A stretch of DNA of 64,000 bases from Leptolyngbyaceae cyanobacterium clean351. Lineage in GTDB: Bacteria > Cyanobacteriota > Cyanobacteriia > DAIDHW01. Location: contig DAIDHW010000001.1 in the NCBI GenBank assembly GCA_027451865.1, positions 969,530 to 1,033,529 on the forward strand. Direction: 5' to 3'. Positions within the stretch are counted from its first letter, which is position 1. Each line of letters starts with the position of its first letter. Shown one piece after another: positions 1-64,000 of this stretch. The position numbers and the translations under genes are program-made. The notes beneath the pieces were generated by a model. The model was not told the DNA's origin and searched no databases. It worked only from the letters and a program-made list of their open reading frames with translations.

Positions 1-169
1 CACCCCGGTCGAACAAGGGGACGTCCAACTGACGCTCTAGGTTTTGGACCTGGAGACTGACTGCCGGTTGGGAAATGTACAGGCTATCTGCTGCCCGCTT
101 GAAACTGCCCTCCTGGGCGATGGCCTTCAAGATCCGCAATTGGTCCAAGGTGAAGGGAATCTCTGTCAT
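1..169 (-). CDS. rbcR: LysR-family regulator RbcR, N-terminal part (cut by window edge)
   Basis: Reading leftwards from the ATG at 169, 56 codons encode a LysR winged helix-turn-helix. It begins [18 protein letters not shown] and continues through the recognition-helix segment [13 protein letters not shown]. This closely matches what I remember of the start of cyanobacterial and plastid RbcR (Ycf30), the activator of RuBisCO and CO2-responsive genes. Only the DNA-binding domain is visible; the effector domain lies outside the window. The related regulators CmpR and NtcB are less likely but cannot be excluded from 56 residues. The gene is divergent from the PSII-type operon starting at 359. 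Confidence 0.8.
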
Positions 170-358
170 AACATCACAACCTACAGGAAAGCCTTGAACT
201 TAGCATAGTCCTCCTAGGCTCCTAGGGGACGGCGCAGAGGTGCTCTTTTGACAATGCCTAATCAGATCCTCCAAGGCAGTCAGCCTATCCCTGACTTAAC
301 CTTTTTAAAAAACTTCCTTTCTGGCCAGACCAGCCCAATTGTGCAGAATTAGGCATTT

Positions 359-1165
359 ATGAAGCAGGGGATGGTCCGCGACTTTCTCAACCTCCCGGGT
401 GTACTGGGGGTAGTTTTTATGGACGGCCACTCGCGGCCATTTTTTTGTGGCCTAGACCGCAATCTTAACTCGGAGCAAAAGGAGGTTTTGGTTCAGGGTA
501 TCCTCCAAATTATCGGTAGTACCCCCGACGACTTCGAATCCTTTGAGCTGCAGTTCCTGGACCATAAGGTTTACATTTATAAACTCGGCCTAGGGGTGAT
601 TTTCCTGGTGTTGACGGATAAGCATCTGTCAATTCCTGAATACCAGCACACTATCCGGCTCTTGAAGACTGCCATCACCGAAGACATCAAAGCAGCAGTT
701 GACCTATTTCGGCTGCAGGCAGGTAATGCCACCCTGACTAACCGTAAGCCTGTTTTCAGTCAGGCCAATGATGAGGAGCCGACAGCTGGCGAACAACTAG
801 CCCCCCGGAGCCCCCGCCGCCCCCCTAAGGCTCCAACATTCCAGGAAGTGTTGCCCGCCCTAAACCACATCAGTCAGCTGGCCACTCGCAGTTTGGGGGT
901 GGCGGTAGTGGTCAACTACTGGAAAAGCACCCGAGTTCCAGCTCCAGAGGTCCAAAAATTCCAAATCGAGCGTTCCGGGCGGATCACTCTCCCTATGCTA
1001 GCCTCCGAAGAGCTAAGTCAAACCCTTAGCCCCGGGGAGCTAGAGGGCCTGCAAACCTGGACAATGCAGTTTATTGAACGGTGCGCCCATGTGAATCGAG
1101 AGTTCCCAGCTCTAGTACGGGATAACGCCTTACCCCATATCCGTAACCTTCTGCCCCATATTTAA
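359..1165 (+). CDS. Roadblock/LC7-like protein, first gene of PSII-assembly-type operon
   Basis: 268 residues. The first 115 or so have the pattern of a Roadblock/LC7-type domain: helix, strand with a hydrophobic-D-G turn, a long helix, then strands around FESFELQFLDHKVYIYKL. Residues 120-165 are a Pro/Arg-rich linker, and a second small helical domain follows. I do not recognise a named protein. It stands 25 bp upstream of the ferredoxin gene and heads a tight run of same-strand genes ending in an SpkG-type kinase, so I infer a role in the same process (photosystem II assembly or its regulation). A TTGACA at 248-253 could be a -35 element, but I see no good -10 with it. Confidence 0.75.
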   Translation: MKQGMVRDFLNLPGVLGVVFMDGHSRPFFCGLDRNLNSEQKEVLVQGILQIIGSTPDDFESFELQFLDHKVYIYKLGLGVIFLVLTDKHLSIPEYQHTIRLLKTAITEDIKAAVDLFRLQAGNATLTNRKPVFSQANDEEPTAGEQLAPRSPRRPPKAPTFQEVLPALNHISQLATRSLGVAVVVNYWKSTRVPAPEVQKFQIERSGRITLPMLASEELSQTLSPGELEGLQTWTMQFIERCAHVNREFPALVRDNALPHIRNLLPHI

Positions 1166-1190
1166 CCCCTTGAGTCTCTGGTATTGTCCT

Positions 1191-1673
1191 ATGGTCAAAG
1201 TCGTCCGCCTCGAACCCATCGCCCAGGAAACGATCGTCGAGACTAACAGCAACCTGCTCTCAGTCCTAATTGCGAAAGACTTGGATGTGCTAAAGGAGTG
1301 TGGGGGGCGGGGTATGTGCGCCACCTGCCACGTCTACGTTCGGGAGGGGATGAAAGACCTATCCCCCATGGGACGGCGGGAGCAGCGTACCCTGGAGGTA
1401 ATCACCTCCTGTAAGCCCAACTCCCGGCTGGCTTGTCAGGCCAAGGTTTTGGGCAATGGCGTGGTAGTGGAGTTACCACCCGGGATGTACGTCAACTCCC
1501 TGCAGGACATTGAGGCTTTGATTGGTCGTCGGGCTGAGCAAGACCTCCTCAGTCCCGTCAACGGTAAAGTCCTAGTAGAAGCAGGTAAGCTGATCACCCG
1601 CTCGGTGCTCAAGCAATTGGAAAACACCAGTTTTAAAGTGGGCGACTTTTTCACCCAGTCTACGGATTTTTAA
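1191..1673 (+). CDS. [2Fe-2S] ferredoxin-like protein of the PSII-assembly operon (Slr0148-like)
   Basis: 160 residues from the ATG at 1191; a TTG at 1170 is an in-frame alternative, but the ATG gives the usual ferredoxin start MVKVVRLEP. Cluster ligands are visible as C37-x5-C43-x2-C46 and C82, with a further C74. The first 95 residues form the plant-type/adrenodoxin-like [2Fe-2S] fold, and about 65 residues follow as a C-terminal extension. In Synechocystis the slr0144-slr0152 operon also contains ferredoxin genes (slr0148, slr0150), and this is the counterpart here. It probably carries electrons or senses redox state during PSII assembly or repair; that role is inferred from context. Confidence 0.85.
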   Translation: MVKVVRLEPIAQETIVETNSNLLSVLIAKDLDVLKECGGRGMCATCHVYVREGMKDLSPMGRREQRTLEVITSCKPNSRLACQAKVLGNGVVVELPPGMYVNSLQDIEALIGRRAEQDLLSPVNGKVLVEAGKLITRSVLKQLENTSFKVGDFFTQSTDF

Positions 1674-1749
1674 GGCGAGCCAGAGCTCCTTGTTAGGTCC
1701 CTACACCCACCGGGTAAAATGGGATTAGTCCATATCCAGGAGTAGCAGG

Positions 1750-2223
1750 ATGTTGAGCCGCTTGAGGCATCTGCAGGTGGAGACAGAAGGCCGTTACGCC
1801 ACTGATGAAGAACTAAAGTTCATCCTGGATTACGTTCACTCCTTCAGGCTGCGCCGGGACACCTACATTAGATTGCAGGCTGCTGAGTCAGACATAGTCA
1901 AGGAAGTCCAAGAAAGACTTCAGGCCAAGCATCCTGAGCTGCTGCGCAGTGGCACCAACGACTTGACCACCAAGTGGCAGCGAGACACCCAACGGGTCTT
2001 AAAGCTAACAGCCCTCGCTTTGCTCCTAGACGACGCTACAACCCTGCGTGAGGTGTTTTTGTACTGGTTTCAAACTATCATGAAGGCATTTAAGGCTCAA
2101 ACCAGTTGTGATGTCACCTACCTGACCATGCAGGAGGTAATTAAGAAACGTTTCACGATTACCGAGGCTAGCCTGATCTGCCCGCTGCTGGAGTTAAACC
2201 GTACCCTCCTTGGCTGTCCCTGA
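1750..2223 (+). CDS. Phycobiliprotein-like (globin-fold) protein without chromophore cysteine, copy 1
   Basis: 157 residues, mostly helical. The layout follows allophycocyanin-type subunits: an N-terminal RYATDEEL segment, the helix pair ending in VKEVQERLQAKHPELL, then LKLTALALLLDD where phycobiliproteins have the B/E-helix region. The chromophore-binding Cys of the CxRD motif is absent, so this is probably an unpigmented relative. It is followed 32 bp later by a V4R gene; the same pair recurs at 3215/3717, suggesting tandem duplication of a two-gene unit. Slr0146 of Synechocystis is the closest gene I can name by context. Confidence 0.65.
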   Translation: MLSRLRHLQVETEGRYATDEELKFILDYVHSFRLRRDTYIRLQAAESDIVKEVQERLQAKHPELLRSGTNDLTTKWQRDTQRVLKLTALALLLDDATTLREVFLYWFQTIMKAFKAQTSCDVTYLTMQEVIKKRFTITEASLICPLLELNRTLLGCP

Positions 2224-2255
2224 ATTTCTACCCCTACCTCTAATAGGCCTTAACT

Positions 2256-2927
2256 ATGGTTGCCACTGGACATCGTCTTAAAACCAAGTATCCCAAAAAG
2301 CATAACCACTACGGGTTTCGTGACTTCTTTCAATTTGACCCCCAGGTGGGCACTATTACTGACTGGATGGACAACCGCAATGTGTTGGCCAGCGAAGACT
2401 TTATTATCGGGTTGGTGGCGGGCCTAGAGGAGGAAGTAGGTGACGCATCGGCAGCGATTATGTATACTATCGGCTGCGAGTGGGGCCTGAAGGATGCTGC
2501 CTGCTTTAGCCAGTGGTTTGAGGCCGAGTTTGACCGCAGCATCCGCCAAACTAACCTAATGTTTTTGCTTGAGACCTGGTGGTGGCCTTTTACCTCCCAG
2601 GGGTGGGGCCGGTGGGAAGTGGACATGGGCGACCGCAAGCAAGGCTTCATGTTCATCAACCTCTTTGACTCAGCGGTGGCCCGGACCTTAGGAGACGTAG
2701 GTAAGCCCGTGTGTTACATCTACGCTGGTTTGTTTGCCGGCTTTTTCACCGAACTAGTCCGCAAGCGCCTCAGCTGTATTGAGATCCAGTGCTACTCCAT
2801 GGGAGAAACCTACTGTAAGTTCCTCCTCGGGGGCCAAGAGCGGATCGATGCCGCTGCCTTTTGGCTCAATGAAGGGGCGACAGCGGGGGACATTGAACGC
2901 CGTCTACAGGCAGGAGACCAGCCGTGA
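2256..2927 (+). CDS. V4R-domain protein, copy 1 (Slr0144/Slr0147-like)
   Basis: 223 residues. The C-terminal 150 form a 4-vinyl-reductase (V4R) domain, recognisable by the final part with C-x4-C-x7-C spacing in CIEIQCYSMGETYC followed by FLLGG. V4R domains bind small hydrophobic ligands or metals and occur in bacteriochlorophyll biosynthesis protein BchJ and in the PSII-assembly operon of cyanobacteria. The stop codon overlaps the GTG start of the next gene by four bases (GTGA), indicating translational coupling. I infer a role in handling chlorophyll or its precursors during PSII assembly. Confidence 0.8.
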   Translation: MVATGHRLKTKYPKKHNHYGFRDFFQFDPQVGTITDWMDNRNVLASEDFIIGLVAGLEEEVGDASAAIMYTIGCEWGLKDAACFSQWFEAEFDRSIRQTNLMFLLETWWWPFTSQGWGRWEVDMGDRKQGFMFINLFDSAVARTLGDVGKPVCYIYAGLFAGFFTELVRKRLSCIEIQCYSMGETYCKFLLGGQERIDAAAFWLNEGATAGDIERRLQAGDQP

Positions 2928-3193
2928 ACACCTTCAGTGCCCAACAGGCGGATATGACTGTGGCCGACTTTTTCCGCCAGGTGAATTGGGAAAACCACCC
3001 CCCGGCGGTTCAGCAGTTGAAGCAGGCACTCTTTGATGCCGACCAGCCGCCGAGTCTACTCCTGCCGGTATGCGACTTTTTCAGTACCTTCCCCTGGGAA
3101 GGCGCAGTCGCTAGGTCCACTCCGGTTGCTCCGGCGCTGCCATCTCCAGGTACTCCCAACGTGACCTTAGAAGACTTTTCCAGCTTTTTTTGA
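2924..3193 (+). CDS. Small conserved protein of the PSII-assembly operon (Slr0145-like)
   Basis: 89 residues starting at a GTG that overlaps the TGA of the upstream V4R gene. It has an acidic, amphipathic N-terminal helix with a VNWEN segment, a Pro-rich middle, and ends in the aromatic tail DFSSFF. I recognise no catalytic motif. Its position between V4R copy 1 and phycobiliprotein-like copy 2 matches the small gene slr0145 of Synechocystis; the function is unknown and may be as an adaptor. Confidence 0.65.
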   Translation: MNTFSAQQADMTVADFFRQVNWENHPPAVQQLKQALFDADQPPSLLLPVCDFFSTFPWEGAVARSTPVAPALPSPGTPNVTLEDFSSFF

Positions 3194-3214
3194 CCAGCCA
3201 GAGAGAGAAAAACC

Positions 3215-3694
3215 GTGAGCAAAACCATCACTGAACTATTCAATGAGGCGGAGAACCGTTACCTCCAACCTGAGGAGCTGCAGGCCCTGAGCGGTTACGT
3301 AGATTCGCTGCCTGTGCGCCTTGACGTCTACAAACGCCTGCGTGACCAAGAGGCACCTTTAATGCAAAAGGTAGCCGATCAGCTCCAAGGCTCTCTGCCT
3401 CAAGAGCCGGTCTCTAACATAGAACGTAGTCTTAAGCAGGCTCTGTTGCTCCTGCGCACCTGTGCCATGGCGATGCTGCTAGATGATGAAGCCCTAGTCG
3501 AGGAGAAACTGGTGACCTGGACGAGAAAGATGGTGCAAGCCTACGGTACTCAGCAGATCAACCGCGTCCTGTACCGGCTGCTGCAAGAAAATCTCCAGAC
3601 CTTGTTTGTGGCCTCGGACTTGGCCTTACTCGAGCGACCCATGACTCAAGCCGAGTCGGCATTTATTGGCGAGCAGCCCCCCGCTAGTTCCTAG
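3215..3694 (+). CDS. Phycobiliprotein-like protein without chromophore cysteine, copy 2
   Basis: 159 residues from a GTG with upstream GAGAGAG. It follows the allophycocyanin subunit pattern: RYLQPEELQALSGYV, then LRDQEAPLMQKVADQL, then LLRTCAMAMLLDDEAL, which lines up with the helix that reads like LRLVTYAMLAGD in allophycocyanins. The Cys in RTCAM falls in that later helix and not at the chromophore site, so no bilin attachment is predicted. It resembles the copy at 1750 in length and layout, but the two have diverged strongly. It is followed by V4R copy 2. Confidence 0.65.
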   Translation: MSKTITELFNEAENRYLQPEELQALSGYVDSLPVRLDVYKRLRDQEAPLMQKVADQLQGSLPQEPVSNIERSLKQALLLLRTCAMAMLLDDEALVEEKLVTWTRKMVQAYGTQQINRVLYRLLQENLQTLFVASDLALLERPMTQAESAFIGEQPPASS

Positions 3695-3716
3695 TCCTCA
3701 CCAAGGGTATTTATCC

Positions 3717-4373
3717 ATGATTTCCGTCGCTGACCTGTTTACGGACGACCGCATTCCTGGCAACTACTTTGCTACGGATACCTACCTGAAAAGTGACCTA
3801 GAGCTAGGGATTATCGAAAACCGAGCCGGGTCAAGACTATTGGCTCTGCCTGCCCCGCTGATCGAAGCCATCTACAGCGGCCTAGAGAAGGAAACCGGCC
3901 AGGCTACTTCCCTAGTCCTTTCCAATTGTGGCCGGTGGTGGGGGAGGAACTTCTACAAGCGTTTCTGCGCCGAGTTGGGAGACTACTACAGCACCGCCGT
4001 CTCCGACATGCCCATGGTGGAGTTTCTCCAAGCCCTAGAGGAGTGTTGGCGTGTGCACGGCTGGGGGAGGATAGAAATAGACCAAAGCTACCATGGTAAA
4101 GGGTTTTTACTCGTTTACATCACCAACTCCCCCTTTGCCGCCCTCGCCAACGTTAAAGGAAAGAATGTCTGCGCCCTAGAGGCGGGGGTGTTGACCTCAT
4201 TTTTTTGTGAGATCACAGGAAAGGACATCACCTGTATAGAGCTAGCCTGTGAGTGTGCAGGGGCAGAAAGAAACTGCTTTGTGGTGGGGCTAAGTAAGCG
4301 TCTGCAGGGAGTAGATCTGATGTTGGAACAGCATCAAACTCCCACAGAAATCCTGGAAAATTTGACTGCCTAA
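3717..4373 (+). CDS. V4R-domain protein, copy 2 (Slr0147-like)
   Basis: 218 residues from the ATG at 3717, which gives the start MISVADLFTDD; an in-frame start at 3666 would overlap the previous gene. The V4R signature is at the C-terminus, with paired cysteines in CIELACECAGAERNCF. It shares a tryptophan-rich middle (the region around GRWWGRN and HGWGRIEID) with copy 1 at 2256. This is the second unit of the phycobiliprotein-like plus V4R pair. The next gene is the SpkG-type kinase 34 bp downstream. Confidence 0.8.
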   Translation: MISVADLFTDDRIPGNYFATDTYLKSDLELGIIENRAGSRLLALPAPLIEAIYSGLEKETGQATSLVLSNCGRWWGRNFYKRFCAELGDYYSTAVSDMPMVEFLQALEECWRVHGWGRIEIDQSYHGKGFLLVYITNSPFAALANVKGKNVCALEAGVLTSFFCEITGKDITCIELACECAGAERNCFVVGLSKRLQGVDLMLEQHQTPTEILENLTA

Positions 4374-4407
4374 GGGCGGAAAATAACCCATTCACCCAGA
4401 GGCCTCG

Positions 4408-6183
4408 GTGAACAAGCCTACAATCCACCACCGGCGATCTCAGTACCGCCTGCTCGGTGTAGTGGGTCAAGGCCAGTTTGGCCGCGTCTTCTGTGCCAGT
4501 CATCGCCACAGTGGTCAGATTGTGGCCCTGAAGTGCCTTGAGCACGAACGCTTCTCCACCCATAATTTTCTCCGGGAGTTGCGCTTCCTTCTAGGTCTGC
4601 AACACCCCAACATCGTCCCCTGTTACGCCCTTGAGCACACTTCTACTGCCCGCTACCTGGTAATGGACTACGCAGAGGGGGGGACTTTGCGTACCTTGCT
4701 AGAGAGCAACTGCGGTCTCAACCTTGGTCAAGGCCTAAAATTACTTTTGGACATCCTCGCCGGCCTAGGTCATGCCCATGGCCAGGGGATTGTTCACTGT
4801 GACATTAAACCAGAAAACATTCTCATCAATGTCCATCCCTACGGCTGGACAGCGCGCCTCTCAGATTTTGGCATTGCCCGGTTACTCCAGGACTCCTCAC
4901 GCCTTGCCGGCGGGGCTACGGGTTCCCCTGCCTACATGGCTCCGGAGCGCTTCTACGGCGAGTATTCTCCGGCCTCCGACGTCTACGCTGTCGGTATCCT
5001 GCTGTACGAAATTCTGGTAGGTAGTCGCCCCTTTGCCGGTACACCGGGTGAGCTGATGGCAGCCCATCTCAACGAAGTCTTGACTATACCCCTCTCGGTA
5101 CCCCCCCCCCTAGGTAAGGTGCTCACCAAGTCCCTGCGCAAGTTACCGGGACAAAGGTTTCACACAGCTGAGGAAATGAGCACGGCAGTCCAGCAGGTTA
5201 TGAGTCAATTGTCGGCTAGCACCCTCCACAACCTCCTGCACCGGCTGCCTGCTGCCTCGGCCTGCCCGCCAGTAATTATTCTGCAGCAATCCCTTGACCA
5301 GCCTGTGAATAAGGTCATCCCTAGTTTTTCGCCCACTGGCATAGCCTGGGCCGCCGGGCCTAAGCTGACTTGGATTCTGCTCAATGAGGCCTCAAAAGCC
5401 ACCATCCTACGTGAACCAATTGTGGATGTGTGGGGATGTCCGGACCGCTACCTGATTGCCACTGACCAGGGTTTATACCACTGGAAACCAGGGTCTGTGG
5501 CTCGACAGGTGTTGAGCTTACCCCCCCACTGTCAGGTGGTGGTAGAACCCCGGGGGGATTGGTTTGCTACCTTCTCGCCGACTGGAAGTAAGGGGGCTAC
5601 GTTAAGGTTCTGGAAATCAGCCGATCTAGGAGCACCGCCAGTCATAGCTACCCTCCCCAGGATACCGAGGAGCTACCTACTAGTCCCAGACCGCCGGCAC
5701 CTGGTAATCCTCACGGCCAAGACAGCCCGCCCCGGGGAGGCAACTCCCAGCCCTGGGATGATCCTGAGACTTTACAATCGGCGGGGCCAGTACCTGGGCA
5801 GCTGGTCCTTGCCGGTCCTCCTCGAGAAGCTTGTTTTGAGTTACCGTGACTATCGGTTACTGGGCACAGACCCCCTCAACCCCTATTGCGTTGTGATAGT
5901 GGACTTGAAGCCCTTCCGGATTCGTCGCCTCTACCTAGGTTTCTTGCCTGTGGTCCTAGCAGCCCTCCCCTGGGGGTTTGCCTTAGCCAATCCTGAGGGA
6001 GCAATTAGCCTATTTGACAACTACGGGGAATCTGTAGGCCAGATCGTTTGGCCGACACCAGTCACCATTACTAGCATCAGTGCCCTAGACGCCCAAACTC
6101 TGGTAGTAGGGACCTGGGACAGTCGCCATGGCTTGCTCCACTGGCTAGACCTCAAGCGAATGGGTCTAGACTTGGTGTTTTAA
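4408..6183 (+). CDS. spkG: Serine/threonine protein kinase SpkG-like with C-terminal propeller-like domain
   Basis: 591 residues from GTG. The N-terminal kinase domain (about 13-270) is complete: glycine loop G20-x-G22-x2-G25, K42, the catalytic loop HCDIKPEN with D132, DFG at 153-155 and APE at 178-180. Residues 290-591 look like a beta-propeller, with repeated strand-turn-strand units and many W/D residues. SpkG (Slr0152) closes the homologous Synechocystis operon, so this kinase probably signals on PSII assembly or high-salt response. A run of ten C at 5101-5110 lies inside the gene. The last 265 bp are duplicated at 10689-10953, flanking the island downstream. Confidence 0.85.
   Translation: MNKPTIHHRRSQYRLLGVVGQGQFGRVFCASHRHSGQIVALKCLEHERFSTHNFLRELRFLLGLQHPNIVPCYALEHTSTARYLVMDYAEGGTLRTLLESNCGLNLGQGLKLLLDILAGLGHAHGQGIVHCDIKPENILINVHPYGWTARLSDFGIARLLQDSSRLAGGATGSPAYMAPERFYGEYSPASDVYAVGILLYEILVGSRPFAGTPGELMAAHLNEVLTIPLSVPPPLGKVLTKSLRKLPGQRFHTAEEMSTAVQQVMSQLSASTLHNLLHRLPAASACPPVIILQQSLDQPVNKVIPSFSPTGIAWAAGPKLTWILLNEASKATILREPIVDVWGCPDRYLIATDQGLYHWKPGSVARQVLSLPPHCQVVVEPRGDWFATFSPTGSKGATLRFWKSADLGAPPVIATLPRIPRSYLLVPDRRHLVILTAKTARPGEATPSPGMILRLYNRRGQYLGSWSLPVLLEKLVLSYRDYRLLGTDPLNPYCVVIVDLKPFRIRRLYLGFLPVVLAALPWGFALANPEGAISLFDNYGESVGQIVWPTPVTITSISALDAQTLVVGTWDSRHGLLHWLDLKRMGLDLVF
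5919..6183 (+). repeat. Direct repeat, copy 1: 3' end of spkG
   Basis: The final 265 bp of spkG, including the stop codon, recur without gaps at 10689-10953. I count about two dozen mismatches by eye (roughly 91% identity), many at third codon positions, which suggests both copies were under protein-level selection or come from different strains. The two copies bracket the AT-rich three-gene island. Confidence 0.9.
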
Positions 6184-6270
6184 TCCTTTGTGTTGGCATA
6201 GAGGGTAACTGGCAGCAAAAATCGCGTGATAATGACTAGTCTCTTTTAGAAAAAATTCAGACTTCTTTAC

Positions 6271-6299
6271 TTGCAATTACAGGTGAATGAATGTATTAT
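6271..6299 (+). promoter_or_regulatory. Putative sigma-70-type promoter for the island
   Basis: TTGCAA at 6271-6276 and TATTAT at 6294-6299 are separated by 17 bp. It lies just downstream of spkG, reads towards the three-gene island starting at 6562, and sits in AT-rich sequence. The 6184-6561 stretch holds otherwise only the open fragment at 6344. Confidence 0.4.
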
Positions 6300-6343
6300 G
6301 GAGTTCAAGGGAATTAGGAGTGTTGAAAGGAAGCTCAAGGTAG

Positions 6344-6523
6344 AGACAAAAGTGGCAGATACGCGACACTGCCTGGGATGCCTTTGCGCCCCAGTCCAGG
6401 GAGTGGCGTAGGACAATCGCATTTCCTATGCGCCTTACAGTGAGTAACAAAGACCCACGGACTCTTTCTAATCTGGACCAAGTGGCCCAGCGGCTCTCCC
6501 CACCCTGCCCCCTCACTTTCTGA
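6344..6523 (+). pseudogene. Possible coding fragment of unknown origin
   Basis: An open stretch of 59 codons after a TAG, with no start codon near its beginning. It is rich in W, R and Q early (WQIRDTAWDAFAP, then REWRRTIAFP) and ends at TGA 6521. Codon use looks like that of the host chromosome and not of the island. I cannot identify a family. It may be debris from the event that placed the island here, or chance. Confidence 0.2.
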
Positions 6524-6561
6524 AGTATAAAATTTACGTCTAGTTTGAACACTTCCAAGCT

Positions 6562-8226
6562 ATGAAAACTCCTGATATTGGCTTGTCTTTTGCCCTGTGG
6601 TTGAATCAGGTAAGAAATAGTTTCTTTAAAGAACTAATCCTAAACAAGAGCAATCTTCGACATGTCTCAATTTGGGATATTGGAGAAAGTGGAGGCTTTT
6701 TCCATCATTATGATAGTCAACATGAGAAATATTCTTATACTGATCACGAGTATCCAGCATCTCGGAATCGTAGAATTGAATATTTTCCCGAAGGAGACTT
6801 GCCACTCCATCGCCCAGAAGCCAACAACTTCATCAATAGTTCTCAGCAGTATCCTTTATTGGGTACTTCTCAAATCAAAACATGCTTCATTTGTCGTGGA
6901 TCAGGTCGTATTCCATGTAGGAGCTGCGGTGGGAGAGGCAGATCCACTTCAATTAACTCGAAAGGGAAATTTAAAAGAGATACTTGTCTAAGGTGTAGAG
7001 GAACTGGAAACGTAAGATGTGAGCGCTGTAGTGGGGAAGGGAAGCTCCTAACCTATACTTCCAAAGATTATATTTGGAAACATACAACTGATCGTGAGCC
7101 GATTATTTTGCCAATTATAGATCGTCCCAATGTACGAAGCTTAATCACCACGACTCATAGTAAAGGGGGATCATATCCAGTTGATGAGTTTACCCAAGAG
7201 GAGATTATTAAAAAAATAGGGGTATATAACGAGCGAATTGGCGCTTTAGTGCGACACGCAAATGACCAGGCTATAAGAAAAGAAGAGGAGATTAAGCAAC
7301 GCTTTGGCACGCTTTTATTCCAAGAACATTCTTGTTTCTATATTCCTTTAGGGTTTGTAAATTTATTTGTTAATCACAAATTTCGTCAGTTTTTCGTTGC
7401 CGGTAATCTAACTTATAGACGTACCCTTAGTCCACCTGTAGGCTGGAATCTTTTTAAACTACTGGGGTGGTTTGCGATTGGAGTTGCGCTCAGTTTATAC
7501 AGTTCTGTCTTAATGAAGCGTGAACTCGCTATTATAGCTATCTTAATTAGCTTGGGAGTATTGCAGTTTATTCTTGACTTCCTCTTGCAATGGCCCAGAA
7601 CCTGGCTTATATTTGATGATGATGGTTTAGGGGGGTGGTTATTCGTACATTTACTGGTTCAGTCAATTAGTCTCAGTCGCAAAGGGAAGTTATTAGATCC
7701 CTGCTACACTGAACTCTTTCATCTTCCCCAAATCGATACTTACAAATCACGTAATTCTTTTTTTTGCACCATAGAAACCGGAAAGGGAAAGCAGCGACAG
7801 AACACTGAACTTTTTCTGGTTAGTCAACGTGCTCTTAGTTTATTTAATCAAGATCTTCAAAAAATTACTCAAAGAATTCAAACCTTAGTTTGGGTAATAC
7901 AGCAACTTGACGCTGCCCAAACAGATGGATTAATTGCAGATTTTCTCAAGGTTCAATCTCCTGAAATCCGCAAACGGATTCACCTGATTCTAGTTACTGA
8001 TAAACCTGTATTTATTTCATCAGTTACGGAATTATCTCAAACTCATCAATACCTGAATCCCCAGCAAATTAGTTTATACTCTCTCTCCTTGCTACAAGCG
8101 TTTCAAGAATTGCAGGATGGGCAGCAGGGTCCAGAGACAGAAACAACTCTTAAAATGCTCCTAGAAGTGGTAGAACTACCACAAAAAGAGATGCATTCTA
8201 ATTCAGGTAAGGGATCTGAATATTGA
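6562..8226 (+). CDS. Zinc-finger (DnaJ-type CxxC) protein with two membrane segments, island gene 1
   Basis: 554 residues, AT-rich compared with its surroundings. Four CxxC knuckles at C108/C111, C119/C122, C142/C145 and C153/C156, with CRGSG and CRGTG spacing, match the zinc-binding domain of DnaJ, but there is no J domain. Two hydrophobic segments at about 298-316 and 322-343 predict a membrane hairpin. The C-terminal 200 residues are soluble and helical. It is followed 37 bp later by the GTPase gene. I know of no named homologue; it may be a membrane-bound partner or sensor for the GTPase. Confidence 0.8.
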   Translation: MKTPDIGLSFALWLNQVRNSFFKELILNKSNLRHVSIWDIGESGGFFHHYDSQHEKYSYTDHEYPASRNRRIEYFPEGDLPLHRPEANNFINSSQQYPLLGTSQIKTCFICRGSGRIPCRSCGGRGRSTSINSKGKFKRDTCLRCRGTGNVRCERCSGEGKLLTYTSKDYIWKHTTDREPIILPIIDRPNVRSLITTTHSKGGSYPVDEFTQEEIIKKIGVYNERIGALVRHANDQAIRKEEEIKQRFGTLLFQEHSCFYIPLGFVNLFVNHKFRQFFVAGNLTYRRTLSPPVGWNLFKLLGWFAIGVALSLYSSVLMKRELAIIAILISLGVLQFILDFLLQWPRTWLIFDDDGLGGWLFVHLLVQSISLSRKGKLLDPCYTELFHLPQIDTYKSRNSFFCTIETGKGKQRQNTELFLVSQRALSLFNQDLQKITQRIQTLVWVIQQLDAAQTDGLIADFLKVQSPEIRKRIHLILVTDKPVFISSVTELSQTHQYLNPQQISLYSLSLLQAFQELQDGQQGPETETTLKMLLEVVELPQKEMHSNSGKGSEY

Positions 8227-8263
8227 GATTAGCAGTAAACCTTCTTACTTAAAGGGAGAAACT

Positions 8264-9211
8264 ATGAAACTAGATCCGGAATTTAAACGATACAAAGGTA
8301 TCCTGGGACAAGTTCTTTATCGCCTTGGCTTCATAGAGAAAAGCCTTAACATACCACTTTTTGGAGTGAAGGGTGCTGGAAAGAGTTATTTTCTTTTCTC
8401 ACTGGGCATGTTCCTTGCCCATCCACTGCGGAAATTGGGTAAGCCAGAAGGTCTTTCTGAAGATCTTCTCAATGGTTATTGGGCAGAGATATTAAAAGGC
8501 AACGTGATCTCAATTACGCAAGGTAAATTTGATGTGGATTTATTGGTCAGACAAGTTTACTCTGGCGATCATGAAGTTGCAGTAGAACGGCAAGCCTACT
8601 TCGAGTCTGGTGTAATAGATTGGTATCATAATCTTGATGATGTAGAACAGCCTGCAACTAATTCAGATAAGTTGGCTACTCGGATCTTTCTACGTACAAA
8701 TGACATTTCCGGTCAGGAATTCACGTCGGCAATGGAGCGGTTACGTGAGCCGACCACGGAGTTGGGAGGTGATCCAATGACTGGGAAATTTATTCAAGTC
8801 GTGCGAGATGGAGATGGCTGTGTCATGATTATTGATCTAGTTCGAGTGAATTTGACAGCAGAACAATACAAAAAAGATCGTGCAAGATATATTCGGGAAG
8901 CCTTAGGAGAGCAGTTGGTTCCATTAGCCAGGGGGCTAGAACTTGCCCTGAGAAATCAGCGTGATCCCAAAAGACGCTATCCTCTATTCTTGGTATTTCC
9001 AAAACGAGATATTCATGGATTGAACAGTCAAGATTTAACTGACTTATTTCAGCGTATGTTCGCCATGACTATTGCCCGTCTGGAGGAAAAAATCTCTATC
9101 CATGTTCATTCCATCCAAAATATGGGGTTTGAGGAAGACGAAAATGGTGATCTTAAGTTTTCCCGTGGTTTAGGACAATTCTTGGCATCTGTTTACTCAG
9201 TCTTTCGTTAA
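8264..9211 (+). CDS. P-loop GTPase-like protein, island gene 2
   Basis: 315 residues, preceded by AAAGGGAGAA. GTPase motifs can be read in order: G1 at G34-V-K-G-A-G-K40-S41, a G3-like DISGQE at 147-152, and a G4-like PKRD after a hydrophobic strand (K247, D249). A strand ending in CVMIIDL lies between G3 and G4. This is the layout of TRAFAC-type GTPases found in predicted bacterial conflict systems (the double-GTPase group), but the exact family needs a profile search. It lies between the zinc-finger membrane protein and island gene 3 with short gaps, so the three probably form one operon. Confidence 0.75.
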   Translation: MKLDPEFKRYKGILGQVLYRLGFIEKSLNIPLFGVKGAGKSYFLFSLGMFLAHPLRKLGKPEGLSEDLLNGYWAEILKGNVISITQGKFDVDLLVRQVYSGDHEVAVERQAYFESGVIDWYHNLDDVEQPATNSDKLATRIFLRTNDISGQEFTSAMERLREPTTELGGDPMTGKFIQVVRDGDGCVMIIDLVRVNLTAEQYKKDRARYIREALGEQLVPLARGLELALRNQRDPKRRYPLFLVFPKRDIHGLNSQDLTDLFQRMFAMTIARLEEKISIHVHSIQNMGFEEDENGDLKFSRGLGQFLASVYSVFR

Positions 9212-9247
9212 ATTACAGTTTACCTTCTTGTATCGGAGAATTTAAGC

Positions 9248-10222
9248 ATGAATAAAAATCGATTTCAGGCTGAACTTCTATCTGCAGCGCACATTGACTA
9301 TCAAGTCAAAGTTCAGTACATTGGGAATTTTCCCTCAGAGTTATCATCTATCCTTTTAACGGGAGCGTTCCCCCTTAGTCCTTCACCTAATTCTACAGAC
9401 GTTGAAGGTCTTAAAATCTTCACCTTCAGGCAACGTTATCTTTGCTTTTGTTGGTTTTTCCAGGCAGGTCGTCAAGATGAGCGGGGTAGGCATACTAGCT
9501 CATCGCGAGTGTTAGTGTTCCCTTTAGATATTTGGCAAGGGCTAATTCCGACACTTGCAGATGTAAGGGAATGGTTGAAGCATCATGACGTGGAAAATAT
9601 GACAGATAATCAATTCTACGAAGCAGTCTGTTCATTAGAGAATACAAGCCTGTCATCAGATCTGGTTAAAAAGGCTCAGCAGGTCACATGGTTTCCATAT
9701 CTATTAGCCAAGTTGATACAGCAGAAGCACGCCACCATTATTGCATCTACACATGCTGAGGCTTTATCTTGGCTTGAAATTTTGTGGTACTACACTCCTG
9801 ACTTTCTCCGATTGAAAATAGAATGGTGTACCTATATTTGGTCCCTGCGAACGGATCATGAAGAAGTTGTTGCTGCTGCTGGTCAGGTTGAGCTACCTCC
9901 GAGGCCATCTCTTCTGAAAAGGTTATTCAAGAATTCTACACGAGAAGAATCAGAATTTCGATTTGATGTTGTACAAGGAATCTCGTCACACCAAATGAAG
10001 GATCTTGATCTGAAACCCTTAGAATGGCTTTGTCAGGAGTTGGTTCGGCAAGAGAGTTGGCAGGGTTTGGAAGTAGATAAGAAACATATATTTATTGCTG
10101 AATCATTAGAGCGCCTGTCCTGTAATCCACGCATCAAACTGTCTAGCCTTATATCTGGCTACCCAGCCAGTCCTAAGTTGATAGAATTCTCCAATTTACT
10201 TAGTCGAAAGAACCCTGATTAA
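9248..10222 (+). CDS. Island gene 3, possible GTPase-associated adaptor (GAP1-N-like)
   Basis: 324 residues, 36 bp after the GTPase gene with GGAGAA upstream. The N-terminal 95 residues contain CFCWFFQAGRQDERGRHTSS leading into a VLVFP strand. A GRxDxRGR motif before a hydrophobic strand is what I remember of the N-terminal domain of GTPase-associated protein 1 in conflict islands. That match is from memory and weak. Residues 110-324 are helical and without recognised motifs. Low G+C like its two partners. Confidence 0.6.
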   Translation: MNKNRFQAELLSAAHIDYQVKVQYIGNFPSELSSILLTGAFPLSPSPNSTDVEGLKIFTFRQRYLCFCWFFQAGRQDERGRHTSSSRVLVFPLDIWQGLIPTLADVREWLKHHDVENMTDNQFYEAVCSLENTSLSSDLVKKAQQVTWFPYLLAKLIQQKHATIIASTHAEALSWLEILWYYTPDFLRLKIEWCTYIWSLRTDHEEVVAAAGQVELPPRPSLLKRLFKNSTREESEFRFDVVQGISSHQMKDLDLKPLEWLCQELVRQESWQGLEVDKKHIFIAESLERLSCNPRIKLSSLISGYPASPKLIEFSNLLSRKNPD

Positions 10223-10471
10223 CTGTTCTTCAGGAATTGAGAATTACTCATATTCAGGTTGACGTAATGGTTTGAGTGTTGTGGAAGCTATCACCCGGCC
10301 AATTAATGCTCTCCTCCGAAAGTCGACTACCTCCAACCAGATCGCCATAAAAATTCTCGGTACAATACAGCATCGTAAGTCTACAGTTGCTATCAAGCTT
10401 CTCAGTGTCCTTGTCTAACTTCACTGCAGATGGGGACGACCCGCTCTACACCCTTTGCCCAGGCTCTATTA

Positions 10472-10688
10472 GTTATTTGGACGCACCACCCGTAACCGGC
10501 CAGTGTTATCACCTCCTAGACATCTTCTAGTTTTAGTCCCAGTAGTTTGCCATGATGTAGCCCTGTCTCCCGCAGTAGCATGAATTGAGACACCCCTGCA
10601 CCAGGCGGATGACTTCCTCGCCGCGGAGGAAACCGCCCCGCTTACCCCAGCCGTGGGCCAGCCGGGTAAATTGCTTATCATCAATCCA
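10472..10688 (-). pseudogene. Decayed tyrosine recombinase (integrase) relic
   Basis: On the minus strand three frame-shifted pieces line up with the core of XerC/D-type recombinases: GGFLRGEEVIRLVQGC (like the FLTPEEV helix), then LLRETGLHHGKLLGLKLEDV (like the TGLR-x-SEL-LGL-x-x-EDV segment carrying the first catalytic Arg), then TGRLRVVRP. Here the arginine position of TGLR reads H, and there are at least two frameshifts and no C-terminal HxxR or Tyr box, so it is dead. It lies directly next to the second copy of the spkG 3' end, as expected for an integrase at an attachment site. Confidence 0.5.
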
Positions 10689-10953
10689 GATTCGCCACCT
10701 CTACCTGGGCTTCCTGCCCGTAGTCCTAGCAGCCCTCCCACGGGGGTTTGCCTTAGCCAATCCTGAGGGGGCAATTAGCCTATTTGACAACTACGGGGAA
10801 TCTGTCGGCCAGATAGTCTGGCCGAAACTAGTCACCATTACTAGCATCAGTGCCCTGGACGCCCAGACTTTGGTAGTAGGAACCTGGTATAGTCACCATG
10901 GCTTGCTCCACTGGCTAGACCTCAGGCGAATGGGTCTAGACTTGGCGTTTTAA
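10689..10953 (+). pseudogene. Second, diverged copy of the spkG 3' end
   Basis: 265 bp matching 5919-6183 with no gaps and about 91% identity, in frame to the stop codon at the same place. The upstream sequence is not homologous to spkG, so this is an isolated 3' fragment. It ends overlapping the stop of mscL on the other strand by four bases; this junction is probably the ancestral spkG-mscL boundary, and the island plus a new spkG 3' end were inserted upstream. Confidence 0.85.
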
Positions 10954-11381
10954 TTCTTGCGCTCCTCAAGGCGCTGGGCCAGACGGTCCAGGGTGGCAGC
11001 GATCCGCTCCTGTAGCAGTAGGTTGGGGTCAGGGGGGGCTTGGGCGGCCTCGAGGGCCTCCTGCCGCCGGAGCCGGCGTTGGGCGGATTCAAAGGCACGA
11101 ATCATGAGAAATATGGAGAAGGCGATGACAACGAAGTTAATCACCGCAGCCAAGAATAACCCGTACTTGATGCCAGCCACCGCCAGGTCATTGAGGTCAT
11201 TAAGGTGCAGACTGGTCAAAACTGGACTGAGAATTGCCGGAGTAATAATGTCGGTGACTAGAGAGTTAATGATCTTGCCAAAGGCCGCGCCGATGATCAC
11301 CGCCACCGCTAAGTCCACTACATTCCCGCGCATCAAGAATTTTTGGAAGTCCCTCCAGAAGCCAGTTGGGTTATTAGTCAT
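10950..11381 (-). CDS. mscL: Large-conductance mechanosensitive channel MscL
   Basis: 143 residues. It starts with FWRDFQKFLMRGNVVDLAVAVIIG, broken here as the amphipathic helix and first membrane span: FLMRGNVVDLAVAVIIGAAF covers the conserved N-terminal part. A second hydrophobic span at about 72-95 and a charged C-terminal coiled helix follow. Forms a pentameric inner-membrane pore that opens on osmotic downshock. Length is normal for the family. Convergent with the spkG 3' fragment. Confidence 0.95.
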   Translation of the reverse strand: MTNNPTGFWRDFQKFLMRGNVVDLAVAVIIGAAFGKIINSLVTDIITPAILSPVLTSLHLNDLNDLAVAGIKYGLFLAAVINFVVIAFSIFLMIRAFESAQRRLRRQEALEAAQAPPDPNLLLQERIAATLDRLAQRLEERKN

Positions 11382-11507
11382 AGAAATCCTCCGAACTAGA
11401 TCAGTACGCCACCAGTCAATTTAGCTGATTTTGGGCGGCCTTGCTAGCCGCGACCCCCGGGGAGCAAGTGCTAGGATCGCAACAGCCCGTTCAACCGCCT
11501 TGGTCCT

Positions 11508-12029
11508 ATGGATGGAAGCTCAGCCCTCTCCCCCAGGCCAGTATTTAGCCTGAGTCAAACCGACCGCACCCGGTCCCATCTAGACTGGGTGTTTCTGGCC
11601 TTGGAAGCCTCGGTGGCAATCCGAGCTGAGGATGTGATTGAGGCTGCCGCCGCCTTGGATTTAGTGGTCACCCTCAGTGAATGGATTGGCCTGTGGCGCC
11701 TGCGCGGTGCTAACCCCCTAGGGTGGGAAGTGGCCAGGAGCAAACATTTACCTGCCGCCGAGGTACAAGCCCTGGTGAAAGTGGCAGCCTATTTAGCTCA
11801 GCAAAACCAACTCAAAATCCGCCAGGTAGTCAGTGCCGCCGTAGATAACCGGACGGATAACCTAGTCAGCGCCTACTTGGAGGTCTTCTGTCATCTCCAC
11901 GGCGGCCCGACGGAAGAGGCGGTACCCCTTGCCCTGCAGATCCTAGTGAAGTTGCTGTTCTACGGTGGACCGCAAGGAGCTGAGTACCTCCAGCAAGACC
12001 TCCAAAGTTGGCCGGGACAGTCCGGCTAA
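11508..12029 (+). CDS. Cyanobacterial conserved protein (DUF3038-like)
   Basis: 173 residues, all helical, soluble. The segment [20 protein letters not shown] and the LRGANPLGW motif match what I recall of DUF3038, a family confined to cyanobacteria that often lies close to DUF4335 genes (one is at 15140). Function unknown. It ends in a four-base convergent overlap with the ABC exporter gene. Confidence 0.7.
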
Positions 12030-13789
12030 TCACCCACCTGGACCTGCCATAGGCTTCTGTAAACCCCTGCCTGGGCTAGGAGTTGCTCATGGGTTCCCTG
12101 TTCCACTATCTCTCCATGCTCTAGGACGTAGATCCAGTCCGCCCGACGCACCGTAGAGAGGCGGTGGGCGATGGTGATAGTGGTGCGGTCGACTGTGATT
12201 TTCTCCAAAGAACGCTGGATGGCAGCCTCGGTTTCGTTATCTACTGCCGAGGTAGCCTCATCTAAGATCAGTACTGGTGGGTCCTTCAGAAGAGCCCGGG
12301 CAATCGCGAGGCGCTGGCGTTGGCCACCGGAGAGCTTTTGACCCCGTTCCCCCACAATGGTTTGGTAGCCCTGGGGTAGACGCTCGATAAACTGAGCCGC
12401 CTCCGCCAGGACCGCCGCTGCCTTGATCTGGTCTGGGGTAGCCCGGGGGCTGCCGTAGGCGATGTTTTCCGCTACCGTACCGTGGAATAAAAACACATCC
12501 TGGCTGACCCAGCCGATGGCCCGGCGCAGGCTGGCTAGGTGCAAGTCCTGCAAGTCAATACCATCCAAGGTGATGCGGCCTGCCTGGACCTCGTACAGGC
12601 GCAGCAGGAGCTTGACTAGGGTGCTCTTGCCCGAGCCGGTAGAGCCCACGACGGCAATGGTTTGACCGGCTGGAATTTTCAAGGAGAGATTTTTGATCAC
12701 CGGAGGACTACCCGGGTAAGCAAAGGTGACCTGGTCCAGGGTGATTTCCCCGCGCACCCGCTCCAAGTCCAGGTGCCCCGAGGGGATGCTTACAGGGGTG
12801 TCAAGGAGATTCATGACTCGATTAGTGGAGGCCATGGCCCTTTGGTACTGGTCTAGGGTATCCCCCAGGCGGGTCAGGGGCCACAGGAGCCGTTGGGTGA
12901 GAAACACAAGAACACTGTAGGTGCCCACGGCTAAGTGTCCCGTCGCCACCGCATCGCCCCCCACCAGTAAGGTGGCGGTAAAGCCCACCAGAATCACCAT
13001 CCGAATCAGGGGCACAAAGGCAGCACTAAGGGCAATGGCCCGGCGGTTGCTTTGCCGGTAGGCCTCACTTTCTAGGGCTACCCGGCCTAGCTCATAGGCT
13101 TCAGTGGCAAAACTCTTGATGGTGGTGATGCCGCCGAGATTGTTGGCAATGCGGCTATTGAGAATGCTTACCTGCTCCCGGACCTGGGCGTAGCGGGGGG
13201 CAAGGCGGGCCTGGAACGCCAAAGACCCCCAGATGATTAACGGCATGGGCAAGACCGCTAGCCAAGCCACCTCTGGGGCCAGGATAAAAAAGGCACTGCC
13301 AATAATCACCGCCGTCGTCACCACCTGCAGTACCTCATTGGCCCCCCCATCGAGAAAGCGCTCAAGCTGGTTAATGTCATCGTTTAAAATCGACAGGAGA
13401 CCACCGGTACTGCGCTCCTCAAAGTAGGCCATTTCCAGCTCCTGGAGATGGGCGTAGGCGTCAAGGCGTAGATCATGCTGCAGGGTCTGGGCTAACCCTC
13501 GCCATAGGCGGGCGTAGGCATACTCAAAAACTGACTCTAGAACCCACACCACCGCGGTTAGGACCGACAAGACTGCTAACTGTTGGAAAACATCCCCCGC
13601 CCCCAGGCTCGCCAACCAGGATTTAGGCCCCCGAACGACCGCGTCCACCGCCGCTCCAATCAGGGCCGGGGGAGCTAGGTCGAAGATTTTATTAAGGATG
13701 GAACAAAGGGTGGCCAACCAAATCCGGCGATGGTAGCGCCGACAATAGTGGAGCAACCGACTGAGGGGATGGCGGAGGTTCAAGGACAT
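12026..13789 (-). CDS. ABC transporter, fused permease and ATPase (exporter type)
   Basis: 587 residues. An N-terminal six-span ABC membrane domain (about 1-310) precedes the nucleotide-binding domain with Walker [10 protein letters not shown] near residue 383, signature [16 protein letters not shown], Walker [13 protein letters not shown] and the H-loop in TIAHRLSTV. This is a homodimeric or heterodimeric type IV exporter like MsbA. The substrate cannot be told from sequence; lipids or small hydrophobic compounds are usual. It stands alone, with narM 22 bp upstream on the same strand. Confidence 0.9.
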
Positions 13790-13811
13790 GGGGGCAGCAA
13801 GTTAAGGAGGA

Positions 13812-14297
13812 TTAACGAGGGGGGATTAAGCCAAACTCCCGGAGGGCCGGGATAAAATTACGATTCTCATGGCCCGGCCGGCTCAATTTGTCTAAGGCAA
13901 ACCGCTGCAGGGGGGTGAGGGTCGACCATTGGCTGACCGATAGCTCGACGCCGGCAGCGGCTAGTTGGGCTTGGATCTGGGGGGGGATTAGGGAGGTGTC
14001 CTGCCAGGCCCAAGAAACGGTAGAGGGGGGCAACTCCGGTACCCCCTGACCAGTGTGACCTATAACCAACTGCTGCAGTCTAAACCGATAGGCGCTAATC
14101 TGGCCAGAGTCGGTGCAGGGAAGGTCTAGGAGGGTTTGCCGTTGCGCCAAACTAAACTGTTGCCAGTGACTCAACTTGAGTTTGACCCCACAAAGGTCTA
14201 GCTTGAGCCGGACCACCAGGGGAATACAGCGTAGGGAGGTAACAAAATCCGCTTCGAAGTCGAAACATCCGGAGTCAGACACCATGGGAGGAATCAA
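13812..14297 (-). CDS. narM: Nitrate reductase-associated protein NarM
   Basis: 161 residues. The core FEADFVTSLRCIPLVVRLKL, followed by CGVKLKLSHWQQFS, and the end with LTPLQRFALDKLSRPGHENRNF match the cyanobacterial NarM family. NarM is needed for activity of the ferredoxin-dependent nitrate reductase NarB. The start could be the ATG five codons in (MVSDS). No other nitrate-assimilation gene is in the window; narM is often close to narB or nrt genes but not always. Confidence 0.85.
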   Translation of the reverse strand: MIPPMVSDSGCFDFEADFVTSLRCIPLVVRLKLDLCGVKLKLSHWQQFSLAQRQTLLDLPCTDSGQISAYRFRLQQLVIGHTGQGVPELPPSTVSWAWQDTSLIPPQIQAQLAAAGVELSVSQWSTLTPLQRFALDKLSRPGHENRNFIPALREFGLIPPR

Positions 14298-14378
14298 GGG
14301 AACTAGAAAACTAAACCTTGGCTCGGCAGGAAATTGCCTACAAAGCTATAATTGTAAATTGACTCATACCGGCAGCCC

Positions 14379-15137
14379 ATGACTCCTCCCAAGCTGACAG
14401 AAGACCAGAAACAAGAAGTGCTGCGGTTGTATACCCAAACCGAGGAAACTACCACCACTCTGGCTAGTCGCTTTGGTGTGAGTAATACCACGGTGATCAG
14501 GATCATCAAAGGCTATCTTTCGGCCCAGGAGTACGAAGACTTAGTACAAAAAAAACGCTCCATCCGCTGGGAAGGCGGGGAACCGAGCCCCAGCTCCTCC
14601 CCGATAAGTAAACTAACTCTAGTTAAGACTGAGCCCGACCCTCTGCCCAGCCGACGTTCGCGGCGACGGAAAAAAATAGCTCCCCCTGAGGTAGAACTCG
14701 CTCTAGAGTCATCCCTGGAGATGGACTTGGAGGAGGAGTCATTAGAGAGCTTGGAAGAGGATAACTTCCAACCCGAGTACGGATCGCAAGAACTAGGCAT
14801 CTGCCCCCACGTGAGTAGGCCTGGCGTCATTCATATTCTCCCCCTAGCTGAAGCTCAGCTGCCGGCTTGTTTTTACCTGGTGGTGGACCGCCTCTCAGAA
14901 CTGATTACCAGACCTCTAGAGGAGTTTGCTGACCTCGGGCAAATTCCCCCGGAGGAAGTGCAAAAAAAAACCTTACCAATCTTCGATACCGACCGCAGCG
15001 CCCGGCGATTCTCTAACCATGGTCAACGCATCATCAAGGTCGCCAACGGTGGCCTACTGAAGAAAGTTGCTGCTCACCTGGAGGCCAAGGGAATTACCCG
15101 CCTGCTTATTGATGGCCAAATCTACTCCTGTCCCTGA
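14379..15137 (+). CDS. Helix-turn-helix DNA-binding protein, cyanobacterial
   Basis: 252 residues. Residues 6-48 form a transposase/Hin-like helix-turn-helix (QKQEVLRLYTQTEETTTTLA, then RFGVSNTTVIRIIKG). A charged, serine-rich linker with an RRSRRRKK basic patch comes next, then a C-terminal domain from about 145 ending in ITRLLIDGQIYSC. The last part resembles a conserved cyanobacterial family with no known role. No transposase catalytic domain is present, so this is a regulator or chromosome protein and not a mobile element. It is followed directly by the DUF4335 gene, probably as one transcript. Confidence 0.7.
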   Translation: MTPPKLTEDQKQEVLRLYTQTEETTTTLASRFGVSNTTVIRIIKGYLSAQEYEDLVQKKRSIRWEGGEPSPSSSPISKLTLVKTEPDPLPSRRSRRRKKIAPPEVELALESSLEMDLEEESLESLEEDNFQPEYGSQELGICPHVSRPGVIHILPLAEAQLPACFYLVVDRLSELITRPLEEFADLGQIPPEEVQKKTLPIFDTDRSARRFSNHGQRIIKVANGGLLKKVAAHLEAKGITRLLIDGQIYSCP

Positions 15138-15139
15138 AC

Positions 15140-16336
15140 ATGCCCCTCGGTCAGACCCACCGTTACACTCCTGCCTCCTGCACCCTCGAGGTTATTCATC
15201 GCCAGGCAGTCCTTGCCCCCTGGCGCTCCTCCTATCTGGTACGATTTGCGTTGCGCTTTGAGCGGTTGGGGGTAGCCCTCCAAGGGAGTCCGGCCCAGCT
15301 ACGGCGCCTCCATCGGGTCCTCAGAGACCACCTGGGGAGGCTGATGGACCTAGGGATTTTCCCCTGTCTACCGCCGGAGGAACCTAGCCCCGAGTCAAGG
15401 GAATTGCGGATCGAGGCGAGCAATCTCTGGGAGCATCTCCTGTTCCTCGGTCCCTTGGGCACCCTGGAAACTGGACCGGTGCTACGGCTGAACATCCTGG
15501 ACCTAGCGGATCTGACCGCTGCCCTAGACCAGTACGAACAAGACCGACTAGCCAGACCCCGCTCTACCCCCTGGGCCATGCCAACCTGGGCACGCACTGC
15601 CTTGCCCCTAGTAGTTGTCACTGCCCTCGCCACCAGTTTGGTGAATCGCCTCACCACCGTTGCCCCTGTCACCAAAACCGTAGTTGTATCCCCAGCCCCC
15701 CTGCCTCCTGCCCCTCTGCCCCGGATTGCCCAGACCACCCCGCTTCCAGCCTCCAAGGCTCCCCTGCACCCTGCCGTCTCCCCCAACCCTAAACCCCTAG
15801 CAACGCCCCAGGTCTTGCCCCCACCCCCCACCAGCCTCGGTCCACCGGTGGTAATTCCAAACCCCAGCGGCATCCTCCAACCTCCCCCCGTCGCCCTCAG
15901 CCCTGGCCCAGCCTTGCCTCCCCCCCCCCCCGTCGTGGCAAACGTCCACCCCCTAGAGTCTAAGCCTCCTATAGTTACCTTTAACCAAACCAATAGCCCC
16001 CCCCCGGCCTTGACACCCAGCTCAACACCCAGCAAGAGCACCATCTTCGATACCATCCCTCAGGTAGCCCAGGTGCGCAGCTATTTCCAGCAGCACTGGA
16101 CGCCTCCTGCCCACCTGAGCGATGCTCTACAATACATTTTGGTATTGAGTCCGAATGGGACGATTCGCCAGATTACTCCCCTTGGCACCATGGCTGGTAA
16201 CTACATCGACCAAACCGGTATGCCCTTAATTGGCGAACCTTTTGTCTCGCCGGTAGCCGGAAACTATCAGCCCCAGATTCGGGTAGTTCTCAACCCTGAT
16301 GGCACCGTCCAAACTTTTCTACAATCCTCTAACTAG
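15140..16336 (+). CDS. DUF4335-like protein with proline-rich linker and one membrane span
   Basis: 398 residues. The start, RYTPASCTLEVI then RFALRFERLG, matches DUF4335 of cyanobacteria. One hydrophobic segment at about 154-170 (TALPLVVVTALATSLVN) anchors the protein; residues 175-300 are a Pro/Ala-rich linker typical of a periplasmic spacer, followed by a small C-terminal domain. A run of twelve C at 15920-15931 encodes part of the linker and could slip. Two bases separate it from the HTH gene; leuD follows one base after its stop. Confidence 0.75.
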   Translation: MPLGQTHRYTPASCTLEVIHRQAVLAPWRSSYLVRFALRFERLGVALQGSPAQLRRLHRVLRDHLGRLMDLGIFPCLPPEEPSPESRELRIEASNLWEHLLFLGPLGTLETGPVLRLNILDLADLTAALDQYEQDRLARPRSTPWAMPTWARTALPLVVVTALATSLVNRLTTVAPVTKTVVVSPAPLPPAPLPRIAQTTPLPASKAPLHPAVSPNPKPLATPQVLPPPPTSLGPPVVIPNPSGILQPPPVALSPGPALPPPPPVVANVHPLESKPPIVTFNQTNSPPPALTPSSTPSKSTIFDTIPQVAQVRSYFQQHWTPPAHLSDALQYILVLSPNGTIRQITPLGTMAGNYIDQTGMPLIGEPFVSPVAGNYQPQIRVVLNPDGTVQTFLQSSN

Positions 16337-16337
16337 C

Positions 16338-16931
16338 ATGCAAACAGTGGTAACCATCACCGGCCGCGGCCTACCCCTGCCCGGCAACGATATTGACACA
16401 GACCGGATCATTCCGGCCCGGTTTCTGCGCTGCGTCACCTTTGATGGTTTGGGGGAGCAAGTCTTTGTCGATGACCGGGCTCAAGCCAGCGGGCAACACC
16501 CCTTTGACAACCCTGCTTACCAAGGAGCCTCAATCCTGGTAGTCAACGGCAACTTCGGCTGCGGTTCCTCCCGGGAGCACGCTCCCCAGGCCCTGTACCG
16601 TTGGGGGATTAGAGCTCTCGTCGGGGAAAGCTTTGGGGAAATATTTGCCGGCAACTGTACCGCCATTGGGGTGCCCTGCGTAACTACTTCTCCCCTGGTG
16701 ATCCGCCAAGTACAGCAATTGCTCCAGTCAGACCCCCAAACCCTTCTGGTTATCAACCTTGAGCCCCTCCAGTTAGGTTGTGACTCCCACACCTGGCCCG
16801 TGGAACTAGGACCGGGAACACGGCGGATGTTGATGGAGGGAACGTGGGATGCCTGTGGCCAATTGGTGGGCCAAGCCGAACTGATTCGAGCCCGGGCCGC
16901 CCAACTCCCCTACCTTCACTGGGGACAGTAG
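16338..16931 (+). CDS. leuD: 3-isopropylmalate dehydratase small subunit
   Basis: 197 residues from ATG 16338. Small-subunit swivel domain with GNDIDTDRIIPARFL near the start and the conserved FGCGSSREHAPQAL loop. With LeuC it isomerises 2-isopropylmalate to 3-isopropylmalate in leucine synthesis, in the cytoplasm. leuC is not in the window, which is common in cyanobacteria. Length is normal. Confidence 0.95.
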   Translation: MQTVVTITGRGLPLPGNDIDTDRIIPARFLRCVTFDGLGEQVFVDDRAQASGQHPFDNPAYQGASILVVNGNFGCGSSREHAPQALYRWGIRALVGESFGEIFAGNCTAIGVPCVTTSPLVIRQVQQLLQSDPQTLLVINLEPLQLGCDSHTWPVELGPGTRRMLMEGTWDACGQLVGQAELIRARAAQLPYLHWGQ

Positions 16932-16938
16932 ACCGACC

Positions 16939-17589
16939 TTGGACCTAGAAGGGATAACGTTTTTAGTGCCACGGGGGCCAGAATACCAGGCGGTATGTTG
17001 GGGTTTGGGCCCTAGGTTTCGCTCCCAAGTACTGGCCATCCCCGCTGGTCCATCCCCGGTGCGGGAATATTTAGCCCGTGGTCCTCGGCTCACCCCCCGG
17101 ATCCTGGTCCTGGGCCTGTGCGGCAGTTTGACTCCCCAGTGGGGCTGGGGCACAACTGTAGTCTACCAAGATTGCCTAGACGGGTCTGGCCGCCTTAGCT
17201 GTGACCCGACCATTACTAATGTGCTCCAGGCTTGCCTCGGGGCCCCTCTGGTAACCGGCTTCAGTACTAGCCATGTAGTCAGCAGCGCCCAGGCCAAGGG
17301 GGACCTGGGCCGGGAGTGGGGGGCTGGGGTGGTGGATATGGAGGGCACAGCCATCCTAGGTAGTCTGTCTGGGTATCAGGTGGGTATGGTCCGGGTAGTC
17401 AGTGATGCAGTGACCCAGGAACTGCCTGACTTGAGTGGGGTCTTTGATGCCCAGGGGCGACTGCAACCCCTAAGACTAGCCCGCAGCCTGGGAGGCCAAC
17501 CCGTGGCCGCCCTGGACTTAATCCGGGGTTCCCTAGGGGCCCTCAGAAGTTTGGGGGCCGTAGCGGCTCAGTTAACTCAGGCCCTGTAG
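16939..17589 (+). CDS. Nucleoside phosphorylase-fold protein
   Basis: 216 residues, from a TTG start seven bases after leuD. The glycine motif ILVLGLCGSL and the late VVDMEGTAIL (the E of the VxMEx motif that contacts ribose) are those of the PNP/UDP phosphorylase superfamily. It resembles the cyanobacterial relatives of the hopanoid-associated phosphorylase HpnG or futalosine/MTA nucleosidases. The substrate cannot be assigned. The end overlaps the convergent pentapeptide-repeat gene by 13 bases. Confidence 0.75.
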   Translation: MDLEGITFLVPRGPEYQAVCWGLGPRFRSQVLAIPAGPSPVREYLARGPRLTPRILVLGLCGSLTPQWGWGTTVVYQDCLDGSGRLSCDPTITNVLQACLGAPLVTGFSTSHVVSSAQAKGDLGREWGAGVVDMEGTAILGSLSGYQVGMVRVVSDAVTQELPDLSGVFDAQGRLQPLRLARSLGGQPVAALDLIRGSLGALRSLGAVAAQLTQAL

Positions 17590-18110
17590 AGGGACCCATC
17601 AGGCATAACCGCTCGGTCCATGGTGACGTTACTCAAAACTGTGGTCAACATATTTGCACCGGTCAGGTCAGCATCTGTCAGGTTAGCCCCACTCAAGTCG
17701 GCTTGGTGCAAGTCTGAGGATGCTAAGCTCGCCCCGTTGAGATGACAGGAGCGCAAATTAGCCTGACGCAGGGAGGCTCCGGTTAAATTGGCGCCACCGA
17801 GGGTAACCTCCATCAAAACTGCCTGGTTAAGGTTAGCAAAGCTGAGGTTGGCACCAATGAACATGGCTCGGGAGCAGTTAGCGTGATTGAGGTTGGCATG
17901 GATCAAATCTGCCCCGTTGAGGACCGCTCCCTGGAGATTGGCCTCGGTCAAGTTGGTGTGGCTGAAGTTCACCAGGATCAGTTCAGCTCCCCGGAGGTTA
18001 ATCCCCTGAAGACGTTCCCCGGACAGGTCCACGTTACTGAGCTTGAGCCCGGCAAAATCCCGTTGGCCAGCCCTGTAAAGTTGTTTGAGTTGCTCAACAT
18101 TCATGGGCAT
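17577..18110 (-). CDS. Pentapeptide-repeat protein
   Basis: 177 residues. After a 30-residue N-terminal helix the protein consists of A(D/N)Lxx repeats (for example ANLQGAVLNGADLIHANL) running almost to the end, enough for a right-handed quadrilateral beta-helix of about six coils. Such proteins are abundant in cyanobacteria; roles are mostly unknown. The start may be at M3 (MNVEQLKQL). A small membrane protein gene lies four bases upstream, so the two are likely co-transcribed. Confidence 0.9.
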   Translation of the reverse strand: MPMNVEQLKQLYRAGQRDFAGLKLSNVDLSGERLQGINLRGAELILVNFSHTNLTEANLQGAVLNGADLIHANLNHANCSRAMFIGANLSFANLNQAVLMEVTLGGANLTGASLRQANLRSCHLNGASLASSDLHQADLSGANLTDADLTGANMLTTVLSNVTMDRAVMPDGSLYRA

Positions 18111-18113
18111 GAA

Positions 18114-18245
18114 TTAGGGTAAAAACCCTGGAGCGGGCAGCATTTCCCCTCGCCAGTCCAACAGCTGGACTAGTACCAGGTAACCCAGGGCTAAGCCAAT
18201 TGCCATCGCCCCAGTTATCACAGCGATAATTTGACTACGACTCAT
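18114..18245 (-). CDS. Small single-span membrane protein
   Basis: 43 residues from the ATG at 18245 (MSRSQIIAVITG). One hydrophobic helix at about 6-28 is followed by a short WRGE-containing tail. A longer in-frame start at 18311 exists, but the added 22 residues look non-native. It is placed just before the pentapeptide-repeat gene. Function unknown. Confidence 0.5.
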   Translation of the reverse strand: MSRSQIIAVITGAMAIGLALGYLVLVQLLDWRGEMLPAPGFLP

Positions 18246-18409
18246 GGAGAACTTAGTTATAAAAACTAGGGGAGGGAAGGAACTCCCTAGAGAGGGACGA
18301 TACGGAGCCATGCCTTATGGTAACAACCCACCTTGGTAATTGCCCAGGTACTCGGAATGGGAGCGTCTAAAATTGGGAAAGCTGCGGTTCCTGACCTAGA
18401 AAACATACA

Positions 18410-20542
18410 ATGAGTAATATCATACTGGTATTTGTAGAAGTGATTTTAGTGATCGCTCTATCCCGATTGGTGGGCTGGGGCTGTCGCTGGCTAAATCAGC
18501 CCCTGGTCATTGGGGAGATTGTCGCCGGTATTTTGTTGGGACCTTCGTTTCTCGGCTGGTTAGCTCCGGCCTGGTCTGCGATGCTGTTTCCCCCCCAGAC
18601 AATGCCCTTTCTTAATCTGCTCTCCCAGCTGGGGCTAGTTTTTTTTATGTTCTTAATTGGCCTTGAGCTAGACCCCAAATACATCAAGGGTCGCTTGGAT
18701 CTAGCGGTTCTCACCTCTACGGGTTCTAGTCTGTTGCCATTCCTGTTGGCAATTGGTCTGTCTTTTCTTCTTTATCCCCTGCTGTCTGACAGTAGTGTCT
18801 CCTTTGCTGCCTTCACCATCTTCTTAGGCGCAGCCCTTTCCATCACCGCCTTTCCAGTACTGGCGAGGATTATTACTGAAAATAATCTCCAGGGGACTTC
18901 CTTGGGAACCCTAGCCTTAGCCAGTGCCGCTGTCAATGACCTCACGGGGTGGGGATTGCTGGCAGTAGCCATCTCCATCACAACAGTTAACAGTGTGACC
19001 GGGGCCATTCCCACCCTGGGTTTGTCCGTGTTATTTATCATTTTGATGGTCGGTTTAGTTCGCCCTTTCCTGCGCCGTTTTGCCACTTACTATGATCGGA
19101 TCGGTCACTTAAGCCAAACCCTTTTAGCAGCCACTTATATTATCGTTCTGACCTCGGCTCTGGTAACCGAAAAGATCGGCATTCACCTGATCTTTGGAGC
19201 TTTTCTAGTAGGAGCAATCATCCCTAAACACCCGGGCCTAGTGCAAGAGCTAGCCCAAAAGACCGAAGACTTTGCCCTGGTAGTTTTACTGCCGGTATTT
19301 TTTGCCTACAGCGGGCTGCAGACCCAGCTCGGGTTACTTGACCAGCCGAAACTGTGGGGCTTAGCTGCCCTGATTGTGGCGGCTGCTATTGTGGGTAAAG
19401 TTGGTGGAGTCTACGGGTCAGCCCGCCTCGGAGGATTACCCCACCACCAGGCTATCGCCCTGGGTTGCCTAATGAACACCCGGGGCCTAACAGAGTTGAT
19501 TATCCTCAACATTGGCCTGAGTCTCAAGGTAATTTCCCCCACCCTATTCACCATGATGGTGGTGATGGCCCTGGTAACTACCCTGATTACCTCACCTTTA
19601 CTCAGTTGGGTATCTCCCCCAGGCCCGCCCGCCCCGCCTCCCCCGGAGGTCCCTGTCGCCGCTCTGATCACCCCGGTAGCCTACCGCATCCTGGTGCCTG
19701 TGGCTAACCCTACTACTCAGAGGGAGCTTGTGCAACTGGCGACCACCATTGCCGGGGCTGGCCAGCAAGCAGTGGCAGTTTATCCTCTCGCCTTAGTGGA
19801 GCTAGAGGAGGAGTATAGCTTTGCCAGGGCCCCCTTGGAAGCCAACCGCCGGATCGCTGAGGAACAGAAGCGCCTAGAGGCCTTGATTGCATCCCTAGGC
19901 TCCCAGCAAATCCATCCCCTCGTGTGTGTCGCCCGGGATGTAGCCCACGACATCAACCGCATTGCCATGCAGGAGACCATTGACTTAGTGGTGTTGGGAT
20001 GGCATCGGCCCACCTTCAGTAAGAATCGCCTCGGGGGGCGAGTAGGCCAGATCCTCAGCACGGTCCGAACTGATGTGGCGGTGTACCTACCCCAGCCCGG
20101 ACCCAAGGAGGAATCTTTCCAGCAGATCCTCGTCCCCTACTGGGCTAGCACTCACAACGATCTAGCTTTAGAGCTAGCCTTGCGGTTGCTGTTGAATCAC
20201 CCGACTATGGAACTGACTATCCTCCGCTTTGCCGGGGAGAAGTTGGAAACCCGTGAGTTTAGCCCCGAAGTGGAAGCTTTCCTATCCCAGCTAGCTCCCC
20301 AAATTTATGGCCGCCTGAGCCTGCCGATCGTGGAAACCAATCATCCTCAAGCGGTACTAATCGAGGCTTCCCAGAAGGCAGACCTCACCCTGGCCGGGGT
20401 CAGTCGGCGGTGGGGGGCTGAGCGGCAGAATCTGGGTCGTTCCGCCGATATCCTGGCCAACTGCTGCCAATCAGCTCTGCTGATTACCCGCCGTTACCAT
20501 CAAATCCCTTCCCACCTGACCCAGTTAGTCCACCAGGTCTAG
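18410..20542 (+). CDS. CPA2 cation/proton antiporter with C-terminal stress domains
   Basis: 710 residues. The first 400 hold about a dozen membrane helices of the Na+/H+ or K+/H+ exchanger fold, with FLIGLELDP and the paired NDLTGW and MNTRGLTELI motifs of the CPA2 family. After a Pro-rich hinge (residues 403-415) come two universal-stress-protein-like domains. It resembles the cyanobacterial NhaS family antiporters that act in thylakoid or plasma membrane ion balance. The ion cannot be told. It is monocistronic, with the cobW-type gene 83 bp downstream. Confidence 0.9.
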   Translation: MSNIILVFVEVILVIALSRLVGWGCRWLNQPLVIGEIVAGILLGPSFLGWLAPAWSAMLFPPQTMPFLNLLSQLGLVFFMFLIGLELDPKYIKGRLDLAVLTSTGSSLLPFLLAIGLSFLLYPLLSDSSVSFAAFTIFLGAALSITAFPVLARIITENNLQGTSLGTLALASAAVNDLTGWGLLAVAISITTVNSVTGAIPTLGLSVLFIILMVGLVRPFLRRFATYYDRIGHLSQTLLAATYIIVLTSALVTEKIGIHLIFGAFLVGAIIPKHPGLVQELAQKTEDFALVVLLPVFFAYSGLQTQLGLLDQPKLWGLAALIVAAAIVGKVGGVYGSARLGGLPHHQAIALGCLMNTRGLTELIILNIGLSLKVISPTLFTMMVVMALVTTLITSPLLSWVSPPGPPAPPPPEVPVAALITPVAYRILVPVANPTTQRELVQLATTIAGAGQQAVAVYPLALVELEEEYSFARAPLEANRRIAEEQKRLEALIASLGSQQIHPLVCVARDVAHDINRIAMQETIDLVVLGWHRPTFSKNRLGGRVGQILSTVRTDVAVYLPQPGPKEESFQQILVPYWASTHNDLALELALRLLLNHPTMELTILRFAGEKLETREFSPEVEAFLSQLAPQIYGRLSLPIVETNHPQAVLIEASQKADLTLAGVSRRWGAERQNLGRSADILANCCQSALLITRRYHQIPSHLTQLVHQV

Positions 20543-20625
20543 TTCCCCAGCTCCCAGCTGTCAATCAGACTAGAGACCCTTTGCTAGAATACCTATCACC
20601 AGTTTCGCCAGTCCCTTTGGAAATT

Positions 20626-21693
20626 ATGGAAACCACCGTCACCCCGGGCCAGACAGCCACCACCCCTAGCCTGCCGGTCACGATTATCACTGGGTTTTTA
20701 GGTAGTGGCAAAACTACGCTGCTCAATTACATCCTCAGCAATCAGGTAGGACTCAAAACTGCTGTTTTAGTCAATGAATTTGGGGAGGTCGGTATTGATA
20801 ACCAGTTAATCATCTCCAGTGATGATGACATGGTGGAGCTGAACAATGGTTGCGTCTGTTGCACCATCAATAATGACCTGTTAGCAGCGGTCTATAAGGT
20901 CCTAGACCGACCCGAACCAGTGGACTATCTAGTGGTAGAAACCACGGGGCTGGCAGACCCCCTGCCTGTAGCCTTGACCTTTCTGGGTACCGAATTGCGG
21001 GATGTCACCCGCCTGGATTCGATTATCACAGTGGTGGACGCAGAAAACTTTAGTGTGGACCTATTCAACTCCCAGGTGGCCCATAACCAGATTGCCTACG
21101 GGGATATTATTCTGCTCAACAAAACCGATCTGGTGGATGGTCAACGTCTAGAGGCCCTAGAGGGACGAATTCGGGAGATGAAAGAGGGGGCCCGGATCCT
21201 GCGCACCACCCGGGGCCAAGCTCCCCTTTCCCTGTTGCTGAGCGTGGGACTATTTGAGTCGGACCGTTACCTAGAGTCGACTGCAGACCCCCACGATCAC
21301 TATGGGCACCACCATGACGACCACGCTACTTGCCAAGACCCCAGTCACGACCACTCCACCCATGACCACCTGACCACCGACGGGTTTGTGTCCCTGTCCT
21401 TTACCAGTGACCGTCCCCTCGACATCCGCAAGTTCCAGTACTTCCTAGACCACCAACTGCCCCCAGACGTGTTTCGGGCCAAAGGGATCCTGTGGTTTAA
21501 AGAGAGCCCCCAACGCCACGTGTTCCACCTGAGCGGCAAACGCTTCTCCCTAGAGGAAGGCGAATGGCAAGGACCCCCGAGTAATCAACTGGTGCTGATC
21601 GGGCAAAACCTAGACCTCGAAAAGCTCCGTAGCCAACTAGAAGGATGTCTCGGCACTGCCTCTGGGAACCGGGGTAAGGGTTTTGGGCGCTGA
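20626..21693 (+). CDS. CobW/COG0523-family GTPase, metal chaperone
   Basis: 355 residues from the ATG at 20626; TTG 20581 is an in-frame alternative. Walker A GFLGSGKT at 23-30, the metal-site motif C76-V-C78-C79, a G3-like ETTGLADP, G4 NKTD, and a His-rich segment near 220-245 ([16 protein letters not shown]). The CobW C-terminal domain follows. The family delivers Zn, Co or other metals to target enzymes using GTP; the His loop suggests Zn or Ni/Co binding. It overlaps the pdxA start by 11 bases. A Zur-type promoter is not evident. Confidence 0.9.
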
Positions 21694-22702
21694 GGGGCCC
21701 CGGATTGCCTTAACCCTGGGAGACCCGGCCGGAATCGGGCCGGAGGTGCTGCTCAAGGCCCTAGCAGACCCCCACCTCCAAGGGCAAGCCTCGATCACTG
21801 TGGTGGGGCCTCAGAAGTGCCTGGAGCTTACCTACGAGCGGCTGCAGTCCTGCTCCCTAGCGGACCCAGCTGACCTAACCTTAATTGAAGTAGGCTCAGA
21901 GGCGGGAATAGAATTAGGGCAAGGCAGCAGCGCCAGTGGCACAGTTAGTTTCGCCAGCCTGGAGCGGGCCATTAAAGGTGCCTTGGCAGGGGAATTTGAG
22001 GCCATTGTCACCAGTCCTATCTCTAAACAAGCTTGGCAGGCTGCCGGGCACAACTACCCAGGCCAAACGGAACTCCTGGCAGAGCGCTGCGCCCTTGAGA
22101 AGTTTGCTATGGCCTTTGTAGCTCGCTCTCCCCACACAGGCTGGACCTTGCGCACGGTGCTAGCCACTACCCATATTCCCTTAGCAGAGGTACCCAGAAC
22201 TCTTTCCCCTACCCTACTGACGGGCAAGTTAGACCTACTAGTTAACTCTTTAGAACAGGACTTTGGTCTCTCTAGTCCTGAGATCACCATAGCAGGCCTC
22301 AATCCCCACGCTGGGGAGGGAGGCCACCTGGGCCGAGAGGAGCAAGACTGGATGATAGCTTGGCTAGCCAGGCAACAAGAGCGCCATCCCCAGGTTAAGT
22401 TGACCGGGCCCCTCCCCCCTGATACCCTTTGGGTGAAACCTGGCCAAGCCTGGTACCGACCGGACCAAAGGGGAGCGGATGCCTACCTAGCTCTCTACCA
22501 CGACCAGGGGTTGATCCCCTTGAAAATGCTTGCCTTTGACTGTGCGGTCAACATGACCCTGGGTCTGCCCTTTATTCGCACCTCTCCCGACCACGGCACT
22601 GCCTTTGATATTGCCGGCCAGGGGGTGGCCGACTGCGGCAGCCTGAAGGCTGCCCTCAAGTTAGCGTGTTCTTTGGCTGCCCGGCGACGAGTAACTAGCT
22701 AG
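21683..22702 (+). CDS. pdxA: 4-hydroxythreonine-4-phosphate dehydrogenase
   Basis: 339 residues, starting at TTG 21683 inside the end of the cobW-type gene. Begins with [20 protein letters not shown]; metal ligands lie in [14 protein letters not shown] and in [12 protein letters not shown]; the end has the [14 protein letters not shown] motif. Catalyses the NAD-dependent oxidation step in pyridoxal phosphate synthesis. In many cyanobacteria PdxA is the only recognisable enzyme of that route, so its exact role there is unsettled. Confidence 0.92.
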
Positions 22703-22842
22703 TTGTTATAGCTAGGGGAGGCGGGATTATGTTAGCATCGTTACCGAGCCCACAGTAGTTAAAGTTACAAAGATTACCCCTGTGGCTGTTACAGATTAGT
22801 CGAGAAAAAATTTATAGCTCTACTTCAGAGTCAAGGACTTTT

Positions 22843-23064
22843 ATGCTGCAGTCAGTGCAATACTCCCTAGAAGTAATTCAGGAAGAGGTCCAGCGTCTGG
22901 TCAGCCGAGGCCAGGTGAGCCGGCAGCAACCGATCTATACCCTGTGCCAATACCTTCCTGCCCGGGAGTGGGTTAGCTTTGAGCGGGAACTGGAGCGCTG
23001 TGAGATCCTGCTGCGGGACCCCATCGGTGACCTGATCAGCCATGAAGAGTGGGAGAACGATTAG
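22843..23064 (+). CDS. DUF4327 small conserved cyanobacterial protein
   Basis: 73 residues: YSLEVIQEEVQRLVSRGQ, then SRQQPIYTLCQYLPAREW, ending in RDPIGDLISHEEWEND. This matches the DUF4327 family as I remember it, nearly universal in cyanobacteria and without known function. The 140 bp upstream lack a gene. Its 3' end overlaps the sigma-factor gene by 16 bases, so the two are probably translationally coupled. Confidence 0.85.
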   Translation: MLQSVQYSLEVIQEEVQRLVSRGQVSRQQPIYTLCQYLPAREWVSFERELERCEILLRDPIGDLISHEEWEND

Positions 23065-23657
23065 AATCATCAGCCCAGGAAAACTCCCTGAGGGAATTGC
23101 TCCTGGCAGAAGACCCCACCCTAGTAGCTCGAGTGGCTCAGGGGGAAGAAGGAGCGATCAGGTGCTTGTACGACCGTTACAGCGGAGTCATCTACGCCCT
23201 AGCTCGTAAAGCTCTAGGTTCCTCAGAGGAAAGTGAAGAGGTAGTCCTAGACACCTTTCTGCAGGTTTGGCGTACCGCCTCGAGATATCAGGCCCGCCAG
23301 GCTCGGGTCGACCAATGGTTGTTCATGATCGCTCGCAGCCGGATCCTGGACCGCCTGCGTCGGTTCCAGCGTGCCTCAAAGGTACAAGCTTCCTGTCAAG
23401 GTGCCATTCAATCGAGCTCCCGAGACGGCGACCCCCTGGAGGAGGCTTGTCTGCGGGAACGGCGCTTGAGGGTTTTAGCGGCTCTCAATCAGTTACCTCC
23501 GGAACAGCGCCAGGCAATCGAACTTGCCTACTATCAAGGACTGACCCGCCAAGAGGTAGCGGAATACACCGGCTGGGCCCTAGGTACCGTCAAGACTCGC
23601 ATCCGCCTCGGCCTCAATCAGTTGCGGGTTGCCCTCGGGCCGGGAGACCAAACCTAG
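23049..23657 (+). CDS. ECF-type RNA polymerase sigma factor
   Basis: 202 residues from a GTG start. Region 2 has CLYDRYSGVIYALARKAL and the EVVLDTFLQVWR -10 recognition helix; region 4 has LPPEQRQAIELAYYQGLTRQ and the HTH ending in GTVKTRIRLGL. A group IV (extracytoplasmic function) sigma factor. The next gene encodes its likely anti-sigma factor, 42 bp downstream. ChrR-type partners elsewhere respond to singlet oxygen or organic peroxides, a plausible input in a phototroph. Confidence 0.9.
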   Translation: MGERLESSAQENSLRELLLAEDPTLVARVAQGEEGAIRCLYDRYSGVIYALARKALGSSEESEEVVLDTFLQVWRTASRYQARQARVDQWLFMIARSRILDRLRRFQRASKVQASCQGAIQSSSRDGDPLEEACLRERRLRVLAALNQLPPEQRQAIELAYYQGLTRQEVAEYTGWALGTVKTRIRLGLNQLRVALGPGDQT

Positions 23658-23699
23658 CTGATACCCTGGCAAGAGTCTCAGGTATTCAAAGGCTGCCCT

Positions 23700-24275
23700 A
23701 TGCCCCTTAACTACCCCCCAAATTTATCCCCCATGGATGATGAAGACCCCTGCTTCTGCGAACTAGCCCCCCTCTATGCCCTGGGAGTCTTATCAGAGGA
23801 AGAACAAGCTTGGGTAGACCAGCAGGCCCAAACCGATCCTGATTTGGCTGAAGAATTGGCTCAGTACCAGCACCTCATCAGTCTCCTAGCCTACAGCCTC
23901 CCCCCAGAACCGGTCCCCACTAGTCTTAGGACCCGGCTCCTGGAAAGCTTGGGCCAGGAATCGCCCGCACTACAGTTGGCTTGGCGGCCCTACGGCATTC
24001 CTGGTATAGAAGCAGCCGTCCTACACCTAGACCGTCGAGGACGGGAGGTCAGCTGCCTGGCCCGCCTCCAGCCCGGGACGATCTATCCAACCCATCGCCA
24101 CGGGGGCCCGGAGGAGATCCTAGTCCTAGAGGGAGAATTAGTGATTGAGGGGTGCATCTATGGCCAACACGCTTTCATCCGCTCTGAATTGGGGTCAGTG
24201 CACCAGATTGAGTCTCCCCGGGGCTGTCTGTGTTTCATCCGCACATCCTTAGATAACCAATTCATCGAAGCTTGA
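23700..24275 (+). CDS. Anti-sigma factor with cupin domain (ChrR-like)
   Basis: 191 residues. N-terminal helical anti-sigma-type domain with ELAPLYALGVLSEEE (RskA/ChrR pattern), then from residue 100 a cupin with H residues in YPTHRHGGPEEILVLEG, the classical metal-binding cupin motif. Presumably holds the upstream ECF sigma factor inactive until an oxidative signal alters the cupin. Its end overlaps the convergent rnz gene by 14 bases. Confidence 0.85.
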   Translation: MPLNYPPNLSPMDDEDPCFCELAPLYALGVLSEEEQAWVDQQAQTDPDLAEELAQYQHLISLLAYSLPPEPVPTSLRTRLLESLGQESPALQLAWRPYGIPGIEAAVLHLDRRGREVSCLARLQPGTIYPTHRHGGPEEILVLEGELVIEGCIYGQHAFIRSELGSVHQIESPRGCLCFIRTSLDNQFIEA

Positions 24276-25239
24276 GCTCTCCCGTCAGCACCGGGTCAGC
24301 GGAGGTCCCGGGGCGCCTCGGGACCTGGTAAGTAAGGAAATCCTGAGCCAGGATGGTGCGGGGGAAAATTGCCTGGGCCTCCCTTAATAGGTCAGCGAGC
24401 TGGAGGGCATTACCAGGGGCATACCTGGGACTAAAGTGGGTGAGAATCAGCTGTTGAACCCTAGCTAGCAAGGCAGTCTGAGCCGCCATGGTAGTGGTGG
24501 AGTGCAGGCGCTGATAGGCCAGTTCTTCATCCTGATGGGCGAAGGTAGCCTCATGGATCAGCACATCCACATCCTCTGCTAGTTCCACAGCCCCCTGGGA
24601 GAATACGGTGTCAGTGCAGTAGGCAATCTTACGTCCGGTCTGGGGGGGACCACACAGGTCGGCACCGCGAATGCGCCGGCCATCGGGGAGACTAATCTCC
24701 TCCCCCCGTTTCAACCGCCCGTACAGGGGGCCGGCCGGGATTCCCAAACTGACGGCCCGGTCCACATCAAAATGTCCCGGGGCATCCCGCTCCTCAATCC
24801 GATAACCAAAGGCAGGAATACGGTGTTTGAGGGGAGCGCACAGGACTTGATAGTCGAGGCCTTGGTAGATGACCCCAGGCTGGACAGTATGTACCTTGAC
24901 CGGGTAGGGAAGGTGGGTATGGGAGGAACGCCCACAGCAGTGCAGGTACTCATCTAATCCGGCCGGCCCGTAGATGTCAATGCGGTGGGGGGTGGCCGAT
25001 AGACCAATACTTGCCAGCAGGCCCATCAGACCATAGATGTGGTCTCCGTGCAGATGGGTAATGAAAATCCGGGTGAGCTGACTAACCTTTAGGTCACTGC
25101 GCAGCAGCTGGTGTTGGGTGCCTTCCCCACAGTCCAACAACCAGAACTCAGCCTTCTGGGGCAGCCTTACCGCCACACTGGAGACATTACGATGGCGGGT
25201 GGGAACACCAGAACTGGTGCCTAAAAAGGTGATCTCCAA
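24262..25239 (-). CDS. rnz: Ribonuclease Z (tRNA 3' endonuclease)
   Basis: 325 residues. Metallo-beta-lactamase fold with the metal motif THLHGDH (H62, H64, D66, H67), an early LDCGEGTQ, and a late ILTHFSPRY histidine. Cleaves the 3' trailer of tRNA precursors. Length is normal for the short form. Divergent from menC, with 38 bp between the starts. Confidence 0.95.
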   Translation of the reverse strand: MEITFLGTSSGVPTRHRNVSSVAVRLPQKAEFWLLDCGEGTQHQLLRSDLKVSQLTRIFITHLHGDHIYGLMGLLASIGLSATPHRIDIYGPAGLDEYLHCCGRSSHTHLPYPVKVHTVQPGVIYQGLDYQVLCAPLKHRIPAFGYRIEERDAPGHFDVDRAVSLGIPAGPLYGRLKRGEEISLPDGRRIRGADLCGPPQTGRKIAYCTDTVFSQGAVELAEDVDVLIHEATFAHQDEELAYQRLHSTTTMAAQTALLARVQQLILTHFSPRYAPGNALQLADLLREAQAIFPRTILAQDFLTYQVPRRPGTSADPVLTGELKLR

Positions 25240-25277
25240 GGGGTTAGGGTGGGTTTATAGTCTTTTGCTTCTCCATA

Positions 25278-26213
25278 GTGCCACAATTACCCGACCCGGG
25301 GCCCCCGTTCCGCTTCAGCTTTGAACCCTATCAGTATGAGTTTACCCAACCCCTAATAACTGCCCACGGACTCTGGCGGGTGCGAGCGGGAATTTTGGTC
25401 TGCCTAGAGGATGCCGCGGGTCGGCAGGGCTGGGGAGAGATTGCTCCGGTACCCTGGTTTGGATCAGAGACTTTGGAGGAGGCTAGGGATTTTTGTCGGC
25501 AGTTATCTCCCCGACTTGACCAGACAACCATCTGGGGGATTCCTGCCTCCCTACCCGCCTGTCAATTTGGCCTAGAAAGTGCCCTGACAGCTCTCCATCA
25601 GCCCCCCCAGGTCCCTCCCTTGCGCTACTGCGGCCTCCTGCCGACTGGGGTAGCAGCCCTAGGAGTTTTACCCACCCTAGCCTACTACTCCACCCTCAAG
25701 TGGAAGATCGGCGTAGAACCCCTCGCGCAAGAATTGGCGGTTTTTGCTCGCCTGATCAGGGTTATGGCTCCCGGTACTCAGCTGCGCCTTGATGCTAACG
25801 GCAGCCTGACCAGGGAGACAGCCCGGGTCTGGTTGCAAGCTTGCCAAGGCCAGCCCGTGGAATTTCTTGAACAACCCCTCCAGGACTTCCAGACCATGCA
25901 ACGGCTAGCCGAGGAATTTGCCACCCCCTTAGCTCTAGATGAGTCGGTAGCTTCCCTAGGACGCCTGGAGTCCTGCCATCGCCAGGGCTGGCGGGGGGTA
26001 ATGGTGGTCAAGCCGGCAATCATTGGCTCCCCCCGCCAACTAAAGCGCCTCTGTCAGACCTACCGCCTGGATGTAGTATTCTCCTCGGTCTTTGAAACTC
26101 CCGTGGGCCGCAGGGCAGCCCTGGCCTTGGCAGGGGAATTGGGCGGTGGGCGAGCCGTAGGCTATGGCCTAGACCACTGGCTAAACCCCGGCTATCATAC
26201 TGAGGAGGGTTAA
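25278..26213 (+). CDS. menC: o-Succinylbenzoate synthase
   Basis: 311 residues from GTG. Enolase-superfamily signatures: LKWKIG (catalytic Lys), LRLDANGSL (metal Asp), EFLEQPL (metal Glu), LALDESV (metal Asp) and VVKPAIIG (second Lys). Dehydrates SHCHC to o-succinylbenzoate in phylloquinone (vitamin K1) synthesis, which supplies photosystem I. No other men gene is close. Confidence 0.9.
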   Translation: MPQLPDPGPPFRFSFEPYQYEFTQPLITAHGLWRVRAGILVCLEDAAGRQGWGEIAPVPWFGSETLEEARDFCRQLSPRLDQTTIWGIPASLPACQFGLESALTALHQPPQVPPLRYCGLLPTGVAALGVLPTLAYYSTLKWKIGVEPLAQELAVFARLIRVMAPGTQLRLDANGSLTRETARVWLQACQGQPVEFLEQPLQDFQTMQRLAEEFATPLALDESVASLGRLESCHRQGWRGVMVVKPAIIGSPRQLKRLCQTYRLDVVFSSVFETPVGRRAALALAGELGGGRAVGYGLDHWLNPGYHTEEG

Positions 26214-26266
26214 AGCCAGATGATCAACCCGGCCCAGGGTTCCGTCATCACTTAATTAATTACTAA

Positions 26267-27439
26267 ATGCACAGTCTGCCAGCCATCAGGTCCCTCGGGG
26301 AAAAGTTAGCCCCCCGGCTAGGGGAAATTCGCCGCCATCTGCACGCCCATCCTGAGTTGAGTGGTCAGGAATACCAGACTAGCGCCTACGTAGCTAGAGT
26401 ACTTTCCTCCCTAGGCTTACAAGTCCAAGAGGGGGTCGGTAAAACTGGAGTAGTAGCAGACCTGAGGGGAGGGGATGAGCCTCGCTTAGCAGTCCGTACC
26501 GACATGGATGCCCTGCCAATTCAGGAGGGGACCAACTTAGAATTTAGCTCCCGCTACCCTGGGGTAATGCACGCCTGCGGCCACGACTTGCACACCACCG
26601 TAGGGCTGGGGGTGGCAATGGTTCTGGCACAACTTGCACCTCTCCCCGGGCCAGTGCGATTTCTGTTTCAACCAGCTGAGGAAATTGCCCAAGGAGCGGC
26701 CTGGATGATTAATGACGGGGCCATGGAGGGGGTAGAGGGGATCTTTTCCCTCCACTGCTGGCCCGCCCTACCGGCCGGTACAATTGGGATTCGCTACGGG
26801 GGGCTCACCGCCGCTGCCGACGACCTGGAGATAGTGATTCTAGGGGAGTCTGGGCACGGGGCTAGGCCCCACGAGGCTAAGGATGCCATCTGGGTGGCGG
26901 CCCAAGTAATTACCACTCTCCAGCAGGCCATCAGTCGGACCCACAACCCCCTACGTCCGGTGGTAATTACCATTGGACAAATCCAGGGTGGCCGGGCTGG
27001 GAACATTATTGCTGACCGGGTGGAGCTGCGCGGTACTGTCCGCTCCCTCGACCCGGCTACCCGGGCTGACCTGCCCGCCTGGCTAGATCAAGTGGTGGCG
27101 GGAGTTTGCGGGGCCGTAGGAGCCCGCTACGACCTTACCTACCGAGCGGGAGTGCCCACGGTCCACAACGACAGCCGCCTGACCCAACTGCTAGAGAGCG
27201 CCGCCCGCCAGACCCTCGGGGATGACCAGGTAGTGGTCCTCCCGGAGCCTTCCCTGGGGGCCGAGGATTTTGCCTACTACCTCAGTCATGCCCCTGGGGC
27301 AATGTTTCGCCTCGGGGTGGGCTTTAAGGACCGGCCCAACCCCCCCCTGCACCATCCCCGCTTTACCGTTGACGAGACGGCCCTAGTCCCGGGGATAGTC
27401 ACCCTGGCCGGGGCAGTCTGTAACTACTGGTCCACCTAA
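26267..27439 (+). CDS. M20-family amidohydrolase (N-acyl amino acid or hippurate type)
   Basis: 390 residues. Zinc ligands in MHACGHDLHTT, the catalytic pair in FQPAEEIAQGA, and the late LGAEDFAYYL glycine/glutamate motif. The family removes acyl groups from amino acids, or IAA from its conjugates. Substrate unknown. Monocistronic; the 6S RNA gene begins just downstream on the same strand. Confidence 0.9.
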   Translation: MHSLPAIRSLGEKLAPRLGEIRRHLHAHPELSGQEYQTSAYVARVLSSLGLQVQEGVGKTGVVADLRGGDEPRLAVRTDMDALPIQEGTNLEFSSRYPGVMHACGHDLHTTVGLGVAMVLAQLAPLPGPVRFLFQPAEEIAQGAAWMINDGAMEGVEGIFSLHCWPALPAGTIGIRYGGLTAAADDLEIVILGESGHGARPHEAKDAIWVAAQVITTLQQAISRTHNPLRPVVITIGQIQGGRAGNIIADRVELRGTVRSLDPATRADLPAWLDQVVAGVCGAVGARYDLTYRAGVPTVHNDSRLTQLLESAARQTLGDDQVVVLPEPSLGAEDFAYYLSHAPGAMFRLGVGFKDRPNPPLHHPRFTVDETALVPGIVTLAGAVCNYWST

Positions 27440-27453
27440 CCCGCTGGGTTTGT

Positions 27454-27459
27454 TATAAT
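27454..27459 (+). promoter_or_regulatory. -10 element of the 6S RNA gene
   Basis: A perfect TATAAT, which would put transcription start near 27466. No clear -35 hexamer is visible 17 bp upstream. Confidence 0.5.
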
Positions 27460-27465
27460 GCCTTC

Positions 27466-27658
27466 CAAGGTCAGCTGCGATGTTGGTGCCTGCCAATAAC
27501 GTTTTATGATCTATGTCTGTCTACATTCGGGAGCTAATGGACTTCCTGGTCGCAGTAGACCGAGCCTGCACTCGGAAACTTTAAGCCAGGCCAAGGGCCC
27601 CCACCTGGGTTTACCAGGTCAAAAACTGAGGCAAGACGGCATTGCGGCAACCCAAAAG
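27466..27658 (+). ncRNA. ssaA: 6S RNA
   Basis: About 190 nt. GCTGCGATG (27474-27482) pairs with CATTGCGGC (27640-27648), allowing G-U pairs, to form the closing stem. A hairpin CCGAG...CTCGG followed by AAACTTTAA matches the apical arm of E. coli 6S RNA, and ACCTGG...CCAGGT plus GACGGCATTGC match its right arm and 3' strand. The open central region mimics a promoter bubble. 6S RNA binds the RNA polymerase-principal sigma holoenzyme and tempers transcription in stationary phase or nitrogen stress. The ends are estimates. Confidence 0.88.
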
Positions 27659-27688
27659 ATCCCCTAGCCTGAGCTAGGGGATTTTTTT
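27659..27688 (+). terminator. Rho-independent terminator after 6S RNA
   Basis: A 10-bp stem ATCCCCTAGC / GCTAGGGGAT with a 4-base loop CTGA, followed by seven T. Confidence 0.92.
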
Positions 27689-28016
27689 GAGCCGATCAAT
27701 TAAGCTTCTATTAGAGAACACATCGATAATTTTCAGGACTAAAAACTAGGGTTTGGAGGTAAATGATCAGCGTAAACTTTTATTTCTGGAATTTCGATAA
27801 GAGTTCAAGGATTACAAGGATCTTAACTACCAGATTCCGCAGCACAATTTACCGTTGTATTCTCAAGGGATGACTGCCATTGAATATCTAGGTAGCGATT
27901 ACCGATATAATGGTTGGGCCACGGTAGATTCTGGCCTAGCCCACCCTGGTTGGTTTGGCACTTCTTAGTGAGGACTACACCCCTGGTGGTCCATTCACCC
28001 TATCTGTAGATATCTT
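27689..28016 (+). other. Gene-free stretch with a possible decayed coding fragment
   Basis: Around 27764-27967 one plus-strand frame reads like protein (NDQRKLLFLEF, a stop, then EFKDYKDLNYQIPQHNLPLY and later EYLGSDYRYNGWATVDS) and ends at a TAG at about 27966. There is an in-frame stop and no proper start. Another frame offers a 36-codon ORF at 27763 preceded by GGAGGT, but with only two bases of spacing. I cannot identify either. Probably a relic, AT-richer than the neighbours. Confidence 0.3.
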
Positions 28017-29606
28017 ATGTCCCTCGGATATGTTGCCCTTGTCCTCCATGCCCACTTACCTTTTGTACGCCACCCAGAGAGCGACTATGTTCTAGAGGAG
28101 GAGTGGCTGTTTGAAGCCATCATCGAAACCTACGTGCCTCTGCTGCGGGTATTCAAGGGATTGCTCCAGGACGGGGTAGACTTCAGGATCACCATGAGCA
28201 TGACGCCACCCCTGGTGTCGATGCTCCGGGACCCCCTGCTGCAGGAACACTTCGATGCCCATCTAGCAGCCCTAGAGGAGTTAGCGGAACTAGAGGTGGA
28301 ACGCCATTCCCAGAATGGTCACCTTCATTACCTGGCAGAGTACTACGCTAAAGAATTTAACCGAGTGCGCCAGGTGTGGGAGCACTACGACCGAGACCTG
28401 GTGAAGGGGTTTAAGGAGTTTGCCGACACCAACCACGTTGAGATCATCACCTGCGGGGCTACCCACGGCTACCTGCCTCTGATGAAGATGTATCCCCAGG
28501 CAGTCTGGGCCCAGATCAAGGTAGCCTGTGAACACTACGAAGAAAACTTCGGGCGGCCCCCTAAGGGGATCTGGCTACCAGAATGTGCCTACTACGAGGG
28601 GGTAGAAAGGATGCTTGCCGATGCCGGCTTGCGCTACTTCCTCACCGATGGTCATGGCCTCCTCTACGCTCGGCCCCGGCCCCGCTTCGGTACCTATGCC
28701 CCAGTATTCACTCCCACAGGCGTGGCGGCCTTTGGGCGGGACCACGAATCCTCTCAACAGGTATGGTCTTCGGAGGTGGGCTATCCGGGCTCTCCGGAAT
28801 ACCGGGAGTTTTACAAGGACTTGGGCTGGGAGGCTGACTACGAATACATCCGGCCCTACATCATGCCCAACGGACAGCGCAAGAATGTGGGGATCAAATA
28901 CCACAAAATCACCAGTCGGGGGGCGGGATTAGGGGAGAAAGCCCTCTACGACCCCTACTGGGCCCGGGAAAAGGCGGCGGAACACGCGGCCAACTTTATG
29001 TTCAACCGAGAACGGCAGATTGCCCACCTAGCGGGGGTGATTGGCCGGCCACCCATCATTGTCTCCCCCTACGATGCGGAGCTATTTGGCCACTGGTGGT
29101 ACGAGGGCCCCTGGTTCCTAGATTACCTGTTCCGCAAGTCTTGGTATGACCAGCAGACCTACACCATGACCCACCTAGCGGACTACCTGAGGCTCAATCC
29201 TCACCAGCAAGTCAGCCAGCCATCCCAATCCAGCTGGGGCTACAAAGGTTTCCACGAGTACTGGCTCAACGATACTAATGCCTGGGTTTATCCCCACCTG
29301 CACAAGGCTACCGAGCGGATGATCCGCCTGGCCGACCGAGAGCCAGCAGATGAGCTGGAGTGGCGGGCTTTAAACCAGGCGGCCCGGGAGTTACTGCTTG
29401 CCCAATCTTCCGACTGGGCTTTCATCATGCGCACCGGCACCATGGTCCCCTACGCCGTCCGCCGCACTCGCTCCCACCTGATGCGCTTCAACAAGATCTA
29501 CGAGGATGTACTCAGTGAGAAGGTAGATGCCGGCTGGTTAGAGAAGGTCCAGGAAATCGACAACATCTTCCCCCAGATCAACTACCGAGTCTACCGTCCG
29601 GTATAG
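28017..29606 (+). CDS. GH57 1,4-alpha-glucan branching enzyme
   Basis: 529 residues. Starts LGYVALVLHAHLPFVRHPES with the GH57 HAHLP motif; later GIWLPECAYYEGVERML carries the catalytic nucleophile Glu region, and the SPYDAELFGHWWYEGP block is the second catalytic motif. The helical C-terminal part has TNAWVYPHL. Introduces alpha-1,6 branches into glycogen. Many cyanobacteria carry this enzyme besides the GH13 GlgB. Length is typical. Confidence 0.92.
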   Translation: MSLGYVALVLHAHLPFVRHPESDYVLEEEWLFEAIIETYVPLLRVFKGLLQDGVDFRITMSMTPPLVSMLRDPLLQEHFDAHLAALEELAELEVERHSQNGHLHYLAEYYAKEFNRVRQVWEHYDRDLVKGFKEFADTNHVEIITCGATHGYLPLMKMYPQAVWAQIKVACEHYEENFGRPPKGIWLPECAYYEGVERMLADAGLRYFLTDGHGLLYARPRPRFGTYAPVFTPTGVAAFGRDHESSQQVWSSEVGYPGSPEYREFYKDLGWEADYEYIRPYIMPNGQRKNVGIKYHKITSRGAGLGEKALYDPYWAREKAAEHAANFMFNRERQIAHLAGVIGRPPIIVSPYDAELFGHWWYEGPWFLDYLFRKSWYDQQTYTMTHLADYLRLNPHQQVSQPSQSSWGYKGFHEYWLNDTNAWVYPHLHKATERMIRLADREPADELEWRALNQAARELLLAQSSDWAFIMRTGTMVPYAVRRTRSHLMRFNKIYEDVLSEKVDAGWLEKVQEIDNIFPQINYRVYRPV

Positions 29607-29612
29607 CGGGGA

Positions 29613-31220
29613 CTAGTCCTGGTGCTTACGAAACTCAGTGGCTTCAAATAGGGCCACCACATCCTTGAATTTATAGCCCATCCCCTTACTACTCTTGGCC
29701 ACAAGCAGTCCGCAATGGCCTTGGTTATGATGGCAATTACGGCTCCAGGAGCTGAGCTGGGTGGAATGGTTACCTGCCAGCTTACCGCACAGGCACAGGG
29801 TGCCGTTGCCGGTGAGGAACCCTAGGTAGTCCTCAAGAGAGTCTTGGTCCTCGGGGCGCCACTTCACGTAAATAATCTCCTCGACGCTGCCCATGTCAAG
29901 AATTTCCTGAGCCAGTTTCTTGGCCTGGGTCTTGGTGGAGAGACTGATAATAAGCACTGGCAGCCCCTCTTTCCCATCCTCTAAGCAGGCGTCCGGCAGG
30001 GTCTGGCGGCGCTCCTGGCGCAACAGCTCTACCGAAGGCCAGGGCAACACCATCAGGTCTAGGGAGGCCTCAGCCGGGACCAGGTCGCAGTAAAAGCCTA
30101 ACCGGCCCGGAGGATCCGGTTCTAGGTCGTCGATGACCATAGCCAGCTCGGCGGCTAGGTCCGGGAGGGTGGACACGCGTACGGAGATGGGCGTAAGCAG
30201 GCCCGGGAGGCCCATCTCCTCGGCCGTCAATTGATACTCACAACTAATAGCCGGGAAGTCTTCCCGGTCTAGCTTTTTCCGGTGCTGACGATGGAAGCGA
30301 TAGAGGGACTCTAAACCAACAGCCAGGACTAGGGCTTCTTCTGGGTATAAAAAGCCTCTTAACCCCTCTAGGGGATGGATGTTACCAAAGGTCAGCTGCA
30401 GTTGGTCTGGGGAGACATCACTGAGGAGGTGCCCAGAACAGTCTTCCCCCCCGAAGCTCACGAACAGACAGTCCTGAGTCAGGAAAGCCTCATCCAAATC
30501 CTCTTCGGCCTCTTCCATAAATAGGGCTGCCCAAAATTGCTTCAGGGAGTCCAGGGACCGATAGAACATAATCCGACACTCATCGATCTCCAAGACATCC
30601 ATGTCCATTAAGGAAACGTATAGGGTTCCCACATCCCAGTGGTTAACTTCTACCGCCAGGATCTGATACTCAGCTAGGGTACGCCAGGGGACCGTTGGCC
30701 ACAGGCGCAGGGCCTTACTTCTAAGACTTTCAGTGTACTCTGGGGGCAGGGGGGGAGGACCCGTGTTGCTCGCCTCCTGAAAGCCTTGGAAAATCTCCTC
30801 AATCAGGGGCAGTTCTGCGGCGCAGGTAATCAAAATGTCTAGGTCCTGCAGCACCCCCCGGAGAAAGAACTGTAATTCCCGGTCCCGGACGACAATCTTT
30901 TGGGGGCGAGCTGCCTGAGCCGGCCCCTGGGGGTACTCCATGGCCCGCAGGAGATTACGCACCAGGACCGCCGGTTTGGGCGGCACTGCCAGCATATCCA
31001 TACTACGCACTGAGCCTTGGGTACCGTCGGCCCACAGTACGCAGTAGCCTTGGGTGCCAACTGAGCCGTCTACCACTGAGGACTTGACCGAACGGCAGTC
31101 CCCCTCCCAAACACTGGGAATCTGCCGCAGTTGCTTAAGGCGTCTGCGGGTGGAGGGGCTGAGCTGCCACATGGTATAGGCCATGGCCAAAATGCCTACA
31201 GGGGGAAAATCCAGACTCAC
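29613..31220 (-). CDS. Conserved cyanobacterial protein (DUF6930-like)
   Basis: 535 residues, soluble, acidic. The N-terminus MWQLSPSTRRRLKQLRQIPS, then VWEGD, is a pattern I associate with the cyanobacterial DUF6930 family; the start may be that Met at residue 17. No catalytic motif is recognised. Its end lies seven bases from the branching-enzyme stop (convergent). Function unknown. Confidence 0.7.
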   Translation of the reverse strand: MSLDFPPVGILAMAYTMWQLSPSTRRRLKQLRQIPSVWEGDCRSVKSSVVDGSVGTQGYCVLWADGTQGSVRSMDMLAVPPKPAVLVRNLLRAMEYPQGPAQAARPQKIVVRDRELQFFLRGVLQDLDILITCAAELPLIEEIFQGFQEASNTGPPPLPPEYTESLRSKALRLWPTVPWRTLAEYQILAVEVNHWDVGTLYVSLMDMDVLEIDECRIMFYRSLDSLKQFWAALFMEEAEEDLDEAFLTQDCLFVSFGGEDCSGHLLSDVSPDQLQLTFGNIHPLEGLRGFLYPEEALVLAVGLESLYRFHRQHRKKLDREDFPAISCEYQLTAEEMGLPGLLTPISVRVSTLPDLAAELAMVIDDLEPDPPGRLGFYCDLVPAEASLDLMVLPWPSVELLRQERRQTLPDACLEDGKEGLPVLIISLSTKTQAKKLAQEILDMGSVEEIIYVKWRPEDQDSLEDYLGFLTGNGTLCLCGKLAGNHSTQLSSWSRNCHHNQGHCGLLVAKSSKGMGYKFKDVVALFEATEFRKHQD

Positions 31221-31331
31221 ATTTTAACAAAGTCTCTTCTCGGCCTGAGGGAGGGGGATCAATTCTCAACCTTAGGTTTCGGGACTGCAGCCCCCTAAAA
31301 TAAGGGATGAATCCCTAGAAGTCCTCTATCT

Positions 31332-31694
31332 ATGTCTCCTTTAATCCACAGTGGCCCGGGTTGGCGACTGGGCTGGAAGCCGGAGGAGGGGGATTTTCCC
31401 GGGCTGGTAGGGGCTGAGGATTGGTCCCTGGAGCTAACGGGTACCGAAATGAGAGATTTTTACCGCCTGCTCGGACAGCTAACAGCTGCCTTGGGGGAAA
31501 CTTTCCTCATGCCGGGGGAGCAAATCACCTGCACCGTAGAGAGTGAATTGCTTTGGCTTGAGCTAGAAGGAGACCCCCAACTGACCTATACCCTACACCT
31601 GATCCTCCACCAGGGCAGGCGGGGAGAAGGCTGGTGGCGGGGAGCAAAGATCCCGGAACTTCTGGCTGTACTCGGTCAATTTGTGTTATGTTAG
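31332..31694 (+). CDS. DUF1818 conserved protein
   Basis: 120 residues: SGPGWRLGWKPEEGDFPGL, then GAEDWSLELTGTEMRDFYRL, matching the DUF1818 family of cyanobacteria and plastid-bearing algae. No known function. Followed 10 bp after its stop by tRNA-Pro. Confidence 0.85.
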   Translation: MSPLIHSGPGWRLGWKPEEGDFPGLVGAEDWSLELTGTEMRDFYRLLGQLTAALGETFLMPGEQITCTVESELLWLELEGDPQLTYTLHLILHQGRRGEGWWRGAKIPELLAVLGQFVLC

Positions 31695-31704
31695 TTAAGC
31701 GCAA

Positions 31705-31778
31705 CGGGGCGTAGCGCAGTTTGGTAGCGCGCCACTTTGGGGTAGTGGAGGTCGTGGGTTCGAATCCCGCCGCTCCGA
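31705..31778 (+). tRNA. tRNA-Pro (anticodon GGG)
   Basis: 74 nt. Acceptor CGGGGCG pairs with CGCTCCG (one G-U), anticodon stem CCACT/AGTGG with loop TTGGGGT giving anticodon GGG, T-arm GTGGG-TTCGAAT-CCCGC, discriminator A. CCA is not encoded. Reads CCC and CCU proline codons. Confidence 0.95.
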
Positions 31779-31930
31779 TCGGGTGAGACTCCCCTAAATT
31801 AGTCTCCCCTTCAACCAGAGCTCCTGGGAACTATACCTGGGAAGCCTGTCTACCGCTGAAGGCTCAAGAGTTTGATGAGCCTTCCTTGGGAGATAATCTG
31901 GAGGTGGGTCTTCATCACTGAGCAGCTGTC

Positions 31931-33001
31931 ATGAAAGCACAGGTATTTCGGGGCGTCAACCAACTGAGCTACGAGGAAGTGCCAGTACCAGAGTTGGCAG
32001 AGGATGAGGTACTCGTCAAGGTGGCAGTAGTGGGCCTATGTCAATCAGACATCAAAAAAATTCGCTATCCCCTCTACGAACCACCACGCATCTTCGGCCA
32101 CGAAACCGCTGGCACTATCGCCCGGGTGGGGAGCCAAGTCCAGCGGTGGTCCCCAGGCCAACGGGTGGTAGTGCTGCACCACATCCCCTGCATGCACTGC
32201 AGCTATTGCCTCAACGACAACTTCTCCCAATGCCCAGTCTACAAAAACATCACTACCACCGCGGGCTTTAGCCCCAGTGGGGGGGGGTTTGCGGAATACG
32301 TGAAGGTTCCTGGCCACATCGTGCGTCACGGTGGACTGATGGAGATTCCAGCCGGAGTCACCTTTGCGCAGGCCAGCTTTGTGGAGCCGACCAACTGCTG
32401 CCTGAAAGCTCTCTACAAGGCCCAAGTCCGGGCGGGACAACGGGTGTTAATCACCGGCGCCGGCCCCATCGGTCTGATGTTTGTGTTGCTCGTGCGCCAC
32501 CTAGGGGCGATCCCCATGGTCACCGACCTCATCCCCGCCCGGTTAGCCAAGGCCCAGGCCCTAGGCGCAGCCGGAGCTTGGCTCGCTCAAGACCCCGACC
32601 TGCAAGGCCAAGTGAAGGCCCTCAGCGGTGGCCTGGGGGTGGACCTAACCCTCCTAGCGGTCCCAAGTACTCAAGCCTTCCACCAGGCCCTTGGCTGCAC
32701 CCGGGATGGAGGTAAAATCCTCTTCTTTGCCGAATTTCCCGACCAGGTGACCATCCCCGTTGACCCCAACCTCCTGTACCGGCGGGAAATCGACCTGATG
32801 GGCAGCTATAGCTCCTCCTACCGAGTCCAAGCCCTAGCGGCAGACATTGTCTTCAACCACCGCATCGACGTAGACGCCTTGGTCAGTGACCACTTCCCTC
32901 TCCGGGACCTCCCCCAGGCAGTAGATCGGGCGGTCAGCCCCACCCCCGACACCTACAAAATTCTCATTTATCCCCAGGCTGATGGTGTTCTACACTCCTG
33001 A
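31931..33001 (+). CDS. Zinc-dependent medium-chain alcohol dehydrogenase
   Basis: 356 residues. Catalytic zinc Cys in VVGLCQSD, GHETAGTI with the second ligand, structural zinc cysteines in CMHCSYCLNDNFSQC, and the cofactor loop ITGAGPIGLMF. Closest in appearance to the sorbitol/threonine/galactitol-1-phosphate dehydrogenase group. Substrate unknown. The 3' end overlaps the next gene by 20 bases. Confidence 0.88.
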   Translation: MKAQVFRGVNQLSYEEVPVPELAEDEVLVKVAVVGLCQSDIKKIRYPLYEPPRIFGHETAGTIARVGSQVQRWSPGQRVVVLHHIPCMHCSYCLNDNFSQCPVYKNITTTAGFSPSGGGFAEYVKVPGHIVRHGGLMEIPAGVTFAQASFVEPTNCCLKALYKAQVRAGQRVLITGAGPIGLMFVLLVRHLGAIPMVTDLIPARLAKAQALGAAGAWLAQDPDLQGQVKALSGGLGVDLTLLAVPSTQAFHQALGCTRDGGKILFFAEFPDQVTIPVDPNLLYRREIDLMGSYSSSYRVQALAADIVFNHRIDVDALVSDHFPLRDLPQAVDRAVSPTPDTYKILIYPQADGVLHS

Positions 33002-33914
33002 CCCCGGGCTTGAGCAGGCAGGTCGACAGATCTTGAGCGCTACCTGGGAGCAGTTCCCCTACCTGCAACCACCGGACTTAGCCCTTACCTGGCTGCTGTA
33101 CGAGCCCCCGGCCATCGTCAATACCGGGGGCGCCCTGCGGCCGGAGGAGTTCTGGCGTCATCAGCCCCGGGGTTTTAGCCACCACGGGGGAGAACTCTTT
33201 TACCCCGCCAGTATTGTCAAGCTCTTTTACCTAGTAGCCATCACCGAGTGGCAAGAGCAGGGGATGGTGGCCCCCTCTACCGAATTAGACCGGGCGGTGC
33301 GGGACATGATCGTCGATTCAAGTAACGATGCTACTAGTCTGGTGGTGGACATCCTCACCGGTACCACTAGCGGCCCGGAGTTGCCACCGGAGCCCTTCGC
33401 CACCTGGCAGCATCAGCGCAACCTGGTCAACCGTTACCTGCGCAGCTGGGACTGGCCAGAACTGGCGGGGATTAATGTCAACCAAAAAACCTGGGGCGAT
33501 GGCCCCTACGGTCGGGAACGCCAATCGGTAGGGGAAAACAACCGTAACCGCTTAACCACCGATGCCACAGCTCGTCTGTTCCATGCCATCATGGGAGGGA
33601 TAGCTGCTTCCAACAGCTCCTGCCAGGCCATGACCGGTCTCCTCAAGCGCTCCCTGGCTCCGGCAGACTTGGCGGCCGACCCGGAGAATCAGGTGAGGGG
33701 TTTTCTCGGGGGGGGGTTGCCGGAGACTGCCGGACTCTGGTCCAAGGCCGGGCTGACTAGTCAGGTGCGCCACGACGCCGCTTACGTGGAGTTAGCAGAG
33801 GAATTCCCCCCCTACCTGCTAGTGGTTTTCAGCCGAGGGTGTGCCTGGGATGAGCTATTGCTCCCCTTTATCAGCCAGCAAGTAGCTACCTGGGTGCAGG
33901 AGCGCAAATCTTAA
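32982..33914 (+). CDS. Class A beta-lactamase-like serine hydrolase
   Basis: 310 residues. SxxK motif S77-I-V-K80 and a following SSND at the position of the SDN loop. The KTG triad element is replaced by KAG in SKAGLTSQ. No signal peptide is evident, so it may act in the cytoplasm or not be a penicillinase at all. Cyanobacteria carry such relatives with esterase or PBP-like roles. Confidence 0.75.
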   Translation: MVFYTPDPGLEQAGRQILSATWEQFPYLQPPDLALTWLLYEPPAIVNTGGALRPEEFWRHQPRGFSHHGGELFYPASIVKLFYLVAITEWQEQGMVAPSTELDRAVRDMIVDSSNDATSLVVDILTGTTSGPELPPEPFATWQHQRNLVNRYLRSWDWPELAGINVNQKTWGDGPYGRERQSVGENNRNRLTTDATARLFHAIMGGIAASNSSCQAMTGLLKRSLAPADLAADPENQVRGFLGGGLPETAGLWSKAGLTSQVRHDAAYVELAEEFPPYLLVVFSRGCAWDELLLPFISQQVATWVQERKS

Positions 33915-33970
33915 AACAATTTGGCGGCGGGAAATCCTAGAATTGGGTTAGTCTTGTCCTCTCGCCTCCC

Positions 33971-34954
33971 ATGTTTCCCACCCACCGTCCCCGCCGGCTG
34001 CGCCGCACCCCAGTCCTGCGCCGGCTTGTCCAAGAGACAGTTCTGAGCATCAATGACCTGATCTATCCCCTCTTTGTCGTTCCAGGCTCCGGGGTAGCTC
34101 AGGAGGTCAGCTCGATGCCGGGGGTCTTTCAACTATCCGTGGACAAGGCTGTTGCTGAGGCCCAGACGGTCTACGATCTCGGGATCCCCGGAGTGATCAT
34201 ATTTGGCATCCCTGAGCAGAAAGACCTCGATGCCCAGGGGGCCTGGCACGAGTGTGGCATCGTCCAGCAGGCTACCACCGCCATCAAGGCTGCCGTCCCA
34301 GAGTTGCTGGTAATTGTGGACACCTGCCTTTGCGAGTACACTCCCCACGGGCATTGCGGCTACCTGGAGGTAGGGGACCTGACTGGCCGAGTCCTCAACG
34401 ACCCTACCCTAGAGCTGCTAAAGAAAACCGCTGTGGCCCAAGCCCGAGCCGGCGCCGACATCATTGCCCCCTCCGGGATGATGGATGGGTTTGTCGGGGC
34501 GATCCGCTCTGCCCTAGACGCCGCTGACTTTACGGAAGTGCCGATTCTCTCCTACGCTGCCAAGTACGCCTCCGCCTACTACGGACCCTTCCGGGACGCC
34601 GCCGATTCAGCACCCCAGTTTGGAGACCGGCGCACCTACCAAATGCACCCAGGCAATCGCCGGGAGGCTCTGAGGGAGGTGAATTTAGATGTGGCTGAGG
34701 GGGCTGACATGCTCATGGTCAAGCCCGCCCTAGCCTACATGGATATTATCTGGCAGGTGAAGCAGGCTACCGAGCTCCCCCTGGCTGCTTACAATGTTTC
34801 CGGTGAATACTCGATGGTTAAAGCCGCTGCCGCCCAAGGGTGGATCGACGAGGCGGCGGTAGTCCTAGAAACCCTGACTGGCCTGAAGCGCGCCGGGGCA
34901 GACATCATTCTCACCTATCACGCCAAGGATGTGGCCTCCTGGCTTAAGCCGTAA
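33971..34954 (+). CDS. hemB: Delta-aminolevulinic acid dehydratase
   Basis: 327 residues. Starts [16 protein letters not shown]; zinc-site cysteines C119, C121 and C129 in [13 protein letters not shown]; Schiff-base lysines in [15 protein letters not shown] and the later [10 protein letters not shown]. Condenses two ALA to porphobilinogen, the common step to heme, chlorophyll and bilins. The zinc-type Cys triad is present. The 3' end overlaps a convergent gene by 37 bases. Confidence 0.97.
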
Positions 34955-35541
34955 ACCTGGGCCAGGTCTGGAGGTATTTTGGTTTTAATCAGCGTGTGAC
35001 CGTACTGGAGTAACGGTGGCAGACCCCCTGGCCCTAGATCCTCTCCTTCCTCCCCTAGCCAGCGGCAGATCCGCTCCTCACCCCAGCCAGCTATGTGGGC
35101 CATGGTTAACACCAACTGGACTAGGGGCGGTAAGGTATCAAAGGCCCGCCGCAGGTAGCACCACAGGGGTGGTGAGGCCTTCTGGATGGTGTAGCGGATC
35201 GAATCTGGGGGCGGTAGGCACACCCGGGGGCCAGAGGTGGCGGTGAAGTCCACAACCCAGTTACGCAGGGTGAGGGAACCTAGCTGCAGGTCCGGCAACT
35301 GCTCGAAAATCCCCCACCAAACCTGGGCCATCAAATACTCAGTCTGGACCCGGCCCGCCCCCATGGGGTGACAGAGAACGTAGGTGAGCGCCCCGTAGCG
35401 ACAGAACAACCCCACAAAGTAAACCCCAGCCTGGGGGTGGGTTTGGAGGGCTGTAAGCATTTCTGCGTCGGAAAGGTGAGCTGTAGCCCTAACTAGGGGA
35501 TGATAAGCTTCCGGGAATTGGGGGATATGCACGCTGGGCAA
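34918..35541 (-). CDS. Sigma-70-like helical protein, function unknown
   Basis: 207 residues, helical. The first part ([15 protein letters not shown], then [14 protein letters not shown]) loosely follows sigma region 2, and the later part ([21 protein letters not shown], then [10 protein letters not shown]) follows region 4, as in degenerate ECF-type proteins of cyanobacteria. The DNA-contacting residues are not convincing. It overlaps hemB in the opposite direction. Confidence 0.45.
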
Positions 35542-35600
35542 CGATAGTCAACTACCTGGCTGACCCAGAAGTATACGGCAAAAATTGTCCCGGGAGACAC

Positions 35601-37052
35601 CTAAAACACTTCGAGACCCGGAAACTGGGTAGCCTTAGTTTGGGAGGCTTCTCCACAGGTGCGGGGGGTAGGCAAAACTTTTTCAGGATTAGCTAGGCCC
35701 TGGGGGTCAAACACCCTGCGGACCCAGCCCATGGTCTCTAGATCCGCAGGATCAAACATGTAGGGCATATAGCAGGCCTTATCAGCCCCGATGCCGTGCT
35801 CCCCGGAGATACTTCCCCCCACATCCACGCAGAGTTTGAGGATCTCCCCCCCTAGGGCCTCCACCCGCTCGAAGGTCCCCGGAGTCCGGTGGTCGTAGAG
35901 GATCAGGGGGTGGAGATTACCATCCCCGGCGTGGAAGACGTTGGCCACCGGCAGTCCGTACTCCCGGCTAAGCTGCTCAATCCTGCCGAGGACCAGGGAG
36001 AGTTGACTAGGGGGGATTACCCCATCCTGGACGTAGTAGGCGGGACTGATGTGGCCGGCGGCCGCAAAGGCAGCCTTACGCCCTTTCCACAGCCGCAGGC
36101 GCTGTTCACTAGTGTTAGCTACACTCACCTGCCGGGCCCCTTGAGCTAGGCACAAAGTCTCCACCCGCTCACAGAGGGTTTGGATCTCCGCGGCCGAACC
36201 ATCTACCTCGACTAGCAGGATGGCCGCCGCATCCCGGGGGTAGCATCCTAGGGCCACCACATCCTCCACCGCATTGATGCTCAGGTTGTCCATAATTTCC
36301 ATCCCCCCCGGCAGGATACCGCTGCGGATGATCGCCGAGACCGCTGCCCCAGCAGCCTGGATGGTGGTGAAGTCCGCAAGCAAAACCCGGACCGCCTCCG
36401 GCACCGGTAGAATCCTCAAGGTGACGGCAGTCACAATGCCCAGGGTCCCCTCAGCCCCCACCACCAGACCAGTCAGATCGTAGCCGGGTCCCTCGGGAGT
36501 GTCGCCCCCGAGGTGGACAATTTGACCGGTAGGGAGCACCAGCTCCAGCCCCAACACGTGGTTAGTTGTAACTCCGTACTTAAGGCAGTGTACCCCTCCA
36601 GAATTCTCCGCCACATTACCCCCAATGGAGCAGACTACCTGGCTCGAGGGGTCGGGAGCATAGAAAAAACCCGCCCCAGCCACCGCCTGGGTGACCCAAT
36701 CGTTGACTACCCCGGGTTGGACTACCACAACTCGGTTTTCTAGGTCCACCCGCAGGATTTCCTTCATCAGAGTGGTGACGATCAAAATCGAGTTTTCCCG
36801 GGGTAAAGCTCCCCCGGAAAGACCCGTGCCGGCGCCCCGGGGCACAAAGGGAACCCGGTACCGGTCACACACCTGCACCACTGCCGCCACCTGGGCTGTA
36901 CTGCGGGGTAACACCACCACTTTGGGTCGCTGGCGATAGCTGGTCAGGCCGTCACACTCGTAGACTAGAAGCTCCTCACGGCGCACCAGGAGGGAGCGCT
37001 TACCCACAATACTCTCTAGGGCGTGACAAATTTCTGGCCACGGAGTATTCAT
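35601..37052 (-). CDS. glcD: FAD-linked glycolate dehydrogenase subunit GlcD
   Basis: 483 residues from the ATG at 37052, which overlaps the stop of the upstream gene (ATGA). FAD-binding type 4 domain with VPRGAGTGLSGGALP, and the C-terminal FAD oxidase domain with VFHAGDGNLHPLILYD and GGSISGEHGIG. Oxidises glycolate to glyoxylate in photorespiratory carbon salvage; D-lactate dehydrogenase is the alternative. It lies at the end of the pdhB-secD-secF run. Confidence 0.9.
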   Translation of the reverse strand: MNTPWPEICHALESIVGKRSLLVRREELLVYECDGLTSYRQRPKVVVLPRSTAQVAAVVQVCDRYRVPFVPRGAGTGLSGGALPRENSILIVTTLMKEILRVDLENRVVVVQPGVVNDWVTQAVAGAGFFYAPDPSSQVVCSIGGNVAENSGGVHCLKYGVTTNHVLGLELVLPTGQIVHLGGDTPEGPGYDLTGLVVGAEGTLGIVTAVTLRILPVPEAVRVLLADFTTIQAAGAAVSAIIRSGILPGGMEIMDNLSINAVEDVVALGCYPRDAAAILLVEVDGSAAEIQTLCERVETLCLAQGARQVSVANTSEQRLRLWKGRKAAFAAAGHISPAYYVQDGVIPPSQLSLVLGRIEQLSREYGLPVANVFHAGDGNLHPLILYDHRTPGTFERVEALGGEILKLCVDVGGSISGEHGIGADKACYMPYMFDPADLETMGWVRRVFDPQGLANPEKVLPTPRTCGEASQTKATQFPGLEVF

Positions 37053-37441
37053 GGGCGCTCCCCTAACTCTGGTCCCCAAACCCACCGCCACAGGGAGTGC
37101 CGGCGGCCCTGGCGGGCAATCCGTAAAACCTGCTGGCGCAGCCGTTGTCGCTCCCGCAGGGGCAGGCCCCAGAGGATATTACGGCTTTGCCAGAGCAGAT
37201 GGGCAGCGGTCAGAGCCACACAAACAGTGATGGCAAAACTGGGCAATCGGTCTTCAACGATTAGGTAACGCAGACCGATCCAGGTAAAGTTTGTGGTCAG
37301 CAATTGCAGCCCGGGAGCCATGGACAAAAGCGCCCAAGGAGTAACTAGGGACCAGAGGGAAACAAGAATTAGCCATCGCAGGAGCACCTGTAACCGGTGC
37401 AACCGGGCCATAGCTCCCTCTAGGTTATTCTCTTGCTCCAT
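37049..37441 (-). CDS. Small two-span membrane protein between secF and glcD
   Basis: 130 residues from ATG 37441, one base after the secF stop. Hydrophobic spans at about 19-43 and 65-83, and a strongly basic C-terminal third (LRERQRLRQQVLRIARQGRR). Not recognised. The tight spacing on both sides places it in the pdhB-secD-secF-glcD transcript. Confidence 0.6.
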   Translation of the reverse strand: MEQENNLEGAMARLHRLQVLLRWLILVSLWSLVTPWALLSMAPGLQLLTTNFTWIGLRYLIVEDRLPSFAITVCVALTAAHLLWQSRNILWGLPLRERQRLRQQVLRIARQGRRHSLWRWVWGPELGERP

Positions 37442-37442
37442 A

Positions 37443-38387
37443 CTATTGGGCGGAGTCAGCCAGCAGCTGCTTTTCCTGACGCTCCCGCCACCAGGCCAGG
37501 AGAGTACTGGCAATGAAGATGCTCGAATAGGCACCAATACTAAAACCGATGGTGAGGGTGAGAGCGAAGTTATGGAGGGTTTCTCCCCCAAACAAAAGAA
37601 TCGAAACCAGGGTTAACAGGACCGTAGCAGTGGTGTTGATGGAACGGGTTAGAGTACTGTTGACTGCCTCCTCCACGATGTCATCGATGGGCCGACCAGG
37701 GTCAAGGTGCATCACCTCTCGGATCCGGTCGTAGATCACCACCGTATCCGTGACCGAGAACCCGGTAATCGTCAACAGGGCGACGATAAATAGGCTGTCG
37801 GCCTCGGTGTCGACCTGAAATATGCCTATCAAGGAATAGATACCAATGGTGATCAGCAGGTCATGGAACAGAGCCAGAATCGCAAAGATAGCGTAGTCAA
37901 GCTGAAACCGGAAGCTCAGGTAGGCCACAATCCCCACGAAGGAAACGGCCAAGGCCAGCATCCCCGAGGTGAACAACTGCTTCCCTAGGGTCGGCCCGAC
38001 GGAATCGATTTGGTTTTGTTTCGGGTCGAAGCGGCCCAATTTTTGGGATAAGGCAGTTTCCAGGCGAGTGCGCTCCTCCCCCGTGAGGTTGCGGGTGCGC
38101 AGGGAGAGGCCGTGCTTATCCACTACTTGCACACTGGTATTAGCCCCTAGGTCTTCCTGGTCGAGGACCTGGCGCACTTCGGCGGGGTTGATGGGCTGGC
38201 TGCAGCTATTGGGCTGGCTGCAGTCGAGCTCAAATTGGAGTCGAGTCCCCCCCACAAAGTCCAAACTAGGCCGGACTGGGGCTCCTAGGTGTTGCCAGGA
38301 ATAGCCCATGGCCCCAATCCCCACCAGGATAACCACCGACGAAAAGGTCCACCACCAGCGGCGATACTTAATGACCCTCAGCTTCAT
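37443..38387 (-). CDS. secF: Protein translocase subunit SecF
   Basis: 314 residues from ATG 38387 (MKLRVIKYRRWWW). Six-span RND-type module with the LDFVGGTRLQFE periplasmic motif, FSVTDTVVIYDRIRE and the SINTTATVLLTL span. With SecD it uses the proton gradient to complete protein export across the plasma and thylakoid membranes. Start overlaps the secD stop by four bases. Confidence 0.95.
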   Translation of the reverse strand: MKLRVIKYRRWWWTFSSVVILVGIGAMGYSWQHLGAPVRPSLDFVGGTRLQFELDCSQPNSCSQPINPAEVRQVLDQEDLGANTSVQVVDKHGLSLRTRNLTGEERTRLETALSQKLGRFDPKQNQIDSVGPTLGKQLFTSGMLALAVSFVGIVAYLSFRFQLDYAIFAILALFHDLLITIGIYSLIGIFQVDTEADSLFIVALLTITGFSVTDTVVIYDRIREVMHLDPGRPIDDIVEEAVNSTLTRSINTTATVLLTLVSILLFGGETLHNFALTLTIGFSIGAYSSIFIASTLLAWWRERQEKQLLADSAQ

Positions 38388-39844
38388 GATCCGGTCCTCA
38401 GGGAGGTAGGGGGTACAGGTGGCAAGTTGGGACAGTAAAACTGCAGTTTGCGCAGCTGGGGCACATTCAGGGAAATAAACAGGAAGGTGCGGCTGCAGGT
38501 GTAGGCGGTGAACAGGCTTACCAAAACCCCCAAGGCCAGGGTGAGGGCAAACCCCCGCACTAACCCAGCCCCCAACCAAAACAGGGCCGCGCAGGAAATC
38601 AAGGTGGTGACATGGCTATCCAGAATGCTGGAGAAGGCCCGGTGAAAACCATTATCCACGGAGCGATATAGGGTCTTGCCGGCCCGTAGCTCCTCCCGGG
38701 TGCGCTCAAAGATCAGCACGTTGGCGTCCACTGCCATACCAATGCTGAGGATAAACCCGGCAATCCCAGGCAGGGTTAAGGTCACCCCCAACAGGTCAAA
38801 GCTGGCATAGGTGAGCAGGGTGTAGATCAAAAGACAAAGGTCAGCGATCGCCCCGGGTAGCCGGTAGTAGACCACCATAAATACCAGCACTAGGGCTAGG
38901 CCCCCGGCACCAGCATAAATGCTGCGTTGGATGCTATCTCGACCTAGGGTAGCGCCGACGGTGCGGTTCTCGACGATTTTCACTGGGTTAGGTAGGGCTC
39001 CTCCCTTCAGCTGGATGGCTAGGTCCGTAGCCTGCTGGGCAGTAAACCTACCGGTGATCACGGCGTTACCACCGGTAATCCCGTTGGCGGCAAACTCAGG
39101 CCCAACGGTAGGGGAGCTAATAAGTTGGTCATCAAGGAATATGCCGATGGAGCGGCCCGTACCGGCTAACTCCTTAGTCAGGGAGGCGAATAGGGCTGCC
39201 CCCTGGGAATTAAACTTCAGGCCGACGTTCCAGTTATTGGCTGAGCCAGTGGGGACTGCGTAGGCATCTTGGAGGTCCTTACCCGTTAGGCCGACGCTGG
39301 TGAACTGGTCGAGGATCGCTTGGCGAGTGGCTTGGATTTTCTTGAGGTTCTCCTGGATCGCCTGCTGGTTGGCCGCTAAGGCCGCCTGGTCATGGGGATC
39401 GTTGTTGAGGGCTTGGGCTTGGGCGTTGAGCTGGGCTTGCTGGGCTAGGTACTGCTGCAAGACGGTGGCTTCCACCCCCAAACTGGCGGTGGAGTCAGGT
39501 TTTTGGGCTCTGAATTCCAACTGGGCCGTACCCCCCAAGACCCGCTCCGCCTGTTGGGGGTCGTTAACCCCGGGTAACTGGACTAGAATCTGGTCGTGGC
39601 CGGCGGTTTGGACTAGGGCTTCCGATACCCCTAAACCGTTCACCCGCCCCTCGAGGACCCGCCGGACCGCCTCTAGGTCACGGGCGCTGATGGGCTGGTT
39701 ATTGGGGCCGGGTAGGACTTGGATAGTCAACTGGGACCCACCCCGCAGGTCTAAGCCCAGGTGGATTGGTAACTTAATCACTACCCCTAGGGAGGCAATC
39801 AGTAGCACCAAGAGCAGGCCCAGAATCGCGCGGTGTTTTTGCAT
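38384..39844 (-). CDS. secD: Protein translocase subunit SecD
   Basis: 486 residues. One N-terminal span, then LGLDLRGGSQLTIQV, a large periplasmic part with an Ala/Gln-rich helical insertion (about 130-180), and five C-terminal spans with GMAVDANVLIFERTREEL. Partner of SecF. Eighteen bases downstream of pdhB. Confidence 0.95.
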   Translation of the reverse strand: MQKHRAILGLLLVLLIASLGVVIKLPIHLGLDLRGGSQLTIQVLPGPNNQPISARDLEAVRRVLEGRVNGLGVSEALVQTAGHDQILVQLPGVNDPQQAERVLGGTAQLEFRAQKPDSTASLGVEATVLQQYLAQQAQLNAQAQALNNDPHDQAALAANQQAIQENLKKIQATRQAILDQFTSVGLTGKDLQDAYAVPTGSANNWNVGLKFNSQGAALFASLTKELAGTGRSIGIFLDDQLISSPTVGPEFAANGITGGNAVITGRFTAQQATDLAIQLKGGALPNPVKIVENRTVGATLGRDSIQRSIYAGAGGLALVLVFMVVYYRLPGAIADLCLLIYTLLTYASFDLLGVTLTLPGIAGFILSIGMAVDANVLIFERTREELRAGKTLYRSVDNGFHRAFSSILDSHVTTLISCAALFWLGAGLVRGFALTLALGVLVSLFTAYTCSRTFLFISLNVPQLRKLQFYCPNLPPVPPTSLRTGS

Positions 39845-39862
39845 GGTGTTAAGAGGGGAGAG

Positions 39863-40846
39863 CTAGACCTGGAGGGCAACCGTTTTTTCCACCGCCTCAA
39901 CAATCTGGAGTGGTTGCACAATAGTGAGGTTTTCTAAGCTGCCGTTGTAGGGGGTGGGAATATCAGCGGAGGAGAGTCGCAGGACCGGCGCATCTAGCTG
40001 GTCAAAGTAGTTGTCGTTGATGCTAGCCACAATCTCAGCGCCAATCCCGCCAGTCTTCATGCACTCCTCAACCACGATTACCCGGTGGGTCTTGGTGATG
40101 GAGGGGCCGATGGTTTGCCAGTCCAGGGGTTTGAGGGAAATTAGGTCAATCACCTCCGGGTCAAACCCCCGCCCCTCGAGGGTCTTCACCGCCTGGAGGA
40201 CGTGGTGACGCATGCGGGAGTAGGTAAGGATAGTGACGTCTTGGCCGGGGCGCACGACCTCCGCTCGGTCTAGGGGCAGGACGTACTCAGCCTCCGGCAA
40301 GGACTCCTTTAGGTTGTAGAGCAGGACGTGCTCAAAAAACAGCACTGGGTTATCGTCCCGGATTGCCGCCTTGAGGAGACCCTTAGCGTTATAGGGAGTG
40401 GAGCAGGCGACAATTTTTAGGCCGGGGACAGCTTGAAAGTAGGCCTCCAATCGCTGGGAGTGTTCTGCTCCTAGCTGCCGGCCTACCCCCCCGGGCCCCC
40501 GGATCACCAGGGGGATCTTAAAGTTGCCCCCGGAGGTGTAGCGCAGCATGCCGGCGTTATTGGATATCTGGTTGAAGGCCAGCAGCAAAAACCCCATGTT
40601 CATGCCCTCAACGATGGGCCGTAGACCAGTCATGGCCGCCCCCACCGCCATGCCAGTAAAGCTGTTCTCAGCAATAGGGGTATCCAGCAGCCGCAGATCG
40701 CCGTACTTTTTGTACAGGTCCTTGGTGACTTTGTAGGAACCCCCGTAGTGACCTACGTCTTCACCGAGCACAAATACGGAGGGGTCCCGGGCCATCTCTT
40801 CATCGATGGCCTCCCGCAGGGCGTTAAAGAGGAGAGTTTCTGCCAT
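39863..40846 (-). CDS. pdhB: Pyruvate dehydrogenase E1 component, beta subunit
   Basis: 327 residues from the Met at 40846 ([18 protein letters not shown]). Thiamine-pyrophosphate pyrimidine domain with [34 protein letters not shown] and [15 protein letters not shown]. Joins PdhA in the decarboxylating step that feeds acetyl-CoA and fatty acid synthesis. It heads the minus-strand run pdhB-secD-secF-membrane protein-glcD; the pdhB-secD-secF order is familiar from other cyanobacteria. Confidence 0.95.
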
Positions 40847-40937
40847 TGCCTCACATGGTGGCTGCAATAGCGATCATAGCCCACCAAGAGCCCTGCGGGA
40901 CCAGAGGGGGAGTTTTTCGGCCCGGTCCCCTAGGGCC

Positions 40938-42086
40938 CTAGTGATGGTGGTCCCCGGGATGGTGGTGGTCGTGATGGTCATGGTGGTGCTGGTGGGCTGG
41001 GGACCCCTGGGGGTTGACCGTCAAAGCCGGGGCCGCCAACAGGGCAGCGATCTGGGGGTCAGCCCAGGCTGCTGCCATGGTCAAGAACTCCGGATGGTCA
41101 TTGACACAGGGCATCTGGATGTAAGTGACCTGAGGATACCGCTGGCTGAGGGAGACGAGAATATGCTCCACGTCCAAGAGGGTTTCATGGTTCTCGGTGA
41201 CAAAGCCGATGGGCATAAACACCAAGGCTCGAGCCCCCAGCTCGATCAGATTCTGGGCGGCCTGGGTGACGTCAGGGGTCGTCCACTCGATTAGGGGGGT
41301 GTCGTGGTTGAGCCAACCGATGGAGATGAGCGGATAGCGATAGATCAGACGCTCGCGCACCTGGTCGTAGAGGGCTTGGCTTTCTTGGATACCGGAGGTA
41401 AACCCCTTAGCCTTGTGGGGGCAACCATGGTTCATCAGTACGATACCCACCTGGGACGGTAGATAGTTTTGGGCTAGGTTAGCGTGGATCTTCTCCTCCA
41501 CCAGATTGGCCAACAGGTCAATGTAGGTGGGTTGATTATAGAAGGAGGGGATGTAGCGCTGGCCCTTAAGCCAGTGGGCATCTCCAGAGGCAGTCTGGGC
41601 CAAGGCAGCATTTACCTGTTCCACGGCAATACCACTGGTAAAGATGGAGTCTACCACCAGCAGGGGATAGATAAGCAGCTTGTCAAACCCCTGGGCCTGA
41701 ATCTGGGGCAAGACTTGGGCTGGCAGAAAAGGGGCACAAAAATTGAAAGCCTTAAAGACCTGCACCCGTTCTCCCCAGGTGGCCTGGAGGCGCTGTTCGA
41801 TGCCCGCTCGCTGACGCTCGAAGATGGTGTTGTGGGGGGAAACAAAGTGGTCGTGCTGATGACCCCACTCATGGCGGTCAAACATGGCCAGAACCCGTGC
41901 CAGGGGGGGATATACCCAGGTAGGCACCGGGGCAAACTTCGCCGTGAGAAGGTTGAGGGCCTGCTCGTTGTAGTTTGCAAAGTCCGCGTAACTTTCGACT
42001 TCGCCGTAGCCCATCAACAGTACGGCTACCCGGTCTTGGCTAGCATGGGTAGCTGACAGCTCCAATTTCTCTGGTGTGGCAACCAC
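40938..42086 (-). CDS. Ferrochelatase-like protein with histidine-rich C-terminal tail
   Basis: 382 residues. The chelatase fold is recognisable from VAVLLMGYGEVESYADF, the helical middle, and the late VFMPIGFVTENHETLLDVE, which is the HemH region with the metal-contacting Glu and His. The last 20 residues are almost all His and Asp (HQHHHDHHDHHHPGDHHH). The usual HemH N-terminal motif LLxNLGGP is changed. A cobalt or nickel chelatase or metal store, as in CbiX, is as likely as iron chelation into protoporphyrin. Confidence 0.75.
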   Translation of the reverse strand: MVATPEKLELSATHASQDRVAVLLMGYGEVESYADFANYNEQALNLLTAKFAPVPTWVYPPLARVLAMFDRHEWGHQHDHFVSPHNTIFERQRAGIEQRLQATWGERVQVFKAFNFCAPFLPAQVLPQIQAQGFDKLLIYPLLVVDSIFTSGIAVEQVNAALAQTASGDAHWLKGQRYIPSFYNQPTYIDLLANLVEEKIHANLAQNYLPSQVGIVLMNHGCPHKAKGFTSGIQESQALYDQVRERLIYRYPLISIGWLNHDTPLIEWTTPDVTQAAQNLIELGARALVFMPIGFVTENHETLLDVEHILVSLSQRYPQVTYIQMPCVNDHPEFLTMAAAWADPQIAALLAAPALTVNPQGSPAHQHHHDHHDHHHPGDHHH

Positions 42087-42136
42087 GGATTTCTCCCGAC
42101 GTCAAAATAGGTAGGCATCCTTAGGGTAACATCCCC

Positions 42137-42691
42137 CTAGGGGGGATGGGGAGGCTCAAACCGGGCCCCCGTATGGCCAGTGACTACCCATAACAGGGCC
42201 CGGGCACCGTCACGCCAAACCTTCAGCACCGACTCTGGAGCGCGTTGGCAGGGAACCACTATCGGTTCCAGGCTAATCCCGTGGCTGCCGAAGACAATGT
42301 CACCCACCAGCTCGGCCCGGGGCATATGGTCCGAGGAGGTGACCAGATACACCCGGGTGATGCCGAGGCGGTGGAAAGTGTTTACCAAAGTCGTGAAGTT
42401 AGTGACGGTGTCGACGGCCCGATAGTCCAGGTGCAGCCGAGACATGCTGATGTCTTCCCGGGCAAATACCCAGTCCTCGTAGCCAGGGCTAGAACCGGAG
42501 GAAACCCAAATCGGGAGCCCCGGATGGATCCGGGCAAAAGCGGCAGCGAATTGCTCTCGATGGGGGTCTCCCCCGAGAACCAGGAGCGCTTGGGGAGGGG
42601 GTGGGGCTTGCCGGGGGCGGCAGGCCGCCACTAGGGTAATAATCAAGAGCAGCAGGGCACTGGTTTGCCACCACCTGAAGCTGGATCGCAT
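42137..42691 (-). CDS. DUF218/YdcF-like lipoprotein
   Basis: 184 residues from ATG 42691. Signal peptide with lipobox (LLLLIITLVAAC) and then ALLVLGGDPHREQFAAAF, with VYLVTSSDHMPRA further on, the DUF218 signature (ElyC/SanA/YdcF family, linked to envelope polysaccharide metabolism). Divergent from wecB with 37 bp between starts, including eight C at 42721-42728, so a shared role in surface polysaccharide is plausible. Confidence 0.75.
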   Translation of the reverse strand: MRSSFRWWQTSALLLLIITLVAACRPRQAPPPPQALLVLGGDPHREQFAAAFARIHPGLPIWVSSGSSPGYEDWVFAREDISMSRLHLDYRAVDTVTNFTTLVNTFHRLGITRVYLVTSSDHMPRAELVGDIVFGSHGISLEPIVVPCQRAPESVLKVWRDGARALLWVVTGHTGARFEPPHPP

Positions 42692-42728
42692 TAGTTTTTG
42701 TTTGGGAATTTCACCCTCTACCCCCCCC

Positions 42729-43856
42729 ATGTTACAAGCACCGATCAAAGTTTGCGTCACCTTGGGCACCCGGCCGGAGGCTATTAAGCTCGCACCGGTA
42801 ATTCGACTGCTGCGCGAATCTGCCTACTTTCAAGCTCAGGTGGTGCTCACCGGCCAACACCGGGAAATGGTAGACGAGTTGATGAAGCTATTTGAAATTG
42901 TCCCCGACCACAATCTGCAAATTATGCAGACTCAACAGTCCTTGACAGATATTACCTGCCGCAGTCTCCAGGGTCTGGAGGGAATTTTTCGCCAACTGCA
43001 GCCTCAGCTAGTACTTGTCCAGGGAGACACTACTACCGCCTTTGCCGCGGCCCTAGCTGCCTTCTACCAGCAAATTCCGGTCGGTCACGTGGAAGCTGGT
43101 CTGCGCACGGACGATCTATTTAATCCCTATCCAGAGGAAGCCAACCGCCGCCTAATTTCCCAAATTGCCCAGCTACACTTCGCCCCGACGGCCCAAGCCG
43201 TCGAAAACCTAGACCGTTCTGGGGTTAGGGTAGGCGTCCATCAAACCGGCAACACGGTGATTGACGCCCTCCTCCAGGTGGCTAGCCGTCAACCCACCTG
43301 CGTAGTCCCGGGGCTAGACTGGCAAAAGCACCAAGTCCTCTTGACTACGGTCCATCGCCGGGAGAACTGGGGTGAGCCCCTAGGGGCGATCGCCGGGGCC
43401 CTCCTAGAGGTACTCCATACCTCTCCCCGGGTGGCGATTCTTTTGCCCCTGCATCCTAACCCCCAAGTCCGCGGGCCCCTGCGGGCTCATCTGGCCGACC
43501 ATCCCCGGGCTTTTCTAGTAGAACCGCTAGACTATCCCCAGCTGGTAGCAGCCATGCAGCACTGTACCCTAGTCCTGACAGATTCTGGGGGACTCCAGGA
43601 GGAAGCCCCTAGCTTTGGCAAGCCAGTACTAGTGCTGCGGCAGACCACGGAACGACCGGAAGCGGTAGCAGCGGGTACAGCGAGACTAGTAGGTACCGAG
43701 CCGAGTCAAATCGTCACTGCAGTCCACCAACTGCTGACCGAGCCCGATACCTATCAGCGCATGGCCACTGCCACCAATCCCTTTGGGGATGGCCAGGCTG
43801 CCCAGCGGATTCTAGCCATTCTTGAGAATTACTTTCTGTGCGTTTCTCCCTCCTAG
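42729..43856 (+). CDS. wecB: UDP-N-acetylglucosamine 2-epimerase (non-hydrolysing)
   Basis: 375 residues from ATG 42729. VTLGTRPEAIKLAPVI at the start, VLTGQHREMVDELMKLF, VQGDTTTAFAAAL, GHVEAGLRT, and the late LTDSGGLQEEAPSFGKPVLV. Converts UDP-GlcNAc to UDP-ManNAc for surface polysaccharides. The 3' end overlaps the next gene by 19 bases. Confidence 0.93.
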   Translation: MLQAPIKVCVTLGTRPEAIKLAPVIRLLRESAYFQAQVVLTGQHREMVDELMKLFEIVPDHNLQIMQTQQSLTDITCRSLQGLEGIFRQLQPQLVLVQGDTTTAFAAALAAFYQQIPVGHVEAGLRTDDLFNPYPEEANRRLISQIAQLHFAPTAQAVENLDRSGVRVGVHQTGNTVIDALLQVASRQPTCVVPGLDWQKHQVLLTTVHRRENWGEPLGAIAGALLEVLHTSPRVAILLPLHPNPQVRGPLRAHLADHPRAFLVEPLDYPQLVAAMQHCTLVLTDSGGLQEEAPSFGKPVLVLRQTTERPEAVAAGTARLVGTEPSQIVTAVHQLLTEPDTYQRMATATNPFGDGQAAQRILAILENYFLCVSPS

Positions 43857-44575
43857 ACCGCTTCCAGGGGGCCTTGGTGGGGGCAGGCCTAGGGCATGGG
43901 GCAGGCTTTAGGACCCTGATGGAAAACTGGTCTGGGGCAGGGGAGCTGTCGGCGAGGCGGGAAGAACCATGGATCCTAGAGGCAGTCATCCCTTTAAGCC
44001 TCTTTCACCACGAAGACTGGGGGCGCCTAGGACAGGCAGTGACAGAGCAACTGGAGCCCACTCACCCCCACTTGCTCGGCAGCGCCCAAGCTTTAGCTTT
44101 TACTTTCCACTTGATCCTGACGGAGCGGTTTAGTCCCGTTGACCTGTGGACTAGGCTACCGGCCATCCTCAATCCTCCGGGGTGGTGGGAAACCCTGCTG
44201 ACTTGTCAGACCGCTAGCCTTGAAGCTACCCTAACCCACCTGAGGGCCCTGGGCTTGTCCCCGGGCGACCGGGTCACCGCTCTGGGCTTGTACTGTTTCC
44301 TCTGCACGCCCAATCATCCCCCCCTAGCCCTGGGGCGGGCCCGGCAGACGGGAGAACAGAGCGAAGTTACTGTCACATTGACGGGGGCTTTGGGGGGGGC
44401 CTACAATGGAGGCCTGAGTCTCCCCGGTTGGTATCTAGAGACAAACTTACCCCTCAAAAGAGCGGCGGCAAATCTCCTAGCCCACTGGGCTGGGGTTTAC
44501 CACTTGCCCTGTCGGGAAGTTTATCCCAAGCTGGGGGTGTCAGCGCCGGGGCTGATGCGTCCGGGGTCTGGTTAG
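43838..44575 (+). CDS. ADP-ribosylglycohydrolase-like protein
   Basis: 245 residues from a GTG inside the end of wecB. RFQGALVGAGLGH near the start and LTGALGGAYNGGLSLP near residues 190-205 are the two loops of the ADP-ribosylglycohydrolase fold. Many of the Asp ligands for Mg (GDxxG, DxD) are missing, so it may lack activity. Cyanobacteria commonly hold such a reduced form. Confidence 0.6.
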   Translation: MRFSLLDRFQGALVGAGLGHGAGFRTLMENWSGAGELSARREEPWILEAVIPLSLFHHEDWGRLGQAVTEQLEPTHPHLLGSAQALAFTFHLILTERFSPVDLWTRLPAILNPPGWWETLLTCQTASLEATLTHLRALGLSPGDRVTALGLYCFLCTPNHPPLALGRARQTGEQSEVTVTLTGALGGAYNGGLSLPGWYLETNLPLKRAAANLLAHWAGVYHLPCREVYPKLGVSAPGLMRPGSG

Positions 44576-44633
44576 TGTTTGCCTCCCAGAATTTTTTGCA
44601 GACTCCCGTTGAGGCCATAACTGTGGTCCATCC

Positions 44634-46970
44634 ATGAAGAACAAGTCTTGGGGGGAAAGGTTCCTGGCCTGGTGCCCACCGGGTTATCGACCCCAATTCC
44701 TGACTAATCCCCCCTGGTGCTCCCCTAACACCGGCCTGAGGCACTTGAAAAGAAGGGCTTCCTCTCCTTTCTTGATGTTACTGGCAGTGGTTAGTTTGAC
44801 CGCCACCATTGGTCACAGGTTCTACAACGAACCGAGGTTGGCCGTGGGTACCCAGGCTCCAGAAACCATCGTCGCCCCTCGCAGTGCGGATATCATCAAC
44901 CTCCAGGCTACGGCGGTCCAGAAGCAACTAGCGCGTTCCACTTCCGGGGCAGTCTATACCCTTGACCCCCAGGCGAATCACCAGGCTATGCAGTTGCTCA
45001 CCGAGGCTTTCAATGAAGCCGACGCCGCCCGCGCCCAGGCGGGTCCTTTACCCTACGTAGACGTAGGTATTCTGGCTACGGCAGTGCAGATCAACCTGCG
45101 TCAACTACCCCCTGCCCAGTGGCGGGCTTTCCAGGCGGCCTTTACCCCTAGCTCACCCCTAGTCCTCCCCCCCCCGGTGCAGCCGGCGGTAGAGGAACTG
45201 AAAGCTTACCAAATCCAGGTGTCTCCCAGCCAGTTTCAAGCCACCCTCGCCGCCATCACCAAGGCCCACAGTAATTATCAGGCGGCTCGGACGAGTCTGC
45301 CGGCCTCCCTAGCCCCTGGCTTTCTAGACCTGTCGGTACAGGAGTGGAACTCCACCCAAGCCCGACTGACCCAAATTACCCGGGAGATGCTTGCCCAGGG
45401 GATTTTCCCGCGGTTAGTAGAGGGACTGACTGCCCAGGCCATTGCTGTGCGCCTCCAAGACGCTAACTTGCCCCCCGCAGCCAGACCCTGGGCTCAAGGG
45501 GTGCTCCTCCAGGTCCTGCAGCCCAACCTAATTGAGGATGTGAACCAGACCCAGGCCCGGGCCCAAGCCCAGGCCGACGCAGTCACCCCAGTGCGGATCG
45601 TAGTGGTGAAGGGAGAGGTGATCGTCCATCGCTCCCAGGTGATCACCCCCACCACTTTCACCATCCTTGACCACTTCAACTTGACCCAAAGGGGGGTGAA
45701 CTGGTTAGGCCTGGGGGGTTTGGGGCTGTTGGTAAGCCTAGGGATGGGCATATTTTGGTTAGTCCAGCGGCGGGAGCGGCGGCAGTTGCGGCGGCGGGAC
45801 CAGGTTTTGATCCTGGGTTTGTGTTTGAGTGCTCCCCTGTTGCCCGTGTTTGGAGTTGCCACCACCAGCCTGCCTCTGGTGGGGATGCTGATGGGCAGCT
45901 TTTTCAGTCCAGCTCTGGCGGTGACGGTAATACTCCTAATGGCCATGGCCATGCCAGTTGGCCTCAACTTAACCCTGAACACCCTCTTGGCCACTGCTGC
46001 CGGGGGTGTAGTCGGCGGGCTCTTAGCCGGGCGCATGCGCTCCCGTGAGGAGATTACCCTGTTGGGGGTAGCTATCGGGGTGGTTCAGGGACTTGTCTAT
46101 CTACTGCTGGGGGGGAGTGGAGGACCGTGGTACCTAGTACTAGGAACCGGCGGTCTGTACGGGGTACTAGGCTTCGGCTGGAGTATTGTGGCCCTAGGGG
46201 TGAGCCCTTCCCTAGAGCACCTGTTTGATTTGATCACCCCCATCCGGCTAGCGGAGTTAGCTAACCCCAATCGCCCGCTCTTGAAGCGTCTGGCCACTGA
46301 GGCGCCCGGTACCTTTCAGCACACCATGCTAGTAGCTACCCTGGCGGAGGCGGCGGCCCGGACCCTAGGCTGCAATGTTGAGCTGGTGCGTACAGGGACC
46401 TTGTACCATGACATTGGTAAGATGCACGACCCCCAGGGATTTATTGAAAACCAGATGGGAGGAGTGAACAAACATGACCTGATTGCTGACCCCTGGGAAA
46501 GTGCCCAAATCATCAAGAAGCACGTCACCGAGGGGCTAGTGATGGCCCGTCAGTATCGCCTCCCCAGGGCGATCCAGGCCTTTATCCCCGAGCACCAGGG
46601 CAGTATGGCGATCGTCTACTTCTACCATCAAGCGCTGCAGAAGGCTAAGGAAAATCCCCAACTGCAGGTGCACAAGGCGGACTTTTGCTACGATGGGCCG
46701 ATCCCCCAGTCGCGGGAAACGGGCCTAGTGATGCTGGCGGACTCCTGTGAGGCGGCTCTGCGCTCCCTGAAGGATGCTACCCCAGAGATGGCTCTAGCTA
46801 TGCTCCAGAAAATCCTCAAGACTCGCTGGCAGGACGGGCAACTGCAGGACTCCGGCCTACTGTGGGAGGAGATGCCGCAAATCGCCGACACCTTCGTACG
46901 GGTCTGGCAACAGTTCCACCACCAACGGATCGCCTACCCCAAACATCCGGTGGTTCAGGAGCGGGCGTAG
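44634..46970 (+). CDS. 7TM HD-domain phosphohydrolase (PgpH-like, c-di-AMP)
   Basis: 778 residues. One N-terminal span (about 42-60), a long extracytoplasmic 7TMR-HDED-type helical domain with TPVRIVVVKGEVIVHRSQV, then seven membrane helices (360-545), and a cytoplasmic HD domain with TLYHDIGKMHDP (H592, D593) and FIPEHQGS. Matches PgpH, which degrades cyclic di-AMP in osmotic and potassium control. It ends 16 bases inside the convergent RNase H gene. Confidence 0.92.
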   Translation: MKNKSWGERFLAWCPPGYRPQFLTNPPWCSPNTGLRHLKRRASSPFLMLLAVVSLTATIGHRFYNEPRLAVGTQAPETIVAPRSADIINLQATAVQKQLARSTSGAVYTLDPQANHQAMQLLTEAFNEADAARAQAGPLPYVDVGILATAVQINLRQLPPAQWRAFQAAFTPSSPLVLPPPVQPAVEELKAYQIQVSPSQFQATLAAITKAHSNYQAARTSLPASLAPGFLDLSVQEWNSTQARLTQITREMLAQGIFPRLVEGLTAQAIAVRLQDANLPPAARPWAQGVLLQVLQPNLIEDVNQTQARAQAQADAVTPVRIVVVKGEVIVHRSQVITPTTFTILDHFNLTQRGVNWLGLGGLGLLVSLGMGIFWLVQRRERRQLRRRDQVLILGLCLSAPLLPVFGVATTSLPLVGMLMGSFFSPALAVTVILLMAMAMPVGLNLTLNTLLATAAGGVVGGLLAGRMRSREEITLLGVAIGVVQGLVYLLLGGSGGPWYLVLGTGGLYGVLGFGWSIVALGVSPSLEHLFDLITPIRLAELANPNRPLLKRLATEAPGTFQHTMLVATLAEAAARTLGCNVELVRTGTLYHDIGKMHDPQGFIENQMGGVNKHDLIADPWESAQIIKKHVTEGLVMARQYRLPRAIQAFIPEHQGSMAIVYFYHQALQKAKENPQLQVHKADFCYDGPIPQSRETGLVMLADSCEAALRSLKDATPEMALAMLQKILKTRWQDGQLQDSGLLWEEMPQIADTFVRVWQQFHHQRIAYPKHPVVQERA

Positions 46971-47368
46971 GTGTCCATGGCCCGGTTACACAGGTCGTCG
47001 GCCGCCCGGTTCTGGGCCCGGGGTACCCACTCTAGGGAGTAGGACTCGAATTTACCTAGGAGTTCTAGGGCCTGATCTCGTAACTCCTGCAGGTGTCTGT
47101 GGTTACATTTCCATTCCCGGGCCAGTTGTTTGACCACCAGCTGACTGTCACCACGCAACACTACCCGCCCTACCCCTTGCTCGAGGGCTTTTTCTAAGCC
47201 CAGGATCGCCCCCGTATATTCAGCCACATTGTTAGTGGCGTGGGGCAGAACCCGACTTACCTGGTGGTGAGTGCCGTCGGGGGCGATGAGCACCGCCCCC
47301 CCTGCTGCTAAACCCGGATTTCCCCGGGATCCGCCATCAAATTCGACTACTGCTGTTGCTGCTGTCAT
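46955..47368 (-). CDS. rnhA: Ribonuclease HI family protein
   Basis: 137 residues. Active-site carboxylates are visible: D11 in EFDGGSRGNPG, E in NNVAEYTGAI, D in LRGDSQLVVKQL and D in NRAADDLCN. The basic handle of E. coli RNase HI is missing, as in the short reverse-transcriptase-like RNase H group. Degrades the RNA of RNA:DNA hybrids. Divergent from the NFACT gene. Confidence 0.88.
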   Translation of the reverse strand: MTAATAVVEFDGGSRGNPGLAAGGAVLIAPDGTHHQVSRVLPHATNNVAEYTGAILGLEKALEQGVGRVVLRGDSQLVVKQLAREWKCNHRHLQELRDQALELLGKFESYSLEWVPRAQNRAADDLCNRAMDTYARS

Positions 47369-47492
47369 ACCCGGTCCCGTTTAGGCTAGATTAGGTGGGC
47401 GTGCCCTCCACCCCTCATACCCGATCCTAGCACTGCCGGTTTGATAGTCTCTGGGCGGTCATGGCTAGGAATAGTCTTATCTTCTCCCTATC

Positions 47493-49217
47493 TTGCAACC
47501 CGTTGACCTTACTACCCTCTGTGCTGCCTGGCAAGAATTCCAGGCCCAATGGGTCCCGGCTCGCCTCGAGCAGGTCTGCCAGGGGGACCGCTACACGGTA
47601 GTCCTGGGGCTGAGGACTCTGGAGCGGCGCGGCTGGCTAGCCATCTGCTGGCATCCCCAAGCGGCGCGGCTGGGCCTAACCTGTCCCCCCCCTAAGGTGG
47701 CCGAAACCTTCACCTTCAGTCAGCAGCTGCGCCACCAGTTGCAGGGTTTGGCCCTAGTTTCCCTAGACCCCCTCGACCCCTGGGAGCGGGTGCTCGACCT
47801 ACAGTTTAGCAGCCGCCCCGGGGAGCCAGCCCGGTGGCATCTGTACGCGGAGGTGATGGGGAAGTACAGTAACTTAATACTAACTACTGGGGAGGGCACT
47901 ATTGTCACTGCTGCCCACCAGGTTAGCCCTGGGCAGTCGCGGGTCCGGCCGATTCAAACTGGCCAGCTCTACACTCCCCCCCCTGCCCTCCAGGAACCCA
48001 TCCCCCGGATCCAGGAGTGTCAAGTCACGTGGCAAGCCCGGATCGCCCTCATCCCAGGCCCCCTAGGGCGTAACCTCCTAAGGAGTTACCGGGGTCTGAG
48101 CAGTGCTCTGGTCAAAGCCATGGTCCAAGCGGCGGGGTTGGATCCGTGCCAGCCTACGGCAACCCTCTCACCCGGGGACTGGGACAGCCTATTCGAGCGC
48201 TGGCAGGAGTGGCTGCAGCGATTGGAAGGAGGTGTTTTCCATCCAGCCCTAACGGAGGACGGTTATACCGTAGTCGGTTGGGGAGCCCGAGAATCCTTCA
48301 AGAGCGTCCAGGCTCTGCTAGACTCCTACTACCCCAGACAACTACAGGCCCAACAGTTTCAGCAGTTGCACCACCAGGTAAGACAGAAGGTCCTCCACCA
48401 GTTGACTAAACTGCGCCACAAGGCGGCGGACTTCCAAGCCCGCTTGGCATCAGCGGCCGAAGCTGACCAGCTCAAGGGTAGGGCCGACCTGTTAATGGCT
48501 CATCTCCAGGTTTGGCAACCGGGTTTGTCCCAGGTGGTCCTGGCAGATTTTGTCACGGGGGCCCCCCAGATGATTGCCCTCAACCCAGAGAAGACCGCGA
48601 TTCAAAATGCCCAGGCTCTCTACCGCCAACACCAAAAACTGAAGCGCTCCCGGGCTAATCTTGAGCCCCTCCTGCAGGCGGCAGCGGCGGAAATTAATTA
48701 TCTGGAGCAAGTGGAGGCTACCCTAGACCATCTAGAAGGTGGTTCAGAGGATCTGGCAGCTCTAGGGGAGGTACTCAGTGAACTGCAGCACCAAGGCTAC
48801 GGGGAGGCAAACCCAACCCGCGGTTCGGCCCCCCTTAGTCAGCCGCGGTGCTTCCAGACACCGAGTGGGTTTGAGGTGTGGGTAGGCCGCAACAACCGGC
48901 AAAATGACTACTTAACCTTCAAGTTGGCAACCGAATACGATCTGTGGCTTCACGCCCAGGAAATTCCCGGCAGTCATATTCTCCTGCGTCTGCCGGCGGG
49001 GGCGGGAGTGGCGACAGTGGACCTGCAGTTTGCAGCAGACTGTGCCGCCTACTTCAGTCGCGCCCGCCAAAGTGAGCAGGTACCGGTGGTTTACACCCGT
49101 GCTAACCGGGTGCGTCGACCTAAGGGGGGCCGGCCGGGGTTAGTGGTCTACGACCAGGCGAAGGTGCTCTGGGGGAAACCCCACCAATTTGGTGGCAAGG
49201 TCTCAATCTCTGGGTAG
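47493..49217 (+). CDS. rqcH: NFACT-family ribosome quality control protein (RqcH/Rqc2 homologue)
   Basis: 574 residues from TTG. NFACT-N domain to about 230, a coiled-coil middle with LHHQVRQKVLHQLTKLRHKA, and the NFACT-R domain with VGRNNRQNDYLTFKLA, DLWLHAQEIPGSHILLR. In other bacteria RqcH adds alanine tails to peptides stuck on split 50S ribosomes. The family is also annotated as fibronectin-binding protein, which is misleading here. Confidence 0.9.
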   Translation: MQPVDLTTLCAAWQEFQAQWVPARLEQVCQGDRYTVVLGLRTLERRGWLAICWHPQAARLGLTCPPPKVAETFTFSQQLRHQLQGLALVSLDPLDPWERVLDLQFSSRPGEPARWHLYAEVMGKYSNLILTTGEGTIVTAAHQVSPGQSRVRPIQTGQLYTPPPALQEPIPRIQECQVTWQARIALIPGPLGRNLLRSYRGLSSALVKAMVQAAGLDPCQPTATLSPGDWDSLFERWQEWLQRLEGGVFHPALTEDGYTVVGWGARESFKSVQALLDSYYPRQLQAQQFQQLHHQVRQKVLHQLTKLRHKAADFQARLASAAEADQLKGRADLLMAHLQVWQPGLSQVVLADFVTGAPQMIALNPEKTAIQNAQALYRQHQKLKRSRANLEPLLQAAAAEINYLEQVEATLDHLEGGSEDLAALGEVLSELQHQGYGEANPTRGSAPLSQPRCFQTPSGFEVWVGRNNRQNDYLTFKLATEYDLWLHAQEIPGSHILLRLPAGAGVATVDLQFAADCAAYFSRARQSEQVPVVYTRANRVRRPKGGRPGLVVYDQAKVLWGKPHQFGGKVSISG

Positions 49218-49249
49218 CTAGATATGTGTCTAGTGTTACGATAATTAAT

Positions 49250-49374
49250 GGAGTAGAGCTTAACTAACTTGTAGTCGTGCTTTAAGTGGCGACACAGGGT
49301 TTTCTCTAAACCGCAAACAAGAACGTCAATCGTGTGCGAGACCAGTGGCTTTGTGCTCTGGTCTCTTTCTTTTT
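49250..49374 (+). ncRNA. Candidate small RNA ending in a strong terminator
   Basis: GATAAT at 49240-49245 could be a -10 element placing a start near 49252. The transcript would run about 120 nt to the terminator at 49338-49374. It could equally be the 3' UTR of the NFACT gene. No match to Yfr1 or other known cyanobacterial RNAs that I can recall. Confidence 0.3.
49338..49374 (+). terminator. Rho-independent terminator
   Basis: GAGACCAG (49338-49345) pairs with CTGGTCTC (49358-49365), loop of 12, followed by TTTCTTTT. It ends either the NFACT transcript or the candidate small RNA. Confidence 0.85.
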
Positions 49375-49506
49375 AGGACCCTCCTGGTAGAGAAAATTGA
49401 CCTGGTGGCATCTAGAAGGCCCCCAGAGATTTTCAGGCGTCAAACCCCATGAAGAGTTGTTTTTGCCGCTCCTAGGCGATTTTAACGGGGGGGTGTGGAC
49501 TCTCTG

Positions 49507-49568
49507 TTTGCAAAATCAGTTCACAAGTTCTTTTGTAAACTGGCCTGCCCAGGTCTCTGTTTTGCAAA
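49507..49568. promoter_or_regulatory. Three spaced TTTGCAAA-type palindromes
   Basis: TTTGCAAA at 49507-49514, TTTGTAAA at 49532-49539 and TTTGCAAA at 49561-49568; the last extends to CTGTTTTGCAAACAG. Spacing of 25 and 29 bp from start to start. This looks like a tandem binding site for one protein, but no gene starts close by on the plus strand. Confidence 0.4.
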
Positions 49569-49663
49569 CAGATCTGATAGACTAAAATTGTTTGAAATGA
49601 TTTGGAGATAGGCTATTTTGTTGATTGTGAGAAAGCCTTTTGGCATAAGGTTTATAGAATTTT

Positions 49664-49690
49664 GAACTCCACTGGATATCAGTGGAGTTC
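49664..49690. promoter_or_regulatory. Perfect 11-bp inverted repeat
   Basis: GAACTCCACTG and CAGTGGAGTTC separated by GATAT. No T run follows on either side, so an operator or an RNA hairpin is more likely than a terminator. Confidence 0.5.
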
Positions 49691-50265
49691 AGTTGCTCCC
49701 TAGGGGGAAAGAAAGTGACGGGCTCAGGTCTAGAAGCTTAGGGCAGTCCCAGGGGGAAAAGGGGGCAGCGTGGATCTCCAGGGGCGGTGCTCGGTAAGAC
49801 TATCCCCGCCAATGGGCCGGCGGTAAACTCCCTCGGTAGAAGATCTAGCGGGAGTGGGAATCACCACAAGAAATTAACTGCATGACCTTCCTGGAGGCAG
49901 GCCGCAAAATTGGAGAGGCGCCCCGGTCAAGCCGTCGGGGAAGTTAATTCTGGTGGGGTTGGTTTGGCAGGGGAAATAGTCTCGGATCTCGGCGGCCATA
50001 GGAAAAATCTGGGACCGGGGGGCAGGCTTGGGTACCTAGGCTGAGGGGAGTATTAGCGATCTACACGCTTGACCTATTAGTGCTTGTCATCTAGTTATAC
50101 TGCCTGCATGTAGGCACAACCTCTACGCCTTGCGCTCATGGGTGAATTTGGCAAGGGCAGGGACTATAGGTGAGCCTGGGCGAGGGAGCTAGTCATGGGT
50201 CACCCTACTCAATAGTTTTGCTGGCACGCAGGTCTTGTCACTAGGGTCGTGACGACCCTGGGGGA

Positions 50266-50721
50266 TTAAAGGGGCTTAATGGCTGTCAGTTTTTTCACAT
50301 CTGGGGGCTTGGGTCGTTTATCAAGGGGAGTCATCGACATAGCTATAATTTGCTTCCAGGTTTTCAAATCCGTGGTAGCGATAAACCGCCGTCCATCACC
50401 TAGGGTACAGCTGAAGGTTACCTCAGTCCTGTTGCCTTTAGCCATGGCACCGGCAACCCCACCCACAAGAAAACCCAGACCCCCAGTCAGGAGTCCGGCA
50501 GCTACTCCAGCAGCAATACCCCATCCTGCTGATGCAGCAAGACTTTTAAGTTTCTCTTTGTCAATGATCTCCGCTAACTGTAGGGTGCTCAAATCAATTT
50601 TCCCTAGCTGGCCATCGATGTTGATGATCATTACAAGAAAAATATCCTTAGGGGAAGAGGCCATAGTAGTAGTCCATGTGCCGATAGGAATTTCTCCACC
50701 GATCACATTAATGTTAGACAT
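50266..50721 (-). CDS. Small protein with glycine-zipper segment
   Basis: 151 residues. A Gly/Ala-rich stretch at about 65-92 (GWGIAAGVAAGLLTGGLGFL) looks like a membrane-inserting glycine zipper; the flanks are soluble beta-rich sequence with TFSCTLGDGRRFIATTDLKT. Not recognised. It lies downstream of the CRISPR effector operon on the same strand, about 170 bp from the CARF-HEPN gene, and could belong to the locus as an accessory effector or be unrelated. Confidence 0.6.
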   Translation of the reverse strand: MSNINVIGGEIPIGTWTTTMASSPKDIFLVMIINIDGQLGKIDLSTLQLAEIIDKEKLKSLAASAGWGIAAGVAAGLLTGGLGFLVGGVAGAMAKGNRTEVTFSCTLGDGRRFIATTDLKTWKQIIAMSMTPLDKRPKPPDVKKLTAIKPL

Positions 50722-50888
50722 CTCTTCCCCCTAGGAGTTACACCCTAACTAAGCTCAGGAATTATGCCAGCGTTTGCCGACTCCTGTACTATAGGAAATG
50801 GTTTCTGACATTCTGTCAACTCCCACTGATGATTTAAGTGCCCAGGAGGGTAGGGGAGAAGATACCCTGTTGGCGTTCCCAGGAGAAC

Positions 50889-52310
50889 TTAGAGACTAGC
50901 CAGGCTCTCTTTTAATTTTTGGTGTACTATCAGCATCAGGCTAGGCGGCTCATGACCGCTAACGGGTTGATCAAAGGAACCAAACTTAAACTTTTTTCCA
51001 GACACGAAGTTGAGGCATTCCAAGACATGACTCTCCCAGTCATTCTCGGTAGAATTCCAGGCTTCAAAAAGATCACGTTCACCGAATCCTCCAGTATTGT
51101 GAAATAGTTCGTTTCTTCTGTCTACCAGAGATTTCCGCCGTCTAGCAGAGGTCTGATCAAAGTTAAATAGACTTTTTATATACTTATTATTTTTCCACCG
51201 GTCTTGGTGCTTAACATAGAACAACTGAAATGCTTCCCATCCGTGGGTTTTACCTCCAATATCTCTAGTGACTAAACTCTCAAATGCTCTGTAGGTATGA
51301 AACATAGCTTCAACAGTATTATCCTGCCTTAGCCGCACAAATCCTAAATATGCAGTTTCATAGGCTGTCCACCACGAGTTTTCTGCCTGGTTACACCTCT
51401 GGTTCCCAAAGTCAGGGTGTTTTGAAAGCCTTTTCCCAAAGTCCTCAAACCTAGCCTTGTTCCACAGGGTTGCCGCTTCTAGGAGAATCTTGTCATTCTT
51501 GTCTAAGTAAGCAGCCACTAAGTCTCTGACTCCCGCATAATCGTGGCGGTCTAAAAGTTCCTTCGCCTTTTGTTTTTCAAGTTCTACTAGGTAGCTTGAA
51601 CTTTTGAGCACCTCGTAGGGGCTCTCTTGTTTATCAACGTAGCTGATCAAGAACTTAACCTGATGGTCAAACAGTCCTAAACTGATGAACTGCACGGCGG
51701 AGGAGAGAGCTGGAGTACCAGCCTGGTGGCTGACATAAACTATGTCATCCGGTTGAACTCCAACAGTTTGGTCTCGAGCAGTGAGACCACGAAGTTGGTC
51801 ACGTACTAAACCAAGAACTTCATTCCAGTTATCTAAACCTTTCCTGGGGTCGGTTGGCCGCAGGTAAACTGGATTGCAGGGTACTCCGGGAAACTTGCTC
51901 TGAAAATATTTCTCAAGAATTGGTCGCAGTTCACAGGTGTCCTTCCAGTAGGGGTCTTGCCTCCGGGAATACTCCGGGAATATATCAGTCTGGTCAGTCA
52001 GCAGAACAGTAATTGCCTCCGGCAGTTGATCGGGTTCGTCTTTCCACAGCTGGCAAAAGTTATCCAGCAGGGGAAACCTCAGGGAGCTAAAGATCTCGTC
52101 TTGGGATATCTCATTTGCCCGATACACAATGCCGAGTATTCTCGGATCGACTTGATAATATCCATTCTCAGCTGGGTGCAGATTCCAAGACTTGCTGGGG
52201 AAACTGTAGTCTGTCTTTATGTCGTCATTACACCAATAGTCCCATTTCTTGCGAGCCTCACTACCCAATTGAACATCACTACTGCCGATGGTCACAATCC
52301 AGAGATTCAT
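50889..52310 (-). CDS. CARF-HEPN ribonuclease (Csm6/Csx1-type effector of type III CRISPR)
   Basis: 473 residues. The N-terminus (LWIVTIGSSDVQLG) and VSHQAGTPALSSAVQFIS near residue 205 are the Rossmann-like CARF ring-nucleotide sensor. Near the C-terminus RRNELFH gives the HEPN catalytic motif R399-x4-H404. Such proteins are switched on by cyclic oligoadenylate made by Cas10 and then cut RNA non-specifically. The stop of the double-RAMP gene and this start overlap by one base, so it is part of the operon. Confidence 0.88.
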   Translation of the reverse strand: MNLWIVTIGSSDVQLGSEARKKWDYWCNDDIKTDYSFPSKSWNLHPAENGYYQVDPRILGIVYRANEISQDEIFSSLRFPLLDNFCQLWKDEPDQLPEAITVLLTDQTDIFPEYSRRQDPYWKDTCELRPILEKYFQSKFPGVPCNPVYLRPTDPRKGLDNWNEVLGLVRDQLRGLTARDQTVGVQPDDIVYVSHQAGTPALSSAVQFISLGLFDHQVKFLISYVDKQESPYEVLKSSSYLVELEKQKAKELLDRHDYAGVRDLVAAYLDKNDKILLEAATLWNKARFEDFGKRLSKHPDFGNQRCNQAENSWWTAYETAYLGFVRLRQDNTVEAMFHTYRAFESLVTRDIGGKTHGWEAFQLFYVKHQDRWKNNKYIKSLFNFDQTSARRRKSLVDRRNELFHNTGGFGERDLFEAWNSTENDWESHVLECLNFVSGKKFKFGSFDQPVSGHEPPSLMLIVHQKLKESLASL

Positions 52311-54064
52311 TACACATCACCCCCCCAAAGTTTCCGAAAGCCAGAGCTCTCCGTAGCCAGGAACCGGAGAAAGTTATCTGACTCATGTGAACCGTCTGGA
52401 AAAATAGTGAGCAGCTCGAGAAACTTGGGCGTTTTGCGGATTATCGGCTCCCCCCGATTCTCAGGGTTCTTGCGCAAAACCACTACCGGATACATCCTGT
52501 GCCATAGACTACCCACCTGTCCCACCTTGCCGGCAAATGCCGTCCGGTAAATCGAACTCCCAGGCTGCCCTCGTCTTAACTCTGTTTGATATGGTCCATG
52601 AAACCAGCGAATCGCCTCACTATTTTCTTTATCCTCCGCTTCCCGGCCCCATACCTGTACCTTAGCCGGATGCCATGCTTCACGCCAATCCCCGGACCAT
52701 CGGTCAGATGGTGACTGGATGCCTTGTAATTTGATCCATTCCTGGGCCACCTGACGAACCTGATCGATAAACCCGGCTACCTTCTCCAACCGCCACACCT
52801 TTATTCGCCGTAATGTCTGGTCTCCTAACCACTGCCAATGACAACCGATCAAAGCCTTATTAGAATTTTGATAATAGTCGCTGAAGAACTGGCGGTGGTC
52901 AGCCCGCCGCCATGATTTACCAAATCCACCAAACACCATGGCGAACTCTATCAGATGCCCTAGGAGCTTCTCGAGAGTTGATTTATGACTAGGGTTATCA
53001 AGGGGCCTTGCCAAGTACCAGATTAGAGTCCCCTCTACGTCATAGTATGGCTGGGCATAGGAACCTCTACCAAAGGTATCGAGAGTGAGCTGAGACTCTC
53101 GGAACTTACAGCCTAATAAGCCGACTTTGCCCTCTTTGCCACTAATGCCCCCAAATAAGGTCTCTACCAAAGCCTCAGCCTTGCCAGCGTCAGTTAATCC
53201 CCCAAAGACCCGCAGGGCGTGACCACGTAAGGCTGCCCGGAAGATATTCGGTCGGAACTCCCCCTCCCCGGTGACTAATTTGGGGGCCTGACCCTGGCCT
53301 TTCAGGGTGGCTTGGTAGAGGACTTTGGTGTTACCAGTACTATCACCCACCTGACCATAGCCAGCCGCGACCCTTGAACCTAGTCCTCTGGCTAGGGCCT
53401 GCTGCCAAATCTGCCCAATGGTTTCCCATTCGGCCGGCGACAACGGTTGTGTACTGGAAATACCAAATCTCAAGTTAGGCTTGTAGAGGGAAATTTGCAC
53501 AAAGGCCCCTCCTTCTTTTTTGTCATCTTTAACCTGCCAGCGCTGTTGGGGATGGACAACGTCAACTAGGTGTTTTCTCCATTCATCATCAGTCGGATAG
53601 CCGCCGTGAAACCTCAATATTCCCGGCTGCCAATCGTTATTTGGCAAGGGTTTACCACAGTACTGGGCCGCCTGCTGTGGATTGCAAGCCCGCCGAAACA
53701 AACCCTTCATAGAGCTGCCCGGAAAGTATGGCAGCCCCCGCGCCCCAATCACCGGGCGAATCACTCCATCATCCATGCCGCTGTTGGTCAGCAACCGCCA
53801 CGAGACCTGGCAGTCATAGGTGTGGAGCCCTGCTGCTAGTGGAGATTGAACTGGCTCAGCCCGTGATGTCCACTCGTCAGCCCAACGTTTCGCATCCGAT
53901 TCTTTGTTCTTCTCTAACCGCTGAATTTGGCACCGCCCGTTTACCTGTGCCCGAAACATCATCGGCACTTTTTGGGCGACATCTCCCTGGGCAACATTAG
54001 GAATCACTTTCATCAGCTGCTCCACCAACTTTATAACGTTGAGTCCACCACACAATGCAGTCAC
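52310..54064 (-). CDS. cmr6: Cmr6 fused to a second, Cmr1-like RAMP domain
   Basis: 584 residues; the real start may be M18 (MKVIPNVAQGD, 54013). The first half is Cmr6: SWRLLTNSGMDDGVIRPVI, then YFPGSSMKGLFRRA and the Gly-rich GLGSRVAAGYGQVG. From about 265 a second RAMP begins with EFRPNIFRAALRGHALRVFGG cut here as FRPNIFRAALRGHALRVFG, then LFGGISGKEGKVGLL and a late Gly loop VFGGFGKSWRRADH; this is the pattern of Cmr1. Ordinary Cmr6 is about half this length, and no separate cmr1 is in the operon. Confidence 0.75.
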   Translation of the reverse strand: MTALCGGLNVIKLVEQLMKVIPNVAQGDVAQKVPMMFRAQVNGRCQIQRLEKNKESDAKRWADEWTSRAEPVQSPLAAGLHTYDCQVSWRLLTNSGMDDGVIRPVIGARGLPYFPGSSMKGLFRRACNPQQAAQYCGKPLPNNDWQPGILRFHGGYPTDDEWRKHLVDVVHPQQRWQVKDDKKEGGAFVQISLYKPNLRFGISSTQPLSPAEWETIGQIWQQALARGLGSRVAAGYGQVGDSTGNTKVLYQATLKGQGQAPKLVTGEGEFRPNIFRAALRGHALRVFGGLTDAGKAEALVETLFGGISGKEGKVGLLGCKFRESQLTLDTFGRGSYAQPYYDVEGTLIWYLARPLDNPSHKSTLEKLLGHLIEFAMVFGGFGKSWRRADHRQFFSDYYQNSNKALIGCHWQWLGDQTLRRIKVWRLEKVAGFIDQVRQVAQEWIKLQGIQSPSDRWSGDWREAWHPAKVQVWGREAEDKENSEAIRWFHGPYQTELRRGQPGSSIYRTAFAGKVGQVGSLWHRMYPVVVLRKNPENRGEPIIRKTPKFLELLTIFPDGSHESDNFLRFLATESSGFRKLWGGDV

Positions 54065-54419
54065 AAAGCTGAGTCAAAACTGCCAAGGCAACCCGTTGGT
54101 CTTCTATGGACAGGCTCCACAGTTTGTTTGAAACGGATTCAATTGTTTTGGTGTCCTCAGGTTTAACGGAGTCATTTGGTAACTCGATGCCCGTCTTTAG
54201 CATCACCTGACAGAATTTATCCCAGGTCTCTTTCCAGTACCTTGACTTATTCTCCTCCTTAACTTTAAGGCGCAGGTGTTCACCCCAAAAGCGCTCCAAA
54301 CCGTAGGAGACAGCAACCCGCATTTTATGGGATTGGTTCAAGGAATTGGGGTCGTGCTTACGAGCATTAATGACCAATTTTTGAGCGATACGGTCTAGTT
54401 CATAGGAGTGCCAAGCCAT
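53997..54419 (-). CDS. cmr5: CRISPR Cmr5, small subunit of the type III-B complex
   Basis: 140 residues, all helical: YELDRIAQKLVINARKH at the start, VAVSYGLERFWGEHL, and KLWSLSIEDQRVALAVLTQL. Position between cmr4 and cmr6 and size fit Cmr5 (Cas11 group), which lines the crRNA-target duplex. Overlaps the cmr6 start, and shares one base with the cmr4 stop. Confidence 0.85.
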   Translation of the reverse strand: MAWHSYELDRIAQKLVINARKHDPNSLNQSHKMRVAVSYGLERFWGEHLRLKVKEENKSRYWKETWDKFCQVMLKTGIELPNDSVKPEDTKTIESVSNKLWSLSIEDQRVALAVLTQLCDCIVWWTQRYKVGGAADESDS

Positions 54420-55252
54420 TACTGATAACCTCCCGCAATTAATACACGGCAGCGACCAAAGCCGATAGACTCTAGACCGCCGAAATAGAGCTCCGAGGTG
54501 TAAGGCGTTTTAGAATCAATCTCCCCAAATGGTTTCCACCCATCTTTTTTTAAGGCAATGGGGAAGACCAAAATACTGCCCTCCGGTAGGGCTTCGGTAT
54601 TGAAGAAGGCTCCCCGCTCAGTGTCCACCTTCTTCATATCGTCCTGTAACTTCACTCGGCTCTGGCGGTAAAGTGCCATGTCATGCAGCATGACAATATC
54701 ATTGTCATCAACTACCACGAGTTTATTGGGGTCTAGATCTGTGCCCTCGGGGACCCAAGCTTTTAGGTCTTTCTCATGCTCAATCTCCAGAAACCCCAAG
54801 TTAAAAAAGAGGATTTTGCCCCGGTTAGGCATCTGCCTCCCCTGTAGCCCGGCCTGGGATGTGTAGGGGACTGGGACCTGATCTGAGATACCCGTAATTC
54901 GCTTAAATCTCTTGAGCAGCCTGGGACAGCTCACCCAGACCACTGGCTGACCCGGGCAAAAAACAGGCATCCACACCAGGGAAGCGTACTCAAACTTGAC
55001 CAGGGCTTCGCTAGTCCCCCCGTCAGATAAACCTGCCACCGCCTCATGGCCGTACCAGGTTTGCTCTTCACCCGGTTCATTGCTGCGCATATCTGCCCGA
55101 AACCGGCCGCGGATCGAACTGCCGGGGATTATACCAGTTCGGGTGAATTGATCCCGGAAGATCAGATTTAAGTTGCCTGTTTCCTCCCCAGCAGTTGCCC
55201 CCACGTGGACAGGGGCTAGGGTTTCGATGATGCCGTAAGCTTTTCGGTACAT
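54419..55252 (-). CDS. cmr4: CRISPR Cmr4, backbone subunit of the type III-B complex
   Basis: 277 residues. LAPVHVGATAGEE, then IIPGSSIRGRFRADMR is the RAMP signature, and the C-terminus has LYFGGLESIGFGRCRV. Cmr4 forms the repeating backbone and cuts target RNA every six bases with an Asp that, as I recall, precedes LPIxRE in other Cmr4 proteins. Here that stretch reads GNLNLIFRD, putting N29 at the Asp position. Overlaps the cmr3 3' end by 37 bases. Confidence 0.88.
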   Translation of the reverse strand: MYRKAYGIIETLAPVHVGATAGEETGNLNLIFRDQFTRTGIIPGSSIRGRFRADMRSNEPGEEQTWYGHEAVAGLSDGGTSEALVKFEYASLVWMPVFCPGQPVVWVSCPRLLKRFKRITGISDQVPVPYTSQAGLQGRQMPNRGKILFFNLGFLEIEHEKDLKAWVPEGTDLDPNKLVVVDDNDIVMLHDMALYRQSRVKLQDDMKKVDTERGAFFNTEALPEGSILVFPIALKKDGWKPFGEIDSKTPYTSELYFGGLESIGFGRCRVLIAGGYQ

Positions 55253-56403
55253 TTTGGTACTCCCTGAATATCAACGGGCAAACTCAAGCCGCAGCCCAAA
55301 TGCTTAAGCGGAAATCCTTCCTTCGGAAACCACTCCTGCGGAAAATCCCACCAAGTCATCCCCAGAGGCTCCCGCAGCACATAGACACTCCCGGCCGGGA
55401 CAGCGTAGCGCCCCCTGCTCAACCGCCCGGTGCTTTCGGGGTCATAGCTGTTGTTAGCATCCACACCGTTGCGGTTGTGAGACCGACCAATGCGATAGCG
55501 AAACGGCACCGCCTTATCGGTCAGGAGCTTAAGATCCCGTTTGGGAAAGCTAGGATGTTGGGGGTAGCGGTAGGACAGCTTATTTGAGCCCCAGACTCCA
55601 GGGGTAATCAGCGCAAATGTATGGCCAATTTTCTGGTTCAAAAGACGATTGATCCTGTGGTTAGGCGATAGGGGATGACTTTCGATTTCAACCAAATGAC
55701 CTTCACCCCCGAAACGATACCAACCATTGAACTGCCCATGTTCCACATTGGTGAGATACACCAGGCAATCCTCCTCTGGCAGCTGGACAGCATTTTCCAA
55801 AAACAGGCCATCCTGCGCGACCACGTGTCGCTCATCAGGTTTCAGCTGAGGATGTAGCAATGGAGTCGCCCTCCAGGGAGCATTTGCGACCACTCCTGGT
55901 TCCTGGAGCTGACTAGAATGCTCATTCCAGGCGCTTACGAGTTGCCAGGAGTACGCAGGCTTAATAGAATTTTCCCGGCGCTGCCACTGGTATTGGTTAA
56001 GGTGCCACTCTGAATCACCTGGCTCAGGGGACTGGTCTGGAAGTGGGCTGGCCCCCGCCTTTTTTGCCAGGAACCACTCATCTAGAACCAGCTTGCCACA
56101 CTCATCACGACCAACCACCCGATGCCAGGGGATTGGGACATAGAAGTCTCTGGGCGTATCGTCACGTTTAGCCCAGAAGGGGCCCGCAACCACTAACTCC
56201 CGCTTCAGATGTTGAGGATCAGCAAAATTTTGTTCTCGATTAGCATTTAATAATAATCCCGCCATAGTCGCAGCATCAGGGGGAAACTTAGTGTTAGAGC
56301 GCCCGACTAGGTTTTCAGGGGACAGAAAGCCACCCGCGCTACCATACATTAATCCTAAGGGTGATACCGTAACTAAGGATTTTAATTGCGACATAGTTGC
56401 CAC
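55216..56403 (-). CDS. cmr3: CRISPR Cmr3 (Cas5-type RAMP)
   Basis: 395 residues. Cmr3 features: the N-terminal LVTVSPLGLMYGSAGGF, the middle HTFALITPGVWGSNKL, and the C-terminal GSVYVLREP with a conserved YAVPAGSVY. Cmr3 caps the crRNA 5' handle next to Cas10. The start may be M4 (MSQLKS). Overlaps the cmr2 stop by 22 bases. Confidence 0.88.
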   Translation of the reverse strand: MATMSQLKSLVTVSPLGLMYGSAGGFLSPENLVGRSNTKFPPDAATMAGLLLNANREQNFADPQHLKRELVVAGPFWAKRDDTPRDFYVPIPWHRVVGRDECGKLVLDEWFLAKKAGASPLPDQSPEPGDSEWHLNQYQWQRRENSIKPAYSWQLVSAWNEHSSQLQEPGVVANAPWRATPLLHPQLKPDERHVVAQDGLFLENAVQLPEEDCLVYLTNVEHGQFNGWYRFGGEGHLVEIESHPLSPNHRINRLLNQKIGHTFALITPGVWGSNKLSYRYPQHPSFPKRDLKLLTDKAVPFRYRIGRSHNRNGVDANNSYDPESTGRLSRGRYAVPAGSVYVLREPLGMTWWDFPQEWFPKEGFPLKHLGCGLSLPVDIQGVPKCTEKLTASSKP

Positions 56404-58010
56404 CCTACTTGAATCAGGTCATCAATCCAGTTCACAACTGCGACATCAATGGGAGATTTATCTACTCCGGTAAGATACTCCCACTGTCGCTCTTTTTCAA
56501 ACTTCTCCCCAGCATTATCAAAGTAAAGATCCAAAACAGATAAGGGAATCCCCCTTCTCATATCTATCCCCTCCATCTCCTCTAGCCGAACCGCATGCCG
56601 AGCCTTAAGCGTTGCCCAATCACTATACAAGTGGCCCCAATTAGCGGTCTTGCCAGACCCCTTAGCCATTTCTTCGCGAGTGTTTATACCATCCCGGTCA
56701 CGATACTTTATCAAAATATCAAGACCGGCCCAGGGACAAGTCCACTGTACATACTGACCGCTGTTGAACAAAACACGGATTGTGACGCGATTACGACCCA
56801 AGGTCTTCGCTCGCTTTTCTGCTTCCCGACAATGCTGGAGCACGTCCCGCTGGGGGACACTAGGGCCAGCCCAGACAAAACCAACACTCACCGTTATTTC
56901 TTGACCATGCCTCTTCCATTGCCCTGGCAATTTTACTAACCAGTCCAGAGCTTTAGCTGGAGGAGTAGGTCTTTGGGGGTCTTGGCTATAAATTACTCCC
57001 ATGAAGTCATCCCCCCCTGCGTACACTACTCGTCCCAAGTCTTGGGGAAAGCTCTCCTTGAAGTCGCTTCCCCACCGACGCATCGCCTGGCTAAATTCTT
57101 GCAGTTTGTCATCACCGGTTAGGCCCTCAAGGTGTTTGCCCACCTGGTCACCATCCCCCATGAACCAGCCTGTCCAATGACCAGGACGGTCGACCTCAGG
57201 TAGGCGTACCATTTCCGCGAAACTCTCCAGCCTAAAGCTGCGGTCCAGGTACTCTCCAATGCCTTCATATCTAGTAACCAGGCGCTTAACTAGCTCAGGA
57301 ATACTTAGACGTTCGTCGGGGCGCAAGAATTTGCCTTCAGGTTGGCCTTGAGAGTAAGACGACTCCAATACCCGGGCAAGCTTGGTATAGAATTCCTCAA
57401 CTCCTTGCTTGAGATTTTGTCTTTCTACTTGGGTCATCTCTTGCCCAAGGTTCCGTTCTTGACCTAGGCCATGCCAGGCAACTGCATCAGTTCCACTTAG
57501 ACTGGAGCTCTCACCTACCCAGTTAATCCCGATCCAATCCCGTTTCAGCTTCCGAGTTTCCAGATCTCTCATGGCAGCTCGTGAAGTATCACCTGTGCCC
57601 CAAAAAACCTCCCAGGTATAGCTACCCCACCGTTCCCACTCCCCTTTTTGCTTACCGATTTGCTCCTCGGTCTGTGACCAGTGGTAATGCTCCTGAGGTA
57701 TGTCGAGGTTGGCCTCCACCCATTCTCGGCAGAGCCTCAGAATCCTCTGCCACTCCCCCAAAAGAGTGTTTTGCACATCGTTGCGATCAAACTGCCTTGG
57801 TCCCTTGACTAATATTCTGTTAGGCATTCCCTCTTTAACATCAGGTAAGCCAGGAGAAATCACCTCAAGACCTTGTGACTGAGCCTTTTCCACCAGGACA
57901 GAGCTCAGGTATGACAAAAGCAGCGAGGCTCCAAATAAGTCACGCAACTTACGGGATCTTTCAATGAAACCTTGAACAGGGGCAAAGCTGATAGCAGTGT
58001 AGATTAACAT
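56382..58010 (-). CDS. cmr2: CRISPR Cmr2/Cas10 with active cyclase motif, no HD domain
   Basis: 542 residues from ATG 58010 (MLIYTAISFAPVQGFIERSR); a longer in-frame start at 58079 looks non-native. The N-terminal HD nuclease domain is absent. The second palm domain carries G332-G333-D334-D335 in YAGGDDFMGV, the active site for cyclic oligoadenylate synthesis. VSVGFVWAG and the zinc/D4 helical tail follow. First gene of the minus-strand operon cmr2-3-4-5-6-CARF/HEPN, all overlapping. Confidence 0.92.
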   Translation of the reverse strand: MLIYTAISFAPVQGFIERSRKLRDLFGASLLLSYLSSVLVEKAQSQGLEVISPGLPDVKEGMPNRILVKGPRQFDRNDVQNTLLGEWQRILRLCREWVEANLDIPQEHYHWSQTEEQIGKQKGEWERWGSYTWEVFWGTGDTSRAAMRDLETRKLKRDWIGINWVGESSSLSGTDAVAWHGLGQERNLGQEMTQVERQNLKQGVEEFYTKLARVLESSYSQGQPEGKFLRPDERLSIPELVKRLVTRYEGIGEYLDRSFRLESFAEMVRLPEVDRPGHWTGWFMGDGDQVGKHLEGLTGDDKLQEFSQAMRRWGSDFKESFPQDLGRVVYAGGDDFMGVIYSQDPQRPTPPAKALDWLVKLPGQWKRHGQEITVSVGFVWAGPSVPQRDVLQHCREAEKRAKTLGRNRVTIRVLFNSGQYVQWTCPWAGLDILIKYRDRDGINTREEMAKGSGKTANWGHLYSDWATLKARHAVRLEEMEGIDMRRGIPLSVLDLYFDNAGEKFEKERQWEYLTGVDKSPIDVAVVNWIDDLIQVGWQLCRN

Positions 58011-58574
58011 ACGACTACGAATGCATACATAGGGTTGGGGCGCTGGCAACGTGTGACCGATTCTGGCTTCAACTGGCAAAGCTGCTTTTGATAAATTCCC
58101 GTTGTCATGAGGACCCTCTACTCACTTTAATTACTGTTGTGAGCGGAAGGGCCTATTTAAGCCTCTGGCTAAGTGCCCTGGGTTTAGGAGCTGAAATTTA
58201 AGATCCGAAGCAATACTAGAGACCTCATTACTTGCCTAAAGCAACTTCCCCATGCATACGGCTAGCTGGAGACTAAGCCTTAAACCAGACTCCCAAGCCT
58301 CAATTTGCTGGGGAAGCTAGATTGTGGCGATGGTAGCACAGGCTTAGACTATTTGGTCACGCCACAGCCAGGCCATGGGTTAATTAACCTTGCGGACCAC
58401 AAGGGGGTGGGCATAGGGTTCGAGGGCTGCTTTCTACTCCTGGGAGGAACATTGTCTCAGCAATAGAGCAAATATATTATAATTACCAGCAAAAGCCTCA
58501 GGGTGTCTTATCGACTTGTACCAATTGTCTTTCGCGTGCCAGCCTGGGGATGGAGGTCACTGGGGCCGGCAAAT
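58011..58574. other. Gene-free leader region of the cmr operon
   Basis: 564 bp with no credible gene. Contains an AT-rich patch at 58468-58485 with TATAAT-like elements on both strands, and a CTCAC/GTGAG inverted repeat near 58119-58141 that could be an operator for the operon. No clear -35/-10 pair for cmr2. Confidence 0.4.
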
Positions 58575-58610
58575 GTATCCATGTAATTGATATCCCCAGC
58601 GCGTGGGGAC
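58575..58610. repeat. Degenerate CRISPR repeat A (orphan)
   Basis: 36 bp with 31 matches to the repeat of the array at 61999; changes at repeat positions 3, 9, 10, 18 and 28. The hairpin half is kept apart from one loop base and one stem-flank base. It is followed at once by a 3' fragment of a UDP-glucose dehydrogenase gene. Confidence 0.8.
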
Positions 58611-58735
58611 TTGAACGCCAGACCCCAGACGGCAAAGGGCTTGCCGACCGGGCGGTGTTCGACGGGCGCAATATCTGGGAGCCCGACAGCGTGCGCGCTG
58701 CGGGGTTGCGCTACTACAGCATCGGGCGGGGGTGA
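58611..58735 (+). pseudogene. 3' fragment of UDP-glucose 6-dehydrogenase gene
   Basis: In the frame ending at TGA 58735 the sequence reads GKGLADRAVFDGRNIWEPDS, then VRAAGLRYYSIGRG, which is the C-terminal end of UDP-glucose dehydrogenases (FDGRN...GxxYYSIGR). The upstream part is missing; homology begins right behind repeat A. Higher G+C than its surroundings, suggesting a different bacterial donor. Confidence 0.75.
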
Positions 58736-58815
58736 GGCGAGGCAGCCCCTGGCCCCCCTCCTCCAGTTGTAGAGTAGGTGGCGCTGCTCGCTTGCCGCGA
58801 ATGGCTCTCCCGGCG

Positions 58816-59220
58816 TCACCACACGCCTGGGCGCCTAGCGTGGGTCGGCACGATTTCCTTACCGTAGGGGAAGAAGGCCAGACCCGCCAGCTTGATGTGC
58901 TGGAGGGCAAATGGGATGCCGATGATGGTGATGGCGCACAGCAGCGCCGATACCAGATGCCCCAGCGCCAGCCACCATCCGAACAGAATAGCCCAGATCA
59001 GATTGCCCAGCGCGCTGAAGTCACTGCCCACCACGCCGCTCGGCTTGTCGACCACCTTGTAGCCGAACGGCCAGAAGCTGAGCGTGCCGATGCGAAACGC
59101 CGCAATCGCCCACGGAATGCCAATGATAGTGATGGCGCAGAAGAGCGCGGTGAGCCACCATGTCAGCCCCATGACAAAGCCACCGAGGATGAACCACAGG
59201 ATGTTGCCGATCAGTCGCAT
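58816..59220 (-). CDS. yccF: YccF-family inner membrane protein
   Basis: 134 residues. Two tandem halves of the YccF domain, each with ITIIGIPWA or ITIIGIPFA motifs, and LSFWPFGYKVV and LAFFPYGKEIV. Four membrane helices predicted. Intact, but it lies in a 633-bp block bounded by degenerate CRISPR repeats A and B, next to a foreign gene fragment, so it was probably acquired. Function of the family is unknown. Confidence 0.88.
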   Translation of the reverse strand: MRLIGNILWFILGGFVMGLTWWLTALFCAITIIGIPWAIAAFRIGTLSFWPFGYKVVDKPSGVVGSDFSALGNLIWAILFGWWLALGHLVSALLCAITIIGIPFALQHIKLAGLAFFPYGKEIVPTHARRPGVW

Positions 59221-59243
59221 AGGCTATCCGGTTTGAAATTATC

Positions 59244-59278
59244 GAGACCACTCAATTGATATCCCAGCGAGTAGGGAC
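59244..59278. repeat. Degenerate CRISPR repeat B
   Basis: 35 bp, one base shorter than the standard repeat and with several mismatches, mainly in the first six positions and the stem (AGCGAGTAGGGAC). Repeat C follows after 41 nt, the distance of a spacer. Confidence 0.75.
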
Positions 59279-59319
59279 ATAAAATGGCCGTACCCGCTAC
59301 AGAATTACTGTAGCACAGA

Positions 59320-59355
59320 GTTTCTGTTCAACTGATGTCCCCAGCGAGTAGGTAC
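59320..59355. repeat. Degenerate CRISPR repeat C
   Basis: 36 bp, starting GTTTCTGTTCAACTG and ending GCGAGTAGGTAC; about five mismatches to the array repeat. Paired with B across a 41-nt spacer-like interval (59279-59319). Confidence 0.8.
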
Positions 59356-59363
59356 GCACGCAG

Positions 59364-59908
59364 TCAACGGATGGCTCGCAAGTGGTAGACATAAGTCCAA
59401 CCCCCTTGGCTAACCCGCAGGTACCAGCCTGGCTTGGCAAACAGCTTCTCGCTGAGCAAGAAGACCCTGGTATTCGGGAGGGTCACTCCGGGATTATCCT
59501 GGGGGGTCAGGAGGGGGTCTTGTCCACCCGCTGTAGATTGGAGGTAGGCGGTCCCCATCGGGTCCTCCGCGTACACGTTGCCCTGGGGGTCCACCAGGTC
59601 CACTGCGGGTGCATCGAAGATTGACAGGGGATGGTCAGCTTGGTTGACAAAATGCCACCTCACGACCACGTATTCTGCCCCCCAGGCGGAGCCACTGCCC
59701 CGGTAATCCCAATCCCCTCTACGGATAGGGCGTGGGTAACCACCAGCGGGCTTACGGTGACTCGGTAATCCCCAATGTTGAAGGGCTGCCCTGGGGGAAC
59801 GTCCGTGGTGGGGGTGGAGGACGGGAGATTTAGGGCATTAAAAATGCACAGCCCGGCCAAGCCGACGGTCGAAATGGCCAGGATTTTTATCCAGCGCGGG
59901 AGAGTCAT
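59364..59908 (-). pseudogene. DUF4352-like secreted protein gene broken by a frameshift
   Basis: Two adjoining frames make one gene of about 181 residues. Frame 1 from ATG 59908 has a signal-anchor (WIKILAISTVGLAGLCIF) and GDYRVTVSPLVV, and stops soon after PPGGQN. Frame 2 continues with EYVVVRWHFVNQADHPLSIF to RAIR. Adding one G to the run of six at 59678-59683 joins them as PPGGAEYVVV. The joined product resembles DUF4352 immunoglobulin-like lipoproteins or secreted proteins. It may be a real decay or a sequencing slip. Confidence 0.6.
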
Positions 59909-60091
59909 GAGTACCTATTTTCTTCGATAGCATGGAACTCGCAGACAGAGTTTTAGCTTTCGCCAAACACCTTGGCTCTGTCTTTCCTTGTCGCTATCCA
60001 GAGGGGAACCCCCTTGAAGGCGAAGGTGGCCTCGAGGGTCACAATCCACACCCCCGAATACCACTTTCCCCCCTCGGGCTAGCAAGGGGAC

Positions 60092-60119
60092 AAAAAAAAC
60101 CCCTAATTGCTTAGGGGTT
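60092..60119 (-). terminator. Rho-independent terminator for minus-strand transcripts
   Basis: AACCCCTAA (60098-60106) pairs with TTAGGGGTT (60111-60119); on the minus strand the hairpin is followed by eight T (60099-60092). It would stop transcripts arriving from chrA or from the array beyond it. Confidence 0.88.
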
Positions 60120-60139
60120 GTGTAGTCGAAGTTGTTTCT

Positions 60140-60175
60140 ATTCATATTCAATTGACATCCCCAGCGGGTGAGGAC
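60140..60175. repeat. Degenerate CRISPR repeat D
   Basis: 36 bp ending CCCCAGCGGGTGAGGAC; the central TTCAATTGAC part is kept and the first six bases are lost. Repeat E follows after 41 nt. Confidence 0.75.
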
Positions 60176-60216
60176 ACCCAAACACCGCCCGTTTGGGGCT
60201 GGCTTACCCAGGGGGA

Positions 60217-60252
60217 GTTTCCATCCAGTTGATGTCCCCAGCGAGTGGGGAC
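60217..60252. repeat. Degenerate CRISPR repeat E
   Basis: 36 bp with two mismatches to the array repeat (positions 9 and 12). The best preserved of the orphans. D and E enclose a 41-nt spacer-like interval (60176-60216). Confidence 0.9.
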
Positions 60253-60384
60253 CATCAAGCTATTTCGGCATTTAGGGATCCCCCATGGGTCTTGGGAGAA
60301 TGATTCGTTTCGTGATGATGAGCAGTCTCCTCAATAGATTTACTCACCTGAAATATCCTGTGTCTAGAAGCACTGACCCATAGC

Positions 60385-61842
60385 CTAAATCCAGGACGTG
60401 GGTGCCAACATTCCCGTGAGAGCACCGATAGTCAGCACGAACGCCGGATGCCATTTCCATGGGATGAGTAAGACTAAGGAAACAGCAAACAAAAGCAGAC
60501 TTGCGGGATGTGTCCAGTGCAGTGCCGTGGGAGTAAGGGTAATGGCGGCTGTGAGAATCAAGCCTACCACAGCTGGATTGATACCTGCCAAAAAGTCTTT
60601 GACTTGTTTAACATTGCGAAGACGTTGATAGTAATGAGACACAAACAGCATGAGTACTGTCGCTGGGAGAAATAGAGCCACTGTCGCTGTTAAAGACCCG
60701 GCAATATTAGCGACTCGATAGCCTGCAAAGGTGGCAAGTACGGCGATCGGGCCTGGAGTAAGTTGGCTTATGGCAACGCCGTCGATAAACTCTTGATGAG
60801 TAAGCCAGCCTAAGTCGGTTACTAATTGCTGATTGAGGATGGGAATCAATGCGAAGCCACCACCGAAAAATACCAAGCCGACCTTGAGAAATATCGCAGT
60901 CAAGGGTAACAAGCCTACCGTAGTGACTTCAGACCCAGTTTGGGCGATCGCCAATAAGCGATGGGGTAAAACCTGCATCAATATGGGCAGGGTCAGCATT
61001 AGATGCGGCTTTTCTGGATTGGCGGGCTGCTTGGAATTAGGGTGACCAAGTTTGAGCAAAAAGCCGATAATTCCAGCGATCGCCAACAACCAAACTGGAC
61101 TAATTTTGGCCAAGCTGCCCAGGCAAGCAGCCAGAAATAACCCCATTGCAACCGGCGATCGCACTGATTTACGCCCCATCGACCAAGCAGCACTGATAAT
61201 TAGCGCAATCACCACTGGCCCCAGACCTGCCAACACCCCCTGAAGGGACGGAATTTGGTGAAAAGTAAAATAAAGCCAGGAGAGGAGAATTACCAACGAG
61301 ACAGACGGGGCTAAAAAAGCCACTTCTGCCAGGAGTGCCCCACTTAGCCCAAATCTCCGATAGCCGATAAAGATTGCGGTATTAACTGCAAACGGCCCCA
61401 GGATTTGCCCTAAGCCTACGCCATGCAGAAACTCTTCCGTTTCTAAACAATGCTGCCGCTGCACGCATTCCTGCTCCATCAGGGCAATCACGGCAACCCC
61501 ACCCCCAAACCCGATCGCTCCTAGCTTGAGAAAAGTCAGGGCCATCTGCCAAAGCGTTATGGTTGGCGGGTCAGGCGGGATATTGGTTGGCGGGAGGGAT
61601 GGCTGAAAAAGATCGTCCATCTCGTTGCCGGGTTCGAGGGTGAACTTGTCACCGACGGGGTACAGAGTGTAGTGAACGGGCACCCCAAAGGTGCTAATCA
61701 CCAACTCAATGGTCCCATCGCTCATCTTTTCGCGCCTGACGATTCGGTGGCGAATTCCCCAAGTGGCGTTGGCGGTCAAGATCCGCCTCCACTCAGATTC
61801 GGTTAATTTACGACTAGGGTCAGTGTACCATGAGGTTCCCAT
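60385..61842 (-). CDS. chrA: Chromate transporter ChrA with N-terminal extension
   Basis: 485 residues from ATG 61842 (MGTSWYTDPSRKL), with GAGAGGG upstream; a start at 61902 is less likely because it lies in the promoter. Residues 1-85 are a soluble extension not normal for ChrA. Two CHR domains follow, with FLKLGAIGFGGGVAVIALME near 98 and FLKVGLVFFGGGFALIPILN in the second half, the tandem-duplicated ChrA signature. Exports chromate by exchange or proton-driven transport. The gene holds three GCGATCGC (HIP1) sites. It sits between orphan repeat E and the array. Confidence 0.9.
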   Translation of the reverse strand: MGTSWYTDPSRKLTESEWRRILTANATWGIRHRIVRREKMSDGTIELVISTFGVPVHYTLYPVGDKFTLEPGNEMDDLFQPSLPPTNIPPDPPTITLWQMALTFLKLGAIGFGGGVAVIALMEQECVQRQHCLETEEFLHGVGLGQILGPFAVNTAIFIGYRRFGLSGALLAEVAFLAPSVSLVILLSWLYFTFHQIPSLQGVLAGLGPVVIALIISAAWSMGRKSVRSPVAMGLFLAACLGSLAKISPVWLLAIAGIIGFLLKLGHPNSKQPANPEKPHLMLTLPILMQVLPHRLLAIAQTGSEVTTVGLLPLTAIFLKVGLVFFGGGFALIPILNQQLVTDLGWLTHQEFIDGVAISQLTPGPIAVLATFAGYRVANIAGSLTATVALFLPATVLMLFVSHYYQRLRNVKQVKDFLAGINPAVVGLILTAAITLTPTALHWTHPASLLLFAVSLVLLIPWKWHPAFVLTIGALTGMLAPTSWI

Positions 61843-61862
61843 TTTGTTTTCCCTCTCTGGAT

Positions 61863-61902
61863 TGACACTGTCATTATAGTATATTTGTACTAGTCTTGAC
61901 AA
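61863..61902 (-). promoter_or_regulatory. Promoter and operator-like palindrome of chrA
   Basis: On the minus strand TTGTCA (61902-61897) and TATAAT (61878-61873) stand 18 bp apart. Directly behind the -10, TGACA-C-TGTCA (61863-61873) is a perfect palindrome where a repressor such as ChrB or an unrelated regulator could bind. Confidence 0.6.
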
Positions 61903-61998
61903 TATGCGGATTTGAAACCCGGCCTGGGACGAAGTCCAGGATAGGTGGTTTTTACCCTATTTTTAACCCAAAGAAGAAGAAAAAGAACTCTACCCCTA

Positions 61999-64000
61999 GT
62001 TTCCATTCAATTGATGTCCCCAGCGAGTGGGGACGTCGCTCACTCGAGAGGCGATAATTGTCACCTGTTCGCCCTGTTTCCATTCAATTGATGTCCCCAG
62101 CGAGTGGGGACCGCCTGGACGAGCCCACCTTGGGTTCAGCCAAAAAAGAGGTTTCCATTCAATTGATGTCCCCAGCGAGTGGGGACAGTCAGGCGGTTTT
62201 CCACAAGGTGGCTAAGTGGTACAAGAAAGAGTTTCCATTCAATTGATGTCCCCAGCGAGTGGGGACAAGGGATTCGCCCCCCTTCCGTCGCCTACCCGTA
62301 CAGCTTGTTTCCATTCAATTGATGTCCCCAGCGAGTGGGGACCTGGGCCAGAGGCGCCGCCGCTTCCCGGCACGGAGATTCGTTTCCATTCAATTGATGT
62401 CCCCAGCGAGTGGGGACTTACCGTAATTGGTACGCTCCAGGAACCAACCCCGGCAGGTTTCCATTCAATTGATGTCCCCAGCGAGTGGGGACTTTCTTTT
62501 GGGGGAGTTTGCGATTTGGTTCAAGGGAAGGTTTCCATTCAATTGATGTCCCCAGCGAGTGGGGACCCGCGATACCTTGGCGGTTAGTAAGTACGCTGAG
62601 AACGAGTTTCCATTCAATTGATGTCCCCAGCGAGTGGGGACAAGTCGGGGACATAATCCTCCCGGGGATGCCCCGAGATGGGTTTCCATTCAATTGATGT
62701 CCCCAGCGAGTGGGGACGCCATAGACGTCCTCCAAGCCTTCTCTAATAAATCGGCAGTTTCCATTCAATTGATGTCCCCAGCGAGTGGGGACCGCTTCCC
62801 AAACAACACAATTGCCCAAACCGCCCATTCGTTTCCATTCAATTGATGTCCCCAGCGAGTGGGGACGCGCCCTACACGTCGATTTAGCCGACCCCCAGTT
62901 GCCCCAAAGTTTCCATTCAATTGATGTCCCCAGCGAGTGGGGACTGGTTTAAGTTGCTCAAGCCGGACCTTTACAACGGCAAGTTTCCATTCAATTGATG
63001 TCCCCAGCGAGTGGGGACTTTATACTTTGCTTTCAACAAGCGAGTACAAGAGGAAGTTTCCATTCAATTGATGTCCCCAGCGAGTGGGGACCCTGGGACG
63101 TTCCCCAATCCTCAATCAAGCGGGCCCTGAGTTTCCATTCAATTGATGTCCCCAGCGAGTGGGGACACGCCTTCTTCTTGCGCTAAAGGAGCAGTAGGAC
63201 TATTGTTTCCATTCAATTGATGTCCCCAGCGAGTGGGGACGGACTTGGCAAAAACCGAGTTTGGGGAGTCCAACCCCCTGTTTCCATTCAATTGATGTCC
63301 CCAGCGAGTGGGGACAAGGCCGAAATCTCGCTTCCTGGCTGCATTGCCGGGGTTTCCATTCAATTGATGTCCCCAGCGAGTGGGGACTGAAGCCTGGGCC
63401 TTAGCCCAAAAACCCAAGGCCCTGTGGGATTGGGCTTGTTTCCATTCAATTGATGTCCCCAGCGAGTGGGGACATTGCTCAACTCACCGTCGTAGGTCTA
63501 TAAAACAGGAGGTTTCCATTCAATTGATGTCCCCAGCGAGTGGGGACTCGGGTAGGTGGTATCCCGAGCGGATGCTGCCTTGTTGGTTTCCATTCAATTG
63601 ATGTCCCCAGCGAGTGGGGACTCCTAATCTCCGCTGAGGAGATAGAAGTCGCGGAATGGTGGTTTCCATTCAATTGATGTCCCCAGCGAGTGGGGACGGA
63701 AGAATCGCGTCCCAGTCGTCCTGGGGCAATAGTCCTGTAGTTTCCATTCAATTGATGTCCCCAGCGAGTGGGGACCCTGGTCCGAGGGGAAGACGGGGTG
63801 TTCCGGGTGGGTCCGTTTCCATTCAATTGATGTCCCCAGCGAGTGGGGACAAAGTGTCCCGGTACTAATTAATCCCCTAGCCGAGAGGGTGTTTCCATTC
63901 AATTGATGTCCCCAGCGAGTGGGGACCAGGGTTGCCCTTTCCAGAAATGGTCACAGGGTGATTCTGTTTCCATTCAATTGATGTCCCCAGCGAGTGGGGA
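61999..64000 (-). CRISPR. CRISPR array, 27 repeats visible, continues beyond the window
   Basis: Repeat of 36 bp, plus-strand form beginning GTTTCCATTC and ending GTGGGGAC, with a 6-bp stem GTCCCC/GGGGAC around AGCGAGT. All 27 copies look identical; the last (63966-64000) lacks only its final base. There are 26 spacers of 36-44 nt except one of 50 nt at 63388-63437. Read on the minus strand the repeat ends ATGGAAAC, like the standard 8-nt crRNA handle, so transcription is probably leftward, with the leader to the right of the window and the old end at 61999. The neighbouring cmr operon is on the same strand. Confidence 0.98.

Follow-up and report, generated by a model that had tools for sequence, protein, structure and literature searches.

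Gene layout and composition

The window analysed here is a stretch of 64,000 nt from the 2.48-Mb genome of Leptolyngbyaceae cyanobacterium clean351 (GCA_027451865.1, DAIDHW010000001.1:969530-1033529), whose closest relatives in our comparisons share only its class. Since the window carries phycobilisome, V4R and DUF3038 genes, its host is a cyanobacterium. Three consecutive genes form the subject of this study, together with the short elements between them:

6562-8226, plus strand: gene 1, open reading frame of 554 aa with an ATG start
8228-8246, plus strand: spacer element ATTAGCAGTAAACCTTCTT, directly 3' of the gene 1 stop codon
8264-9211, plus strand: gene 2, open reading frame of 315 aa with an ATG start
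9212-9229, plus strand: spacer element ATTACAGTTTACCTTCTT, directly 3' of the gene 2 stop codon
9248-10222, plus strand: gene 3, open reading frame of 324 aa with an ATG start

All three reading frames are intact and lie on the same strand, and the even spacing described in the initial annotation is exact, with gaps of 37 nt between genes 1 and 2 and 36 nt between genes 2 and 3. The low G+C content reported there is equally clear: the trio has 39-42% GC, compared to 53-60% in its surroundings, and a GC3 of 0.32-0.38 as opposed to 0.61-0.69 in five flanking genes. Furthermore, both gaps open with a related sequence of 18-19 nt, of the form ATTA(G)CAGTnnACCTTCTT. The likeness between (G)ATTAGCAGTAAACCTTCTT and ATTACAGTTTACCTTCTT over that part was matched by none of 5000 shuffles, and a search of the same genome for the first form, allowing up to one mismatch, found no further copy. 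This repeat may be a duplicated spacer or a common translation or RNA signal. The three genes most likely constitute one functional unit.

Scars of an insertion at a kinase gene 3' end

The trio lies between the following features:

4408-6183, plus strand: Ser/Thr protein kinase gene (Pfam Pkinase, E 6e-51), the insertion target, with its 3' end duplicated
5915-6188, plus strand: left copy of a direct repeat, comprising the kinase gene 3' end, the stop codon and a few bases (repeat search)
6372-6502, plus strand: remnant of a Sel1-repeat-like gene, 3' end, in the left spacer (DNA search, local alignment and translation)
10370-10690, minus strand: probable tyrosine integrase relic, frameshifted and with stop codons (Pfam Phage_integrase, E 0.079)
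10685-10958, plus strand: right copy of the direct repeat, an orphan kinase 3' end, 91% identical (repeat search and comparison)

The direct repeat is 274 nt long with 91% identity between its copies, and it corresponds to the last ~90 codons and stop codon of the upstream kinase gene, both copies ending a few bases past the stop. Of the 26 sites at which they differ, 14 are third codon positions, and the changed codons comprise 15 synonymous and 10 non-synonymous ones. Because of this pattern, two diverged coding copies, the element having imported its own version of the gene end, would fit better than a recent duplication. Just inside the right repeat, a minus-strand remnant reads FMLLRETGL...LLGLKLEDV...KGVERVVPI across frames and stops; Phage_integrase is the sole, weak Pfam match of the joined pieces (E 0.079), and the remnant is probably what is left of a tyrosine integrase. 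The Sel1-repeat-like relic in the left spacer resembles a sequence elsewhere in the same genome (G000:C2:141562-141699), as found by a DNA search. The mobile insertion that the initial annotation had suspected is thus borne out by the repeated kinase 3' end and the integrase-like relic at its right border. The best explanation of these borders is that a small integrative element entered at the kinase gene's 3' end and has since decayed, with the trio as its only cargo still intact. Since its reading frames stayed open while the integrase decayed, selection on the trio is suggested.

Such an arrangement invites the reading that the genes serve the element itself, through maintenance, transfer or the exclusion of competitors, rather than host defence. 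They are, after all, the sole cargo between the insertion scars, accompanied by an integrase relic. The insert nonetheless contains no relaxase, replication or partition gene, the cargo survives though the integrase is dead, the cargo has no match in plasmids or viral contigs, and gene 2 none in phages, all of which makes this reading improbable. The immediate neighbours of the trio (the kinase, mscL and DUF3038, by Pfam) are ordinary genes and none is a defence gene, which places the trio outside any defence island.

Gene 1 encodes a zinc-finger membrane protein

Gene 1, residues 108-162: zinc finger of the J-domain-free DnaJ/BSD2 type (BSD2_CRD, E 4.4e-5; DnaJ_CXXCXGXG, E 0.0075)

Four CxxCxGxG knuckles begin at residues 108, 119, 142 and 153, and hydropathy reveals two adjoining hydrophobic stretches inside residues 300-345, in agreement with the DnaJ-type zinc knuckles and membrane hairpin first proposed for this protein. 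The Pfam match to BSD2_CRD falls 3 bits short of the cut-off, and a comparison with the PDB also returned BSD2 (E 0.001). At E up to 10, Pfam returned nothing for the N-terminal, middle and C-terminal parts. There is no J domain or HPD motif, and the DnaJ match is confined to the cysteine-rich region. Gene 1 therefore has in common with the BSD2/DnaJ cysteine-rich domain its four zinc-binding CxxCxGxG repeats without a J domain, but here they sit inside a membrane protein of 554 aa whose N- and C-terminal parts are unrelated. A PADLOC match to PDC-M01B (E 0.023) was rejected, as it stems from the cysteine-rich stretch alone.

Gene 2 encodes a P-loop GTPase

Gene 2, residues 34-41: G1 motif GVKGAGKS
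Gene 2, residues 147-152: G3 motif DISGQE
Gene 2, residues 246-249: G4 motif PKRD

The G1, G3 and G4 motifs occur in order and are those originally reported, PKRD standing within FPKRD. That gene 2 encodes a P-loop GTPase is well supported by them; that it is a DO-GTPase is only suggested. When the protein was compared to all 24,736 Pfam models (hmmscan, E up to 10), DO-GTPase2 alone was returned, with an E value of 0.16 and a score of 12 bits, below the curated cut-off of 27 and below the 19-177 bits of DO-GTPase2-like proteins from other cyanobacteria. The match spans residues 146-222, leaving the P-loop outside. In the Walker B motif DISGQE, a Q occupies the position of the E in the DxxGE of the reference alignment, and the E follows one residue on. 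That alignment, made from six real DO-GTPase2 proteins of other cyanobacteria and plasmids, also served for hhalign, in which the G domain of gene 2 proved co-linear throughout (169 columns, score 25.7). Full shuffles reached a maximum of 20.9, whereas shuffles that kept the P-loop averaged 26.3. As the P-loop alone accounts for the score, this likeness was discounted. AlphaFold2 on gene 2 alone was uninformative (pLDDT 36), and the protein has neither a zinc ribbon nor a transmembrane segment.

The DxxGQE switch motif of gene 2 is Ras-like, and it raises the prospect of a membrane-associated GTPase module for signalling or trafficking, in the manner of MglA/MglB or Rag/Arf and unrelated to conflict systems. 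Gene 3 would then regulate the GTPase, and gene 1 would act as a BSD2-like zinc-finger membrane anchor that aids client folding or assembly. The zinc finger of gene 1, closest to the assembly chaperone BSD2, and the position of the trio outside a defence island are in keeping with such a module. On the other hand, neither gene 2 nor gene 3 matches a small-GTPase or roadblock family at E up to 10, and genes that are foreign, mobile and absent from relatives suit an accessory function better than a housekeeping one. On balance, we regard a signalling or trafficking role as unlikely.

Gene 3 encodes a candidate GAP1-like partner

Gene 3, residues 74-81: GRQDERGR motif
Gene 3, residues 147-210: GAP1-M-like stretch

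The GRxDxRGR motif and ensuing hydrophobic strand named in the initial annotation are present as GRQDERGR followed by SSSRVLVFP. Against the same 24,736 Pfam models (hmmscan, E up to 10), GAP1-M was the only match of gene 3, with an E value of 0.04 for the whole protein and 0.02 for its C-terminal 210 residues. The score of 14.6-15.5 bits is below the cut-off of 24. The matching stretch occupies the middle of the protein, where a GAP1 middle domain would be expected, and the GR-rich motif is carried by the N-terminal part. The proposal that gene 3 is GAP1-like is thus favoured by its sole, sub-threshold Pfam match but not by the remainder of the protein, for which no GAP1-N (N1 or N2) or GAP1-C match was obtained in Pfam at E up to 10 and no similarity to GAP1-N1 proteins by hhalign. 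AlphaFold2 on gene 3 alone was uninformative (pLDDT 37).

A Pfam comparison with DO-GTPase and GAP1 models, suggested along with the first description of the locus, accordingly yields exactly these two families as sole matches, DO-GTPase2 (12 of 27 bits) for gene 2 and GAP1-M (14.6 of 24) for gene 3, both under their cut-offs. Such low scores could indicate chance matches in an unrelated GTPase, zinc-finger protein and orphan that were swept in together and have no joint function. Indeed, ordinary enzymes in whole-genome scans reach 18.7-21.6 bits with GAP1-M, stronger than gene 3 itself, so matches of that strength do arise by chance with enough sequence. A score of 14.6 bits for a single, pre-chosen protein is another matter, with p ~2e-6 (E 0.04 over 24,736 models). 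The neighbouring gene 2 independently matches the partner family, and the tight spacing with related spacers also argues against a fortuitous assembly, which we deem hardly probable. The two sub-threshold matches carry weight because they concern named partners, encoded side by side and in the published order; such a pairing of families from one system is unlikely to have originated by chance. The weak profile matches thus suggest a kinship of the trio with DO-GTPase/GAP1 systems. The GAP1-M scan of 380 cyanobacteria gave three weak matches, none beside a GTPase, which were judged to be chance.

Comparison with known GTPase/GAP1 systems

In described DO-GTPase/GAP1 systems, the GTPase gene has a GAP1-like gene downstream of it, zinc ribbons occur on 60% of DO-GTPases and 67% of systems have a transmembrane component (PMC7159879). 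In the trio, the GAP1 candidate directly follows gene 2 on the same strand after 36 nt, and a zinc finger and a hydrophobic hairpin are present on gene 1. Among the closest parallels is the DO-GTPase/GAP1-N2 type (Kaur et al. 2020, PMC7159879), with which the trio shares the succession of a GTPase gene and a GAP1-M-like gene, the presence of zinc-binding and transmembrane modules, and the weak DO-GTPase2 and GAP1-M matches. It differs from this type in having a single GTPase, no match to GAP1-N2 or GAP1-C, no FNIII-repeat protein, a DnaJ/BSD2-type zinc finger that a membrane protein of its own carries, and scores under the cut-offs. No GASH or FNIII component was matched in any of the three proteins (Pfam), nor does the trio contain a second GTPase.

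Loci of the other type were also compared. Locus L053 of another cyanobacterium carries GASH, DO-GTPase2, DO-GTPase1, GAP1-N1-EAD1 and trypsin-EAD1 (Pfam), a full GAP1-N1 system, and plasmid loci L086-L089 have a similar five-gene order, with a metallophosphoesterase in three of the four and a GASH label in two of the four, followed by three hypothetical proteins. L053 was confirmed by Pfam; the GTPases and GAP1 of L086-L089 were assigned from position and length (gene order and annotation). Detection of the full system at L053 and of the similar order at L086-L089 indicates that the method recognises real systems. The trio shares with these GAP1-N1 systems a conflict-type GTPase adjoining a partner gene, but it is unlike them in nearly every part, as it lacks their two GTPases, GASH, long GAP1 and phosphoesterase or trypsin effector. 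DO-GTPase2-like genes are widespread among cyanobacteria, occurring in 55 of 390 genomes, and none of those in the fetched loci is detectably related to gene 2.

Loci L055 (103-5770) and L057 (2852-8114), from two other cyanobacteria, contain clusters of three GTPases, DO-GTPase2-like where scanned, along with two unannotated proteins. The latter have in common a domain of the form WAxIxYGRTYExDFRFLxIPxDF ... RDxxGRPLYTFVGY that matches no Pfam family and is possibly an undescribed GTPase-associated domain. A kinship of gene 3 with these proteins, considered for the D-x-x-G-R preceding a strand, found no support from hhalign.

Distribution of relatives

Among the relatives and class (~390 cyanobacteria) and one further cyanobacterial family, no relative of gene 2 was found. 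Gene 1 had none among ~390 cyanobacteria, its other matches being DnaJ-like and limited to the cysteine-rich stretch. For gene 3, a search of 249 genomes of the phylum retrieved no relative; its matches to an SNF2-type helicase and a metallophosphatase are, by their sequences, due to chance. Plasmids contained no relative of the trio (tblastn), nor did viral contigs (single proteins and motif alignments), and phages contained none of gene 2 (tblastn), where matches to tail proteins were chance. Pattern scans of GTDB genome contigs, anchored on G3 and on the P-loop, likewise detected no relative of gene 2; each scan had ~100 stretches checked, with confirmation by tblastn, and distant relatives could escape it. 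The alignment behind the P-loop pattern (A5) included two made-up short rows, whose sole purpose was to influence the choice of residues retained in the pattern.

A putative GTPase-controlled membrane switch

The initial annotation had interpreted the trio as a candidate conflict system. What stands of this interpretation is the pair of DO-GTPase2 and GAP1-M matches, adjacent and in the right order, but both are sub-threshold, and the trio lacks a second GTPase as well as GAP1-N, GASH and FNIII. With curated cut-offs not reached and several defining parts missing, formal membership of the DO-GTPase/GAP1 family is not claimed, while a likeness in working is reasonable. We consider it about an even question whether the trio works as one unit and is related, in a minimal and very diverged form, to the predicted DO-GTPase/GAP1 conflict systems. 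Counted in favour of this GTPase/GAP1-like reading are the operon-like spacing with its related spacers, the insertion scars, the foreign GC content and the intact cargo frames beside a decayed integrase.

In such a system, the GTPase of gene 2 would serve as a nucleotide-dependent switch, to which gene 3 would bind as a GAP1-like adaptor, coupling sensing to the switch. Gene 1 would contribute the zinc-binding and membrane modules; described systems often carry these as fusions to the GTPase or GAP1, whereas here they reside on a protein of their own, which might act as a membrane-located sensor or effector. We only infer that the proteins form a complex, behave as a switch and act against phages or other invaders. 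A more specific proposal, which we advance tentatively and think doubtful, is that the trio exemplifies a third GTPase/GAP1 immune switch, of a minimal kind. One GTPase, together with a short GAP1-like adaptor, would here govern a separate zinc-finger membrane protein standing in for both the GASH or FNIII component and a dedicated effector. Taken together, a highly diverged GTPase/GAP1-like membrane switch is plausible and unproven. Our literature search found no experimentally tested DO-GTPase/GAP1 system, the described ones being predictions, and a set pared down to three genes would allow phage protection by such a GTPase switch to be tested in its simplest form. Given the weak relationship, the value of the trio is that of a testable lead, not of a discovery.

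Other features of the window

Elsewhere in the window, type III-B CRISPR effector genes occupy 52310-58079 on the minus strand:

56382-58079, minus strand: Cas10/Cmr2
55216-56403, minus strand: Cmr3
54419-55252, minus strand: RAMP
52310-54064, minus strand: second RAMP-like gene

Adjoining the Cmr genes at 50889-52310 on the same strand is a gene for a 473-aa protein with the N-terminus MNLWIVTIGSSDVQL, which may be a CRISPR-associated sensor; Pfam gave no match to it at E up to 0.01. Degenerate units resembling CRISPR repeats are found at 58550-60251, and a CRISPR array runs from 61979 to the window end at 64000, its repeats containing GTTTCCATTCAATTGATGTCCCCAGCGAGTGGGGA with a period of ~75 nt. 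A 6S RNA is encoded at 27469-27654 on the plus strand (Rfam, 93 bits).

Follow-up and report, generated by a model that had tools for sequence, protein, structure and literature searches.

Analysis of a 64,000-nucleotide stretch of DNA from a Leptolyngbyaceae cyanobacterium (the window) revealed what is left of a tyrosine recombinase gene, encoded on the minus strand (positions 10429–10687). Both tblastn and DNA alignment place the remnant at approximately residues 130–248 of an intact relative that is 370 amino acids in length. With high confidence, we conclude that the gene is dead and that it was originally the leading recombinase gene, of the ginA/tnpA type, in a GInt/Tn554-like unit of four genes. 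The remnant is an ordinary kind of genomic fossil. It is a mobile-element fossil that was missed by profile libraries and revealed through its intact relative, and it suggests a concrete, though unproven, way in which an isolated cassette of genes could have become fixed in a chromosome. The cargo rather than the recombinase might merit a further look.

A preliminary description of this DNA had placed a dead recombinase with an XerC/D core at 10472–10688 on the basis of three translated pieces. Six-frame translation recovered all three, each in its own frame of the minus strand and in the order described. The location was correct; the true span is approximately 10429–10687, owing to a fourth piece that had been missed. 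The best-kept piece, IDDKQFTRLAHGWGKRGGFLRG (10620–10685), corresponds to residues 130–151 of the relative, with which it shares 86% protein identity; the underlying DNA (10620–10687) aligns to the relative's genome, designated G015, over 68 bases at 82% identity (E 1.4e-12). EEVIRLVQGC (10590–10619), identified by tblastn and DNA alignment, continues in the frame of IDDKQFTRLAHGWGKRGGFLRG past an internal deletion of 26 residues. The next piece, MLLRETGLHHGKLLGLKLEDV followed by TAG (10519–10581; tblastn), carries His at the position of the relatives' first catalytic arginine. TGRLRVVRP (10478–10504; six-frame translation and DNA alignment) lies in another frame, and the fourth piece, NRAWAKGVERVVPI (10429–10470; tblastn), returns to the frame of the MLLRETGL piece. 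All of these pieces are encoded on the minus strand.

The identity of the remnant was established through DNA similarity to an intact gene. When 10223–10690 was compared with 59 genomes (its own and 58 from the same class), the single clear foreign match was to G015, at two places; other foreign matches had E values of 0.001 or worse. Both places fall inside an intact gene for the 370-residue protein (L014 5277–6389, minus strand; L015 4367–5479, plus strand), which contains a Phage_integrase domain (PF00589; 2e-30) and an N-terminal SAM-like domain. In tblastn, residues 130–190 of this protein align to window positions 10685–10575 (50.4 bits) and residues 197–248 to 10581–10429 (47.0 bits), which gives two collinear pieces with a joint E of 3.8e-17 in the 64-kb window. 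These alignments indicate that the remnant is homologous to tyrosine recombinases across the catalytic domain. Because G015 was itself found through a DNA search with the remnant region, the first piece does not count as independent evidence; the second (10429–10581) lies outside the DNA seed and reaches 47 bits by itself. Three plasmid-borne relatives, from Anabaena, Nostoc, and Brasilonema (70–71% identity to the G015 protein), also align at both of these places. Profile searches could be taken to favor a chance likeness of unrelated frames to a recombinase: Pfam and NCBIfam returned no match for single remnant pieces, and Pfam reached Phage_integrase at E 0.034 at best when the pieces were concatenated. 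We assign this explanation a vanishingly small probability. The runner-up match to the G015 recombinase inside the window scores 26.2 bits, the maximum from 100 base shuffles of 10200–10760 is 22.3 bits, and a search of the own genome returned only the same two matches at E≤10 (E 5e-8 and 2e-6 separately). The window and own-genome tblastn scores rule out chance resemblance in practice.

Comparison with the G015 protein reveals extensive decay. The N-terminal 129 residues are absent up to the edge of an adjoining repeat, 26 residues after FLRG are deleted, the frame changes downstream of this deletion, and a TAG follows LEDV. R205, which we take to be the first catalytic Arg of tyrosine recombinases, is invariant in five of five aligned recombinases and is replaced by His in the remnant. 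Sequence past residue 248, the region of the other catalytic residues, is missing, and the remnant thus lacks the full catalytic set (Arg, His, Arg, His, Tyr). Loss of the first Arg together with this region marks the remnant as a pseudogene that can make no active enzyme. The view of the region as a dead tyrosine recombinase is therefore upheld, both by two in-order tblastn pieces to one Phage_integrase protein and by the deletions, TAG, frameshifts, and Arg-to-His replacement. The own genome contains no further copy of the G015-type recombinase family. The sole Phage_integrase protein that a family search detected there is encoded by an intact gene on contig C7 (L013 919–2061) and is 25% identical to the G015 recombinase.

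In G015, the recombinase gene heads a row of four genes that encode proteins of 370, 489, 673, and 306 amino acids; the first three are Phage_integrase proteins and the fourth is a DUF6262 protein. The same quartet is annotated on a plasmid of Anabaena WA102. A Brasilonema plasmid carries a similar gene row, and a Nostoc plasmid record has at least two of the genes. Matches at E up to 1e-60 occur in 9 of 388 cyanobacterial genomes, at 12 places altogether, five of which (in G015 and G062) are mutually 98–100% alike. The plasmid records that match the G015 recombinase in tblastn at 60% identity or more number seven, all cyanobacterial. Another 39 records from Enterococcus and 21 from Staphylococcus, all below 60% identity, presumably include Tn554. 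Tn554 carries two recombinases and TnpC, whereas the units described here combine three recombinases with a DUF6262 protein. By eye, an IS-like extra insertion interrupts the third recombinase gene of the L014 copy, and the third recombinase gene of a G015 element opens with a 204-bp internal repeat (91% identity; L015 6935–7345).

The gene order of these relatives, three tyrosine recombinases in a row followed by a fourth gene, is that of GInts. According to the sections of Bardaji et al. (2017, PMC5385486) on which we draw, the first three genes of the GInt operon (ginABCD) encode tyrosine recombinases and the fourth a small protein, GinD, that resembles TnpC of Tn554; all four genes are required for movement of the tested Pseudomonas element. 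The same sections place the operon at one end of the element with 2.5–70 kb of cargo behind it, describe imperfect direct repeats of 10–17 nt as flanks, and note that GInts often lie at gene ends with their first gene facing the element edge; cyanobacteria are not among the phyla that they name for GInts, and the term itself is absent from the paper (PMC5385486). A TnpA subgroup of tyrosine recombinases has also been described (PMC8138268). The window differs from a GInt in that the first gene survives only in part and the other three are unmatched between 5800 and 11100; for this reason, the remnant is at most of GInt type and is not a GInt. The earlier assignment to an XerC/D core stands as far as a tyrosine recombinase is concerned, but the protein is neither an ordinary phage integrase nor XerC/D.

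The remnant lies at the edge of a foreign-looking 3.7-kb island of three plus-strand genes, and both remnant and island are located between two copies of a direct repeat of 274 bp. Copy 1 (5915–6188, plus strand) is the intact 3′ end of a serine/threonine protein kinase gene (4408–6183, plus strand; Pfam Pkinase, E 6e-51) and stops 5 bases past the stop codon. Copy 2 (10685–10958, plus strand), the same gene end repeated past the island, is displaced and decaying, and the recombinase remnant is truncated by the left edge of this copy. The island genes encode proteins of 554 (gene 1; 6562–8226), 315 (gene 2; 8264–9211), and 324 (gene 3; 9248–10222) amino acids. Their GC content is 0.39–0.42, and that of the segments measured outside the island is 0.51–0.61. 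An Rfam search of 6100–11400 returned no match.

Gene 1 encodes a candidate DnaJ-like CxxCxGxG zinc finger, for which Pfam returned BSD2_CRD (E 4e-5) and DnaJ_CXXCXGXG (0.0075), both under the cut-off; a membrane region is apparent by eye in this protein. The product of gene 2 appears by eye to be a P-loop protein, and its sole Pfam row up to E 10 is a weak match to DO-GTPase2 (E 0.16; 12.0 bits vs a cut-off of 27). The sole Pfam row up to E 10 for gene 3 is a similarly weak match to GAP1-M (E 0.04; 14.6 bits vs a cut-off of 24). In the part of the literature cited here, GAP1 usually lies downstream of a neighboring DO-GTPase gene (PMC7159879), and the island has the same order, with the weak DO-GTPase2 match followed by the adjacent weak GAP1-M match. 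This pairing of putative domains raises the credibility of the two matches, and the cargo may be a conflict cassette. The gene 1 protein has no detected relatives in 387 other cyanobacterial genomes or the genome contig collection, and the gene 2 protein has none in the same genomes, plasmids, or contig collection; the gene 3 protein was compared with family libraries. Searches of the island genes with PADLOC and PHROGs gave weak matches only, all to gene 1, and a sequence search of solved structures returned one row (E 0.95). Structures predicted without relatives for genes 2 and 3 have mean pLDDT values of 36.9 and 40.8, which are too poor for testing the GTPase/GAP1 reading.

How did the island arrive? 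We consider it close to an even chance, though somewhat short of one, that a GInt-like element brought the three island genes and later lost its partner genes. Such an element would have inserted within the kinase gene or beside it, carrying the three genes as cargo; loss of ginB, ginC, and ginD together with the terminus beyond ginA would then have fixed the cargo in place. At the island edge, the remnant has its 5′ end facing away from the cargo, which lies behind it. This orientation matches the published GInt order, and orientation and position fit a GInt edge. An island of 3.7 kb is likewise compatible with GInt cargo, although the operon that would link the two is gone. Against delivery by the recombinase is a mismatch in base composition: the GC content of the remnant is 0.56, compared with 0.39–0.42 for the cargo. 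No traces of ginB, ginC, or ginD were found between 5800 and 11100, and no element ends were recognized in the window. The 274-bp repeat is unlike the 10–17-nt repeats of GInts. No att repeats of that length were seen; the 274-bp repeat would mask short ones, and the ginA-side end is deleted. Moreover, the elements in G015 and G062 (n=5) range from 5.4 to 6.8 kb, approximately the combined size of the four genes, with an extra insertion in the longest. These five close relatives thus have no evident cargo.

The alternative is a bystander role, which we regard as a genuine possibility that nevertheless falls on the improbable side. The remnant would then be left over from an earlier, separate element insertion, and the AT-rich island would have arrived by another route, such as homologous recombination with incoming foreign DNA that terminated in the 3′ end of the kinase gene. 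The GC content of the remnant equals that of the intact G015 recombinase gene (0.553) and is unlike that of the cargo; the lack of evident cargo in close relatives and truncation of the remnant by the repeat edge point the same way. The confinement of remnant and cargo together between the repeat copies and an orientation that suits a cargo-bearing GInt argue for common delivery instead. The preliminary description had credited the recombinase with both the arrival and the fixation of the island. Fixation is in keeping with our results, since a single dead fragment in a genome with no other member of the family rules out movement of the island by this means. As the cause of the island's arrival, the recombinase is plausible but unproven, given the absence of element ends and partner genes, the GC mismatch, and the relatives that have no long repeats.

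As had been described, the remnant sits beside a duplicated gene end; it abuts copy 2 and overlaps its left edge by approximately 3 bases. The two copies of the repeat are 91% identical, and no third copy exists in the own genome. They differ in 24 codons (15 silent, 9 nonsynonymous), a ratio that rejects the absence of constraint on both copies (P ~1e-3 to 1e-4). Constraint on copy 1 with neutral change in copy 2 is not rejected, with P values of 0.09 to 0.19 on the assumption that copy 2 carries half of the silent and all of the replacement changes. Copy 2 has lost a Trp that is found in 11 of 11 kinase relatives as well as the Leu/Val of the DL(L/V)F end, which indicates that it is the decaying copy; copy 1 keeps the conserved residues.

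These features could be explained if integration had restored the gene end: the recombinase would have cleaved the kinase gene at about codon 503, an 88-codon end supplied by the element would have become copy 1, and the displaced native end would be copy 2. Prophage e14 and phage 21 provide a precedent at E. coli icd, where a single phage integrase acts and the island is flanked by the intact end of the gene on one side and its displaced duplicate on the other. The island in the window likewise lies between an intact kinase gene end and a displaced copy, but the recombinase here is truncated and belongs to a multi-recombinase family. We consider integration of this type unlikely. It would account for a repeat that reaches 5 bases beyond the stop codon and no further, for conserved residues that are kept in copy 1 and lost in copy 2, and for a recombinase at the inferred crossover edge. 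However, only about 3 bases are common at the junction, the recombinase is itself truncated there, and the five intact relatives show no such repeats. At these elements, which represent at most four independent sites because L038 and L039 share flanks, no long flanking repeat was found among the best three rows per site, the strongest being 15 nt at E 0.07. Applied to the window, this test returned 266 bp. Because the five relatives have no long flanking repeats, the recombinase family alone does not explain the 274-bp duplication. Considering also that its edge cuts the recombinase gene, the repeat appears to be a separate or later product; possible origins are an older gene duplication, insertion by homology, or an attachment region that included the end of the gene. 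These elements can be combined into one scenario, in which a cyanobacterial GInt, now decayed, would have brought an orphan conflict cassette of the DO-GTPase/GAP1-like kind and its DnaJ-type zinc-finger partner into the kinase gene end, replaced that end with a new one, and become locked in by loss of recombination genes; as a whole, this sequence of events is quite improbable.

As for an uninterrupted counterpart of this site, the closest full-length relatives of the kinase are approximately 48% identical, and mscL was a neighbor of the kinase gene at none of the 11 kinase loci examined. Upstream of the kinase gene, the region 1750–4373 contains an apparent tandem duplication by eye (1750–2223 with 3215–3694, and 2256–2927 with 3666–4373).

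Follow-up and report, generated by a model that had tools for sequence, protein, structure and literature searches.

Decayed CRISPR repeats flank non-array genes at the trailer end of a type III-B array in a Leptolyngbyaceae cyanobacterium

The window analysed is a 64,000-nt stretch of the genome of Leptolyngbyaceae cyanobacterium clean351. A type III-B cas operon and the trailer end of an intact CRISPR array (array 1) are separated in this window by five degenerate copies (A–E) of the 36-nt repeat, all oriented alike with the array repeat. These copies, which had been predicted from the sequence, scored 20–32 of 36, as compared to a chance maximum of 12 both in 228 kb of shuffled DNA and in the rest of the window. 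The features of the locus are as follows (strand is omitted for blocks):

50889..58079, minus strand: type III-B cas operon encoding Csx1, Cmr6, Cmr5, Cmr4, Cmr3 and Cas10b/Cmr2 (PADLOC models)
58575..58610, plus strand: degenerate CRISPR repeat A, the outermost (score 26/36)
58611..59243: block A–B (633 bp, 63% G+C), with ugd fragment and yccF
58613-58735, plus strand: C-terminal fragment of ugd, matching UDP-glucose dehydrogenases
58816-59220, minus strand: yccF, complete (PF03733, E=6e-37)
59244..59278, plus strand: degenerate repeat B, one base deleted (score 21/36)
59279..59319, plus strand: old 41-nt spacer B–C, of normal spacer length
59320..59355, plus strand: degenerate repeat C (score 26/36)
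59356..60133: block C–D, with a frameshifted DUF4352-like gene, whose stop codon lies 9 nt from C, and a terminator-like hairpin
59364-59908, minus strand: DUF4352-like pseudogene
60119-60098, minus strand: terminator-like hairpin
60134..60175, plus strand: degenerate repeat D with a 6-nt internal tandem duplication (TATTCA), from alignment (score 20/36 for 60140-60175)
60176..60216, plus strand: old 41-nt spacer D–E
60217..60252, plus strand: repeat E, nearly intact (score 32/36)
60253..61998: block E–array (1746 bp), with the chrA fusion gene
60385..61842, minus strand: chrA, encoding a chromate transporter, with the 80-aa gene joined in frame at its N terminus (PF02417, E=1e-86; TIGR00937)
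61603..61842, minus strand: 80-aa gene, the upstream part of the chrA fusion, with a second genomic copy in array 3
61873..61902, minus strand: sigma-70-like promoter, TTGTCA-18-TATAAT (11/12 consensus bases)
61999..64000, plus strand (repeats as drawn; inferred transcription on the minus strand): trailer end of intact array 1

Intact spacers of the array measure 36–50 nt, mostly 36–44 nt, and the 41 nt separating B from C and D from E fall within this range. Repeat D is full length from 60134 only when the TATTCA duplication is counted. As proposed originally, repeats A–E and their spacers are remnants of a type III-B CRISPR array, scoring above chance and lying in array register. Array 1 extends past the window to a leader and cas2-cas1 at the end opposite to A–E, and these repeats are thus placed at the old (i.e. 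trailer) end. Two other origins for the repeats were rejected: sequence next to A, C and E bore no similarity to the genome's three array leaders, which are themselves homologous and conserved, arguing against separate mini-arrays with their own leaders; and copies of the repeat were confined to the three array loci, ruling out a dispersed element scattered genome-wide.

The blocks A–B, C–D and E–array measured 633, 784 and 1746 bp, in agreement with the prediction; expressed as repeat units, as noted for Sulfolobus solfataricus, these lengths gave 8.8, 10.8 and 23.6 and no clear multiples. Block A–B contains approximately 40 C-terminal residues of a UDP-glucose dehydrogenase (E=0.002), consistent with the ugd fragment originally called, and the sole yccF gene of the genome. 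A foreign origin of yccF is plausible, judging from the 63% G+C of its block versus 55% in the window. The DUF4352-like assignment survives as a weak match to one DUF4352 protein (24%, E=7e-4); a Pfam search gave no match, and the gene is broken, its pseudogene remains being spread over two frames at 59364-59669 and 59660-59908. The chrA gene is present as predicted and is now corrected to an in-frame fusion with the upstream 80-aa gene. The latter has one other copy in the genome, located in array 3 within its first trailer block, where an equivalent promoter-like site aligns with that of chrA. The predicted structure of the 80-aa protein was of low confidence (pLDDT 67).

Block edges were mixed with respect to the expectation that repeats mark block ends and that genes start exactly at them. 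Three of the six window edges are tight, with ugd homology beginning at most ~12 nt past A, the yccF ATG lying 23 nt from B and the stop codon of the DUF4352-like gene 9 nt from C; at the remaining three, a gene is 132–231 nt away. Gene edges some 130–230 nt away from a repeat count against the reading favoured below. Every block of the window has full-length repeats on both sides, with no split remnants at its edges. In block A–B at most ~35 nt (~12 + 23) are unaccounted for, which is near one spacer length, and simple insertion into a spacer is a possibility for this block.

The two other arrays with the same repeat showed the same pattern on the trailer side only, and across the whole genome dispersed repeats occurred at array trailers only, in line with the prediction of a recurrent landing zone. 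In array 2, a complete thiosulfate dehydrogenase gene (i.e. tetH) lies between repeats at L010:7998 and 9089, which have a common variant (CAGGGAGGGGGG). On either side of this block lies one copy of a 320-bp direct duplication (80.5%), CRISPR repeats included, which supports recombination at the tetH block; the duplication was seen at this block only. Relatives of tetH that are 53–60% identical are proteobacterial and the gene is absent from 369 other cyanobacteria, such that its foreign origin is clear. The chrA gene, however, has relatives in cyanobacteria. Array 3 carries small-gene blocks between repeats, one of which (8296-8602) leaves at most ~14 nt past gene homology, shorter than a spacer. 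Apart from the 80-aa gene, no common block or spacer was found between the trailers of arrays 1 and 3.

Across nine genic blocks (six from this genome and three from other cyanobacteria), none had a split-repeat remnant at its edges. In contrast, a MITE split a repeat (15/18), as did an IS (12/18), with the facing repeat truncated. A survey of ~100 other cyanobacterial arrays detected three with a single non-transposon gene block between full-length repeats, but none with a multi-block decayed trailer; repeat-flanked genes thus exist elsewhere, though none as extensive as here. One of these, in L129, spans 1146 bp, encodes a 2OG oxygenase and lies between perfect repeats, only three units from the leader end. 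Donor searches for the blocks of the three other cyanobacteria returned matches in their own genomes only. A phage origin was rejected for the cargo genes of this genome, as PHROG matches were absent. The 80-aa and tetH genes gave no phage match, viral contigs contained no match to the 80-aa gene, an array-3 gene or the L129 gene, and no repeat-bearing donor molecule was found through the cargo genes (80-aa and tetH versus phage). The related genomes compared were of the same class, none being of the same order, and a scan of genome contigs with chrA found no close relative.

With array remnants A–E, the non-array genes between them and edges free of split repeats as the direct observations, we consider it probable, with moderate confidence, that the decayed type III-B trailer received foreign fragments between its repeats on separate occasions, mostly by recombination, and that repeat decay retained them. 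Foreign fragments of 0.3–1.7 kb, carrying about one gene each, would have been inserted between repeats at separate times, with the same process acting at the two other arrays. Entry may have been by repeat-to-repeat joining, either through homologous recombination in which the incoming DNA itself carried repeats, or through unequal exchange, and would have occurred at the old end because this end is presumably dispensable. Subsequent decay of the repeats would block the recombination that removes blocks, and blocks would therefore accumulate. Degenerate repeats are reported to resist recombination (PMC9458426), which fits with retention of the blocks. Most of the genes run in the direction of array transcription, and chrA has a promoter-like sequence of its own. 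Homologous recombination, one of the two routes originally suggested, has its evidence confined to the 320-bp duplication in array 2, and for the window's own blocks we infer it.

Inserts between CRISPR repeats are already known, and a gene trailer composed of several blocks and recurring at several arrays is a novel variant. In S. solfataricus CRISPR locus F, an 899-bp pNOB8-like insert lies between two repeats (PMC4390879 section 4.5); as here, a foreign fragment of similar size replaces normal units, but that case comprises one insert in one archaeal locus, whereas here there are several genic blocks per array, three arrays and decayed trailer repeats. Integration of prophages or viruses into arrays via repeat-like sequences has been proposed for solitary repeat units (PMC8616872), and a Streptococcus pyogenes case is cited in PMC10651486. 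Recombination between element and array repeats would similarly leave repeat-flanked foreign DNA, but the present blocks are small and lack phage genes (PHROG) and an integrase.

A possible but less likely explanation is that fragments were joined illegitimately into old spacers, by double-strand-break repair or an unidentified transposition, with repeats uninvolved and the trailer simply tolerant. The leftover of block A–B amounts in sum to about one cut spacer, the blocks resemble pieces taken at random from a genome, with ugd truncated and yccF complete, and the survey confirmed that IS and MITE insertions interrupt cyanobacterial arrays, as non-array DNA does here. However, the absence of split repeats in all nine blocks is hard to reconcile with random joining, as repeats make up about half of an array, and the ≤14-nt leftover of array 3 block 8296-8602 is less than one spacer. 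Transposase genes, terminal inverted repeats and clear target duplications were all lacking from the window blocks, which led to rejection of an IS or MITE origin.

A stronger form of the favoured reading, which we regard as unlikely, is that the arrays of these cyanobacteria are gene-capture platforms: gene-sized foreign fragments would insert precisely between two repeats, through either repeat recombination or Cas1-Cas2, mostly co-oriented, and be fixed by repeat decay, turning the trailer into a gene island. The main gene was co-oriented with array transcription in 8/9 scorable blocks (~2%, one-sided, noticed post hoc), with a counter-example in L189; this is only a hint that co-orientation is a real tendency. 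Integron gene cassettes are single genes in series with short repeats between them, mostly in one orientation. The present blocks share the series of genes parted by short repeats and the mostly uniform orientation, but no integron integrase or attC sites were recognised and the repeats are CRISPR repeats.

It is improbable that the blocks are giant spacers, i.e. long DNA captured by Cas1-Cas2 near the leader and later moved to the trailer by new acquisitions. Full-length repeats on either side of the blocks, cas1 and cas2 adjoining the array and the leader-proximal position of the L129 block speak for such capture. Cas1-Cas2 measures short substrates, though, other spacers are kept tightly to 36–50 nt, and the array 2 duplication of 320 bp is larger than repeat duplication would yield; positive evidence for the adaptation machinery, the second route originally suggested, was not found.

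Still less probable is a scenario in which arrays 1 and 3 arose by duplication of one locus, the 80-aa gene being present in its trailer beforehand, and in which local duplications and deletions contributed more to the blocks than successive captures did. Both genomic copies of this gene do occupy a first trailer block, with aligned promoters, and the array leaders are homologous, but the two trailers share nothing else and the question of how non-array genes first came to lie between repeats is left unexplained. Finally, B–C and D–E resemble CreA in being paired degenerate repeats with one spacer adjoining a cas operon (PMC9458426), but their being functional ectopic mini-arrays (i.e. CreTA-like RNA antitoxins) and not relics is very improbable, as neither spacer matched flanking genes or DNA, including a flanking promoter, better than shuffles, CreA works through Cascade while the local system is type III-B, and the hairpin stem of the repeat is damaged in B and C.

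The carriage of foreign genes at all three old ends suggests that worn-out CRISPR arrays can serve as parking sites for acquired DNA. This would raise a testable question, i.e. whether incoming DNA recombines with the repeats or long fragments are occasionally acquired by the adaptation machinery. Decayed repeats keep a record of old insertions that repeat recombination would otherwise erase. If whole genes can indeed be acquired and retained at the old ends of arrays, CRISPR loci would be settling sites for foreign DNA as well as barriers to it, and array trailers would be a place to seek acquired functions, such as chromate transport and thiosulfate oxidation in this strain.

Five degenerate copies (A–E) of the array 1 repeat, GTTTCCATTCAATTGATGTCCCCAGCGAGTGGGGAC, lie between the type III-B cas operon and the array, in agreement with the original prediction:

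50889-58079, type III-B cas operon (Csx1, Cmr6, Cmr5, Cmr4, Cmr3 and Cas10b; PADLOC)
58575, 59244, 59320, 60134 and 60217, degenerate repeats A, B, C, D and E
61999 onward, array 1
L009 (array 1's other end, beyond the window) 8108-9383, leader, then cas2 and cas1

Using gap-aware scoring, repeats A, B, C, D and E scored 26, 21, 26, 20 and 32 of 36, respectively, as compared to at most 12 in shuffled DNA (228 kb) and the rest of the window. Repeat D is full length once a 6-nt tandem duplication is counted. The spacings of 41 nt (i.e. B-C and D-E) were confirmed as spacer-like, intact spacers being mostly 36–44 nt. Each of the two relic spacers (59279-59319 and 60176-60216) contains a 7-bp inverted repeat, a feature of 4 of the 67 intact spacers of the genome. 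As the leader, cas2 and cas1 are at the opposite end of the array, the degenerate repeats occupy the leader-distal end (i.e. the trailer). The repeat's GGAAAC end and the side on which the leader lies suggest that array 1 is transcribed on the - strand. Near the leader ends there are additional Csx1-like genes of the CARF-HEPN type, as well as a second Cmr6-like protein (L009 9693-13074; L011, the array 3 locus, 11326-12741), such that type III-B parts occur on both array sides.

The blocks between these repeats contain genes. Block A-B, with a G+C content of 63% versus 55% for the window, carries the last ~40 codons of ugd (+ strand) and the whole of yccF (- strand), a single-copy gene in this genome that is present in 110 of 370 cyanobacterial genomes and whose closest cyanobacterial relative exhibits 60% identity. 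Block C-D holds a frameshifted DUF4352-like gene and a terminator-like hairpin, and block E-array holds an in-frame fusion of chrA and an 80-aa gene, together with the promoter-like sequence TTGTCA-18-TATAAT. The blocks had been proposed to differ in origin; a foreign source is evident for the tetH block of array 2 and consistent with the G+C content of block A-B, but chrA has relatives among cyanobacteria, indicating that not all blocks are clearly alien. An orientation bias of the block genes was noticed after the fact.

The array 1 repeat is present at three loci in the genome, with homologous leaders, and degenerate, dispersed copies occur only at trailers. The trailers of arrays 2 and 3 also carry gene blocks between repeats, as expected if the trailer is a landing zone for cargo:

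L010 (array 2), between repeats at 7998 and 9089, complete thiosulfate dehydrogenase gene (tetH)
L010 7696-8009 and 9090-9413, 320-bp direct duplication flanking the tetH block, copies 80.5% identical, each with CRISPR repeats
L011 8306-8519, frameshifted array 3 copy of the 80-aa gene, in the first block (8296-8602), promoter aligned with that of the array 1 copy
Window 61603-61842, array 1 counterpart of this gene, likewise in the first block

The tetH assignment (NF052225, 369.6 bits; cut-off 300) was accompanied by closest matches in the plasmid set to proteobacterial proteins (53–60% identical), and the gene was absent from 369 other cyanobacteria. Repeats at both edges of this block carry identical variant letters. 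The duplication has MITE-like sequence, portions of which recur elsewhere in the genome, and is adjoined by an IS605-type tnpB gene (L010 9602-10866). Array 3 blocks hold small secreted-type ORFs; beyond this trailer are a tyrosine recombinase gene (L011 3830-4972) and a fragment of its 5' part (6352-6641; 79% identical), with no tRNA gene nearby. Exactly two copies of the 80-aa gene exist in the genome, each occupying the first block after an array, and no relative was present in phages, plasmids or 389 other cyanobacteria. As all trailers combined make up well below 1% of the genome, the location of both copies in trailers is unlikely to be due to chance, and means either common ancestry of both trailers or one source used twice.

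The original prediction asked whether genes start exactly at repeat ends. Homology to ugd starts at most ~12 nt past repeat A, the DUF4352-like stop codon is 9 nt from repeat C and the yccF ATG is 23 nt from repeat B. The main rival to recombination between repeats is end-joining insertion into spacers, which would fit the up to 35 nt of block A-B that are possibly spacer-derived. Unlike this block, the first block of array 3 kept no intact old spacer, since homology of the two 80-aa gene copies reaches to a few nt from one repeat and ~10 nt from the other. Furthermore, no half repeats above background were detected in the first or last 100 nt of any of the nine genic blocks; as repeats comprise about half of the array length, nine of nine unsplit is unlikely under random insertion (p about 0.003, for blocks recognised by their repeats and with donor ends unknown). 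Split repeats were found around a MITE in L080 and an IS in L077, both loci of other genomes. Capture of long fragments by Cas1-Cas2, the adaptation route of the original prediction, is possible but gained no positive support and, for array 2, is opposed by the 320-bp duplication. At array 2, this duplication favours the other route, homologous recombination, by which the blocks may have entered. A CreTA-type reading, also weighed, gained no support.

Within the open part of PubMed Central, the nearest published parallel was locus F of S. solfataricus, where a plasmid-like fragment of 899 bp is enclosed by two repeats (PMC4390879 section 4.5); failure to find a closer precedent there is weak evidence that none exists. 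Viral genome integration via repeat-like sequences has been proposed (PMC8616872), and a Streptococcus pyogenes prophage case of integration is cited in PMC10651486.

Arrays adjoining cas1 in other cyanobacteria were surveyed (111 repeat chains in total, including the three own arrays and a few chains that are non-CRISPR or span a neighbouring array). None of these other arrays had several decayed repeats with genes between; genes flanked by local repeats in other genomes, a search for which had been proposed, were found as single blocks. Among the single interruptions were IS elements (L138, L077) and MITEs (L145, L109). Three others were non-transposon gene blocks flanked by full-length repeats:

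L129 7626-8771, 2OG-Fe(II) oxygenase gene, flanked by two perfect repeats, the leader end being three units away
L125 2381-3347, putative secreted protein gene, array trailer
L116 4726-5229, 79-aa ORF, array trailer

The L129 block is absent from two congeners sharing its repeat. In L125, the end portion of a gene on the opposite strand breaks off at the repeat, as ugd does in the window. At the DNA level, these blocks matched only their own genomes (25 searched, congeners included). A fourth case, L189, has a DUF433-containing gene pair beside a poorly conserved repeat. A solitary near-perfect repeat of the same family lies between chromosomal genes in genome G358 (L071 8645-8680).

The array has decayed, three arrays are affected, foreign or unrelated genes lie between unsplit repeats and a long direct duplication surrounds tetH. 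Gene fragments may enter via recombination that joins repeat to repeat, each insertion being deduced from a single genome. The old array end would tolerate such inserts, which may become fixed after the flanking repeats decay. Degenerate repeats are reported to be more recombination-resistant than intact repeats (PMC9458426), which would account for the persistence of blocks with decayed flanks.
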